A program made the translations under genes and the position numbers. The notes beneath the pieces were generated by a model that saw nothing but the letters and a program-made list of their open reading frames with translations, was not told where the DNA came from and ran no database searches. 64,000 nucleotides of DNA from Membranipora membranacea (Eukaryota > Bryozoa > Gymnolaemata > Cheilostomatida > Membraniporidae), in the NCBI GenBank assembly GCA_914767715.1, contig OU612067.1:34260162-34324161 (forward strand), written 5' to 3'. Of this stretch, positions 1 through 64,000 are shown one piece after another. The first letter of the stretch is position 1. Every line of letters begins with the position of its first letter.

Positions 1-185
1 TGTCATAAAAAGTATTCAACTGATAGGAAAACCAAAGAAGAAGCAGCTATATAAATGAATTACTCAGCCTTGGGTATATCACTGTATCTCTCTGCCCACA
101 CACTTCTCCTTAAAAACAGCAGCCATTCTGCCTAAGTTGACATGATTTGTATTGTTGTATAGTTAAAGTTATAATTCATACTCAC

Positions 186-1197
186 AGCGGCTGGGGGAAG
201 GCCAGCGCTAATAATTTATACGCTCCTGGTCTAAGTGAGATCCTCAGGGTCGTAGCAGGAGCAGAGGGAGGGGTGAATGTTCCAGGGTAGTACATTGTCT
301 GCAGCCTTCCAGCTGTTGTCTCCAGTGAGTCGTTTAGGGCTGATATATCATGTATGGGACCTGTAGCGGTTTAATGGGACTATTTACAATCCATGTGCAT
401 TCAAATACATGTCTTTTATGAACATTGGAAAATTTCAGTTAATCCCAGTGTATATATACAATACTCAAAGTAGCCTAAATGCACAGACAACTGCGAATGG
501 AAGTTTGCAGCGTTACACTTTCAAACATTCTGTTTGTGTTATACTGACATCCTCTCGTACATGCAGCAGTCCGGGCACTGAGACTATAATCACTCAATGC
601 CTTCAGAGAAAGAAAAAAGTTGCCTTGTTCGCATAATATGTACTATCTGAAAGATATTATACGATTATCTAAATCCACTTCCACTGTACGCTATCTTATG
701 GTATAGATCAAGTGATCTAACACACATTTAGTATTACACTTTTTTGGAGAAGACAACTTTGATACGGATTAGAAGAGAATTGATATTTCAGGTTACATAA
801 CCCACTGACCTTGTATAGCTGTGTTCCAGTAGTCCAAATCATCACATCTCACATATGACACTAAAACAGAGGGCAATATAATCATCATTGGCAAATGTAG
901 AGAAATATTCAAGTTTCAAGCATGACTGAGAACAAGGCTTGTATTTGTTAATATCTCAACTATTTCATAATTTACCCTTACCTGTCAGAACAGCAGATTA
1001 AACTAAGCATATAAGAAAAAATACAAGGCACACAGTGTGTGCACAGCTCACAATACACAGTGCAGAAAAAAATCTTGATCAGATAGTCCGTAGCCGCATG
1101 CAATGATTAGTATAATACAAGGTGAAGAACTACAAGTAACCTTACCTGTCATCAGTAGAGTAAGGAGTCCTACAACCAGCCGCTGATATCCAATCAT
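186..1197 (-). CDS. Secreted protein of unknown function, first two coding exons, continues off the left edge
   Basis: Two exons are visible on the minus strand. Exon 1 is 1197-1146 and begins MIGYQRLVVGLLTLLMT, a typical signal peptide with a hydrophobic core. It ends in CAG before a GTAAGG donor, in phase 1. Exon 2 is 360-186. It follows an acceptor ending CTACAG at 363-361, restores the frame (G|GT) and is open for 57 more codons, to a GTGAGT donor at 185-180. It contains IHDISALNDSLETTAGRLQ and a proline/threonine-rich stretch around TFTPPSAPATT. The matching phase, the two good splice sites and the signal peptide are what I see. I do not recognise the family and infer only that the product is secreted or anchored outside the cell. 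The rest lies outside the window. A second GTAAGG donor-like site at about 973 could be an alternative exon. Confidence 0.6.
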
Positions 1198-1415
1198 TGT
1201 GTTACTTTGTCTGTGAAGTCTCAAAACTATGATACAACATTGAAAACTAACTTCTCACTAGCAGCAGCTACGGAGGGCGGCAGCCAACTGATAGACTGAA
1301 TTACTTCACTTGCCAATAAGGAAAAATTGCTAAGAAACAGACGGATTTTTTTACGACCTCAGTGAGTCAGGAGCTAAGCTGAGTCTTTCCTCATAAACGC
1401 AATCAGCCGATCTAA

Positions 1416-1523
1416 GATCTAACGATACTGCTGGGAGGAGCCAATCTAACGATACTGCTGGGAGCAGCCAATCTAACGATACTGCTGGGAGCAGCCAATC
1501 TAACAGCGCTGCTGGGAGCATTG
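1416..1523. repeat. Four-copy 27-bp tandem repeat
   Basis: Four copies start at 1416, 1443, 1470 and 1497. The unit has the core ctaacgatactgctgggagc; the last copy is diverged. It lies upstream of the secreted-protein gene, just downstream (in the minus sense) of a TATAAAT at 1530-1524, so it may sit in the 5' untranslated region. The minus-strand reading frame through it is a by-product of a period divisible by three. Confidence 0.85.
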
Positions 1524-1530
1524 ATTTATA
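1524..1530 (-). promoter_or_regulatory. Possible TATA box of the leftmost gene
   Basis: TATAAAT on the minus strand, about 330 bases upstream of the signal-peptide ATG at 1197. It would place the start of transcription near 1500, giving a leader containing the 27-bp repeats. Single short motif, so only a suggestion. Confidence 0.25.
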
Positions 1531-2405
1531 CCACAATATCACAAGAACAGATACTGAGGGTTACGCATTTATCATCATGTGATTTGACCCTAAAATTATG
1601 ATGTTGTTTGGGAAACATATTAGGCATGTCAGTCACAGGCCTAGATGATGGACAAAACCACAAAACATCACTGTAAACTCATCATAGCTAACAAGATAAA
1701 GTTCCAATAATTTCGTGAATCAAAACACTGATACTTCCTCATTAACCTAATCAAAAGCAGCATTACTCACAAGCATCTAAAATATACATGAAGGCTACAC
1801 ACCAGCAAGAGCCTACATGGCAAACTGTCCTATTATCTGTGTGTCTCAGATATACGTCAGAATAACCAAACAGACGTGAGAATACTAGTTACCTGTCAGT
1901 AGCTCTTATCCATTATACGCAGTGTTATAACAGACAGATCAGACATATATCCAGAGAAAACCAGACCTAACACCAAGATAACAGAGCGAGGGTGTGACTC
2001 ATGTAACTAGTCTCAGTTTACAGGCTACTTGTAGCAGCCAGTAATCTACATGTTAACAACCTGCATATCATAATAAATGTAGCTATGCAGATCAAACATT
2101 AGTTATCGATAATAATAAGGTGAAGTAAGGTATCCAGTGACAACAGCCTTCAGATTGTGACAGAAAACAAAAATACTCGTGCGTAACCTTTCCTTTCAAT
2201 TTTCATCAGACTCAAACCCAAGGGTCTGCAGATACTCCAAACTCTATGATCAAAACATATGAGAGAGTTTGAATTGACTGATGTGAAGTCATAAACTTTA
2301 TTTCTCTCAATCATATCTCACATTTTTACTCCATCATTACCTCATGATGTTCATATAATAATATTATATCAATATCACGTGCATATATCAAGGTACTTAT
2401 CAGAC
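1531..2405. other. Intergenic, no gene recognised
   Basis: AT-rich sequence between the leftmost gene and MRPL40. A donor-like CTGACAG|GTAACT on the minus strand near 1890 could belong to an upstream non-coding exon of the leftmost gene. A minus-strand AATAAA at 2302-2297 is a good polyadenylation signal for MRPL40. Nothing else stands out. Confidence 0.5.
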
Positions 2406-2444
2406 CAATGAACTCCCAATGAACTCTCAAGAGGGAGTTCATTG
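2406..2444. repeat. Short hairpin with caatgaactccc arms
   Basis: Perfect 12-base inverted arms, caatgaactccc at 2406-2417 and gggagttcattg at 2433-2444, with a third, direct partial copy of the arm in the loop. The same gagggagttcattg string recurs at about 7020-7033, and a related perfect 17-base palindrome lies at 7094-7110. Confidence 0.75.
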
Positions 2445-2467
2445 ATCAGACAGAGTGATCTACACCA

Positions 2468-5165
2468 CTAATTTTTCTCATTTTTTCTTTTTCTCTTATT
2501 TTGAAGTGCATGTTTATCTTTATCGAGCATCTTTTTGACGATTTCCTGGTCAAGGTCAAAGGTTTTGGTTGTTTCCTTGTAGCCGCCATCTTGTATAAAT
2601 CCAGGAATGGGCGGAGTCTCTGTCGGACCCTTATAGGTTTGTAAGAGGATACCAGTATCCTTCTGTAAAATACCAAACAAAACTAGTTAGGAAAAATTCT
2701 GGCCCTGGTGAGCAAGTGGACGGAGTGATGAATGAGGAAGTACAACTCTAGAGTCGATTCTTCTATTTATGAGAAACCTGACCTGTTTTAGATAACCTCA
2801 AATCAATAACAAAGCTTGGAGGGAGTGGATGCGCTGCTGTATATCAAAAAGGTCACAGTTGCACCCTCTTCAAAACTTAACCCTGTTTAGAATATGCTAA
2901 CAAGAAGTTGGATGTGAATTCCTAATTCTTAATGGCCTGGCAAACATAAACCTAGGACATTTAAGGACTTTGTTTGAGGCTGCTCTTTTGTATCACATCT
3001 TATCCTACCATATCTTATTCTCCCGATTTTCAGCTTTAGAATCCAAATATTGAGGAAGTTATGGCCTCTCAAACTTCCAAGGTGACGGCAATTTATCGGC
3101 AGTAAGAATCAGCCGGCAATCCCTAGGGTACGTCACAACCATCATACTTATTACGATACACTAATAAATATGTTGATGTTGATGTGATGTTCAGATCTGT
3201 AACGTCTCGAACCCAGGTCCAAATGGCTTTGCAGGCAACGCCGCTAACGCTGATCTATATTGTCTACTGACTAACCTAGTTGGTCCAAGTGGGGTGATGG
3301 TAGCCTATAGTAATGGGGACCCGGGTTCGATTCCCACCCAGGTCTGAATTTTTATCATCATCTTATCTGTGTGATTATTAGTGTATTAACTAATAACTCA
3401 TAATAAGTATGACCATAGACAAAACACATGTCTATGGTTGTGACGTACCCCAGGGGAAACATCCGCTTATTCCCAATGCCGATTGAAGGCAATCACCCTG
3501 GAAGTTTGAGAGGCCATAACTTCCTCAATATTTGGATTCTAAAGCTGAAAATCGCTCACATGATAGAATAAAATATGGAGAATAAGATGTGATACAAAGG
3601 AGCAGCCTCAGACAAAGTCTTTAATTTATACAGAAAAATAAACTATCCGCAATTTCATTCGATTTTTGTGACATTGTGAGAAATAATCATCGGCTTATAC
3701 AGCTTCACTAAGGGAATGATAAGTCAGAACATAACCAATGCCTCCTAAGCTTATCCATCAAGCGGCGCAGCTACTGACAATCAACAAAGACCGTCCCATT
3801 GAGCCTACCTGACAGGCCTGCTCATACATGCGCGGACTCTCGAGCTTCAGCTCCTGCAGGGCGAACTCCTGAGATTTAATCATCTTATCAAACTTTTCAC
3901 GTATTTTGAGAGACTCGGAATCTTTATATCTGCCGTACTCTACTCTCAGTAAATACCTACTACGCTGCTCGTCTCGAGAATTTACTAAATCATCTAACTG
4001 TCGAGGTCTGAAATACAACACAAGGAAGAGATTCACCGTAACAATCTAATTGATCATAGTCTCGACCATTGCACCTCAGTAAACCTTACCATCATACTAT
4101 GTGATGGATGCTATTATCATAGTGTATATTTCATTTGAAATTTGATTCGCTATGTTGGTCACTTCAAAAAGGCCGTTGCAGTGATCTTGTAAATTGAAGC
4201 ACTTTTCACCACCAGATAACAGTATAATCTAGAGATTTTACAATGAGCTAGTGGATATCTGATGGACAGACCTTAGTTTCTTGTAACCTCAAGGCCTGGT
4301 CACCTCAAATTAGTGTAAAATATATCAAATGTGCACTCGAAGATAGTAAATAGCTTTGTCACGATCCTTGTTAGATCTAGTTAAATTTTGGATGAGATGA
4401 ATAGACCAACACTCCTGGGCTAAGGACAAATTCTAAAGAAAGTTTTTGTCATGATCATTTGCTCCTCCCATATTTCAACAATAGATATGACTAGGTCTGG
4501 GTCTGGGTCCGGACAGAACTGAAATGGTTTGAGTCAGTAGGATGAGTATAGTAATTGTCTGAATGTCAATGAAAACATAGTCATACTGGTCTCTGAGCAC
4601 AGCCTGCAATCATTAGGGGTTATCTTCTCATTTCTCATGGAGTGCATAACCACAAACAATACCAGCAACCCAAAAAAACCCCAAAAATAACAGTCTGTAA
4701 TTTATAACCGGTTGTCACTCACGGAGCATTCTTTGGCACGTCTCTGTGAAGATCAAACTCATCGATCGGTTTGAGTTTTCTGGCAAATCTCTTTTGCTGT
4801 CTGATCCTTTTCTCAATTTTCCTCACTGATCTGTCGATCGATGCCTTTATGATCATCGGATCCAGCTTCTTCTTTTTTTTCATTGGCGCACCGCTAAGAT
4901 AATAAATCCAGTAGTTGTGATCATTATCTCAAGTTAGTTGACAATATGGGTGGAACTGCGGATTTCATTTCTCAAAATAGATTGCTGAGCAGTCAGATGC
5001 AGTCTGTTCTCACATGAGCGGCTGGGGTTGATGACATGATGAGAAAATAGAAATAAAGTAAATAAAATGTTTGGACAATCTTACCATAACGGAGCTGAAA
5101 GCTGGAAACATCTCTGCCATGTTGTGTTATATAACGGTACGCATAGTCTGGCTATCGGAACTGAC
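2468..5165 (-). CDS. MRPL40: Mitochondrial large-subunit ribosomal protein L40 (mL40), 5' end incomplete
   Basis: Four minus-strand exons join in phase: 5165-5085, 4893-4723, 4007-3809 and 2662-2468, which ends in TAG. Together they give at least 214 codons; the human protein has 206. Recognisable family blocks, in order, are a lysine run followed by KKKKLDP, the basic helix IEKRIRQQKRFARKLKPIDEF, the segment LQELKLESPRMYEQA (human LEELQLESPKLHAEA) and TPPIPGF near the C-terminus. The product is a structural protein of the mitochondrial ribosome large subunit. The exon at 5165-5085 encodes arginine- and leucine-rich residues fitting a mitochondrial targeting sequence, but in that frame it has no ATG. 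An upstream coding exon ending in phase 2 must exist, and I could not place it. An in-exon ATG (MAEMFPAFSSVM) is out of phase with the next exon. A poly(A) signal lies at 2302-2297. Confidence 0.85.
2961..3624. repeat. tRNA-derived fold-back element inside an MRPL40 intron
   Basis: A long imperfect inverted repeat: the arm starting at 2961 (ttaaggactttg) matches the complement of the arm ending at 3624. Homology continues through the block reading cctcaatatttggattct on the opposite strand. The arms run about 200 bases, then inward to 3191-3220 and 3317-3347. The centre holds an RNA polymerase III type promoter on the plus strand. An A box (tggtccaagtgg) lies at 3281-3292 and a perfect B box (ggttcgattcc) at 3324-3334, 31 bases apart as in a tRNA. 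The flanking bases pair weakly like an acceptor stem. The opposite arm carries a second B-box-like GGTTCGAGAC on the minus strand. It looks like a SINE-derived palindromic element, not a functional tRNA gene. Confidence 0.8.
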
Positions 5166-6735
5166 CTGAAAGACAGAAGACGGAAATGGTCAACTCAAAA
5201 TAATCCACACAAGGAGTCCTTGACTCCTTGGTATAGCTGCACTACACAATTCGTTACATTGCAAATATTCTACTGCACTAATTGACATAGCCATAATATG
5301 CATTTCTTCGTCTGAGGGTAACAGGAAGAGACTGGAGTCTCTAAAAACCAAAAATACGAGTCAACAGGCCTTCATGCAAGCATACACCTGGCAGCACAGA
5401 GACAGGAACATTGCAGTTTGTGCAAGGGCAGTGGAAATGTGTGCCTGTGGTTGATGTGGCGAAAAAAGTGGAGTTCACCCACAAGACTGCATCAGAGTGG
5501 TTATAGATGCTGTGCAATAGGGTAACAAATAAGAAGCTTATCTTGTTATAAAATAATAAAAAAAAAAATTTCCAGTGATTGAATTTTACGGTCCATCATA
5601 CTGACTCTCGTGATCTGACTGGGCATGTAGATCACTGATAAACTAGGCTATCATTTCCACAAAGCAGGTGTCGTAAGGCTAAGTATGCATCATGCGTGAC
5701 TTGAATTTGCGCATGTGCAAGAACAATGAGTTTAGTTTGGGTTCTGATTGCAACTTTGGAAAGGGGAAATGGGATATCCCCTGCATAAACTGTCAATCAA
5801 AATCAGCTAATAATGACAAGAGAGGATAACTATTAAGAACGAATCCGCACGCTTTGGGGAGTATGTCACCAGAGCAGGTAGCCAATCAGATGGCTTCGGA
5901 ATTCCGAGACTCAATTTTGCAGAGATCAGCTCATGCCCAGAGCTGAGCATGCGCAGAATGACGGTCTATAGATAGATTGGAAGTATTATATATATTTATT
6001 AGATTAGATAGATGATGATAGCTCTCCAAAGTGGGCTCTCTATACTCATTCTCCCTGCTACCACATAGATTTGTGTTTATGGGAGAATAAGTTAATTCAT
6101 CAAACAAGACAACATGGAAATTAAAGGATAAGCCAAGGAGGAGTTAGTAACTAACTTTTTAGCTTCAGACTCCTGAGAACCAAGCAGCAACTGCAAGAGC
6201 AAGTCAACATTTGATTGCACAATTGTCCTTGCTGTTTAACTCACATTTTCTGCTGGCATGTTTTCAAAAGACTCATCCTCAACTGTTTAGTTCTACTGGT
6301 ATGGTCTTCCTTCCTCCAAATCCAGCATCTAGTGTTTGGATTAGGAACTTATCTATAAATATACCCTATTTGGATAAGTTATTTAGAAGAAAAAACTTTT
6401 TGCATGAGTTAGTAGCAGTTTGATTACTATTACACACATATTCGTGTGACTTTTTTATTTTACCTGCTTTCCAGGAAATGCCTATCACACAGCACTATAA
6501 GCATAGCCAAAATCTAAGATTTTTTTAACTCTTATTGGAAGGTACGCATAAGCACCCTTCCTCATTTAGAAATTTGTTTATTTACGACATTATTAACCAT
6601 CTCTGGTATGATTCAAGAATTGAGTTTTTCTCTGAACCCTTCTCTGACCAAATAGTGAAACTTCTAGGGAGTTTCCTTATTCAACAGATTCCCCAACAAG
6701 CCCACTGTATCTCAAAGTCACAGGAACACAGCAGC
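5166..6735. promoter_or_regulatory. Divergent spacer between MRPL40 and FAF1
   Basis: The two housekeeping genes are head-to-head, so this 1.5 kb should hold both promoters and the missing first exon of MRPL40. Visible elements are a perfect hairpin caaggagtc-ctt-gactccttg at 5210-5230 and a CCAAT box (gccaatcag) at 5881. Next to it is a 12-base palindrome, tcggaattccga, at 5896-5907. There is no clear TATA box and no convincing coding sequence. The promoter role is inferred from gene orientation. Confidence 0.4.
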
Positions 6736-9700
6736 ATGGATGCAGATCAGGATAGGAGTACAATACTGGCTGATTTCCAGGTGGGTTATCTGATTTTAAT
6801 TCTGAAAATATCTGCAACTACTACTAACTAACTATCTCAATCTCAATCTGCAGTTACAATAAAAGAATTGAATTATACATTGTTGTTATTATGATATATG
6901 TATATATGATAAGATATAGCATTGAAATAGTAATACTCACTATAATCATTGTTAACATCATAAATATAATCTGGCTATTGGTTATCCCAATGAATGTTCA
7001 ATGTGTTAATGTTCAATGAGGGAGTTCATTGGTTATCCCATGTTTGTATAAAGAATTTGAGAGAGTCCTACTCCTGGACTTGCTTCCTCTGATCAATGAA
7101 CTGTTCATTGCTCTGATGCTTCCCTGAAAGTGAATTCTGCCAGGCTATTGAACCACTCCAGATTTGAAAGGGAATAAATGACACCCTCAATAGTTTCTAT
7201 TGCTGTCATGCATGACCATGTATTGTGTATGTTTACTTGTAGGCTTGTACAAATATAGATGATATCGGACATGCTCTGGCTGTGCTGGAGGCTGTGAACT
7301 GGAATCTGACGGTAAGTTTGAGATACTCTGCAATCTATATTCATATATAGGAAGTTTGTCTGCTGTCTTGCACACAGTACAAAGTACCATCTCCTGACTG
7401 TTATTATTGGTTTGATGAGATGATTGTCAATGCTTACCTTTCCTTTGTTATTAAATATTTGATGATTTATTTGTTTTCAGGCTGCAGTGAACCAAGTGTT
7501 AGGTGGAGATGACAGCAACATTGGACCTGGTAATAACGAGGAGGTAAGTTAGCCTAGACGTACCAACTAAGTGTAAGTCACGTAGGCCTCAAGTAAGTGT
7601 AAGCTATATGCAGTTAGTGTAAGATTGACTTATCTCATATTTTGTTGGGACCATTTTACCGTGTCAGCAAGTAAACATTAAACGCAACTTTGTACTCCAG
7701 GATAGTTTTGTGATTTTAATGATTTTGCTGTACATCATTGTGTTGTTATTGCCCTTTGTTTGTAGGCCATGCAGGGTGCTGCAGCCTCAGTACCAGGCCC
7801 TAGTCTCGGTGTGGTTGGGCAGGGTATGCATGGGCCCCCTCCTCCTCCTGATGATGGAGCCTTACCTCCCATTCTGGCTCATGGTTTTGTGGGTGTACGT
7901 AACGACAGTCCGACAAGGCGAGAGATCACAGACGAGGATGGCATAGTCAGGCGTCTCATTATATTCCACGCCAATTATGATAATCGGCTACAAGAAATAG
8001 AAATGATGGACTCACTCACAGTTGGTAAATACAAATGTCATCCAGCACTTCAGAGCTTAGGGCCAAGTCATGAACGTAACCCTGATGTGAAACCATCGAT
8101 TATCAGTTTTTACTAAGATTTTCTAAGGTCATTGTGACTACGGATGATGGCATGCAGGGAATCAGGGGTTTTGGCTCGGTGATACCAGGGAGTAGAGCTG
8201 TCTCAGTCTCCCTGGTGATACATGAGGAGCCACCCATCATGTGTATGGTGCTATGACTCTGCCCACGTACTGTTAAAGGATTAGAATTCTGAGATGATAC
8301 AAATAAAAAAGATTTCAGGTCGTTTCGGTTACACGATGTCACATGATGACCTAAATTCTGTTTATTGACCAAATCACCTGTAAACATGAATTGATGCGCT
8401 GAAAGTGATAGATGTTATTTTAAGTTTACTCATTTTATAGATGATTTGAAGGATCTGATAGCTAACAAGTTTGACCTGGATAAGAGTTTATTTTCTGTCG
8501 TCTGGGCCGACGATCAGATAAACCCTGAAGATAATGTAAGTTAATATCTGCTGTCTCTCAACTACTTAACTAAACAAGACAATGGGTTGTTTTAGCTAAG
8601 AGCCCCAGCCTCCCCCCCCCCCCCTCTCCTCCAACTCTGCACCCCTCCATCAAAAGGTCAGGGTGAATATGAATTGTCAGAGTATTTGCTAATACCCTTA
8701 CGATCATGTGAATATTTTTGTTGTTCGATGCGGTGCAAAAGATGCAAAGATCTGTTACATGATCTCTGAACAATGAATGCAGCTCATGGAAATACTCCTA
8801 CTGCTAATTTTACTTACGACAAACCCAAACAAGCCATTAGTGGAAGTATGAAACATAGCAGCAGGCGCTATATGATAAAGTACTTACCACAAGGAAAACA
8901 TCCTCATCGATTTTTGCTAGCACCTGGCTATCACCTCTCAAACAAAGGATGTCTCTTGTTGGACATTGCTTTTCAGAAATCCAACAGAGCCCAGATAGTC
9001 AGTCAAGGAAAGTTGACTGACTGAGTCTCAGTCTCTATCAACTCATTATCTATCTTAGATTTATTAGTGGTGATTATTTTTTTAATATGTCATTGTTAAA
9101 GCCTGTATCGCCTATTGTCACACCACAGCAAAAATTTTCCCAGGGCTGTAACAATGCAATACCATAGCTATCGATATTCTTTCTTTCCTATTGTAACTTT
9201 GCAACTGTGTATACACACTCGGTGACAGTTTTTGCATGTTTTTTTCCTTATGGTCATGCAGCACTGCTTATACACTTTTATTTCTATTTTTAGTTATGCT
9301 TTATCTACGTACGCCTTGATCATTCACTCATCATGTTTAAAAATCACCATCAAAATCTACCCAAAGAATGTTTGATAACAAATGGATAAATTGACATTCT
9401 AATACACTCACCTGGAATGTTTGACCTATTTTATAGAATACAATACTAGAGTTACACTTACCCAGAGAGAATACGTTACATATAATACCGTTACCCACCC
9501 CGCAGCCAGGTACATCTAATACAGCAAACTCACAATCAGTAAACTCAGCTAACAGCGAGGAGATGGCCGTCAGATATAAACTAAATATAGAGATAACACT
9601 GCCTACTGGAGCCAAGTTTAGTAATGATTACATCGAGCCAGGCAGCAAAACTGTCGGAGAGGTAAGGTGATATCTTGACAAGCTTATCTTGGTGGGGTAA

Positions 9701-12700
9701 CTGTTGTATGACAGCAGTGCCCCAAGAACAAGAGAACCGAAATTTTTCCAGTGGACCTAACAAAGCTGTTGTGAATATATGAGCGATATCCTCGCATGGC
9801 ATTCCAAATTCACAATGTGATACCCTCAGCTTAGTAATGTATTTTACCTATTTAAAAATACTTGAAATTATCACCACCTGAACTGTTTCAGATTAACCGA
9901 CCCTTCTTGTTGCTTTCCTTACTTCCTGTATTCTTACTGCTATTTTTCTTGTTACCAGATGAAAGGCACAATACACAGACTATACGGGATAAATATAGAA
10001 GAACAGATATGGACTGGTTGGCCCCCTGAAGGCCAGGTTAGTGACTTCGATACATTAGCAGCCTGTAAGCTCACTACCCCTATACATTATCTGACTGTCG
10101 TAAAACGTAGACCTGATCCTAACAATCCAGCTGATAGGGCTAATGCTCTAGTCAATGTGGTAGGAGGGGCACGCCCCCGTACACAAGCAGCACCTTTACT
10201 GGGTACTGTGTCTAACCCAGTAACTATAAACAGTGATAGTGAACCAGAGTCAGACCCGGAGGAGGAGATGATGTATGAGAGTGAGGAGGATATTACTATT
10301 ATACCGTCAGCCAGGAGGCCGGCTAGTAACCATCTCAGTGAGTAGTTATATCATAGTAAGGTGTAGGTAGGGGGACGGGTAAATGTGATATTACTATTAT
10401 ACCGTCAGCCAGGAGGCCTGCTAGTAATCATCTCAGTGAGTAGTTATATCATAGTAAGGTGTAGGTAGGGGGCGGGTATATGTGATATTACTATCATACC
10501 GTCAGCGAGGAGGCCGGCTAGTAATCATCTCAGTGAGTAGTTATATCATAGTAAGGTGTAGGTAGGGGGACGGGTATATGTGATATTACTATTATACCGT
10601 CAGCTAGGAGGCCGGCTAGTAATCATCTCAGTGAGTAGTTATATCATAGTAAGGTGTAGGTAGGGGGACGGGTATATGTGATATTACTATTATACCGTCA
10701 GCTAGGAGGCCGGCTAGTAACCATCTCAGTGAGTAGTTATATCATAGTAAGGTGTAGGTAGGGGGACGGGTAAATGTGATATTACTATTATACCGTCAGC
10801 GAGGAGGCCGGCTAGTAATCATCTCAGTGAGTAGTTATATCATAGTAAGGTGTAGGTAGGGGGACGGGTAAATGTGATATTACTATTATACCGTCAGCGA
10901 GGAGGCCGGCTAGTAATCATCTCAGTGAGTAGTTATATCATAGTAAGGTGTAGGTAGGGGGACGTGTATATGTGATATTACTATCATACCGTCAGCGAGG
11001 AGGCCGGCTAGTAATCATCTCAGTGAGTAGTTATATCATAGTAAGGTGTAGGTAGGGGGACGGGTATATGTGATATTACTATCATACCGTCAGCCAGGAG
11101 GCCTGCTAGTAATCATCTCAGTGAGTAGTTATATCATAGTAAGGTGTAGGTAGGGGGACGTGTATATGTGATATTACTATCATACCGTCAGCCAGGAGGC
11201 CTGCTAGTAACCATCTCAGTGAGTAGTTATATCATAGTAAGGTGTAGGTAGGGGGACGTGTATATGTGATATTACTATCATACCGTCAGCTAGGAGGCCG
11301 GCTAGTAATCATCTCAGTGAGTAGTTATATCATAGTAAGGTGTAGGTAGGGGGACGTGTATATGTGATATTACTATTATACCGTCAGCCAGGAGGCCGGC
11401 TAGTAATCATCTCAGTGAGTAGTTATATCATAGTAAGGTGTAGGTAGGGGGACGGGTATATGTGATATTACTATTATACCGTCAGCCAGGAGGCCTGCTA
11501 GTAACCATCTCAGTGAGTAGTTATATCATAGTAAGGTGTAGGTAGGGGGACGGGTATATGTGATATTACTATCATACCGTCAGCTAGGAGGCCGGCTAGT
11601 AATCATCTCAGTGAGTAGTTATATCATAGTAAGGTGTAGGTAGGGGGACGGGTATATGTGATATTACTATCATACCGTCAGCCAGGAGGCCTGCTAGTAA
11701 TCATCTCAGTGAGTAGTTATATCATAGTAAGGTGTAGGTAGGGGGACGTGTATATGTGATATTACTATCATACCGTCAGCGAGGAGGCCGGCTAGTAATC
11801 ATCTCAGTGAGTAGTTATATCATAGTAAGGTGTAGGTAGGGGGACGGTTATATGTGATATTACTATTATACCGTCAGCCAGGAGGCCGGCTAGTAACCAT
11901 CTCAGTGAGTAGTTATATCATAGTAAGGTGTAGGTAGGGGGACGGTTATATGTGATATTACTATTATACCGTCAGCCAGGAGGCCTGCTAGTAATCATCT
12001 CAGTGAGTAGTTATATCATAGTAAGGTGTAGGTAGGGGGACGGGTATATGTGATATTACTATCATACCGTCAGCGAGGAGGCCGGCTAGTAATCATCTCA
12101 GTGAGTAGTTATATCATAGTAAGGTGTAGGTAGGGGGACGTGTATATGTGATATTACTATCATACCGTCAGCGAGGAGGCCGGCTAGTAATCATCTCAGT
12201 GAGTAGTTATATCATAGTAAGGTGTAGGTAGGGGGACGTGTATATGTGATATTACTATCATACCGTCAGCCAGGAGGCCTGCTAGTAACCATCTCAGTGA
12301 GTAGTTATATCATAGTAAGGTGTAGGTAGGGGGACGGTTATATGTGATATTACTATTATACCGTCAGCCAGGAGGCCGGCTAGTAACCATCTCAGTGAGT
12401 AGTTATATCATAGTAAGGTGTAGGTAGGGGGACGGTTATATGTGATATTACTATTATACCGTCAGCCAGGAGGCCGGCTAGTAACCATCTCAGTGAGTAG
12501 TTATATCATAGTAAGGTGTAGGTAGGGGGACGGTTATATGTGATATTACTATTATACCGTCAGCCAGGAGGCCTGCTAGTAATCATCTCAGTGAGTAGTT
12601 ATATCATAGTAAGGTGTAGGTAGGGGGACGGGTATATGTGGTATTACTATTATACCGTCAGCCAGGAGGCCGGCTAGTAATCATCTCAGTGAGTAGTTAT

Positions 12701-15700
12701 ATCATAGTAAGGTGTAGGTAGGGGGACGGGTAAATGTGGTATTACTATCATACCGTCAGCCAGGAGGCCGGCTAGTAATCATCTCAGTGAGTAGTTATAT
12801 CATAGTAAGGTGTAGGTAGGGGGACGGGTATATGTGATATTACTATCATACCGTCAGCCAGGAGGCCGGCTAGTAACCATCTCAGTGAGTAGTTATATCA
12901 TAGTAAGGTGTAGGTAGGGGGACGGTTATATGTGATATTACTATTATACCGTCAGCCAGGAGGCCTGCTAGTAACCATCTCAGTGAGTAGTTATATCATA
13001 GTAAGGTGTAGGTAGGGGGACGGGTATATGTGATATTACTATTATACCGTCAGCCAGGAGGCCTGCTAGTCACCATCTCAGTGAGTAGTTATATCATAGT
13101 AAGGTGTAGGTAGGGGGACGGGTATATGTGATATCACTATTATACCGTCAGCCAGGAGGCCGGCTAGTAATCATCTCAGTGAGTAGTTATATCATAGTAA
13201 GGTGTAGGTAGGGGGACGTGTATATGTGATATCACTATTATACCGTCAGCTAGGAGGCCGGCTAGTAACCATCTCAGTGAGTAGTTATATCATAGTAAGG
13301 TGTAGGTAGGGGGACGGTTATATGTGATATTACTATTATACCGTCAGCCAGGAGGCCGGCTAGTAACCATCTCAGTGAGTAGTTATATCATAGTAAGGTG
13401 TAGGTAGGGGGACGTGTATATGTGATATTACTATTATCCCGTCAGCCAGGAGGCCTGCTAGTAACCATCTCAGTGAGTAGTTATATCATAGTAAGGTGTA
13501 GGTAGGGGGACGTGTATATGTGATATTACTATCATACCGTCAGCTAGGAGGCCGGCTAGTAATCATCTCAGTGAGTAGTTATATCATAGTAAGGTGTAGG
13601 TAGGGGGACGTGTATATGTGATATTACTATTATACCGTCAGCCAGGAGGCCGGCTAGTAATCATCTCAGTGAGTAGTTATATCATAGTAAGGTGTAGGTA
13701 GGGGGACGGGTATATGTGATATTACTATTATACCGTCAGCCAGGAGGCCTGCTAGTAATCATCTCAGTGAGTAGTTATATCATAGTAAGGTGTAGGTAGG
13801 GGGACGGGTATATGTGATATTACTATCATACCGTCAGCTAGGAGGCCGGCTAGTAATCATCTCAGTGAGTAGTTATATCATAGTAAGGTGTAGGTAGGGG
13901 GACGGGTATATGTGATATTACTATCATACCGTCAGCCAGGAGGCCTGCTAGTAATCATCTCAGTGAGTAGTTATATCATAGTAAGGTGTAGGTAGAGGGA
14001 CGTGTATATGTGATATTACTATCATACCGTCAGCGAGGAGGCCGGCTAGTAATCATCTCAGTGAGTAGTTATATCATAGTAAGGTGTAGGTAGGGGGACG
14101 GTTATATGTGATATTACTATTATACCGTCAGCCAGGAGGCCGGCTAGTAACCATCTCAGTGAGTAGTTATATCATAGTAAGGTGTAGGTAGGGGGACGGT
14201 TATATGTGATATTACTATTATACCGTCAGCCAGGAGGCCTGCTAGTAATCATCTCAGTGAGTAGTTATATCATAGTAAGGTGTAGGTAGGGGGACGGGTA
14301 TATGTGATATTACTATCATACCGTCAGCGAGGAGGCCGGCTAGTAATCATCTCAGTGAGTAGTTATATCATAGTAAGGTGTAGGTAGGGGGACGTGTATA
14401 TGTGATATTACTATCATACCGTCAGCGAGGAGGCCGGCTAGTAATCATCTCAGTGAGTAGTTATATCATAGTAAGGTGTAGGTAGGGGGACGTGTATATG
14501 TGATATTACTATCATACCGTCAGCCAGGAGGCCTGCTAGTAACCATCTCAGTGAGTAGTTATATCATAGTAAGGTGTAGGTAGGGGGACGGTTATATGTG
14601 ATATTACTATTATACCGTCAGCCAGGAGGCCGGCTAGTAACCATCTCAGTGAGTAGTTATATCATAGTAAGGTGTAGGTAGGGGGACGGTTATATGTGAT
14701 ATTACTATTATACCGTCAGCCAGGAGGCCGGCTAGTAACCATCTCAGTGAGTAGTTATATCATAGTAAGGTGTAGGTAGGGGGACGGGTATATGTGGTAT
14801 TACTATTATACCGTCAGCCAGGAGGCCGGCTAGTAATCATCTCAGTGAGTAGTTATATCATAGTAAGGTGTAGGTAGGGGGACGGGTAAATGTGGTATTA
14901 CTATCATACCGTCAGCCAGGAGGCCGGCTAGTAACCATCTCAGTGAGTAGTTATATCATAGTAAGGTGTAGGTAGGGGGACGGTTATATGTGATATTACT
15001 ATTATACCGTCAGCCAGGAGGCCTGCTAGTAACCATCTCAGTGAGTAGTTATATCATAGTAAGGTGTAGGTAGGGGGACGGGTATATGTGATATTACTAT
15101 TATACCGTCAGCCAGGAGGCCTGCTAGTCACCATCTCAGTGAGTAGTTATATCATAGTAAGGTGTAGGTAGGGGGACGGGTATATGTGATATTACTATCA
15201 TACCGTCAGCCAGGAGGCCGGCTAGTAACCATCTCAGTGAGTAGTTATATCATAGTAAGGTGTAGGTAGGGGGACGGGTATATGTGATATCACTATTATA
15301 CCGTCAGCTAGGAGGCCGGCTAGTAACCATCTCAGTGAGTAGTTATATCATAGTAAGGTGTAGGTAGGGGGACGGGTATATGTGATATTACTATTATACC
15401 GTCAGCCAGGAGGCCTGCTAGTCACCATCTCAGTGAGTAGTTATATCATAGTAAGGTGTAGGTAGGGGGACGGGTATATGTGGTATTACTATTATACCGT
15501 CAGCCAGGAGGCCGGCTAGTAACCATCTCAGTGAGTAGTTATATCATAGTAAGGTGTAGGTAGGGGGACGGGTATATGTGATATTACTATTATACTGTCA
15601 GCCAGGAGGCCTGCTAGTAACCATCTCAGTGAGTAGTTATATCATAGTAAGGTGTAGGTAGGGGGACGGGTATATGTGATATTACTATTATACCGTCAGC

Positions 15701-18700
15701 CAGGAGGCCGGCTAGTAATCATCTCAGTGAGTAGTTATATCATAGTAAGGTGTAGGTGGGGGGACGGGTATATGTGATATTACTATTATACCGTCAGCCA
15801 GGAGGCCAACTAGTAATCATCTCAGTGAGTAGTTATATCATAGTAAGGTGTAGGTAGGGGGACGGGTATATGTGATATTACTATTATACCGTCAGCCAGG
15901 AGGCCGGCTAGTAACCATCTCAGTGAGTAGTTATATCATAGTAAGGTGTAGGTAGGGGGACGGGTATATGTGATATTACTATTATACCGTCAGCCAGGAG
16001 GCCGGCTAGTAACCATCTCAGTGAGTAGTTATATCATAGTAAGGTGTAGGTAGGGGGACGGGTATATGTGATATTACTATTATACCGTCAGCCAGGAGGC
16101 CTGCTAGTAATCATCTCAGTGAGTAGTTATATCATAGTAAGGTGTAGGTAGGGGGACGGGTATATGTGATATTACTATTATACCGTCAGCCAGGAGGCCT
16201 GCTAGTAATCATCTCAGTGAGTAGTTATATCATAGTAAGGTGTAGGTAGGGGGACGGGTATATGTGATATTACTATTATACCGTCAGCCAGGAGGCCGGC
16301 TAGTAATCATCTCAGTGAGTAGTTATATCATAGTAAGGTGTAGGTAGGGGGACGGGTATATGTGATATTACTATTATACCGTCAGCTAGGAGGGCGGCTC
16401 GTAATCATCTCAGTGAGTTATCATACCTCTACTAGTGAAGAAGGGTATATGTTGTCATATGGGAAGGTTTAATGTATCACCTTATTCATATATTTGAATC
16501 CACTGATGGCTTGTTTGGAATCACAATGCTAATCTGTTTCAGGTGCGATCTCCTTTATTTGCTGAATATCAAAGCAACTACATACAATAAAGTTTGGGTT
16601 GCCCTCTCTCTGACGTAATAACTCAGAGAGGGCACAACTCCAAACAATAAGTATCAACAATAATTTCGATCTGCTGGGTAAACAAATAGTGCAAACATAA
16701 ATCATTTTATCTCGCTGCCGTTTAGTTCCAGCCAATATTGATGACCCGATTGAAGCTGTTACACATTTTAACACTGAGTTTGTGAGACGATACGGCGTTA
16801 CGACACATCCAGCCTTCTACCCCGGCTCACTCAGAGACGCAGTCGATAACGCTCTACAGGTCAACGCATTCGACGTAAGATCTTTTTTCTTTGCAATAAT
16901 AATTATGGATAAAGTGGTTAACTGAGTACTTGCAATCATTCTCTCTCTCTCTTATGGATTCATATTTTCACTTCTCCTTGATGAAGATTTTGCATTTGTC
17001 CTGTCATCCTCAAGTACTGTTTGGTATTGTAGTATTATATGTGGCGTTTGAAAATTATTTTGTGTTCAAGGGATGCAACCTCGGTTTTGCCATCGTTGTC
17101 ATGTTCATTATCAGACACAAGGTCCAAAAATAAGCAAACCAACAGTTTTAAGTACAATATGTATACTGCTGTGTGAATGTGTATGTATTTATAACACAGA
17201 GGCGGTTACTTGCCATATATTTTCTGTTCAATTTTATACACACATATATATATATATATTATTTATATAGAGACGGTTACTAGCTGTATATCTACATCAT
17301 GATGAGAGTATAGCCTCCAACGTATTCTGTTCTAATGTCTTATGCTCAGAAACTATAGTCAACTATTTATCTACTAACTTCCTAGTCTGGGGCTGGGATC
17401 TTACTCTTGAAGTCAACAAACAAAGGTACGTCATCCCCCCTCCCTCTCCCCATGAGATCAACATTTATAAACTAAAATATAAAAATAAAGATTATAAAAC
17501 AGTTTTTATCTTGTTGCTATTTCAGAATAGTTACTGTTGAGAACTTTTCAGATATCTCTGATCCTACATCATAACTTCTCTGTCAATCATCATGAAGGTG
17601 ATAATGATGAGCAATTTTGCAATGGCATTCTCGATTACTCGATTACTCATAGTACAAATAGCTGATGATAAACATGAAGAGAATTCAGCTGTCAGGATAT
17701 GAGAACAAAGGTTGCCAGACACCCGCCGTCATTATTGCACGCTTTGATAAAAATCCAAATGTTGTCAAATTTTCAGATGATTCCTTCATTCTCCAAGCTG
17801 TTGGCAGGCTTCCAGTCAATTCAGTGATTCGTTATGTACATCCTGTTAATTTACAGGTTTATTTTCTTTTTCTCGATAATTAACAGTGATGTGTAAATTT
17901 ACACTTTGCAGATTTTACACGATGTTTGAGCAGGTAATGGGTAGAGGTGTTGATTTCGTAAAGAGACTGAGAACAGATCAGTTACCTGTGATAGTCATAG
18001 TGTCTAAGGTAAGATACAGTATAACCCATAATGATAACTATGAATGTTACCATGTAGATTATAATGTGACCTTGGGACTACTGCGACCCTCCTATTATTC
18101 AATGATTGCCACTTTTTATGTTCAGTGTACTTTGCAATGAGTCAGAGAAGTAGAGGGATACCTTTGTCTCTGGTTGCTATGTAAGAACATGGTAGACTTT
18201 GTGCTGCCAATTTGAAAGACAGTTATTAGAGACCCTCCAAGTTTGTATGTTTGAGGTCTCCATGGTTTTACATCCACACAGACTGAGTGTACTGTGTGAT
18301 AGTATGTAAGGAATGTGTGGTGATTCCGCTGACAGGTATAGCCTGCAGCAATATGACTCAGAAAGAAAGTCTATCACCTGCTATCCAAATTATATAATCA
18401 TCTTCTGGATTTTTAATGAATGCCATTTCCACTCTTTCTGTCTCTTGTGCCACCACAATAAAAAATATTTATATTGAAAGTAATGTGGGTCCGAAACTCG
18501 ATGTTAACGTTTGGGAAATGTTTATTCCATTTACAAGCTAACAGTTCATGTCACCTTTATTGCGTTGATATATTACTGCCAATTTTTTTGGGATGAGCTC
18601 CATCGATCACGATCATATTTTGTGTTGATTGATCCATTTATAGCTATCACCAGCACCAGGTCTTACATGCACATAAAACAAGCTATCATGTACATTGCTT

Positions 18701-20596
18701 ATATAAAAAATTATTTGGCATGCCAAAAATGAAACAGAGAAAAAAACATATTCAACAACAAATAAAGGAATGCCTGCCCTAAGATGTTTCGACGCTAAGA
18801 CACTGACCTAAGACGATGTATCACTTGATGTATCAATCTGATTCTTTCAGGTGAGAGGAGCTATAGAGATATTAGGTACATCCTCAGCTACAGTAAGCGC
18901 TGACGAGCTGATGACTACATTACTACAATCTGAGGATGTTTTCCAGGGTCAGCGTCAGCAGGATATCAGGGAGGAGGTTAGAGATAAATATGGGGAAAAT
19001 CAATGTACAAAAATGCTATCTGGTAACATTGAATCAAACTCTACTGTAGTAAGCAAATGTAACCAATTACGGCATTCATTCTAATAAATTTCATAGGGTT
19101 AATTTTAAGAAATTTTAATACTAATATTTTAATTCAAACGCTAATAATAAGTTCTCCTTAACGGGATAATTCTTTTAATAAAGTCATTAACAATTTTTCT
19201 TCTGATATGAATACCTTCTTTACTATGCCATTACAGACTGAGCGACGGGAGAGAGAGGAGATGAAGGCCCTACAGGATCAGGCCTACGAGGAATCACTAG
19301 CTCAAGATCGTGTTAAGGTAAGTGCTACGATAATTCGTGTTTGAGCTGAGCTAGTGTGTGGTGTTTGGAGATGAATAGAAAACACAGGTTAGTTTGTGAC
19401 TAAGAGTCCTGAAACATCTGTGAATACTTAAAATAAGTGAAAAACGCCTCCAAGTCGCCCAAAACTCGATAGTACCAAGCTTCACTTAGGTTAGCGTTTG
19501 TTTGTCAAACTGGCATTCTTTTCATTGTAATCTAAAATGTTACCTGAGATGCATTGCATAGTTATTTGGAGAGGGTGTTATAGTCCTGATACCTGTAAAT
19601 AGTCCTGATACCTGTAAATAGTCCTGATACCTGTAAAATTGCGACGTTGATTAATTTTTGAAAATACAATATCTCCCCTTCACAGCAACAACAAAAAGAA
19701 GATGAAGAGAAACAGAAACTAGCAGAACTGGAGGCTCAGCAGCTGGAGGAACAAACACAGGAGGTAAGATTGTGATCAACAGCCAATGATCTGGTCAGGA
19801 TTCTCTATAGACCTTAGGACAGCCACTAAACATTAGAACACTACTGCGGACATGTTATGATAAAATGTTTAAATACAGTGGTTAATGATGAGCTCGACTT
19901 GTAGGCACAATGGACATAAGGGAACTGATGGACTTGATTAGTGATGTACATAAATCTAGACCCATGCTCCAGACTGTCACTTGTATTATGTCGTTATTGA
20001 TAATCTGTTTATAACAGGCGATCCGAGCCTCTGTAGCAGACACGATACCACCAGAACCTGCGGCCGATACGACAGATACAGTAGCCAGACTCAGATTCAG
20101 GTGTCCTAATGGTGAGATGATAAATAGGCGCTTCCTCGGTACTACACATCTAAATATACTACTCAACTATCTCGTAACTCAGGGATATAATATACAGGAG
20201 TATAAACTACTAACTACCTTCCCTCGTAGAGATGTGAGTACAATGTGCACATATGAGATTAGCCAGATATGGCTCGGACGCCAGTCCAAGGTTTTTTAGT
20301 GGCTCCTCCATGTACCGTCAAGTTTCTTCCACTGTGCACTCGCACATGGTGCCAAGCAGCTTACCCCCTCTACTCCCAAATTCCATATTATCTTAAGATG
20401 ATGTTATGTTAAAAACCATGGGAGATATAATTCAAATTCAAATTTTATACCACTTATAAACAAAAAATCTCTTGGCGTTCTGGTTGTGTGTCATGTTTGT
20501 TTTCTGTATTTCTAGTTGTCAGCTGAAGATCCAAAGAAGACATTAGAGGAATTAAAGCTCTGTCCACAAGAGACTCTTATATTAGAAGCTAAGTGA
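6736..20596 (+). CDS. FAF1: FAS-associated factor 1, UBX-domain cofactor of p97/VCP
   Basis: Fifteen exons join in phase to 2043 bases (680 codons plus TGA; human FAF1 has 650): 6736-6780, 7243-7311, 7481-7543, 7766-8024, 8441-8535, 9506-9661, 9959-10337, 16732-16874, 17271-17425, 17912-18008, 18851-18976, 19237-19317, 19686-19763, 20018-20233 and 20516-20596. In order the protein shows a UBA domain (about 1-45, STILADFQACTNIDD), two ubiquitin-like domains (about 120-177 and 200-265), an acidic linker (SDSEPESDPEEEMM), a thioredoxin-like UAS domain (LLAVYLHHDES), a charged coiled coil (about 525-582) and a C-terminal UBX domain (about 604-680). The UBX domain keeps the p97-binding TFPRRD loop. 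FAF1 delivers ubiquitylated clients to p97 for degradation. The exon 11 donor, GTTAGA, is weak. Intron 7 is filled by a 6.1-kb minisatellite that copies the end of exon 7. A poly(A) signal lies at 20955. Confidence 0.95.
8607..8626. repeat. Homopolymer C tract in FAF1 intron 5
   Basis: A run of cytosines within a pyrimidine-rich stretch of intron 5. It is worth marking because assembly length at such tracts is often unreliable. Confidence 0.7.
10289..16419 (+). repeat. 98-bp minisatellite, 63 copies, built from the FAF1 exon 7 end and its splice donor
   Basis: The unit starts at the gatattact of exon 7 at 10289 and recurs every 98 bases (one 97-base step at 10387-10484), up to a last partial copy at 16364. 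Each unit is 49 exon bases (codons for DITIIPSARRPASNHL plus one base), the donor CTCA|GTGAGTAG and 49 intronic bases including the G-rich gtaggtagggggacgg. Copy 1 is the real exon end. All copies I read, including the degenerate last one, keep ctcagtgagt. Frequent variants are att/atc (two codons), gcc/gct/gcg, ccg/cct and aac/aat in the exon half, and gggtat, gtgtat, ggttat or gggtaa in the intron half. Read-through in the exon 7 frame hits TAG at once. Confidence 0.97.
16588..16652. repeat. Imperfect hairpin in FAF1 intron 7
   Basis: The arms gtttgggttgccctctctc and its near complement (gagagggcacaactccaaac) face each other across a short loop around cgtaataac, just before exon 8. The size is that of a microRNA precursor or a tiny fold-back element. 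There is no direct evidence that it is processed. Confidence 0.5.
19581..19637. repeat. Three perfect copies of a 19-bp unit in FAF1 intron 12
   Basis: tagtcctgatacctgtaaa occurs three times head-to-tail at 19581, 19600 and 19619. Confidence 0.9.
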
Positions 20597-20823
20597 ACAA
20601 AAAAGAAAGCATCACATTCTCTAAACGACCACCTGTCCTCAGCCCCAAGGGGAGAGGAGGGGGGGGGTTATACTAACATTACCGTTGAGTATTGCTATCT
20701 GTCAAATATATCATGTGACAGTATCACTACAGGTCACCAGATGCAGTATAATAGTTATTTCTCTGCTGTCTAAGAGTCTCTGTAACCTTCTCCTTTACCG
20801 TCTGTTATCAGGACAAGACGGGG

Positions 20824-20885
20824 TACGCTGAGCTGTGCTGCACTGAGCTGAGCTGCGCTGAGCTGAGGTACGCTGAGCTGCGTTG
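20824..20885. repeat. Short gctga-type repeat in the FAF1 3' untranslated region
   Basis: Irregular repeats of cgctgagctg, cactgagctg and relatives between the FAF1 stop at 20596 and the poly(A) signal at 20955. It is therefore probably transcribed. Confidence 0.7.
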
Positions 20886-20960
20886 CTTTGATATTTGATG
20901 CTCACATTTTTATGAGTCACACAAGGTATGACCTCTGTACCTTACTCCCTTAAAAATAAA

Positions 20961-22427
20961 ATACCTGTATACCTGAACTTTTTAACACAAAAGCAGACCC
21001 CTATGAATCAGCTTATTTGAGGGATGATTTTATGAAATCAATCTCCTGCAATAAAATTACCTCAAGGACAAACTTCTTCTCTCTCAATGATGATCAAGGT
21101 CAGTATTGTTTAGTATGCTGGTCATTGTGTCAGCATGTCGATATTTATGATCAGTCTAGGTCAGTATTGTTTAGTATGCAGGTCATTGTGTCAGCATGTC
21201 GATATTTATGATCAGTCTAGGTTAGTTTTGAAGACGTCAGATGCTCATATATACAGTCACAAAGTAAGGATATGTCCTAACTCTGTGATACAGTGCAGTG
21301 AGTTGTTGAGTTGTTTGTGTTTGAGGGAGAAAGATGGTCATTCACAGGTCATCATTGACAGACTTGGCTAGTACATGACTTTGGAATTTGATTCAGTGAT
21401 GTTATAATAATATGATCCAGCTGATCTTATTTCTCTCTCATATCCTGGTTCTAGATAACATGTATCATATGACTTTGAATGTGCTAACTGTAATTTAGAA
21501 CCACTTTTTTCGTTGAAAAGTTTTGTATACGCTGCCAAAACTATTAGCAATATTTATGCTCACAGCCGAACAAGTTTCCTTTGTTTATTTAGATTTGTTT
21601 TGAGTTTGCCAACAAGTAAATCATTACATCACAATGACTAAAGGTCAGAGGCCGTCACTGGATCAGTCCACTCATACTTGATCCCTAGATCGGTCACAAT
21701 GCTCTAATCTAAGCAGACATGATCTCAAGATGTGCCTGGAATGTTAGCTTTTTGAAGGTTGGGCTCAACATAGTATGCCATTTATTTGTTTTGCTGTGTC
21801 CAGACTTTATATAATACACTAGAGCTGTGTCTATGGTTATAATTGTTAATTTCGAGAGACACTGAAATTGTATGTTTGTGATTCATTTATCCTCTGAAAT
21901 TTGTGGGAAAATAAGATAGATGTATGATAATTATTATGATAGCGACATTTGATCGATCGCATAAAAAATACGATAAAAATCAGTCTGCTACTCTGAAAAC
22001 TGTGTATTATTTACAACATGGAAAATTCATAAACATATAATTAGTTGAGATTTAAAGGTGTCTATACATAATATGATTATATGAAAGACAGGTTTGTGTA
22101 GACCAAATATGCTGCTGTATACTGGGCATGGACTATATAGGTATGTGGATTACCTTGATAGAATATAAATATAATAGAACAATTTCAACAAATATGGAAG
22201 TTCTCGATTTTCACGATCAGCTGCTGACCTGTAGGGTGGTTATCTGATTGCAATTGTATGAGCTCCATGGGGCTGCTGAAGATCATGGAAATATATCCAC
22301 CATTATTAGTGTCATGGTGAATGCTCATTATTCTTTTTCGCTGCTTCAAAGTACATTTTATTACAAAGTAATTTTTCCTCTATTCACTCAGCAGATTTGT
22401 AGATTTGTGGTTGATATATGAGAGTTA
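20961..22427. other. Convergent spacer between FAF1 and the serine protease gene
   Basis: It holds two 61-bp tandem copies (21098-21219), a degenerate palindrome at about 21258-21290 related to the perfect one at 55120-55151, and a minus-strand AATAAA at 22362-22357 that fits the end of the protease transcript. No coding sequence recognised. Confidence 0.55.
21098..21219. repeat. Two tandem copies of a 61-bp unit
   Basis: Units start at 21098 and 21159 (ggtcagtattgtttagtatg) and differ at about one position, so the duplication is recent. Confidence 0.9.
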
Positions 22428-25367
22428 TCAGTTGATATAGTTGTTGATCCATTGACTATAAGCGGAGACCTCTGTTAGTACTACAGGATAGCTGGCAGGT
22501 GAATCTCCGTGTATAAATGAGATAACTCCTATCTGCTTACTCGTACCATTATACGTCTGACAGACCAGGGGGCCTCCTGAGTCACCCTGTAATAAAATAA
22601 ATCAGTGCATAAGTACTAAGGCTAAGTGATATATGTGTGTGATATCAGGAGACAACACTGACAGCGTAGACACCTAGTCTCGAGCAGAGCTGTGTTTAGT
22701 ACTACAGGCACTAGTGCCGGCATAGTACAGCCCTGTTGTTTTGAATTCTCTTGAAAAATATATTGTGAGATTGCCCTAAAGATGAGGTTCAAGGGTTTTT
22801 GATTGTGTTAGGAATAGGAATTGAGTTTTAATCATGCTGTTTGCACCTACACAGTTCTGTGTGTGTACTATAAATTCAGCCTCTTAGAAAATTCAATTAA
22901 ATAAAAACTTTCGATGATAAAATTATTTTGATAAATGCTAGATGAGAAGATTTGTTATGATATTTTTATGATCAGTAAAAATTCGGTCAGTAAGTTATTA
23001 TATTATAATAACTCTATGGTAAGGACAGACTATTACCTCATGAAATTACCTGTGGATGGCCAGATCTCTACATCAACCTTAAATATTGACCCACGGCTTA
23101 CATCTTCATTGCCCTTCCCCTAGAGGTCAAGATTAGATCCAACAGAAAAAATCTGTTTCTGAGATTTCGTACTGGAAATTTTTGCCATTTGTAAACTATG
23201 CTTGGTTTTCTTTATAGTCACACTAGTGTATTCATACAGATATGGCGATAACTCACATGACACGCTGACATTGTACTGCTGCCTCCGGCACACACTCTCT
23301 TCTCCATATTAACATGCCATATACTCTGACATCTATCGTCAGATACGAGGGGGAGATTACCCTTCTGTATGGTACTCTGTACAGCAGAGCCTACAGCAGC
23401 ACATCCCCAGCCGTATACACTACACGTCTCAGGGTCCACGCTGTCAGAGGATACGGAGAGATCTATCAGTCCTACTCTGTCACTCAGGGAGAGGGGGATC
23501 GTCTCCTTCAGCTGTACTAGGGCTATATCATTAGCGTAGGTACCTGTATATGTAAATATTTTGTAACGGTGTAACGAAGTCATACAGAAGAGCTGGAGTT
23601 AATTTGCCATGCTCATGTCCTCATTTGTTTTGCACACTTGTTGGTTAAACATGTGGGTTAAAATCGCAAGTTTGTCTCCGTCCGAAGACTGAGAAATACA
23701 GGTGCCAAAAGGGCGCGGCCGCCATATTGCAGCAGTAAAAATTTCGCAACACTTTATATGTATGCAGTCTCAAAATTGTTTCCACACATTATTGTCCGAG
23801 TATAAACATGACTGCAAACGATGAGATACAATCAATAAAATTAAAATCCATAGATAAACCTAGAAAAAAGATATATAATTAAAATCCATAGCACTGGTAA
23901 TTACAAGCCTCATGATTGAAAAGCGCCGTAATCATTGGTTTGCCTTATTTTCCCCCACCCCATATTCGTGTTTGTTTCTGTATGAGACAGTGACTCTCAC
24001 CTCTGTTAAGATACTGGGGGTGTACGATAATCTGCTGTGGATGATACTCCATCTGCTGCCACTCAAGGATACCAAACAGCTTACCAAACACATGGAAGAA
24101 TGTCTCCTCATCTGAACGCTGTAACATAGACAGGGGGGACGAGGTTATTACTCCACATAGGATCACAGAAATAGACCCCAATGTACAAGGGGTGTAAGGG
24201 GTTGTGTGCAGAGTTGATTTTATTGATAGAATGTTTTTACAGCCAGTTAAATATTGAGTAATCAAAGAATCCATGACATATTAAATCATTGTAATCTGTT
24301 CAAACTTACCTTCAGATTGGGGGAAGCGAATCTAGCATGCCAGTCACTGGCTCGACCTGCGCCATTTCTACCAAAATATCAAATTAAATTTTCGTCAAAC
24401 AATACAACAAGAAAATGTCTCTGATTTTATGAATATGCACTGAGCTTCATAGAGTGTTTAGAATAAATAAATAAACAATAATGTGTGACGGTCATGATGT
24501 TTTTCATTTGCGCACACTGATGCTAAAAAACCAAAACAACTTATTTTTTTATTTTTGTTCCAAAACAATGAATCAAAATATGAAAATAGAGTCAAGTTTT
24601 TACTTTTATATATTATATATATAATTAATTTTATTAACAGTAGACTGATCAGTACCGGAAGGCAAATAAGATCATGTTTTACATGCATGCTATGAATTGT
24701 TTGCATTTCATTTTTCTGGTCTTGGAGATATCCAGGAGAACCAACATTGTATCTGGTTATCTACCGCAATATACTTTATCTACAGGTACCAATGTAATAA
24801 CTATAACCTACTGGAAGCAGTGTGCGGCGGTTAGTACCCATCTATCAGCTATGAGAGTACCCCCACAGTACACCCTCCTGTGGGCTATCGGTATACCAAA
24901 GAACCTACGAGTGACTACCTTAGCCTGCATAGATACCATATATGGAGTCTTAGAGTGATCCGAGTCATGTCCGCTGATAACCCGCTTCACTCTCGCATAC
25001 TCTGAATCTGTCGGGGACAGGAAATAAATAAACTAACTCAGTTATAGAATGAAATAGTGAAGCTCTTCAAGATGGGAGATATGAAATGAGTTGGTTTCTT
25101 GACTCCCTTCTGACTAGCCTTATCTCAAAGGTCCCAAAACAAAAGTGAGACTTTTGAGATAAGGCTATATTCTCTAAGGCTATATTCCGACAATTTGTAC
25201 TAAAATTTTGTGTTATAGAATATTAATCTGCGTCTTAAAAAAATAATTTTTCAGCAACACATTTTTTCCACTTTTTACTCACCTGAGGAGGTGCGAGCAC
25301 ACAGCACAGAAGATATTATAAATAACAGCGTGAGAGCAGCGACAGCAGAAGATCTCATGGTGTACAT
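22428..25367 (-). CDS. Secreted trypsin-fold serine protease (family S1), chymotrypsin/elastase-like pocket
   Basis: Six exons on the minus strand, 25367-25283, 25007-24812, 24367-24310, 24118-24001, 23543-23257 and 22586-22428, join in phase to 903 bases, 300 codons plus TGA. Exon 1 encodes a signal peptide (MRSSAVAALTLLFIISSVLC; the ATG at 25367 adds MYT). After a short propeptide comes the likely activation site KR|VISGHDSDH. The triad is present: His in LTAAHCF (exon 2), Asp in NDIALVQL (exon 5) and Ser in GDSGGP (start of exon 6). The residue six before the catalytic Ser, which sets the primary specificity pocket, is Ser in MSACHGDSGG. This suggests a chymotrypsin or elastase preference over trypsin. 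A TATA box lies 80 bases upstream and a poly(A) signal at 22362-22357. Digestive or defence roles are both possible. Confidence 0.92.
25115..25167. repeat. Hairpin with 15-base perfect arms
   Basis: tagccttatctcaaa at 25115-25129 pairs with tttgagataaggcta at 25153-25167. It lies in the first intron of the serine protease gene. Confidence 0.8.
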
Positions 25368-25447
25368 ATTATCTGCTGTTCTATCTTTGCTGACCTTCTC
25401 AGTCTAACACAGCAGCCTATATGAGAGACTCAGCCTTGGGCTACTCT

Positions 25448-25455
25448 ATTATATA
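25448..25455 (-). promoter_or_regulatory. TATA box of the serine protease gene
   Basis: TATATAAT on the minus strand, about 80 bases upstream of the first ATG at 25367. This places the transcription start near 25420 with a short leader. Such a TATA-driven compact promoter fits an abundant secreted enzyme. Confidence 0.55.
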
Positions 25456-25459
25456 CGCT

Positions 25460-28400
25460 CAGTAGTTTCCGTATCAACGCTGCGGTGATTTCATCACAGA
25501 CTCAGAAGTATTAGTCATCTATGAACTTTTATATCCTGTATGTGCCAATAATAATCCAGTGCAGCCATAAAATATGTCTGTCATCAATTTGGCGCACAGT
25601 ATTTAGTTACATTGGATCTATGATTAAATAAACCAGTTTTTGTGATGCTGTGCCAGTTATTATCACGTCTATATATTTGTTTTAATGCCAAGTTTGTCAG
25701 CTGCTGAGAAAATCATCATCATACTCACACAACTCCTCCGCCTAGCTACTATTCTTAATCACCAAAATTCCCCATGTATCTCTTTGCTATTATTATCTTA
25801 AAGTGATTGTAAAGGAACAGGGTTCTTGGTATCATTTTTGAGCTTGAAATGAGATTAAGACAGCTATCACACATGCATTTGCATGAAAAATAAGTCTTCA
25901 GGGTTACTTGGTCTGGTAGGTTTGGGGGTTATAAGTTAACACTATCGAGTTGCCTTCTCATGCACAGCCCAACTTGTCCAGGCGATTTGTAATGAGCCTA
26001 TTATGGGGGAAATACAGTAATATTAGTGACTATTGTGGTTAGATAACAACTTTTGCAAATACATGACAAAGTCACTCACAAGTCTGTCGATGACATAAAA
26101 GTTCAAATTTAATGAGTTGAGACCCGCAAATCAAAACAACCTTCATTTCTGTTATGAGCCCATGTTGAAGAAGAGATTAGAAGAACCACTGTACCAAAGA
26201 TTATAAATACTGACTGTACATTACAATCAATGACTATGACCCATTCCCTGTCCACAGCTTTTCAAGCGAGTGATTTTCATTTTGCAAACAGCTGCGCTTG
26301 TTTGCTCTGTTTAAATAAGATTATACTGGAGCAATGGATTCTTCCTGCTGACAAAGCCTTGCTTATTTCAGATTTACCTAAAAATGGTCCATACAATGCT
26401 TTATGGTTAGTACCAAATCTTGCGATAATATCCAACACTAGCCCCCCAAATAAGATCCATACTGATGAAATAACTCAAAAACTCGACAAATTAATTTCCT
26501 ATGTGACTGATGTGTGCTTTGACATAGGTTCTCATATGGCCTGCTGCACTCAGTCAGTAATATTGATAGTCCATGTTTAGATGTGCTGAGTATCTGTGAT
26601 GCACAGATGGACAAGATCTGATGTAAAATAATACAGAAAGTTTCTCAAGGTATTCCACTGCTTACACGATTATCAATACTCCTCTCTTTAGGAGGCAGTC
26701 AAATTCATTTACATTTTTCATCACCCTGAAGTCTGAAATAACTAGATGCCAATTTTATTTACTTCAATTTACTTTGTCACTTGTAAATTCCAGTTTTTTA
26801 TGTAAACAACAAAGCTTACCCGAGAAAATCTTGTGAGTCCAAACATCAGAATATTTGCAAAAATTGTTGTAAAGATTCTCAAAACTTCAAATCACTCAGT
26901 ATTAATCATCGCATGGTTTGGATTTTAACATCATCCTAATGCCTGAAATGTCGAGATTTAAAAACAAATTATTTTAGATTTTTGTGCAAATTAGAAAAAC
27001 ATCCAGTCTACAAACTTTGTATCTTCCATTGAAATTCTATTGAAAGCCACTAATCATAAAGCATAACGGCTGAAGACAGAGTTTGATTGGAATGTCTTAT
27101 CTGAGAGTGATGGGGCGAACATTTGTTACACTGAAACAATGACGAGTTGGCAGCCTCCCTGGTTGCGCAACAGCGTAAACACACCAATTATGTCAAACCA
27201 CCGAAACTGACAAATTGCACTGAGGGATCGATGAGATTGATTGAGATGCTCATCAACACACAGGGGTGGCTTCATGCTGCTGGGGCCGGCCATGAGGAGG
27301 TTGTACTAGAGAAGGCCTCAAAACAGCGCTTGACTCATGGTTTCTAGCTGAAGACCTGTGTGTTGTGCAGTGGTACGCGCACCACTGTATGTTGTATCAT
27401 ACCTGTCTTATCTTAGTATTATAATCTTCAATACAATCCATGTAGCCACAATCTCATTTATTCATCAAATAAATATAAACAAAACCTTGAAATACTTTAG
27501 CCATGTATTGATCTGCCTTTATATTGCCAATTTCTATCTGGAGCAGTAACCATGGTTAACAGAAAATGTTGTATCTGTCAAAGCACTGTGGGTTATTTCA
27601 AGTGGCCGAAATCATACAGATTGAAACTTGAGTGGTGTGACTACCTCAGGGACATTTTCCCTATGATAATCACATGGACTCGACGTCGATTTGCTACAAT
27701 TGCCTCCTGAATGATATTCAATCTCGCTCTCACTGGATCTGTTAATCTCCCTATAATTTTCACTCTCGCCGTCGGATGAGCTACTGTTGTAATTTTTGCC
27801 GTGCTTGATTTCGATCGTTTGCTTTGTCATTCAATTACGAAATTTTATACACTATCCCATTTTACCAGCTAAGCCACATAACATGGGACAGATTAACTTT
27901 GCGTTGTATTCACTCATTCATTCAATAGATAAATTCTGTGTGGTTTAATATTGTATGCAGGGAATATCAAAACCACTGTGTCATAACAAAATGTCTTATT
28001 TACGAGATACTGTATATTCCCATTATAATCTAAGGTACTATTTTCTACAAGTGATCACAACTCCAAAGGAGAAAAATGGTACCTTTTTAGTACCTTCTCA
28101 TCCCAACTTTGAGTGAAAATAATTCTTAACTGGACCACAGGCTGCTTTTGGACATGGCATAATGTTATAAACTAGACTGAGAGCTCTAGAATGATACCAA
28201 AAACCTGTTCCCTTTACAAGCACTTTAACAAAAAACCACTGACCAGAGGCAACAGATCTATATTTTTTTACATCAGTGATGAGTTTGTGGTTATAATTCC
28301 TCGATGTGAATTAATATTCCGGCTGAAAAAATTCATTTATGAAACACCTAACCTGTGTACATGGACAGGGAGATTTTTGTGATACGGTGTTGGATCAGTT

Positions 28401-29090
28401 TCCAGTTGAAATCAAATGACATGATTACGTTGACAATTGACAGAAACAACAAATACCAACTTTAAATATGACCAGCCTCAGGCCACTCTCCCAAAAAGGC
28501 CTACTATGAAGGGGCAAGGGGGGGGGTAAGGAAATCAGATTCTGATCAGATCTGATTCATTTAATCGGATGGTGATGTCATTGAAATATCCAAATGATGG
28601 TGCTGGAATATCTCGGTAGTTTAAAATATTGATGGTTACCAGCAGTATAAAACCAAGAAGTCCTTGATAAAACTTTGTGAAAATAAGCAGAACCTATCAA
28701 CTTTCGGTAAAAGGTATTGTGGTCTTTGGCATAAACCATTCGACCATGAATAGTGCAGAAGGGAGCAAGCGAATGTATGTATCTGACGCTTGCTTAGTCA
28801 TGGTTGTAAATAGGCCAAGATTGATACCCATATCATGATTTTTTCATAGCGACAAACAAACTACTGATGTCATGCTTGGATATCATTGTATAAATTGTGT
28901 CCTTTCCTACTAGTAAAGAAAGTTGTCTGCTCAATTTTCTTGAAATATCTCACAGCAACTACTCTTTTCTTGTTTGTTGCCTACCGGAAACAGCTGACCA
29001 GAATCTGTTGACTAATGCAAGAGAAGGGGAGAGAGGTGCGGTTTTTAGGTGAAAGTGGGGGCTGTCTAGGGGTGGAGCTGATAGGAAACC
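25460..29090. other. Intergenic, no gene recognised
   Basis: About 3.6 kb of AT-rich DNA between the divergent protease gene and the first Mpv17-family gene. It contains one copy of a dispersed repeat (27239-27405). Open frames up to 116 codons (26230-26580 plus; 27612-27830 minus, rich in Ser and Glu) resemble nothing I know and have no supporting splice context. Confidence 0.5.
27239..27405 (+). repeat. Dispersed repeat, copy 1
   Basis: Matches 35349-35485 in the same orientation. The best-conserved block is tgtactagagaaggcctcaa, followed by actcat.gtttctagctga and tgtgtgttgtg. I recognise no terminal structure or coding capacity. Confidence 0.75.
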
Positions 29091-29091
29091 A

Positions 29092-29173
29092 GTTCTTATA
29101 AGAACAACCTCCTGAACACATATTCTGGAGCTGGACTCCAGTGTTTGGTCAAGTTTTGAATACTAAAACAAGG
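29092..29173 (+). promoter_or_regulatory. Candidate promoter and non-coding first exon of the first Mpv17-family gene
   Basis: A perfect 14-base palindrome, gttcttataagaac (29092-29105), contains a TATA-like TATAAG. About 70 bases later comes a strong donor, CAAGG|GTAAGT, at 29173/29174. The arrangement fits a short 5' untranslated exon spliced to the coding exon at 29975 or to an exon just upstream of it. Inferred from motifs only. Confidence 0.35.
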
Positions 29174-29974
29174 GTAAGTCCTATGTGGTATCATTTTTAT
29201 TATTTATTTATAATTTTTTCTATTATTTATCTATCTATGAGACTCCAAATTGGCTGCAAATTTGTAATTTATGGTGTATAGACCTGGGAGTAATGGTGCT
29301 ACTGTCTACACTCCTTCTGTCATTTAGTAGTAATTAACAGGAGTGAAAGTGTTACTAATACCTCTTTTATTATTGAATACATTCATTCAGATAATTTTAA
29401 TCTAAATACTATAGCTCTCTTGTAACCTAACTGAAAGGAATGTGTCTTATTATCTGATAAAAGACTTAGTGCTTATTATCTAACCATGTGTCTTGAGGTG
29501 CCATCATGTTGGGCTACCTTAATCCCAAATCATCTATCACCAAGAAATGTTTTCTGTTTCAGATGACTTTATTTGTGTCATTTTTTTTATGTTCTGATGA
29601 TGTGTCTGTCATTCCTAAAACATCCCTGCTTAGGTGTGTTGAAATTTAATGAAACACATAATTGGATTTTAACTAACACTCTGCACTAGATTGACAGTCA
29701 AATTTCTTCTGTTACAATTATGTAGATTGCACTGCTTAGTAGCATTAGCCTCTAGATAAGGTTGCTGTTCTCAAGTAAAAAAGGTTTGGCTGCAATGTCA
29801 TTTATTTCGTCTGATGTTCCATTAGGTCTGTGTCGAAATTTAAATGGTCAAAGTCTCATGCAGAGATTTTTAGATTTGCATCCATTTTTGATGATGGCAT
29901 GATGCATTTTCTCACATCCAGGGAACCTCCATTTCAGAGTGATATGTTGTAAGCTATTCTCCTGATTCTCCACA

Positions 29975-31992
29975 ATGCCAGTTTACTTACTCAAACGTTA
30001 CCCTCTTCTCTCAGGTAAGTAACAAGCAAACTTATCTGTAACTCAACATTAACTGTAGGACTTGTGGGATTAGTAGTGCTCATGATCACACTTTACACTT
30101 GAAGGCCAGTTTTCTGAATTTATAACCTAACCTACATATTATACAAATATACATAGATATATGTATGATTAAAAGAAATTATAGGATGCGTTATTATTTT
30201 GATGAGGTAGTAAGAAATGTTAGTAATTTATGCAAATTTTGTTGGAATGACAGTGAGCACTGTTAGATATTGTACTAAAACAACCGATGGCCTGATTGAT
30301 GGGATGTTTGATTGGCTGTCATGATTATCATAACAATCTCTACATGATACTAAACCACTATAAGATCTTCACTGCCGGTAGATTATAAGGACACAGGGTA
30401 TAAACATGTATTTAGTATATTTTGTATAAACCTTGCACGGTGTTAGTATCTGTCACCCTGATGATATATGTTATATATATTCATATATTAAGCCACCGAG
30501 ATACTCAACCGATCACTCCGTTGGACAATTTTGTGGGACATCATTAGGACTGATACATTAACCTCTCCTCGTATACGGTATTATATACAGTGGTGTGTGT
30601 TCCCAATGTTATGATAATTTCTATTATTTGAAGCGATGACAACATATGGTTCTGTGTGGACAGTTTCAAGTATCACTCAGCAGAAGATAGTCTCACATCA
30701 CAAAGTAGATTATGGGGTGAGTATTATTTGATCTGTTGGCACTGTACGACGACATTTTGATAAGCGCCAGTAAAAAGTAGCTAGCTTACTGACCTCACCT
30801 CTGACATGGTACAGGTTAAATCTATGTAATCCTTAATCTCTGCTCAATAAGAAGATACTGTTCTGTGGGGTCAACATCAGATCAGTATCCTCAGATGACA
30901 GTTATAGGTGTCAGGTTAGATCAATGCTCCTAAAAAAACATCTAATACTCTATTAATAATACAACATGCAAAATCAAGTCCCATATCATCTAGATTGGCC
31001 CATACAAACATAGCTAGTTGTATAATATGGGCTGCACTTTTTGCGTCAGTCTGTAATCCTCTGACAGTATCCTGGGTCAATAACCTCATAATACCCGTTA
31101 CTATGACGCTTATCTCACCAGAGCTGTATCATACATCTATCGCTAATCCATCACTCATCTCAGTTAGGTCGATATTGTCAGAGCACTCACTCAATCATCT
31201 TTACTTGTATTTTACAAGCTGTCTGTTTATTTTCACAGGCTGTAGCCCGTAATGCGACAGTAGGATTCTTTGTAATGGCTCCGCTGTTGCACGGCTGGTA
31301 TCGGTTAGTAGCCAGAGTTTGTGGTACCGGCCCGCGCACATGGAAGCTTAGCGTTAAGATATCAGCTGTAGAGCAGGTTATATTCGGCCCGATAGTACTT
31401 ACTTCTTACTTCTCAAGCACAGGTAAATATAACAGTGGATACTCTTCAAACAGCCTTCCTATTGTATGAGGCTCTATAACGTAGTAAAGTGGCATATAAT
31501 TTGAGTAGATAATAGAGAGCTCTCCTTTGTCATACTGTAGGCCTGAGCTGTACATATATTGGTGTTTTATGATTATGTCAGATCTTGGAAAGCATTGTAG
31601 TGTTAAACAAGGATGTAAATTTTCTAGATTTAATCGGTGTTAGTACTGCCTCCTTGAGTTGATATAAGGAGACGTATCTTATAATTAATAAAATTTCCTC
31701 TATTTTAGCTCTGCTAGCGGGGAAGTCGTACGAATATATAAAAGCAGAAGTTAGGACGAAGCTACCGACTACCTTTGCTGGTTCCTGCTGTGTTTTTCCT
31801 TTCGTTAATTTCATCAATCATTTATATGTACCTTTTCACTTAAAGATTATATACCAAACTAGCATTTCATACTTGTGGAATATTTTTCTTTGCCTTATGA
31901 AGGAAAAACCAGTCTGGTTAAATGGAGAGAATAAAAACTCCATCAACAGTCAGGCTATTTCTGCCAGCGAACCAAAACCTACAGACACATAA
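29975..31992 (+). CDS. Mpv17/PMP22-family membrane protein, copy 1
   Basis: Four exons, 29975-30014, 30634-30716, 31239-31422 and 31709-31992, join in phase to 591 bases, 196 codons plus TAA. The family usually has 180-200 residues. Visible family features are the N-terminal MPVYLLKRYPLLSA and the ITQQK motif (the GDIISQQ region of Mpv17). These are followed by VGFFVMAPLLHGWYRLVARV (the GP..H.WY block), VEQVIFGPIVLTSYF (the DQ...P block) and the C-terminal signature FPFVNFINHLYVPFHLKIIY. Four transmembrane helices are expected. Relatives sit in the mitochondrial inner membrane or peroxisomes and affect mitochondrial DNA upkeep and reactive oxygen handling, with poorly defined transport roles. 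The last 25 residues are polar and specific to this copy. Of the vertebrate members, Mpv17-like looks closest by eye. A poly(A) signal lies at 32494. Confidence 0.9.
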
Positions 31993-32930
31993 TACATTAC
32001 TAGTCTTTCATTACAGTTCTATGTTTAAAGAGATTTCAGCGTTAGTATTTTGTTGCTGAATAATTTAGATAATTTTATTTTCCTATGCAGTCTTATAGCT
32101 CATGGTTTTTTCAAACTATACGTATATTAAAACCTCAGGTATCTGGCCATCTTAGGCAATTCTTGTTAGGTTTTGTCGCTATAAAATTAATATCATATTT
32201 ATTTTCTTATTACTGTTAAATTATCTACCTAGGAATTATAGAACCCACGTAAGTATTTTTTTAAGGATAGTCATTTGACGAAATTTTAAATTAAATCACT
32301 GCTAAATCTTTTCAACAGCCAACTCAGTACTAAATGCCATCTTTAGTTATAAGTTTTGTGTTTTGAGAATTCACAATATGATTTTTTTCATGTGATCATC
32401 TTTCTGCTTTGCTCACATCATATACCAGCGCAAACATATATCTATGTTCAGAAACCGGGTACTATATTTAATCATTCTTTTTTTGTTTCCTAAAATAAAG
32501 AGCTTCAGAAATAAGCAAGTAATTAATTATCAATGATGAATTAAACATGATGATGATAGATTTGAGCTGTATTATTGCTTCTAGAATACACAGTTAGGAT
32601 GGATTTTGTTGGTTGTCTTCCCACATCTGGCTTTGGTCCGCTAGGAATGCCAATTTTTATCTTCTCTGAAACGTGGTTGTCTGTACGTTACTCATTTCTG
32701 TTCGGAGTGATTTTCTGCATAATTTCAGATTTCTTAAGGTTTATGTGTTCTGCATAAGTATATGAGGAGTCTATACAACTACGTCTTCATAAACATGTCA
32801 GGGATTTTATTGTGCTGATAATTTATACTACATATTTTTGTTGATAGAGAGGAAGACCTGGACTGTTTTATATGCACTACTTCTACCAGTCATACACAGC
32901 AGATGAGATCTCACAAGGCCATACTTAGCT
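31993..32930. other. Spacer between the two Mpv17-family genes
   Basis: Holds the 3' untranslated region of copy 1 (AATAAA at 32494-32499) and the short upstream region of copy 2. No other gene seen. Confidence 0.5.
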
Positions 32931-34311
32931 ATGACAATGATAATACGTCTGCTAAAGAAATACCCACTTCTCTCTGGTGAGACTTCCCTGTATCTAAACA
33001 CCCAAACTTAATCATCTCGATGGTTGTGAATGTGATGTAATATTAATTGTATTTGGTTGGGTTCCAAAACTTCTGTGTGATGTAGTCATTGCACTAAATT
33101 AACATCATGTATCGACATAATATAGTCTCTCATATTTAAGTTTAATAATATACTTCTCTGGTCTCTTATATTTAGGTATGACATCATACGCGTGTGTTTG
33201 GACAGTGTCAAGTATAACTCAACAGAAACTCGTATCTCACCATAACATTGACTATGGGGTGAGTGGCTTAGTACAAATGTTCTTTCGACCTGTTATATTT
33301 TGGCTCTTTCCTCCTGATTTCTCAACTGCACGTCTCAATAATTATTGCAAATAGAAAAGCTGTGACTGAAGTGATCATTTGTTTTTGGGCTGTGTTTGTC
33401 CACCATGCACGTGTACAGGGTATTGCCTGACCAACATTTTGGTCAGACAGACCAAGTCTGTTGCTGGACGCTTTACTCTGACATCAATCTCTGCATAATG
33501 ATGCATAATTAATCAGTGTTGTGCTATAATGAATAAATTAATGTTATATAATGTTTAATAATATTATTGTGCTGTTGCTGATTGTATTTCAGGCTGTGGC
33601 AAGAAATGCTACAGTAGGTTGTCTTGTTATGGCTCCACTTTTACACGGATGGTTGAGGATATTAGGGAGGGTGTATGGTACCGCCCCTAAAACATGGAAA
33701 ACCAGTATCAAGGTTACAATGCTAGAGCAGATACTGTTTAGTCCCATACATCAGACTTCATTTCTTACTAGCACAAGTAAGTAATACTACTCTGACTGTT
33801 ACCATTGAAATCAGAATCCAAATCAAGGAAAGTTTTCCAAGTGTGGTTGAAGTTGTCCACTTGTTAGTCATGGTTAGATAACTCACCGCCTTTCAATTGC
33901 AATTCATTCAATATCTATGCTTGTGTTATCAAGTTTGGTTCAACTAGCACTGATCAGTTCTGAATATACCGGTCTGGACATCTGTAATCCATCTGAGCTA
34001 TATTCGGTGTGTGTGTGTACATTTGCCCCAGCGATATTCATGTTGTTACATTATTTTTTGTAGGCTTACTAGCTGGGAATTCTCTAGACTACATCAAAGA
34101 GGAGCTAAGGACAAAGTTACCTCGGACATACCTGACAGGCTGGTGTATCTTCCCTTTTGTTAATTTTGTACACCATATATTCGTCCCGATGCATCTTAAG
34201 ATGATGTATCTGACTTGTGTCTCATTTCTGTGGAGTACCTTTCTCTGCTTAGTGAAAGAGAAACCACTAAATCTGTTCGACAAGGAAACTCAGAATCAAG
34301 ATCCAGTTTGA
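32931..34311 (+). CDS. Mpv17/PMP22-family membrane protein, copy 2
   Basis: Four exons, 32931-32976, 33176-33258, 33593-33776 and 34064-34311, give 561 bases, 186 codons plus TGA. Exons 2 and 3 have exactly the lengths (83 and 184) and phases of copy 1, so the pair arose by tandem duplication of a whole gene. Matching blocks are MTMIIRLLKKYPLLSG, ITQQKLVSHHNIDYG, ARNATVGCLVMAPLLHGW, LEQILFSPIHQTSFL and FPFVNFVHHIFVPMHLKMMY. The copy is intact, with all splice sites canonical, and the changes look conservative, so it is probably functional. Exon 1 also carries an ATG in another frame at 32902, but only the chosen frame joins in phase. The tail after KEKP is short and differs from copy 1. The membrane location is inferred from the family. 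Confidence 0.9.
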
Positions 34312-36538
34312 CAATTTTTATATTAAATTTTGTGAGGATAATGTGATATTAAATAGGTTTACATCTAGTGTCATCTATATTAGCGTTATGCAGATTGCAT
34401 AGTTTACTCAGTCTCCCTGGTCGATTACCGCATTACATATATACACCATTATTTATTGCATCCATAGTTCTAACCCGCGTTTCGCGTTGTTGGTTTTGTA
34501 TTCGAGGGGAAAAATCAGATGGATGCGAGGAAACTGATTGTAGAATGTAATAGAATAGTATCAACCTGTCAGAATTTCCCGCTGTGTCTCACTGTCATAA
34601 ACATCTACACCAAAACTTTAATATTCGACCCCAAACTTGAGTTTCCATCCCCATCCATGCGCTTCTGTGATAACGACCACAACGGGTGAGGAGTGAGATA
34701 TGACATTGCATCTCCTCTACTCCTCTATACATTATAACTTGTTGCATCATGTGATTTTATGTCAAACCTTATTTCCCTATTAGAATCAGGTACACAACAA
34801 TCTAGGCAAATTTTTTATCGTTTCAGGTATTCACTTAGTTCTATGATATATTATCCTCAGGGTTCAGTTCTATTTTAGGATCACATGCAGCATCACTTTT
34901 AGATGTCCACTTTTCTTGCTTGTTTTCTTACCAGTATTAGTGAGTGTTAGGTCTTCTCGGGACAATTACCCAAAAGGATATTATCAAAGTTTAGGATTTT
35001 TTATTTTGAAATATATTTTTGTGATAATTTAACATCGAACTTGTGAACGTCTTATTGCATTTTCCTCTGTTCTGTGATCTGATTATATTTTCTTGCCAAA
35101 AAATAATGACGCCAATTAAAACACACCAAATTTCACGCTTGTTTATGGTTTTGATTTCCTATGAGATACCCACAGTGGGTTCTTTTCCAGCTGTAGTCTG
35201 CAGACTTTTTACTGATGTTGCGCATGAGAGTAGGAATTGTTGTAAAAAGGCAAAGATTGTACAGGAAGGCGATGGCAGCCTGCCTAACACACAGATCGAG
35301 TCACAATATCGATTTTGTGAAAATGCATTGTAGGATAGAAGTGAAGGAATGAGATGATTATCATCACACAGGGGCGGCCACAACAAAATTTGTACTAGAG
35401 AAGGCCTCAAAACAGGGCTCAACTCATAGTTTCTAGCTGACGACTTGTGTGTTGTGTAACAAGCGTATTACCGTACGTTATATTTGACCTCGCCTGGCAT
35501 GTAGTCACACATCAGATGATATATCATCTATTATCTGATATCATCGATTATCCCTCAATGATTCCGTGTGTCTGAAATTTTTATAATTTCAAAATTTGCC
35601 AGCATTGAATTGTTGATTATGATTGCATGCATACTAGTAATTTAAAAGTCAAGAACCCATCAATGTTAATATCAAAAATTTAATTTTAGCTTCAATCAAA
35701 TAACCTCATTGCTAAAATTAAACAGCCTATAACTCCATTCAAACAGTTACAAATACCATCTCTGAACACTTTTTATCGCTTCAGTTATTTTGCATTCATG
35801 ATCTTATTCTCCTGATAAAATAGCTGACCAAATTGACCAAATTAAATTCACAGAACATCAAGCCAACAAGCCTAGTATTTTAGTTTATTATTATTTTAAT
35901 CAGGCTGGTGAATGAACCCATTCAGGTTATTGACATGGGGTAAGTCAATCGAAATTATTTTTCTTCCAAACCCATTCATTTTTTGAATTATATAAAAAAG
36001 AATGGACACGAAAACCGACCGACTGCACAAACTAATAGAACAAGGGTGTGGGCATATCATTCACTCACAGGCACTGCGTCATAGAGATTTACACCGCAAT
36101 CACAATATTGAAAGCAAATAAATGAAAGCTATTTATTGAGCGCCTTCAAGTGCAAGCCAAAGACTTAACATGCATTTATGAATGCTAATGTATTGATGAT
36201 GTCTTTAGTGTCTGTCTTTTACAAAACGCTGAGTGCTGCACCCTTTGTGTTATTTATTACGCTCAATACGTTCTAAATAATTATAATGTTGTAATGAATA
36301 AATAGCTATGGGTGTTGGGTGTCATTGAATTATTCTAAAGAAGATTATTTCGCAACGCTGTGCACTCACTCACATAATTTCCTGCAAGGTGGAAGGAAGT
36401 CGCTGATTTTATATCTGTTTAACATTTAGTTTTTATTTACATAATTTTAAAAAGGTTTTGCACAGATTGCAATATTGCTATATCCGGTGACTGCTGAGTT
36501 CTGATGTTTTAAAGAGTTCCGCTACACATCGCTACATA
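34312..36538. other. Intergenic, no gene recognised
   Basis: A candidate ATTAAA poly(A) signal for Mpv17 copy 2 is at 34322. A second copy of the dispersed repeat is at 35349-35485. The rest is AT-rich with no convincing coding sequence. Confidence 0.5.
35349..35485 (+). repeat. Dispersed repeat, copy 2
   Basis: Same family and orientation as 27239-27405. The conserved middle block reads tgtactagagaaggcctcaa, and similarity fades gradually on both sides. Confidence 0.75.
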
Positions 36539-39500
36539 ATGGAAGGTACGTACTAGCAATACTAAACTACAATGAGGGAGATACCCAGGCACTATACCTA
36601 ACACAACTAATGAGAGTAAAGACCCGCAGAGACCTTACAAAGACCCGCAGAGACCTTACAACTGTCAGCTTATGATGTTCTCTGCTATGGTATTTACATG
36701 TGTAAGAGTAATAAATTGTTATGATTAGCGACCTAAGTTGTAATCACTTTTGTATTTCGGGCCTTCAAAGTGTAATATACCGTGTAAGTGTAATATACTG
36801 TGTAAGTAAATCTTTGAACTGCTGTTAAAGACGAGGATTACGTAACATCGCATCATAGGAAACGTCTTATTATCGTCAACCCCCAAATTATCTCGTATGA
36901 AAAGTGAATGCGTACTCGAGCCTCGAGAGCCCATGTGGTGAGATGATATCTTACTGTAAAGTGCAGTAAGAGTCCGACAGAGTACGTAACAATGTATAAT
37001 AGATACAGTACGTAATAACATACATAGTATAGCCCTGGGCTCTTTGTGTAAGTCGGGGTAATAATGCGCCAGACATAGAGCTACTAAGTTAGGGATAGAG
37101 GAACACAGCTATATCCTAACCATAATGCGGTTTGGTTGCCCTGGGCACCATTTTGACATGATAATAGTAATCATCCAACCTAATAGGATATCCATATGGT
37201 CAACATCTCCCCTGTACTGAGTAAGTGAGACTGTCGAAATGGTAAATCATTGCGTTCTAGCCGTCTGGGATTCTTTTGTGTTTGGCTCGTTTTCTTACAA
37301 GTTTGAATAACTTCTGTCAGGCTGCCTGGATGACAATATTACATGCACAGCAAGTATTTATAATGTATGATGTTATTGGAGCTCAATGATGATTATTGCT
37401 ATTGATATTCTATCTATTTACTGGATTTGATTTTTCATCTTTGCCATGCCAAAGGTAAGGTTGCATCTAGTCGTATAATCACCAGCCAGTTCGAACATGC
37501 AGTGTTGCAAGTGCTCAGTCCAAGGCGGGTTTGTCAAGACAAGCCTCTCTGTACTCAAAATTCGATTCATTGCGCACTGCTCTTTCAAAGGCTTAGAATG
37601 GCCATGAGAATTTTGCGACAGAATCATCTACTATCAACATGATAGCCAATCTCTCTCTCTCTCTCCAGAGGTTTTGCAATGGGAAACCGCTGCAATGTAA
37701 AGGGGCTATTATGTTACACACCATTTATCATGTTATATCTCATTATTGCCGCTCTTTGATCAATGTGGAAATGAACCCTTGTGTTTATTTGTGATTAGTT
37801 ACATAATCCCTGCTATGATCCTATAGAGTTTAGACCATGCTTGGAAGTTTGAGTAAAGGGGTGAGCCTGACATATTGTAACTGCACCTCTCTCTCTGTTC
37901 ACAGCTCTGCAGAGGTTCATCAGGACTATCACAAACAGACACTGTTCTAATGAGGCTAGCATGAGGGTAAGTCTGAAGTTTTGTTACTTCTCCTCTCTCC
38001 TATCTGCATGAGTTTGATGCTGATACTGATGGGTTCTGGTTTTTGGTAACCTCACAAGTTTATCTATCCACTTCCAGTATTCTACTGAACTACAATCCAG
38101 TACAGTCCAACATTACAAATCTGTGCACCGGTGAAGGGAGTTCAGCTTTGTGATTATTGGGTTCTTGTTCACGTGGTGAATGTTTGAGCAAAGAAAATAT
38201 TCTGGTAGTTCACATTTAGATCAAATACCAAAATAAGAATGCCATTTAATCGACTTACAATATGTATAATTAATATGACTGCTTTACATGGTTCATGCAC
38301 TATTGGGATAATGTTGCTTTTTCGATGGTTTTGCACAGATTTTAAGACATCTCAGACTATTATGTTGGTTTACTTGTTGTAATCTTCTCAGCAACCCAAG
38401 ATTCAGTGATATCAGGGAGGGTCCCATCCTCTCTGGTGATATTGAGCTAAACACCAGGTTCATTTTCTGCTAAATGATGATCTTTGTCAGGAAGTTTTTA
38501 CTGGTAACTAACACCCACACCAGGTATTGTTCTATTACACTTTGCGTGCAATAAAACACTATACTACAATTTTACTACAATCGTTCCACTCTGCACCGAA
38601 CCTATTACAAACACGATATAACCTCGCCACTGCAGCGGTACATGGTTGTGCACATCGGATGTTACCACATTGCATGAGAGGACCCGGTTTACTGTTCTGC
38701 ACTTATTTCTCCTGTTCGTACGACGCACATAATGAGACAAGGTAGGTGTAATCTAACTGTCATATTACCAAATTAACTGTCATTTTTGCAATTACATATG
38801 TACCAGGTACACATTATCAATCTCAATTACTAATTTGGCATCAAGACTTATTTGGGTTATTCTATTTTTAAAATGGTGACCTTTATCATATTTCAATGTC
38901 GACTTGATTCATGACCACTCGTTGATTTTCCTGATACACTCTACATTCTGTCTCATGACAAGAGATAATAGTATCTGTAACAGGTTACCCATAGATATGG
39001 TGTAGGGCTGTTATTGTAATTATTTACTTTCGATGTGTTGAATTATAATGAGGACACAATCCGGCTAATTTGGGTCTTCATATTATTACTACGCCCTGCA
39101 TCAGGGCCACTAGGATTGTATTTTGACTCTTGTACTAAACGACTCCTCTCACATAAGATTAGTTACTGGGAGCCTGTGAGGAGACAACTCAGCCTAATCA
39201 TCAGCAAGTCCAGAATTTCAAAATCTTATAAAATTGATTTTCAAGTCGTAGCGTTATGGAGCCATAGAGTCACGGTGACGGTTTTGTGCCCCAAAAATAA
39301 TTATTTTTGAGGTTGGGAAAAAACGTTCTACTCCTACATCAAATGTCAGGATGGTGTCTTGTGTGTCTTTAAAAAATCCGTGAGTCTAAACCACCAAGAT
39401 GAGATTGATCTCTTTCTGATATTTATGATGAACTCCTGCGACCAAATTATAAATTGTGACTAGTTAGTGAATTACATACCCATCATCTCAAATTAATGGA

Positions 39501-41284
39501 AGGTTTGGGTGACCAAGAATGTCAACAACAAATTACCCAAAATAATGTGCAGACAATTCTCCTGTCAGACCGGTCATGTTAAATCATCTACACCACTTAG
39601 AACGAGCAGGTGTGAAGATTTTTGACATCTGTACCGAAGTGGTACACCATGATAAAGTTCACTCACATATATGAATCTCTGATTATTTGTTCAGAGCGTT
39701 TATATCTAAGACTGTTGTCGCCAGCTTCCCTCCAATAGCATACTCTATCAAGGTCTATAAGCAAGCATATTTATGATTGTTTCACGTACATTCCTCTTGA
39801 TACAAAGGATATGCCATGGCATGATAGGGACGCACATGTCACATGTCATGTCATCTATGTCAAGATAGAAGTGAAGAACACCTATATCCGTGCAATCCGT
39901 ACAAACTAGAAAATAATATGACACAATAGTATCTTTGAACCAAGTAAAGATAATAGGTAGGGTGTAATGACCATACCATAGGATGCCTGTGCAATTCACC
40001 ATGATTCAGAGTTCCTCTCTTCATCAGAAATAGCAGGGGATGTCAGAGGGATGGTTTATCTAGATGTAGACAAATCTAGTCTGATCTAATCTTGTGATAA
40101 GAACTTTAACCCAATACTAGGTTTGGTCCCCTTATTCTACCAGCGACCATCACTCACTCTCGCATTCTCAATCTAATTCGATTCTGAGTAAACCTTAATA
40201 GGAAAGGGGATTAACATTTTAGCTCAAACTTTATCTGTTTTATTTTTAGAGGCTCAGTCTACCAAAGCTGCTGTTTATTGGTACAGCCAGCTTGCTCTAC
40301 CTCATGATCAGTTATCAAACCCTCCGACAGGATCTCACCTCCAAACCAGCTGATATCACAGGCGATATCACAGCCTACACTCAGACTACTGACCTAGCTG
40401 TCAGTCAGCAGAAACAATATCATGCAGCGCAGGGTACCAGATATCTAACCATAGCTCCACTGGATGGCTCTTTTGGTAGATTAGGTAATTTCTGTTTCCG
40501 TTACGCCTCTGCTCTCGGCATCGCTAAAGCCAACAACATGACCCTGGTATTACCAGACACCAAACTAGTCAGGAAGATGAGGAATGTATTTCGAATCACA
40601 GCTCCGCTAGTGTCGGAGCTCAATGTGAACACATCAGACTTTGTAAAGGTCTGGGAGAAGCACTGGGGAGTGTTTGATACGAGACATTTCTTCTTATCGA
40701 AGGTCTCTAATGTGACATTATACAAAGTCTACTCACAGAGCTGGAAATACTTCTACCCAATACAGAAATTGATCAAAAGTGAATTGAAACCTCAAATAAC
40801 AGTCAAGAATGCCAGCGTCGAGTTCAGAAACAGGTTGAAGGCTTTTGAAGGCTCACAGAAGATTGTTATTGGTGTTCATGTGAGGCGAGGTGACTTTTTA
40901 AAACCCGAGCTCCAAGATTGGGGCTATGCTGTAGCACCAGCAGAATATTTCAGCAGAGCCATTAAATACTTTATTGATAAGTTTACGATCTCAAGGCTGA
41001 TTTTTATTGTGGCAACAGATGACAGGCACTGGTGTGAGAAGTCACTGAACTTTACAGGTGCTCCGTATCACTACACTGCAGGTCACTCTGCGGTAGAAGA
41101 TTTTAATATCCTTTCTCAGTGTGATCATCACATTATCTCAGTCGGCTCGTTCGGATGGTGGACTGCGTGGCTCGGTACAGGTACGGTGGTATACTACAAA
41201 GATTTCCCCACCCCAGGATCTACCCATAGTAAGAACCACAACCCACCAGACTACTACCCCTCTAAGTGGGTAGGTATGTCATAG
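36539..41284 (+). CDS. Alpha-1,2-fucosyltransferase-like type II membrane enzyme (GT11), copy 1
   Basis: Exons 36539-36545 (ATG GAA G), 37905-37966 and 40250-41284 join in phase to 1104 bases, 367 codons plus TAG. The N-terminus is a basic cytoplasmic tail (MEALQRFIRTITNRHC), then a signal anchor (about 28-45, LLFIGTASLLYLMISY), then a polar stem. The GT11 catalytic domain shows LDGSFGRLGNFCFRYASALG, the GDP-fucose-binding motif HVRRGDF (near residue 233), ATDDRHWC and the C-terminal CDHHIISVGSFGWWTAWL. It should act in the Golgi, adding alpha-1,2-linked fucose to galactose-ended glycans; the exact acceptor cannot be read. Several N-glycosylation sites (NMT, NVT, NFT) are present. The one-exon catalytic domain is usual for the family. 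The seven-base first exon is the least certain part, but phase and the GTACGT donor support it. Confidence 0.9.
36618..36659. repeat. Two perfect copies of a 21-bp unit in intron 1 of fucosyltransferase copy 1
   Basis: aaagacccgcagagacctta repeats at 36618 and 36639. Confidence 0.9.
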
Positions 41285-44200
41285 AGACATCATCTACTGA
41301 GTGCCATCGATATTCTATATAAGTCCATTTACCTCACAAGAAGCTGACAAGACGTGCTCAAGGACTGCCAATGGATACGATTAGACTTTTTAATAATACC
41401 TTCTGAACTCATTGACTTATAGCAAGTACACTGATAGGATACAGCGAGTTTACCTGATCTTTGGAGTTGTCATTTGGTGCTTCACAATCTAGTTTTTTAT
41501 CATAGCCACACTTGTATATTTAGACATCGTTGTATGTAGACCAGTCATTTTCTGATATTGCTTTAGAGAGGTTTTTATCTCTGTTTAAATTTTTACTCTT
41601 TATGTCTATTAGCTATAAGATGTAATTGTTATTTAATATTTGGTGCTACATACCTCCACCATAATTCATTGATTTTAATCATCGCTTTATTATTATCATG
41701 TTTATATTGAAATTTTAATAATTACGTTTTATCAAGTTCAACAGTTTAGCAGTTCATTAATTTCGCTTTCCTTAAAGTCTGTATTATTGATTGACTCCAT
41801 AGTTATCTTCTCGGTGTCCTGTGTGTTATAAGTGAATCTGCATCTTACGGCTGCCAACAAAGAGAATATTTTACCATTCATCACAATTGAGGATGTTGTT
41901 TGTTGCTCCGAGAATGGCAAGAGTTGTCGCTTTATAATCAAGGAGTAGGCAATTCTTTATCATATCATGCAGAATCATCATCAGTTCTTGCGTAGCCTGT
42001 ACAATTCAATCCAATAATTTAGATTGATTCAAAACGCATCCAAGGGTCGAATACCAATATGTTGTACCAGGAGTTGAGGTAGCTACAATCCGTAGAACTG
42101 CAAGTAATTTAAGTGCTCATTCTGTACTGGATTGCTATTTGTGACATTCCAATATAAACCACAACGACTAAGCTGAAAGCCACATCCTAAAACCGCCGTC
42201 CTACTATGGGGCTGAGGTTCTCTGACGACTGCAGGAACTCAGATCCTTATCAAACCTGTAATATCTGTAATAACTGACCATTTTGGTCAGGTCGGCACAA
42301 ATAACATTTTCAGCTTCTATAATATGTTGAACGATTTTGTGTACCATTAAGGTAACGGTATCATCATATGATTCAACTGTCAAGCTAGACTGGTACACAG
42401 TATTAGATAAAAATTATTAGTATATGGTGAGTAACACAGTTAGAATTTCCTTACTACCAAACCTAGATTGTGACCAGAAGATGAAAGTGTCAGAGATTTG
42501 ACAGTCCTTGATTATTAATTATACCTCGGATATATCTCCTCATGATTTTACAGTATTCTGCACAGCAGATACCTAACAGTGTTAAATGAGACATATATAG
42601 CTTTCAGGCTGATTAACTTCTGTTGAAACAAAAGTACTAAAGTTTTAAGGTTCAGTTCTGATTTGATCAGAAGCTGTAAAAGCTAAATCACTGTCTCATC
42701 AGATAAAAATAGATCTTTTATTTTGTAATTATGTCACGAGACAAATTATTTGAGCATGACAAATTATCACTTATCCAGATCTGTAACCCCTCACCAAAAC
42801 AACTGACTCAGGCTAGGTTAATTAGGGAAGTAGGGGAGGGGAAAGAATCCACCCTTACCATCTTAAGCATAAAGTTTGAAAAATCTCTCCAACTCGACAT
42901 GTATGATTGTAAGATGAGGCCTAGATGACCAGGGCTAGCAGAGATCTAAATTTGGACTGATATCACCATTAGAATTATATATCATCTTCAAATCCAGATT
43001 TAGAGAAAAAGTAATTAATTTGGAGGCCAACATGACACAAAAACCTGACACGGAAATGTCATAATTGGATGACATGTTTATATTTAACCTACTAATATGG
43101 TTGTTGATGTCGAGAAGATTTGATTAGAGAACGTAGGTTTTTTCTATTTTCAAAGCACTTAGGCAAGCCTTGAGCTATCCATGCTTCATATCTTTAGATC
43201 AGCTTGTCTTACTGGAGGCGTTCCAGTACCTTATTATTATAGATCCTGAATCAGTTATAAATATCACTATTTTTTAAGTGAATATTGCAAGTTTTAAAAA
43301 TTCCCCAAAGTAATTTCAGTCTGGAATTTACGAATTGAGCATCAAAAAGTCAGCAGGAATATTTTTGCTTCATTTGGCTGTATCAAAAGATTTTTACATA
43401 TTTTGCCATAAACTTGAGCTCTTGGGAATTCCTAAAGATTGCATTGTGGGATTAAGCAACCTCGGTTTTGGCAGCTGCAGTTAAATCCTGGATTTAATTA
43501 CTTAATTGCTCCTAGATTATAAATCATTAGTGCGGCACATCGATCTGCCCAGACTGATGGTGAAGGGCATGCCAAGAACTGAGGTCCCCAGATATCAGAT
43601 TGGAATTATCAGAATGCACTCATGCGGAGGTGTACCCCACCACATATAAGCTACAATGAATCAGTATCGCTATTTATAACTGTGTGGTGAGAGGTTCGAG
43701 GAATTTCCAGCTAAGAATTCAGCGTACCATGACAAGAAGTCATCCATCAAAGATTACTTAATTGTTATTGAAAGAAAAATCCATCCTCCCAAACGATGCA
43801 TGCTTTTATATCACTTTATCGAAGACATCTGCCGAGGCTGGACGCTTACATTTCACCGATCTGTGTCTGCGAATGTAAGGTATAGTGTGGTGCATAGTTT
43901 ATAAGTTTGAGTTAAATACAGGTTTTCACCATCTTAACCACGGCGAGTGCATGAAGTGTATTGACTTCTACGTATCATGCAACAGAAGTAGCTACTTCCT
44001 GCCTCTGAAGTTTTGTTGGTGATTATGCTGAGTCGGTAAACTTGAGAATTCATCAAAGAGTTACTTTCATCTGTTTCTATCCGTGTCTCTATTCTATTAG
44101 GATTCTGCATCACAATAGGCAGTTCATGAGGGGGATCATTTGTACCATCATTGTTCTTTTAGTGACTTTCTGTTAGTTTTGTGTACATCCTAGACCATAG

Positions 44201-44943
44201 AAATTTGTCAAAGCAAATCACTGTAGATCGAAATCGGAGAGTAGGTAATAGGATAATTGATCGATGCTCACTGAGAATACTCAGTAATCACTAGTTAGAC
44301 ATGAGCTGCTATGGCTCTCTACAGGTGGGATAACTCTCTCTATCTTGTAGATCTTTGACGCCCCCCTCCGACACTGGGGTTCTCAACAAACAAATTACTG
44401 CTACACTGGAATTAAAATCATTAAATCAAGGGCAGTGACCATGTTAGTTTTGTCTCCTGCCAAAATAGTAATTTAAATCAGTAACGCCCCTCATTATGAA
44501 ATTATGTATTAGTATGCAGCAGTATCTCTCACATGTTTGGTGTTGACTGTAATTTTTATTGTACAAATGCTGAACTTAGCGGATTACTTACCAGTTTAAC
44601 CTTAGCACACTTCCTCTCACAGACCACTCTGACAGCCATGGGTGGAGTATGCCTGGTGTCACACCTGATGGAAATGGTTAGCCTGATAGTTGGCTGATTT
44701 AGGAAGTTTGTGGTTTATAATCCCATCAGTTCATTGATGTCTTTAGTGTTTTACCATCAGACTTCTCATGAATATATAGTGGTCAAGTACTAAAACAGGT
44801 AGTATTGTAACATCGGTCTTTTTGTTTTATTCATCTTAATTTATGTAGATTGGCACGGGCCTTAGTATAGCTTCACCACCACACCCCTTATTCTGACTTC
44901 TGAGATATAATACTAATACTCATATTCATTATCTATGTTTTAG
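41285..44943. other. Spacer between the two fucosyltransferase genes
   Basis: 3' untranslated sequence of copy 1 followed by AT-rich DNA. The first exon of copy 2 may be here. One weak candidate is a well-placed start (gccATGG) at 44637-44640 followed by GTGGAG, which would splice in phase to 44944. No other gene recognised. Confidence 0.45.
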
Positions 44944-47873
44944 GTGATGGTGCAGGTTTTCTCACATGCTGCTGGAAGATCACTACACTAAGTAATGACT
45001 TTTATCCGCTGACGATATTAAGAAGCAGCTCAACAATGTTTTATGCTCAGGTAAGAAAAACATTCATTTTCTCACTTGTGGTTGTTATTGATAGATCTCC
45101 ACTTGGCATAAGGAGCTAACTCCTTGATCGTAGTTAGAAAGGGTCTTGTTTATGGATAGTCTATGTCCTTTATGGATATTCTATGTCCCTTCATGGTTGG
45201 TGTTTCCACTAGTCCTAGTAATTGGGGATCTGGACTAGATATTGACATCACTGACTCACCACTCTCACCACAGTTATTTGTGGTTGAGTTTCAGCGTCTC
45301 AAGTCATAATCTAAGAGATCAATCAGTTTGATCGTAGACATATATTATAGTATGGCTTCATCACAGATAACTGATCAATGTTATGGAGTTAGCCCAATTA
45401 ATCTAAATCATAGATGAACAAAATGCTGAATTTGATTCAATGATTAATTTCGAAGATTTCGAAGAATTTTTAAAAGATTCTAGGGAATAATCTCTGAGTG
45501 GTGCACCTGGACAAAAATCATGACAGATATTGTGACAATAGTCTCATCTCTAAATTCAAACTAGTAAATATTTATTACAAGTCTAACAAATTGTTGAGCT
45601 AATTTATGAGTAACTCCCTCTGGGCGATGAGTACCTAGCTAAGGGTGGTGAACATTTATACAGACAATTTAAGTAGATAAATCTGAATAACCTCTATGTT
45701 AGTGAAGGAAAAATATTGGAACTTAATTAGAAAAAAACTTGCTTATTTGTCCAATATCGGGAGCACCCATTTAGGATCTTAAGCCAACTTGATATTCACA
45801 AAAAATGATATCACTTATAGACAATGGTTAAAAAAATTTAAATTAAATAGTCCTATTTTACCACTTAAAAGAGAGTATGGTATATTATTATTATTAATAG
45901 GGTATATATACACAGTTTTACACAATTGTCCCCCCTGTTAAAAAGGTTATGATAGCTCAACAAACAGGATCCTCGGCATGCCTCAGTACGCCAGAGAGAA
46001 CATTTGAATTTCACCTGTAGAATAGTTTTAATCACCAGTTGGCCATCATAACACCAGACGATAGATCACAGATGGAATATCACTCTCCAATAATAACATG
46101 GCTCTCACAATCCACTTGTCTCATTCTCTCCTTGCAACATAGCCTCCCCCCCCCCTCGACCCGGCCCCCTCACCACATCTCCCCTCAATGTTATCTTCAC
46201 AATCCACTCCTCCCAACTCATCCTGATTATACTGATACTAATGACATTTAGCTATTCTATTATGTGAAACTGTTGGGGAAATTGCTAGGAAGTGTCTGTG
46301 ATAATGTGATAAGACATCAAAGCCACTTAGGATGATTTAGTAGACATGCATTATAATTTATCTTGTGTTGTTATAATTTAGTGTGTTGTGTCTGGCTGTG
46401 ATAACAATAGAAAGTGTAGGAGAATATTCCACTGATCCATCCAGACACTGGTCAGTAGGAAGGAACTGGGAGTTAATTTTCTAATTCCAAGAGGGAAACT
46501 TCTAATCTTCAGCGCCCGCTGCTGAAATTGCTGTAATATATTTTAATTAGATTGACCAGTTTAGGTGATGAACTGTTTAAATTAATTAGCAAAAAAGTTC
46601 ATATAGAGTTCCCAGTCAACAACTTGAAAAATTAATAAAATAAAAAAAATGAAATGAAATGGATGGGGTCTAATGATGAGTCCTTCAGATCTCGTATATT
46701 TTGGCAAAATACCACACTGGAGAGCAGGACGACAATAACAGGAGTAAACGTTTGCTCTTATTTTTCTATTTTCAGATCACACGGTTCCAGAGGTATTTCA
46801 TGCCGGCAGCCTTGTTTATAGTTGTGGTAACAACTTTTATGTACTCAGATAAGATGACCATGACAATCTATCAACCGACAGATACTGATTCTACCTCACC
46901 TATACTCCTGCCAGAACCAACACAACCTGCTGCCAACACCGATAAAAACACCGGACAAAAGACCGGACACAATTCAGTGGCCACAAACTCTGATATTAAA
47001 CGTGTCGGCCCACCTTATATCACTATATACCCTTTGGACGGCAGCGCGGGGCGCCTCGGTAACTTCTTTTTTAGATACGCTTCAGCTTTAGGAATGGCTA
47101 AAGCTAATAACATGACTTTAATACTACCCGATACACCACTGGTGAGAAAGATGAGAGAATCGTTCAGTCTGTCTGCTCCTCTAGAGTCGGAGCTGGCCAC
47201 TCCAGTAGACTGGACAATACATCAAAATATCAGTGAGTCAAACTGGGGTGTGTTCGATAGTAAGCTGTTCTTACTACCACATGTAAACACTCGGCTTAAC
47301 TGGGTCTATAGCCAGAGCTGGAAGTACTTCTACCCGATAGACGATCAGGTCAGACAGGAGTTTGTACAGAAGCCGAGCGAGGTGACTACGAATAGTAAAC
47401 AGTTCATGGAGAAGATGAGAGATGAGTTTAGTAATAAGACCAGCGGTATAGTGATAGGTATGCACGTACGGCGGGGAGACTTTCTAATAGAACATCATCA
47501 GAAGTGGGGGTACGCCGTAGCCACCAAAGAATATTTTTCCAATGCCACCAAATATTTTGTTGACAAGTTTGGTAAAGACATATTATTCATAGTAGCCTCT
47601 GATGATAAGTACTGGTGTCAGCAGACTATAGACTTTAACGGGGCGTACGCTCGATTTTCCACTGATAAGTCAGCACTGGAGGATATGACTATACTGGGGC
47701 TATGTGATCACCATGTTATCAGTGTCGGGTCGTTCGGTTGGTGGACAGCCTGGCTTAGTGAAGGTCACGGTGAGGTGATATACTATAAGAACTTCCCAAC
47801 CCCTGGAAGTAACCACGCCAAAAACCACAACCCTGTCGATTACTTTTTGCCAAACTGGAGAGCCATGGAGTAA
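44944..47873 (+). CDS. Alpha-1,2-fucosyltransferase-like type II membrane enzyme (GT11), copy 2
   Basis: The main exon is 46776-47873, after a strong acceptor (tttttctattttcag). It joins in phase 0 to an exon at 44944-45050 flanked by tttag and GTAAGA. The simplest start is the ATG at 45036 (MFYAQ|ITRFQRYFMP), giving 370 codons, close to copy 1. The whole upstream exon is open and begins in the same phase as exon 2 of copy 1, so a longer tail is possible. The frame continues upstream of 46776 into the intron; that stretch (from 46701) is probably not coding. The signal anchor is FMPAALFIVVVTTFMY, followed by a Thr/Pro-rich stem. Catalytic motifs are LDGSAGRLGNFFFRYASALG, HVRRGDF (47463), ASDDKYWC and CDHHVISVGSFGWWTAWL. 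A Golgi role is as for copy 1. A poly(A) signal lies at 48038. Confidence 0.88.
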
Positions 47874-50108
47874 TGAATATTCACTTTTAATTATACCCAT
47901 AGATATAAGAACTCCCTTTTTATATCTATACCAGAGTTTTTATACGTTTTTTACATGAGGATATTATGCTTTTAGTCACAAACCTTTGACGCTGTGCCAT
48001 TTTCAGTCATTAAATGTGATTTACTTTATGGGGACAAAATAAAATGGAGATATCGGTTCTAAGATTCATTTCATTCTGTTCAATCCAAATCATACCAGAG
48101 AGAAAATGAAATGTCATAAGAAAGGTCTCACATACAATTCTCCCAAAAAGTTTGCAACAAACTCAAAATGTCAGAATTTATGAAACGGATCCCTTTTTCT
48201 ACGAATCTCTTAAAAACTTGGCAACAAGTTGAGCCTGTCAGACACATTTATTATGTAAGGTACTAAATTTAGCTTTGCCAACCGTCCTTCTACTTATTTG
48301 ATTGAAAGAAGTTGCTCACCTACCTTCAGATTCCTCTTTACATTGAGGTCTTATTATTTAAAGGATATTGTCATATGTGTTTTCTAGACCTAGTATCTGC
48401 TAGTATGATACAATTTGCCTGTTTTGTGAAGTTGCTCTCCCTCACGCCGCAAGCAAATTAGATCAAACTAGAACATTGTTGAATGTGTAGTGGGTGGGCG
48501 AGTGTTCAATAAGATTTTCTTTGTTTGTATTCTATCTAGAACTGATTTTCTGTTGCGTAAATGATATATGAGGGCGCCTTATCAATCTCAACAGACTGAG
48601 ATTATTGTTGGTGGGTTTATTGATTCCTGATCAATAATTGAGCTTTTCATTGGGAGTTGTGGCCAAACCTAAGAGTTTGGGTTACCCGATATAATAGCTG
48701 CAGACCTGGTGAATTTGACTATTGACTGAAAAATGCTACTGTTGAACTGCAGTTAGTGCATCACAGTTTCTTTTTATTTTTCTGGATTGAGAGCCAATTG
48801 GTTCCCATTTCTTGTGAATGAGTTGAAATACTTATTATTTTAGATCGTACTGCATGCCAAATTTTGATGAGAGTTCCTTGAAAAGGAAAGGTAGTTTCTG
48901 AAAATTTGAAGCCGAAGTTAGTGAAATCAAGAACGCCACTATAACACAATGACTGTTGTTATTCCACCCACACTGAGTCGTTTTCTTTTTATCCATGGGA
49001 AAACAACTCATTTTCACTGAGTTGGGACATAACGGTTATGTGCCAAACCCCCTGATATCATAGACTTTTAATAACAGTATGTTACTGGTTGATATCTCTC
49101 TCAATGTTGGTAGAAAATTGGATAAATGAAATATATATTGTATCAATTTTATATAAAATCCTCATATCATACAAATAATGATAGCTCCTGTTTGAGTTTT
49201 GGCAGTTTGGAGTGGTACAATCTGACAATATGACAATATGACCAACATCACATTTGAAGCAGCTAGATATGGTTTCGTGCCTATCAAATATAACTGCATA
49301 ACATGACAGCATTCAATGAAAAATAAATGTTTAGCGGTATGATAAATACTCACACGTTATGGGGGAAATAGTAGACGAAGCGGCTATTTTTTGTACAAGG
49401 TTTGTTTGACAAGGCAGGGTGTAATAGGATGTTCGATTACCTAGTGTTGGCAATAATATGTTGTCTAGTCCGGATCACACTTGACTTAAATAAGATTGCC
49501 ATAAATTATAATAACATTGTTTCCAACTGGGACTGAATCTGCATTATTTCTGATGCCACAGAAAGTTATGTGAGTTATGCATAGGCCACAGAGTAATCAC
49601 AATATACACCTTAATAATCATGGCGCAAATATCACCGTTATATGTCTCTATATAAGAAAGTAGGAACACTTACCATATAATTTTAAGCCTTCAGCTGAAA
49701 GATTATTAAATCTCTTGGCGAATACTAAAAGGCTGCTTGTCAGCAGGTAAAAATGACTCTTAGTGCCTTTCGGCATTCAAATTTTAAATGGTGATTCTAT
49801 GAGCTCCAAAAGAGCTTCTCAACACTATTGTAACTTGTCTTTGACAGAGTTTACCAATGAAAGCTATCTTGCCTTATCTTATCTTGTTGTCAAGGATCAA
49901 TCCAAAATATCAACATTTATGATATATTGTTTGGAAAGCTACCGAGCTACTGAGTATGAACTTCCGAGCAATTATTTTGATAAGGCGACCTTTTGTCAAT
50001 TAAATTAAAAAAATGAGGTAGTAAACGGAGAGTAACATAAAATCTAAAAAAACAGATGAAATGCATTCTAAGAGTTTATAATTATTATATGACATGTCAC
50101 TAGTCATC
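47874..50108. other. Intergenic, no gene recognised
   Basis: The 3' end of fucosyltransferase copy 2 (AATAAA 48038-48043), then AT-rich DNA with small stem-loops near 48580 (aatctca/tgagatt) and 48618 (ttattgat/atcaataa). Short open frames have no recognisable content. Confidence 0.5.
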
Positions 50109-50109
50109 A

Positions 50110-50715
50110 CAGCAGTTTGGGCTACATATCAACGAGAAAAAGACAAAAGTTTTGAAGGTTCATCCACAGAAAACGGGTAATACCTACGGAATTTCCTTCA
50201 CCATCAACAACAATGAACTGGAGTTTGTCAACAACTTTGGAGCCAAGATAGATGGGGTCGGAGGTGCGGCGATCGATATTCAAAATCGGATCAATAAAGC
50301 CACTTTAGCGTTCTACCGGCTCTGGAAGATCTGGAGGTCAAAGTCCACAAGAGACATCTCAAGTTACACCTTTTCTCTTCCAGTGTCATGTCAGTCTTAT
50401 TGTATGGATGCAAAACTTGGAAGACGACAAAGGATGACCTACGCAAACTGTAAGTCTTCCATCTAGACTGCTGTCGTCGGTTTTAAGCTGTACTGGTGTC
50501 TCAGATGATTAAAGTTAGAAGATGGCATTACCTGGGGAACTTTGGGTTGGGCATCTGAATGGTAAAGGAGATGTGGTAGACCAATGAAGACCTGGAGAAT
50601 GACAGCTCTTGAACAGTTGCAGACATCTGGCATCAAATCCTGGAGTGAAGCTGCAGAGATGGCGAAAGATCAGTCCAGATGGAGGGAGCAGGAGATGAAT
50701 ATACTGGCGCGCTAG
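50110..50715 (+). mobile_element. 5'-truncated, frameshifted non-LTR retrotransposon, reverse transcriptase C-terminus
   Basis: The reading begins in one frame (QFGLHINEKKTKVLKVHPQ) and then shows the usual order of a LINE polyprotein end: NKATLAFYRLWKIWRSKS, the SVLLYGCETWKTTKDDLRKL block, RCLRRVLKLYW, a RRWHYLGEL block and a final WRMTALEQLQTSGIKSW segment, stopping at 50713. At least three frame changes and losses break it (for example around 50255 and 50345), so it is a dead copy. It belongs to the group whose proteins are often annotated as endonuclease-reverse transcriptase; I cannot assign the clade. The 5' end is simply missing, as expected for target-primed insertion. Confidence 0.85.
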
Positions 50716-50721
50716 TATATG

Positions 50722-50853
50722 ACTTGATGCCAGATGTCTGCAACCATTGCAGCAACTGTTCAAGAGCTGTCATCCTCTAGGTCTTCTTTAGTCTACCACG
50801 TCACCTTTTCTCCTTTTCCTTTACCTTTTCTCCAGGTAATGTCATCTTCCAAC
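50722..50853 (-). mobile_element. Inverted second copy of the retrotransposon tail
   Basis: Reads as the complement of 50514-50637. Shared blocks include gatgccagatgtctgcaac and actgttcaagagctgtcatc. It has a 10-base insertion and a pyrimidine-rich expansion near 50795. With the upstream copy it makes a fold-back with arms of about 130 bases and a loop of about 85. Confidence 0.85.
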
Positions 50854-52197
50854 TTCAATATTCCAGAAGGAATCCTGCAACCTAAGTGAAGTAAGTGATG
50901 GCAAGTCTATTGTATCTTTTTACATCAAGCCATAAAATGAATGACTTTGTGAGTAGGTAAAAATATGCAAAATCTCAATCAATGATTTTATTAGGAACAG
51001 ATCAGATTGGGCCAAATTATTTAAAATTTGAAAGTACATTCTGAATGATATCCAATCTCTAAGAATAAATTACAGCTGGTTCAAAATTTCTTGCATTCGG
51101 TGTGACTTCTTTGACAAATACAATGTTTTTTTTTCTACCTGATTTTTTCATCAAATCACATGATTGGATAAGGTATTAATTTTCAGTAGCTCGGCAGCTT
51201 TCTAACGGCCCTGTTTATGACACAACAGAGGGTGGGCCGCCCCTAAAGAGGGACGCAAGTTGCCCGAAATCCTCGTACTGAGAGTGTGATACATTCTAAA
51301 AAACTAGAATGCATCCTAGATGTGAGGCCATGGAGGACCTCCTAATCATGAGTGTGCAGCAAGCTGCCAGAAACTGAAACAGGCACTAATTGCCCATTGG
51401 CAGTAAATTTGATCTTAGCCAATAGGCCGAGAATAACTCAGTGCAGCCTCCAGTCAGTGTCTCGAAATTGGTTCACAAGAGCCTTCCTACCTTCCCTTGC
51501 TGGCTTTTCTCAATAATTCATTCTCAATTTGAGCATTGCTCAGAAAAATAATTATATGTTGATTGGCAACCATTTAATATAGAGTACTAAGTGACAGTCT
51601 CACAGTAGGAAAATTGAGATGATGGAGTTTTACATGATTCTCAGCCTTTATCTCATGACTTTCTTTAATTCCTTCCCGATTTTTGAAGTCTGACATCCAT
51701 TCACAACTGTTACAGATATTGTTTGTGAATGATATTTTGGGGGAAAGAAAATAAAATGCATTTCATCATATTGTAAACATGAGATTCTAATAAAGCAGCG
51801 CAGGCAGATATTTCATTTATTTAATTATTGAGGTTTTCTTAAAAGTGTACATATGTTGATATCATATGTTGAGCATCTTCTCTGAACGCCTTGTCAGATT
51901 GCTTATTGCTATCATCAGAATTAGATGCCCTGTACAACTTCAGAATTATAGTTTTTCAGGAATGAGATAAAGAAAGCTTCTTCTGCATACGAGAAGTTCT
52001 AAACAGTATCAAATTTGTGACCTCATACCCTATAACTGTGTAACTGATATGTGGTCATCATAACACTCAAAGTACTCAAAGGTCAATGACACCATATGAC
52101 GAAATTTCAGACTTTGATCTTCAGACTCTATGCTGCGTGACTTATAGTTGAGAACACAAACTAAGGATGTTGTATCCTTATTTTTTTACTATTAGTA
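50854..52197. other. Intergenic, no gene recognised
   Basis: AT-rich sequence with no coding sequence, repeat or RNA gene that I can identify. Confidence 0.5.
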
Positions 52198-52563
52198 TTA
52201 CTTTGTGATGAGATTGGGGTTGTCCTGAGTTGGTATAGAGTTTTCAGAGAAGAATTCATCTATTGCTTTAGGAGCATATTCTACCCCTACCACAGTAAAG
52301 CCGAGCTCATACAGTCTGATCATCTCCTGACTCTTACCACAGAGAGGTACAAACACTCTGATCTTTGATGTATCTTGTACAGTCTTTAGATAATGGTCGT
52401 TCATGTAATCCATTAGGTATTTATTACCAGTCTTCTGGTGCCATCCTATATAGTCATACTGCCAGCGGAACTCCCAGTAATCCTTTACATCCAGTGTGCT
52501 GTCCCTACAGCTCACATCCTGAGGGAGCGGTGGTTTGACATTCTCAGGCTCAGTAGTAGACAT
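52198..52563 (-). pseudogene. Truncated TPMT-like copy (N-terminal half)
   Basis: The minus-strand frame of 121 codons (ATG at 52563, stop at 52200) matches the first half of the gene at 58119-57331, with roughly 93 percent identity by eye. Motif I (VFVPLCGKSQEMIRLYELGF) and VVGVEYAPKAIDEFFSEN are intact. Similarity stops abruptly after codons for DNPN, and the reading ends ten bases later in unrelated AT-rich sequence. About 70 bases upstream of the ATG also resemble the upstream region of the full gene. The promoter and N-terminal half were therefore duplicated together. Differences look mostly silent. Without the second half of the methyltransferase fold the product could not be an active enzyme, but a short protein might still be made. 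Confidence 0.85.
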
Positions 52564-54710
52564 TATCAAGCCCTTGGATTGATGAGTGAACTATCCTAAT
52601 TAACCACACACCTCACTTGCACGGCTCAAATGTAGCCAACAGCAAGTTTGCAGCATACAAATTTGATTATGATAAATGGATTGTGAGACTGTATGCATTG
52701 ATTTAGCCCAAGTACGTTGTTCAGGGTGTAAATGTTGTGAAGGGCGAAAATGAAAAGCCTGTCAATTACCCACAATGCCACAGGAATTGTTGCTGTGGTC
52801 AGGATGTAGGCCATGCAATGCACGCAATGTGGTTTATAATGTAATGCTACCAGAGACTAGATAACATAATTAATATCTATCGTCTCTGATGCTACTATTA
52901 TTAATCGGACAAAGTTGGAGCACTCAAATTAGTTTTGGTCTCTTTGTGACTGAAGCAAGCTGACAACCTACTTTATTAGCAACTCTTGTTATTTGAAAAA
53001 TATTAATGTATGTGGCTGGCAAATGTGTGATAAGATTTCACACATGGATGGATGGATGGATTTATTACTATCATAGACAAAAATTTGTCACGAAATACGT
53101 TGTTAATACTGACAAGAAAGAAAAACATGGAAAAATCAGATCTCTGTTGTATAAAAAGTTTTTTAGAAAAGTATATTATTAAGTGTATGTATGAGATGTC
53201 TTAAAAAGCTGTCTCTACCCCATGTACCCCGATATTTAACGGTGCGGTAGCGACCTGAGGGGCATTTAGTTAGAAAGTCATTGATAAAGTGCTCTTCATC
53301 GTGTATGTACCGTAGTCTAAGTGTCTTGATCTGGTTGGCCACCAGAGCATCTATATCGGGGTGCTCAATCCCTAACTTGGCGGCATCTTTAAATATTTTG
53401 CGTAAGGACTTCTTGTCGCTTGCATGGATGCTTGTAAAAAGTATGGGGAGACAGTAAGTGATGAGGGATACAATAAAACTCTTGAATAACATATGACAAA
53501 GGGGCTTTGAGCTATAGTATATCCCATTCATATTCCATATCTGGTCATACATCCAATATCCATATTTAGCTGTTTATAATCTATATCCACTCCTGATGTA
53601 CAGTACATGTAATAGGATGATGAGGGAACCTGAGATGTACTTTGTTGATCTTATGATTTCTCTACATTTAGTTTTTTTATTTTGAGTTTGCTATACATGA
53701 GTCATGAGCTAAAAGAAGGGAGGCTCATGTCTAAAAAGTCGGTATGAAATAGAGGGAGATGATATATAGAGACTACAAACACAGTGAGTTTGTGTCTACT
53801 GTGTAAATTTCCACTCAGAAACTGATCATATACTGTTATTGTGGTTATAAATTTGTTTCCTGATTAACATAGATCATTCTAGCGACATTTCTTTATGCCG
53901 AATGTCGCTAGGCAATCCCAAAAAATGCAGGGTTGTTACTGGAGAATGAAGCATGTTAGAAGAAAGGGAGAAAAAACACAGAGATAGATAGAGGGGAGGA
54001 CTTAATTTGGTGTAACATCAGAGAGTTTTATGGAGGATTGTATAGAAATGAATAGAGCTAACACAGAACGAATAGTTTATGAATTAAAATGAAAAGCTGT
54101 ATTTGGCTCTCTCTAAGTTGTCTTCCTGTTATCCATGGGGGAACAACTCATCTTTTCAGAAATATGAACTCTTAGCCTTGTCACCCAGCAACTTGTTTTG
54201 TTTGTAGCCACATGACAAGGCTAGTGAGCTTCAGCTAATATCCACCACAATCATGATGACAGATGAGATAAATAAAACAACTGATTTGATATTAAGCGAG
54301 AGCTCAAATCCACTTACCTAGACTTCTGATTTTCTATGAAGATCTATGTCATGTACCATGGTTGTGGTTCGTGACGTGTAAAAGATATTTATTTTCCGTT
54401 GACGATATAATTTTAATAAAACAGCTAGATTAGCTATACAAAATACTTTGCCATCCATAAGTATCTCTGAACACATCGCCAACATCAGCACAAAGACAAT
54501 TTGTAAGACAGAGTAAGGAGCCTGCATGAACTTGAGATAGAATAGATGCGAAACTATTGGTTATTTGATGCAGGCTCAGTGTCCTTCCTAATTCAGTGTA
54601 TTCCACATGACGCATCCATCGCCATCCATAATGTTAACTATATCATTTAGCAGATGTAGAATTCTACAGTGGCATTTTTTACCCCCACTTCAGCTAAACC
54701 ACTAGGTGGC
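52564..54710. other. Intergenic with a retrotransposon fragment
   Basis: Apart from the reverse transcriptase fragment at 53045-53560, this stretch holds no recognisable gene. A small hairpin (agcgacattctt-type, tagcgacat/atgtcgcta) is present at about 53879-53909. Confidence 0.45.
53045..53560 (-). mobile_element. 5'-truncated non-LTR retrotransposon with a (TCCA)n tail
   Basis: A 129-codon minus-strand frame (53552-53163) has the look of the C-terminal end of a jockey/CR1-type reverse transcriptase protein: LFKSFIVSLITYCLPILFTS, then SDKKSLRKIFKDAAKLG and a basic C-terminus. About 100 bases after the stop, the minus strand ends in four or five TCCA repeats (plus strand tggatggatgga at 53045-53060). 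This fits a LINE 3' tail. The frame is open, so the insertion is younger than the fragment at 50110 or belongs to a different family. Confidence 0.7.
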
Positions 54711-55701
54711 TCAATATTACTTATGCATCACATTATTCTCTGATTCTTCACCTCCGTAATGATATGCTTCTTTAAAAAATTGGTCCACTCTAAGTGCATT
54801 ATATATATCTATCGCAGTGGAGGCCTTCCTAAAAACGCTCGCATAAAATTAACCCTGAAAAGGGTGTGATATTTGACGTCACAGAGCTGTTAGTGCGCTG
54901 TGTTGATAGAAATTCCTCTACAACTTTAGCTAAATAGGTCACCGCATCAACATTTTTGTTGACTACACACAGTATCCTAGTGGATGCGGTTATGTCTACA
55001 TGGCCAATGTTTTATAATCTTTGACAAGGCTCTCCCCACATAAAATATCACATTGCTGTCAAAACAAACATTATTGCGGGCTCATAATAAATTACCTCAT
55101 TGATGACTGCAAAATATGCTCACAGAGTAAGGATATATCCTTACTCTGTGATATGCTCATCGTATAAACATCCATGACCATAGAATGATACAAGCCCCAA
55201 TTCACATAGCCAGAGTGAGTTTATTAGCGACGATCAATTTGTCTTACATTATTCAACACATGTTATTAAATTTACGATCCTTAGTTTTGGGCAAAATATT
55301 TCGATGGCAATAATGTCACAAATGTCAGAAATCACACAAATAAGCTGACTTTTTAGACCATCATATCTCAAATTTGGGGATGGGGATGCCAGTGCCCTTC
55401 CATGAGGTTGCAATTGAGATGTGGGTGCATAGGCTCATAGTGGAAAATGAAAATCAGCACCATGGATTTTCTGCTGTATTGAATACAAGATAGCTCTATT
55501 TGTTTTGATTTTACAATAGGCTGATCACTCAAAAAGCTCTCTGACGTCACAAAACGTTAGCCTGGCTTGATGTGAGCGTTTTCGGGAAGGCCTCTACTGC
55601 GATAGATATAAAATGCACTAAGAGTGGACCAATTTTCTAAAGAAGCACATCATTACGGAGCTGAAGAATCAGAGAATAATTTGATGCATGAATAAAATTG
55701 A
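54711..55701. mobile_element. Non-autonomous element of about 1 kb with long inverted ends
   Basis: The left arm (54711 to about 54900) matches the complement of the right arm (about 55530-55701). Shared blocks include ttattctctgattcttca, taatgat.tgcttcttta, aattggtccactct.agtgc, tatctatcgcagt and aggccttcc. The arms are about 165-190 bases, roughly 85-90 percent alike by eye, around about 630 bases of non-coding DNA. That core has a perfect 32-base palindrome (55120-55151). A TGACGTCA-like site (gacgtcacagag / ctctgacgtcac) lies near each inner arm end. No transposase is encoded. It looks like a fold-back or MITE-like element; I could not define target-site duplications. Confidence 0.8.
55120..55151. 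repeat. Perfect 32-base palindrome
   Basis: tcacagagtaaggata followed by its exact complement in reverse, with no spacer. It sits near the centre of the inverted-end element. A degenerate relative lies at about 21258-21290. Confidence 0.95.
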
Positions 55702-55719
55702 TCCGCCAAGTTGTTTACG

Positions 55720-55761
55720 CCTAGCTCATACAGTCTGATCATATCCTGGCTTTAACCACAA
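55720..55761 (-). pseudogene. Short relic of a TPMT-like gene
   Basis: About 42 bases (agctcatacagtctgatcat and following) match the minus-strand coding region around motif I of the TPMT-like genes, with a single-base change and a small deletion. The relic starts about 20 bases beyond the end of the inverted-end element. Confidence 0.7.
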
Positions 55762-57330
55762 ATACTCATTCGGGATTGTCTTCTTTTTATTCACGTGAGA
55801 CAACTTGTTTGTTTACGAATGTGAGTTCTGTTAACAGCTACCCGAACAACGAGAACATATGAAATAATAAAAATATAATAGAGATTACAAATTACAAATC
55901 CTCATGTCCAGGATCTAATCTGCAGGACTTATGATTTATGATCATACTATGAAGACTTATGTAATGTATTGGTTTGCTAGTATGGGCAGGCTGTCTGAGG
56001 TGTTGTGCAGGGACTCCCTCCCCACCTGCCCCAGACAGCCTGCAAAGGCTATTAGTTTTCACTGTCAAGGGGCTAGTTGTGTTTCATTTCACAGTAAGAT
56101 TCTAATCAGATGGCTTGACCAGATGATCCATCTCTTGATATGTTTGAACGTCTTGGACTGTACATCACTATCATCATTACAAAGGCTGACTTAAGATTGA
56201 GATAGCTTCTTGAACGCCATAGATAGAGCTTCATATACAAGAGAATAGAAACTGTATCAAATTTTAATAAAATTCGACTATTTATCCTAAAACTGTATAA
56301 TTGTCTAACACTCAATGATAACGCGATAGGATCTACTAGGTTACAGATCCTGAATGATGCAATTAACCAAAACCAAATTTATATTTCTCACACTATTTTA
56401 GTTTTGTATAATTGAAGAAGAGAATGTGTCATGTGTCACAGACAAAATGTGTCATGTGTCACAGACAAAATGTGTCACGTGTCACAGACAAAATGTGTCA
56501 CGTGTCACAGACAAAATGTGTCACGTGTCACAGACAAAATGTGTCACGTGTCACAGACAAAATGTGTCACGTGTCACAGACAAAATGTGTCATATGTCAC
56601 AGACAAAATGTGTCATGTGTCACAGACAAAATGTGTCACGTGTCACAGACAAAATGTGTCACGTGTCACAGAAAAATTTGTCACGTGTCACAGACAAAAT
56701 GTGTCACGTGTCACAGACAAAATGTGTCCCGTGTCACAGACAAAATGTGTCACGTGTCACAGACAAAATGTGTCACGTGTCACAGATAAAATGTGTCATG
56801 TGTCACAGACAAAATGTGTCACGTGTCACAGACAAAATGCATTCCAACGGCCTATCCCAAAAGGCACAAATTATCCTCACACCAATTCAGATGGTTTCAT
56901 CTTGTTTTTATAAACACAGCTTGAGTTTGTCAGCTGGGCAGATTAAATCTGATTTTACCTATAAGCCCCTGTAGATATACATGCCTCGCCGGAGGCCGTC
57001 GGGCGTGGGGGGCAAAAGTCTTGGGGCTCAGACTCACATGCATGCTGCCTAGACAAAGAGTCGCCAAGGACAACAATGACAAGCTGGTAAGCGACTTGAT
57101 TTTGTTTCTTATTACGTGGAATATATATTCTCGTCAACAGGTGCATCCAATCTGGTTCTGAAATATGTTTTTGTAACATTCCAAAGATAAAGCAGAGAGG
57201 CAGCAATAAATTGTCTAACATGTTTGTAAGATATCCAGGTAAACATAAGTTGAATTCATGGCTATTTAATAATTATCAACATAGCTTATGGTCGACACAG
57301 TCATGCGGATGAGGGTGGATGACAGTCTTA
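55762..57330. other. Intergenic around the 23-bp repeat
   Basis: Outside the tandem repeat I see no coding sequence. A minus-strand ATTAAA at 57270-57265 may serve the TPMT-like gene that ends at 57331. Confidence 0.45.
56423..56835. repeat. 18 copies of a 23-bp tandem repeat containing CACGTG
   Basis: Unit aatgtgtcacgtgtcacaga plus caa. Most copies carry cacgtg and a few catgtg or catatg; one copy has lost a base. The unit contains no stop codon in any plus-strand frame and its length is not a multiple of three, so all three frames are open by chance. Confidence 0.95.
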
Positions 57331-58119
57331 TTAAGCCTTAGATAACTTTCTAATCACATGAGTTACTCCAAACATATAGTTAGTAATGCCTCTATTCCAC
57401 CACTTCTCTCTGCTTGGGTTATCTAGAGCTAACATGTCCTCACGGTATACCTCCTCCACAGAGCACCTGTCACCATAAAGCTTCTGTAGATCCTCAGTGT
57501 TAGCTTTGAGCGGAGGTCCTCCATATTGTGTGATGTCATAATCCTTTGTGTCGGTCAGGTAAACACTGTCACTCTTAAGCAGGCTGAGCATCAGATTGGA
57601 GTACTTTGGTCTGTCAGCGAGATTGAGAGCTTCAAGTGATCCTCTGTCCCATATGAGATCATACTGTGTGAATGGCAGGCTCTCTGGTGTGAAGGTAAAT
57701 AAGTCACCCTGTCCTATAATCAATCTACCATCAGCGCTTGCAGCGAAAACTTTGTCTCCTGTCCCGTACTTGGGGTTGTCCAGAGTTGGTATGGAGTTTT
57801 CAGAGAAGAACTCATCTATTGCTTTAGGAGCATATTCTACCCCTACCACAGTGAAGCCGAGCTCATACAGTCTGATCATATCCTGACTCTTACCACAGAG
57901 AGGAACAAACACTCTGATCTGTGATGTATCTTGTACAGTCTTGAGATAATGTTCGTTCATGTAATCCATAAGGTATTTATTACCAGTCTTCTGGTGCCAT
58001 CCTATATAGTCATACTGCCAGCGGAACTCCCAGTAGTCCTTTACGTCCAATGTGCTCTCCCTACAGCTCACATCCTGCGGTATCGGTGGTTTGACATTCT
58101 CTGGTTCTGTAGCAGACAT
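57331..58119 (-). CDS. TPMT-like S-adenosylmethionine-dependent methyltransferase, copy A
   Basis: A single minus-strand exon of 262 codons (ATG at 58119, MSATEPENVKPPIPQDVSC). Human TPMT has 245. After an N-terminus about 20 residues longer than the neighbour copy come DYWEFRWQYDYIGWHQKTGN (the W-x-FH block of the family) and motif I, VFVPLCGKSQDMIRLYELGF, which binds S-adenosylmethionine. Next are VVGVEYAPKAIDEFF, the acidic-loop motif YDLIWDRGSLEALN, and GGPPLKAN near the C-terminus. TPMT enzymes methylate thiopurines and related thiols in the cytosol; bacterial relatives act on selenium and tellurium. The natural substrate here cannot be inferred. Lack of introns contrasts with vertebrate TPMT and may reflect retroposition in an ancestor. 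It is divergent from copy B and is the source of the truncated copy at 52 kb. Confidence 0.92.
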   Translation of the reverse strand: MSATEPENVKPPIPQDVSCRESTLDVKDYWEFRWQYDYIGWHQKTGNKYLMDYMNEHYLKTVQDTSQIRVFVPLCGKSQDMIRLYELGFTVVGVEYAPKAIDEFFSENSIPTLDNPKYGTGDKVFAASADGRLIIGQGDLFTFTPESLPFTQYDLIWDRGSLEALNLADRPKYSNLMLSLLKSDSVYLTDTKDYDITQYGGPPLKANTEDLQKLYGDRCSVEEVYREDMLALDNPSREKWWNRGITNYMFGVTHVIRKLSKA

Positions 58120-58640
58120 TGTTGCAGACTTTGAATGATCAGTACGTTGGACTACTCAGCTTACTCGCACTGTTCAGTTAAGGCTCTACACGAGGCATGC
58201 AGTATGCTGCACACACAATGAAGATTAATGACAATGATTTGGTTGTGTAAACTACGAGGTATGTGATTTACAAGGCCACTCGCAGTAAAATTGCTGTGTC
58301 ATTAGGTCAATAAATTGGGCCGTGTGATAACCTATTTTAGCCTTAGATCCTTACAAGCAGTGAATATTCTAAGGCTCAACAATGTAAAGCCTATTATTTA
58401 CTCACACAGCCTCAGGTATCTATACTGGCGTTTGAGAAGCATGCCGCTGATTACAAAGCTTACACAAAAGCTTAGCAAGTACTAAAGTACTTATTTATAC
58501 CTCTAAACCATACACTGTGACATTTGTCATTATAAAATTAGTGTGCCTTTCTATCAGACATAGAGCGGAGCTGGTACAATACTAGGAGTAGTACCTGACT
58601 TGACACTATTTTACAGCTGAGAAACACCTTGGCAGACAAA
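58120..58640. promoter_or_regulatory. Shared spacer of the divergent TPMT-like genes
   Basis: The 521 bases separate two start codons facing away from each other. For copy B a TATAAAA lies at 58531-58537 on the plus strand, about 105 bases before its ATG, giving a leader of about 75 bases. I see no equally clear TATA box for copy A. Co-regulation is an inference from the arrangement. Confidence 0.5.
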
Positions 58641-59369
58641 ATGACAAAGAGAGCGACAGCACTCGGTAATGAACTAACAACAGAAATCTGGGAGTCTAAG
58701 TGGACTAACAATGCCGCCGGCTGGCACGAGGCAGAGGGCAATGAGACAATGTGGAAACATTTCCCTAGACTTGTATCTGAGAACTTTGCGGACAAGCAGC
58801 CCAGTGAACTGAAGGTTTTTGTACCTCTCTGTGGAAAGGCTAAGGACATGGGCAGATTGTATAGGATGGGATTTACAGTGGTTGGCGTTGAGTTTGCCCA
58901 GCAGCCCATCACGGAATTCTTTGAGGAAAACTCCATAAAAACCCAAGCTAATCCAGCCATAGCAAGCGATCAAAAGTACACTGTTAGTGAGGATGGAAAG
59001 ATTGTGATTGGTCAGGGTGATCTATTCAACTTTACTCCTGACAACCTTCCGTTTCCAAAGTATGATGTGATCTGGGATCGAGGCTCGTTCGAGGCGATGA
59101 ACAAGTCTGATCGCGCCAGATATGCTCAGCTCCTCAGCTCACTGCTGGCTGATGGTGGAATGTACCTTATAAATACTCCTGACTATGATACATCAGAGTT
59201 CGGAGGTCCTCCACTGGCAGCTAATAAGGAGGTGATTGAGAAATATTTCTCTGGTATGAGCGTCGAGTTCGTGGATAAGATGACTATGCTAGACAATGAA
59301 CACTGGAAGGCACAAGGCTTCACCTATATGGACGCTCTGTATCATGTCATGAAGTGGAAATCAGCATAG
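58641..59369 (+). CDS. TPMT-like S-adenosylmethionine-dependent methyltransferase, copy B
   Basis: A single plus-strand exon of 242 codons (ATG at 58641, MTKRATALGNELTTEIWESK). Motifs run parallel to copy A: WTNNAAGWHEAEGNE, motif I VFVPLCGKAKDMGRLYRMGF, VVGVEFAQQPITEFFEENSI, YDVIWDRGSFEAMN and FGGPPLAANKEVIEKYF. The copies clearly differ (about half the residues by eye), so this duplication is much older than the one that made the truncated copy at 52 kb. An in-frame TTG lies 12 bases upstream of the ATG and is not needed. All motifs are intact and the length fits the family, so I expect an active cytosolic enzyme. The substrate is unknown. Confidence 0.92.
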   Translation: MTKRATALGNELTTEIWESKWTNNAAGWHEAEGNETMWKHFPRLVSENFADKQPSELKVFVPLCGKAKDMGRLYRMGFTVVGVEFAQQPITEFFEENSIKTQANPAIASDQKYTVSEDGKIVIGQGDLFNFTPDNLPFPKYDVIWDRGSFEAMNKSDRARYAQLLSSLLADGGMYLINTPDYDTSEFGGPPLAANKEVIEKYFSGMSVEFVDKMTMLDNEHWKAQGFTYMDALYHVMKWKSA

Positions 59370-61185
59370 AGTCCCCTAAGTCTCTCGATGTGCCTTGTCC
59401 TGTTACTAGAACTTGAGCTAAGTCTCGGTGTGCCTTGTCCTGTTACCAATGCTTTTACTAGAACTCGAGCTATGCTCCATGAATAATTTGTTACACAAGC
59501 GGGTTACTGTCCAACATTTTTCTTTTTCTTTTGTAATTGCTTTCTATTCCTGAAGAAGGGAGTTGAGTTTTTTGTCAATGACTTTGCATATTGGTCATTT
59601 CTAGTGCATAAACTTATGCAAGTAGCCTACATATTTTTCTTGGCGTTTAATATGCATTTACTGTCCTTTGATCAAACAATATATAAAGTATGCTATACAT
59701 CACTTATCATTATGCAGCTGCTGGCTAACAGCTAACACTAACAAACAAACATTATTAATATTGATACTGTGGACACTGAAGATACCGCAGGGTTTAGCTC
59801 TGGGTTTATTGACAACCAACCAAGGGGGAGGTGAGAGACCTTCCTGATCTAGGCTAGCAACTGAGAGAAATTCACAAGCTTCTTCATTCTTAGCTATTTC
59901 AACCTGTACAGATATTATGTCAACAATGTCAATCTAAACTGAGAGTATCTGTCATCGCCTAAATTTAAAACCTAAATCATCTTCTAACATTGCCATATCT
60001 AAACAGCTTGTGACAATATAAATTGATGATTACTGCCTATGGTAGACTAATACCCGCGGATTGGTTTATTCTCTATGTGGCAGAACAATATTGATATAGA
60101 ATTGAAGTTTGTTGCCAGTAATTTTGGCAGTTTTGTCGAGTTATCCGACTTGGAGTTACCAGCCGGGGAGTCAACTTGTTCTCTGTTGGTTTTTTTCAAC
60201 ACACTTGGCGTCTTATTATCCAAAGCCATCTTTTACTCAAATTGTGAAAGGCAAATTACAAGACAACATCCAGACAACACAAAGAGGTGTTAGCTAGAAG
60301 TCCTCAAAATAACAGTAATGTGTTAAGAGTTATCTGTTGTTTACGCATGGTCAGATAACTCAGAATAGCTTGATGATTTGAACAGCAAACCAGGTATTAT
60401 TATTATAATTTTTTTTAATTTGCCGACAACAACAACCTGGTCTGATGTTTTTCATAATGAGCCAAAAGAAATTACGGCAATATGGCCATAAAGCAGTGCT
60501 TATTTGGATGACTACGCATTTAATGGAAGATGGTCTAGAGTTGAAACTGTCAAGGTTTTCATTTGGTTAAAATTAATCCGAACTACTTTTGTAGTGCGTA
60601 TCGTGGCATACCATCTATGTGACTAGGAGTTACCTGGAAATATTCATTTATAAATACAGTAAGCGTGACGTAAGTAATGTGATATAGCCCTGGGGAATCC
60701 CTGAAAAGAGAGCTGACATATGTACTGGTATACCGGGGATATATTCCCATTCTAAATCATTGAATGAACCAAGATTTGCAGCACCACTTGTTATTATATG
60801 CAAGTACTGCACAATAAAGAGTTGATCAGATTAATACAAATATACACTGTAGTGTTTGACTTGGCTGAGTTTGGAGCGACTAGGGAATAAAACATTATTC
60901 AGTATTTTCTTGGCTACATATTCATTTCCTAAAATTAGAATGTCACTCAATGTCTGTCACTTTCATTCATCTAATAATCATTGAGAGGGACACCCTAAAT
61001 AGCACCATATTTAATTTAACTTTCACAAGGATTTTTTCATAAAGTCAATTAAAACATCCTGGTTAGGGCCTAAAGTTTATGGCACTCACATTCTTCTCCA
61101 AGCTAATAATAATTTAGGCACAAAATTTATGCGCAGTGGAATGCTGCAGAGATTGTAATGAATCCTGCATCCTCCAAGAATATAA
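59370..61185. other. Intergenic, no gene recognised
   Basis: Directly after the stop a block of about 40 bases (ctcggtgtgccttgtcctgt and neighbours) is repeated imperfectly at about 59374 and 59423. A minus-strand frame at 60229-60047 begins MALDNKTPSVLKKTNREQ but has no further support. Confidence 0.5.
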
Positions 61186-61258
61186 TATTGTGTCATACTT
61201 ACTCAATTTTCATCATGTAAAATTTACATGATGAAAATTGAGTAAGTATGACACAATA
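61186..61258. repeat. Perfect 36-base inverted repeat with a one-base loop
   Basis: tattgtgtcatacttactca begins the left arm and its exact complement ends the right arm at 61258. There are no mismatches over 36 base pairs. No repeat family or gene is recognisable around it. Confidence 0.97.
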
Positions 61259-61559
61259 AAAACCTGTGAATGCGTCAGTGTGGGATAATACCTCAGCCTA
61301 TTATTACAGCCTTGTATATGCTAAGTACTCTGAGTATTATTATCTGAACAATAGAGCTGAGAGTAGGGTATTGATTATGGGTTGTGAGAGACTATGCGTC
61401 ATTAGTTCTCTAAGCGGCTGGTTAGTAATAGTCTAGTTATCATAGGCGTCAGTGCTGTTACAGGTACGAAGAGGGAGTGTATGAATGGATTAATAAATTA
61501 ATCACACACAAGACTGTAAACTAATAAATCATTTAGCGGTGAGGAAGTATTTACTACAA

Positions 61560-61679
61560 ACTTTACTCTACATACTACACCCATTAAACTGAGCGATACA
61601 CGCTGGATAACAACATTCTACAGAGCAGAGTAACAGCAGTTACAATCTACCATTGTGTACAAGGACACATGCAGATCTG
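61560..61679 (+). other. Possible non-coding first exon
   Basis: A stretch ending in a strong donor, GATCTG|GTAAGTG, at 61679/61680. It could be the 5' untranslated exon of the gene whose coding begins at 63508. The exon start is not defined. Confidence 0.25.
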
Positions 61680-63364
61680 GTAAGTGAAAACCTTGTAGAC
61701 CTAGTATATACATCCTGCTTCAAAAGTAAAAACCCAGATATAGGCATAGTTATGTGCGTCAGTCGACCTTCCAAAGTGATGGCATTGTGGTTACTTTTTT
61801 ATGACATCTCTGCCAGTTGGCTATTGGCTGTTGCATTCTAGACTCTAGAAGTTGATTATGGAATAGCTTTACTGTCACCGCCACTGGTAAAGGATAATAT
61901 ATGCATATTGATAGATTATTCGAACATTCAATCGCACATCATCAACATCAAACTTCTTTATGATCTTTGGGAGAATGCTGTTTCTGCTGGCCGTTAGCAA
62001 CATACTGGGTAGGTTTATCTGGGCTTATGTGGTCTGATGTAGTATAGATCAATCTTTGATATGGGAACAGTAACTGCTGCGAGTCAACTCAACACTGAAA
62101 CACAGACATCAACACTCCACTCATAATAATATGCTTGGAGGGGCTATAGTTATTCGGCATATATTGCTGACCAAGAACAGTTAAGATTTTATTGCCCTGA
62201 AGGAAATTTGGTATTAAAAAGCTATAGCCATGCTTAGATGTATGTTCAGGTATGTTGTTACGTGGTACGTTCTGAGCAGGCATAGCGGTTTTAAAATTCA
62301 GCTGTTGAATATGACTAAAGTAGGTTACATAATGGGAAGCTTTATCTGTAATATTTCATGTTGCCAATAAATGATGACAAAGCAAGCATTCCTCTTGCCA
62401 ATAAGCCGTGCAGAAAAAGGGAAAATGAGATAGTGGATAATATGTTCATCCCTCACATGAAATTAAGTGGAACCCAATCAAAATTTGGCACCAATCCTAT
62501 TATTTATTATTATAGAGTTATTGAGGTAAGTCCTAGTATAGCATGGGGTTTCATTACATAACCACATCCTCTATAAATCATCTATCAAGGTAGGAAATTA
62601 GGTGTCTCCCCCTCTCCTCACAAGAATATGTATGTTTTCTGCGAGACAAGACAATATGCCAGTTTTCAGCGAGTGTGAATATTAACATCACCGTTGACCC
62701 CTTATCGTATATATAGTGTTTACCACATAGCTGATAATAATGTATTAACAATGTCACTTCTAACTCTAGTACAAGCTTCTCAGCAATATAATGAATCATT
62801 TACACGCTGATAAGACAGGGATTTTAATGTTTAGTGATAAGTTGGTCTTGTTAACAGTGGTAAGCTTACGCAATGGCTGTAAGAGGAAGCAGTTCGAACG
62901 TTTGTCGATTCGATTTCTCTGGTTTGAAATAGATAGATGAAAGGGTTGACAGACCGCTCAATGTTTTTTCTAATTGTAGTAAGTTATAATATTATACAAT
63001 CAGGGTATCAGAGACTGCATAGGCACACATCTATCTCTAACCTACTTTTTTATTCTTTCATCCTAGTAATAGTTTATATCATGATGTAACGCTAAAGCTT
63101 AATAAAACATTCCAAACTTGACACCCGAAGCTTTCCTATTTGAACATTGTTTGTTTTTTGGTAGCGGCTTTCATGCATGCGTTTCACTCAAGAGTGGTTA
63201 TCGTTTAGTGTATGACAAAGTTAGGCACTTAACTTTTGAATCCTAATTTTATCTTGACAGGATTATTTTTATTCTTCCGAAATCGAAATTGTATTAACAA
63301 TACTACAAAAGATGTCAATGTTGGCACAAGTTATATATTTTTCACATTTCATTACTCATTATAG
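61680..63364. other. Probable intron or intergenic DNA
   Basis: No recognised coding sequence. One open frame (62358-62525, MLPINDDKASIPLANKPCRK) ends at a good donor (GAG|GTAAGT) and would join in phase to 63365, giving a short protein that stops at 63415. I do not recognise it. Confidence 0.35.
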
Positions 63365-63735
63365 GTGGCCGCTGTGATCAAGTCTCTAACTCCTGGCTGT
63401 GATGTAACTGTGGAGTGAGATCTACCTCTTCTTTACAAGCTCTGGTATCAACAAAGTATTTATCTAGCAGACTCGATAATCGAAGCCTGCCCGAAGACAA
63501 ATCAGTGATGGCTGATCAGCCGACAGCAGCATCTCGTAGTAGTTTGGTGGTTGAGAGACATTATATGCCTCGATCTGCACCTCGATATAACACCTCATTC
63601 GACAGTCAGGACCCCACAGTACCCAGTCAGAGGAGCCCAAGATACTCCGAGCAGCCTAGCCCCGGTGTGTCATCACTTAACTCTGTCACACCAGCTCACA
63701 GAGGAGGATACGCGTCGGGGTACTCCGCCTCGGAG
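63365..63735 (+). CDS. First coding exon of an unrecognised gene, continues off the right edge
   Basis: An exon bounded by an acceptor (cattatag, ending 63364) and a donor (CGGAG|GTAGGT at 63735/63736). The longest useful frame has a stop at 63400, so translation most likely starts at the ATG at 63508 (MADQPTAASRSSLVVERHYM). It is open for 76 codons to the donor in phase 0. The sequence is rich in Ser, Pro, Arg and Tyr, with two similar motifs, SAPRYNTSF and RSPRYSEQPSPG, as in disordered head regions of cytoskeletal or scaffold proteins. I do not recognise the family. The non-coding part of the exon would be spliced to an upstream leader, perhaps at 61679. Confidence 0.45.
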
Positions 63736-64000
63736 GTAGGTCAGAATTGATGGCCTCACAATCTTCAATTAAATTATTTTTAATATTCAGAATCCGCTGC
63801 TGCTCAGACAGCAGCCCTTAAGTTAAGGTGTAGGGTCCGTGTCTAGGGTTCTTCATATGTAAAGTTATTTGATACAAGTTTCGACACAGAACCATTTGTG
63901 AGAAAAGGATGAGGTGTGTTGATGTAATTGATATTAAGCTTGGCACGAATCTCACAGCTCAGTCTCAGCTCAGATATGTAAATTGATACCACTTTATTTC
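63736..64000. other. Start of an intron at the window edge
   Basis: Non-coding sequence following the donor at 63736. Nothing recognisable. Confidence 0.4.

Follow-up and report, generated by a model that had tools for sequence, protein, structure and literature searches.

A 63-copy array of an exon-intron boundary in a FAF1 gene of Membranipora membranacea, with candidate in-frame microexons

Whether copies of an exon-intron boundary amplified inside an intron are passive filler or are put to use in splicing is the question raised by a tandem array in the window (i.e., the whole 64-kb stretch of Membranipora membranacea DNA analysed here; all features given below lie on the + strand). The host gene was reconstructed by eye, joining 15 coding exons by frame (6736..20596) into a coding sequence for 703 aa without any array exon. 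The reconstructed protein matched Pfam FAF1 (E = 5.7e-51), UBX and UBA_4, as well as human FAF1 chains in PDB across residues 3-703 (E = 7.1e-114), which bears out the gene identity proposed in an earlier sequence-only reading of this DNA. Its exon assignment likewise holds, as the frame runs on from coding exon 7 (9959..10337) into coding exon 8 (16732..16874). The exon 7/exon 8 junction lies 12 residues ahead of the Pfam FAF1 stretch (391-536), in what we take, from domain roles, to be the linker following the ubiquitin-like part of FAF1.

The array (10289..16418) starts within coding exon 7 and occupies most of the 6,394-nt intron. Tandem Repeats Finder reported a period of 98, 62.6 copies and 97% matches, and the motif CTCAGTGAGT occurs 63 times in the array at spacings of 98 bp (61 times) and 97 bp (once), giving 63 copies of a 98-bp unit, one of them 97 bp long. 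Each unit spans the exon-intron boundary, with 49 nt from the end of exon 7 (the final 49 nt of that exon being the exon part of copy 1) and 49 nt of intron, and CTCA/GTGAGT, the slash marking the splice site, is present in 63/63 copies. The unit composition, copy number and donor invariance had all been claimed from the letters alone, and the gene model, unit alignment and motif counts agree with them. Two unit stretches of 27 and 26 nt, allowing <=3 mismatches, matched 63 and 62 times in the window, always inside the array (mean of 100 shuffles, 0). Rfam at gathering thresholds found nothing in the 64-kb window, and the predicted RNA folding of two units is on a par with that of shuffles (z = 0.08). 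Among ORFs of at least 110 aa on both strands, none reads through the array; the sole one touching it (9866-10345) stops at the TAG immediately after the copy 1 donor.

Large tandem arrays are generally error-prone in assemblies, and the copy number here could be inflated or the array misassembled. The composition of the array argues otherwise: 36 of the 63 units are distinct, their order is not simple, and variant combinations are mixed among the first 62 copies, whose mean pairwise difference is 3.3/98 positions. Moreover, a lag-23 comparison showed that units 11-23 (11268..12541) recur 23 units later as units 34-46 (13522..14795), with 10/13 pairs identical and 3/13 differing at one of the 15 variable sites. 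Across the array, 10/39 unit pairs are identical at lag 23 (0.256), against a highest lag value of 0.217 in 1000 shuffles of the unit order (lags 1-39). A duplicated single read path would give identical blocks, so the inexact block repeat speaks against an artefact, which we consider highly improbable; the 63-copy array is confirmed as present in this assembly as described. Given the 63 copies, the repeated multi-unit block, the mixed variants of copies 1-62 and the divergence of copy 63, the array probably grew by unequal exchange.

Arrays of exon boundaries are already known as mirages, a precedent on which the earlier reading was silent. The sections of the amphioxus reports considered here (PMC3087553, PMC3902484) describe mirages as minisatellite-like tandem duplications of exon-intron boundaries in Adh3 and the globins BflGb6 and BflGb9, also naming TnC and PGBD5, with unit lengths of 10-160 bp, and propose them as a source of new introns. 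The FAF1 array resembles them in a unit of minisatellite length that crosses an exon-intron boundary, in splice signals carried by many copies, and in edge copies left outside homogenisation. It differs in its 63 copies, compared with 6 and 3 in the two BflGb6 haplotypes described there, in belonging, probably, to a different phylum, and in the coding-type variation of its copies, all 62 of which after the first are phase-symmetric candidate microexons. Duplication across an exon-intron boundary, in which splicing makes use of a cryptic site within the exon, is also described for a potato RdRp gene (PMC4974935, in part), although that case is a single duplication with transcript support, whereas the 63 FAF1 copies are known from genomic sequence alone. 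Internal tandem repeats of human segmental-duplication genes, from the part of that account used here (PMC2812944), are likewise minisatellite expansions at exon-intron boundaries that can create new introns, but they average about four units of about 30 bp. What sets the FAF1 case apart is its 63 copies together with coding-like variation.

The sequence-only reading held that only copy 1 keeps the frame. This overlooked the AG acceptors within the copies: a candidate acceptor, gtcag/CC, lies 27 nt upstream of the donor in every one of the 62 later copies, and chains of copy donors and in-array acceptors remain in frame. Its related claim, that a later donor brings in an in-frame TAG, survives in part, since a TAG does stand straight after each donor and is included if the intervening copies are retained unspliced, but not if the in-array acceptors are used. 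In a scan for AG, donor and frame, 62/62 candidate microexons had AG before, GTGAGT after, a length of 27 nt and an open frame, from copy 2 (10409..10435, preceded by gtcag; acceptor score 5.35) to copy 63 (16386..16412). Their sequence follows the pattern CCAGGAGG...CTCA, their phase is that of exon 8, which begins CC, and 57/62 encode the identical peptide TRRPASNHL. The open frame is not special in itself: with exon 7 open, 14 of the 22 acceptor-donor pairs that the unit permits in frame are open as well; among these, with the 22/50 pair included, only those ending at GT 50 have a donor scoring >1.1. Schistosome micro-exon genes are a familiar case of successive very short exons that can be included without a shift of frame, and their exons differ from each other; FAF1 exons of this kind would be near-identical tandem copies.

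Protein searches placed the gene among bryozoan relatives. The closest FAF1 proteins found are bryozoan, the best of 84 matches being Watersipora subatra at 49% (scoring covered the 7994 candidates with the most words in common), and none of the 84 was close enough to be the FAF1 of M. membranacea itself. A repeat-bearing long FAF1, sought with a 1,261-aa query and a widened length range, returned 29 matches of which the best reached <=46%. The array-type peptide repeat is absent from five aligned relatives (one partial), the remaining matches lying outside this alignment.

How usable the unit splice sites are was scored with a weight-matrix model built from 22 introns (22 donors and 22 acceptors). 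The copy 1 donor GTGAGT (10338..10343), which is the exon 7 donor in the gene model, scores 4.92, with 2/22 donors of the set lower, and the consensus-unit acceptor scores 5.35, above 5/22 training acceptors, the exon 8 acceptor (4.17) among them. Equal or higher scores are reached by 6.5% of AGs outside the array (both strands) for the acceptor and by 6.0% of GTs for the donor. An earlier 13-intron model, now replaced, had given 2.75 for the unit acceptor (15.2% of AGs as high) and 2.21 for the donor (14.7% of GTs as high). The unit splice sites are thus weak, both scores falling at the low end of the range of the 22 acceptors and 22 donors. In the would-be pyrimidine tract (unit positions 1-17), 3/5 changes are T/C swaps (6, 12, 17), the others being A>G at 2 and A>C at 15. 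A second donor-like site, ATAGTAAGG, claimed for every unit, is indeed present in 62/63 copies and lost in copy 63. A third, TAG/GTAGGG, scores 6.65, above both GTGAGT and ATAGTAAGG, and its use as a donor would include a TAG. Each unit also contains a candidate zero-length recursive site, gtgtag/GTAGGG, whose acceptor half scores 3.14, above 2/22, without a good pyrimidine tract. Splicing between neighbouring candidate microexons would remove introns of 71 nt, which would be unusual: across three genes measured here, none of 21 introns is under 169 nt. Skipping every second copy would give introns of 169 nt. The portion of a bryozoan genome paper considered here (PMC13326412) gives no intron lengths.

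The variation among copies, whose third-position bias the earlier reading did not mention, bears on whether the exon-like parts are or were translated. Among 62 units, the exon-like part carries 12 distinct changes, of which 8 are synonymous, compared with a fraction of about 0.26 expected (P 0.002-0.005), and mean pairwise difference per site is 0.127 at third positions, 0.0097 at positions 1+2 and 0.0214 in the intron after GTGAGT, third-position diversity being 13 times that of positions 1+2. When the private changes of copy 63 are added, the excess is smaller: 8/14 are synonymous (P 0.009-0.020), or 5/9 in the microexon alone (P 0.044-0.074). These P values overstate independence, because the alleles are few and the copies share ancestry. 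Still, the third-position variation supports translation of the copies, present or past. That intron positions are less variable than third positions is not predicted by translation alone.

The same data can be read with no copy beyond the first in use. Here, the copy 1 donor and exon 8 acceptor are joined, the other 62 copies are intron, the array is nearly neutral, and the third-position signal is left over from variants filtered while the lineage sat in coding copy 1. Joining copy 1 to exon 8 indeed keeps the frame and encodes a complete FAF1, and the amphioxus globin and Adh3 mirages are described, in the sections considered, as not interfering with regular splicing (PMC3087553, PMC3902484). 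Alleles in at least 8 units are synonymous in 5/5 cases in the exon-like part (P about 0.001), while the 7 rarer alleles show no excess (3/7; P 0.23-0.30), as expected if recent changes are neutral. However, filtering in copy 1 only should leave intron sites past the donor varying at least as much as synonymous sites, and they vary less; with intron past the donor included, alleles in at least 8 units are 5/7 synonymous versus 0.23 expected (P 0.009). The repeated block also suggests growth inside the array, where the copy 1 filter would not act. Furthermore, the intron-proximal of two comparable donors tends to be favoured, according to the part of PMC6002489 used here, and at this locus that would be a late copy, bringing in the TAG. 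On balance, we judge this passive reading about as likely as the microexon reading.

The array end adds a further observation. Copy 63 encodes TRRAARNHL and differs from the consensus at 3/55 positions through the donor, yet after the donor only 26/43 unit positions match (Fisher P = 4e-5, for a split chosen after seeing the data). The 319 nt that separate the exon part of copy 63 from exon 8 (16413..16731, the last donor included) open with sequence related to, but diverged from, the intron part of the unit; the score of this likeness was equalled by 12/5000 shuffles and 20/11550 genomic windows, and by 1/1560 in a best-length control. Divergence from the donor onward is as expected if selection keeps the exon part of copy 63. 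The sharp break might also mark where a gene-conversion tract ends. Homogenised interior copies beside an excluded edge copy are in keeping with a mirage.

The earlier reading proposed a U1 decoy or dosage device, in which U1 snRNP would occupy dozens of donors, so that exon 7 splicing is delayed or diverted, TAG-containing transcripts go to nonsense-mediated decay and array length is tied to FAF1 output. U1 has a related role in protection from premature polyadenylation. Unit positions 43-80, donor included, show no variant in 61 full-length copies (longest variant-free gap, P 0.007), which speaks for such a device. For oestrogen receptor alpha, the part of PMC6002489 considered documents trapping of U1 by a pseudo-5' splice site, and a substrate bearing two strong 3' splice sites was poorly spliced, which the authors linked, in the portion used here, to double occupancy (PMC5389562); many donors might interfere likewise. 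On the other hand, U1 binding at alternative donors is regulated at complex A (the same part of PMC6002489, citing Hodson 2012), from which we gather that surplus sites do not necessarily become lasting decoys. The third-position signal is also left unexplained, and we consider a U1 decoy unlikely.

The array is an exon-intron-boundary minisatellite (i.e., a mirage), and for its copies we favour the microexon reading, tentatively and at somewhat less than an even chance: at present or in the recent past, a proportion of transcripts at least would include copies as phase-symmetric microexons of 27 nt. The unit holds what a tiny exon needs, namely a moderately pyrimidine-rich stretch, an AG, a donor and, between these two, 27 nt of in-frame coding sequence, and each included copy would add TRRPASNHL at the exon 7/8 junction. 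Because all copies share one phase, including or skipping any number of them leaves FAF1 in frame, a symmetry that would explain how an apparently intact gene tolerates an array of this size. We hold more doubtfully that the unit, being exon plus intron, supplies up to 62 near-identical microexons, each includable or skippable without frameshift, that would yield a (TRRPASNHL)n linker ranging from 0 to about 62 repeats, its length set by array size and splicing, with selection acting on the coding letters of the copies.

Either way, the locus is a naturally occurring test of donor choice, with 63 identical GTGAGT donors in one transcript. Inclusion of the copies as microexons would show how a minisatellite can give rise to exons and introns in bulk and how phase symmetry renders such an array harmless; if the copies are not included, the locus shows the spliceosome's fidelity in ignoring dozens of identical donors.

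A FAF1 model assembled by eye from exon frames spans 6736–20596, with 15 coding exons and a product of 703 aa that matches the Pfam families FAF1 (E 5.7e-51), UBX and UBA_4; a human FAF1 chain in PDB matches its residues 3–703. The closest proteins found come from Watersipora subatra (49%), whose lineage was checked to be Bryozoa, and from Bugula neritina, likewise a bryozoan (46%, partial), which makes a bryozoan origin of the window probable. Between the end of exon 7 (10337) and the start of exon 8 (16732) lies an intron 7 of 6,394 nt, versus 169–901 nt for the 13 other FAF1 introns. At the exon 7–8 junction (residues 375–380), the product lacks a short (L or M)-(I or M)-P motif that stands just ahead of the UAS-type region in the five aligned relatives.

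Tandem Repeats Finder reports one array at 10289–16418 (period 98, 62.6 copies, 97% matches). The sequence-only reading had described its unit as the end of exon 7, the donor and 49 nt of intron, repeated 63 times, and both points are borne out: unit positions 1–49 are the exon 7 end in the exon 7 reading frame, positions 50–98 are intron beginning GTGAGT, and CTCAGTGAGT occurs 63 times at a step of 98 bp, with one step of 97 bp. Copy 1 is the coding copy, and 36 of the 63 units are distinct. The last, copy 63, retains its exon part and donor (3 differences over 55 positions); its intron part has diverged and is still recognisably akin to the unit (26 of 43 unit positions match, an alignment equalled in 12 of 5000 shuffles and 20 of 11550 genomic windows). 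The block of units 11–23 is repeated at units 34–46, with 10 of 13 pairs identical and the other three each differing at a single variable site; when all unit pairs at a lag of 23 are compared, 10 of 39 prove identical (0.256), against a maximum of 0.217 in 1000 order shuffles. Moreover, 13 of the 15 pairs of common variant sites show all four combinations, so that there must have been recombination or conversion between copies, or else recurrent mutation at the same positions. The block repeat and the mixed combinations fit the pattern of a minisatellite growing by unequal exchange, and we consider it highly improbable that the array is an assembly error.

Shorter tandem repeats lie in FAF1 intron 12 (19580–19637, 19 bp × 3.1) and past the stop codon (21097–21230, 61 bp × 2.2), both clear of the model's splice sites. 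Elsewhere in the window, a second minisatellite at 56423–56839 (23-bp unit, 18.2 copies, 96% matches) is open in all three forward frames and covered by ORFs of 125, 165 and 190 aa, and two long inverted-repeat-like arms at 2990–3640, in an intron of a minus-strand gene as judged by eye, are possibly a transposon remnant. Two related ORFs at 40250–41284 and 46680–47873 (344 and 397 aa) resemble alpha-1,2-fucosyltransferase-type enzymes, and a separate set of three mutually related ORFs, on both strands (52198–52590, 57331–58155 and 58599–59369), we take to be methyltransferase-like, resembling thiopurine methyltransferases.

Each unit also carries a candidate acceptor, an AG at positions 21–22 preceded by a moderately pyrimidine-rich stretch, ttactattataccgtcag. 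From this AG to the donor are 27 nt, entered and left in phase 1, and all 62 copies after copy 1 keep the AG, the 27 nt, GTGAGT and an open frame, although an open frame is not special (14 of 22 in-frame acceptor–donor pairs in the consensus unit are open). The candidate microexons would encode TRRPASNHL (57 copies), TRRPASHHL (three), TRRPTSNHL (one) and TRRAARNHL (one); neighbours would be separated by introns of 71 nt (61 of these) or 70 nt (one), and the last copy by 319 nt from exon 8. Because the pieces share the same phase at both ends, any subset of copies can join without a frameshift, so the earlier claim that the frame survives only with copy 1 does not hold generally. With a simple weight matrix built from 22 introns in three of the window's genes (FAF1 and two minus-strand genes, the junctions of the latter picked by eye), the unit acceptor (5.35) exceeds five of 22 acceptors, that of exon 8 (4.17) included, and the unit donor scores 4.92, with two of 22 donors lower; outside the array, 6.5% of AGs and 6.0% of GTs score as high. 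The units additionally contain ATA/GTAAGG (3.32) and TAG/GTAGGG, the top donor score of the unit (6.65). The latter, as gtgtag/GTAGGG at unit positions 77–80 (10365–10368 in copy 1), has its AG abutting GT and resembles a recursive splice site of zero length. That the array acts as a decoy or in dosage appears improbable.

Variation was counted over 62 units, excluding copy 63 and counting unit 2 (97 bp) to position 80 only. The exon-like part (positions 1–48) holds 12 distinct changes, of which 8 are synonymous in the exon 7 frame and 4 are not (94 versus 10 unit-cells), where a synonymous share of 0.24–0.28 is expected (P = 0.002–0.005 for the exon part, 0.0003–0.001 for the whole unit); all P values for this variation assume independent changes, which the copies of one array are not. 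All five exon-part changes found in at least 8 units are synonymous (P about 0.001), and the seven rarer ones show no synonymous enrichment (3/7, P = 0.23–0.30). Copy 63 brings two private nonsynonymous changes, making the tally 8/14 (P = 0.009–0.020); for the microexon alone, copy 63 included, it is 5/9 (P = 0.044–0.074). Overall, variation across the exon-like part looks coding. Per site, units differ pairwise on average by 0.127 at third positions, against 0.0097 at positions 1 and 2 and 0.0214 in the intron past GTGAGT. Positions 43–80 (10331–10368 in copy 1), which take in 25 nt of intron past the donor, are variant-free in the 61 full-length copies (gap P = 0.007), a pattern for which translation and use of the donor both fail to account.

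Mostly third-position variation is the trace expected of translation. Either copies are spliced in as microexons, now or until recently, or selection screened the variants during their stay in coding copy 1 before they spread through the array. We hold the microexon reading to be a real possibility, if short of probable, and passive spread to be about equally so. Passive spread predicts intron variation at least as high, which is not seen (5/7 common alleles synonymous versus 0.23 expected, P = 0.009), although translation does not account for the low intron variation either. Also against passive spread is the tendency, noted in PMC6002489, for the intron-proximal of two comparable donors to be favoured, which here would read TAG. 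Against microexons stand the 71-nt introns they would require, versus a minimum of 169 among 21 introns measured, and the weakness of the splice sites.

A further argument against microexons comes from amphioxus, where tandem repeats across exon–intron boundaries were named mirages and, in PMC3087553, are reported to leave splicing undisturbed, as RT-PCR of BflGb6 suggests. The BflGb6 repeats there have units of 150–160 bp, two haplotypes carrying 6 and 3 of them, and evolve in concert except for the edge copies; its authors proposed that a repeat could turn into a real exon. Other sources add PGBD5 and TnC as mirage cases (PMC3902484), boundary minisatellites making new introns in human segmental-duplication genes (PMC2812944), and an intron gained through one boundary duplication in a potato gene (PMC4974935). 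By structure, we file the FAF1 array as a mirage. In the accessible portions of the open-licence literature, we saw no splice-donor array as large as this, nor any whose copies vary in a coding-type manner. Relative to known mirages, what is new in the FAF1 array is its size and its coding signature.
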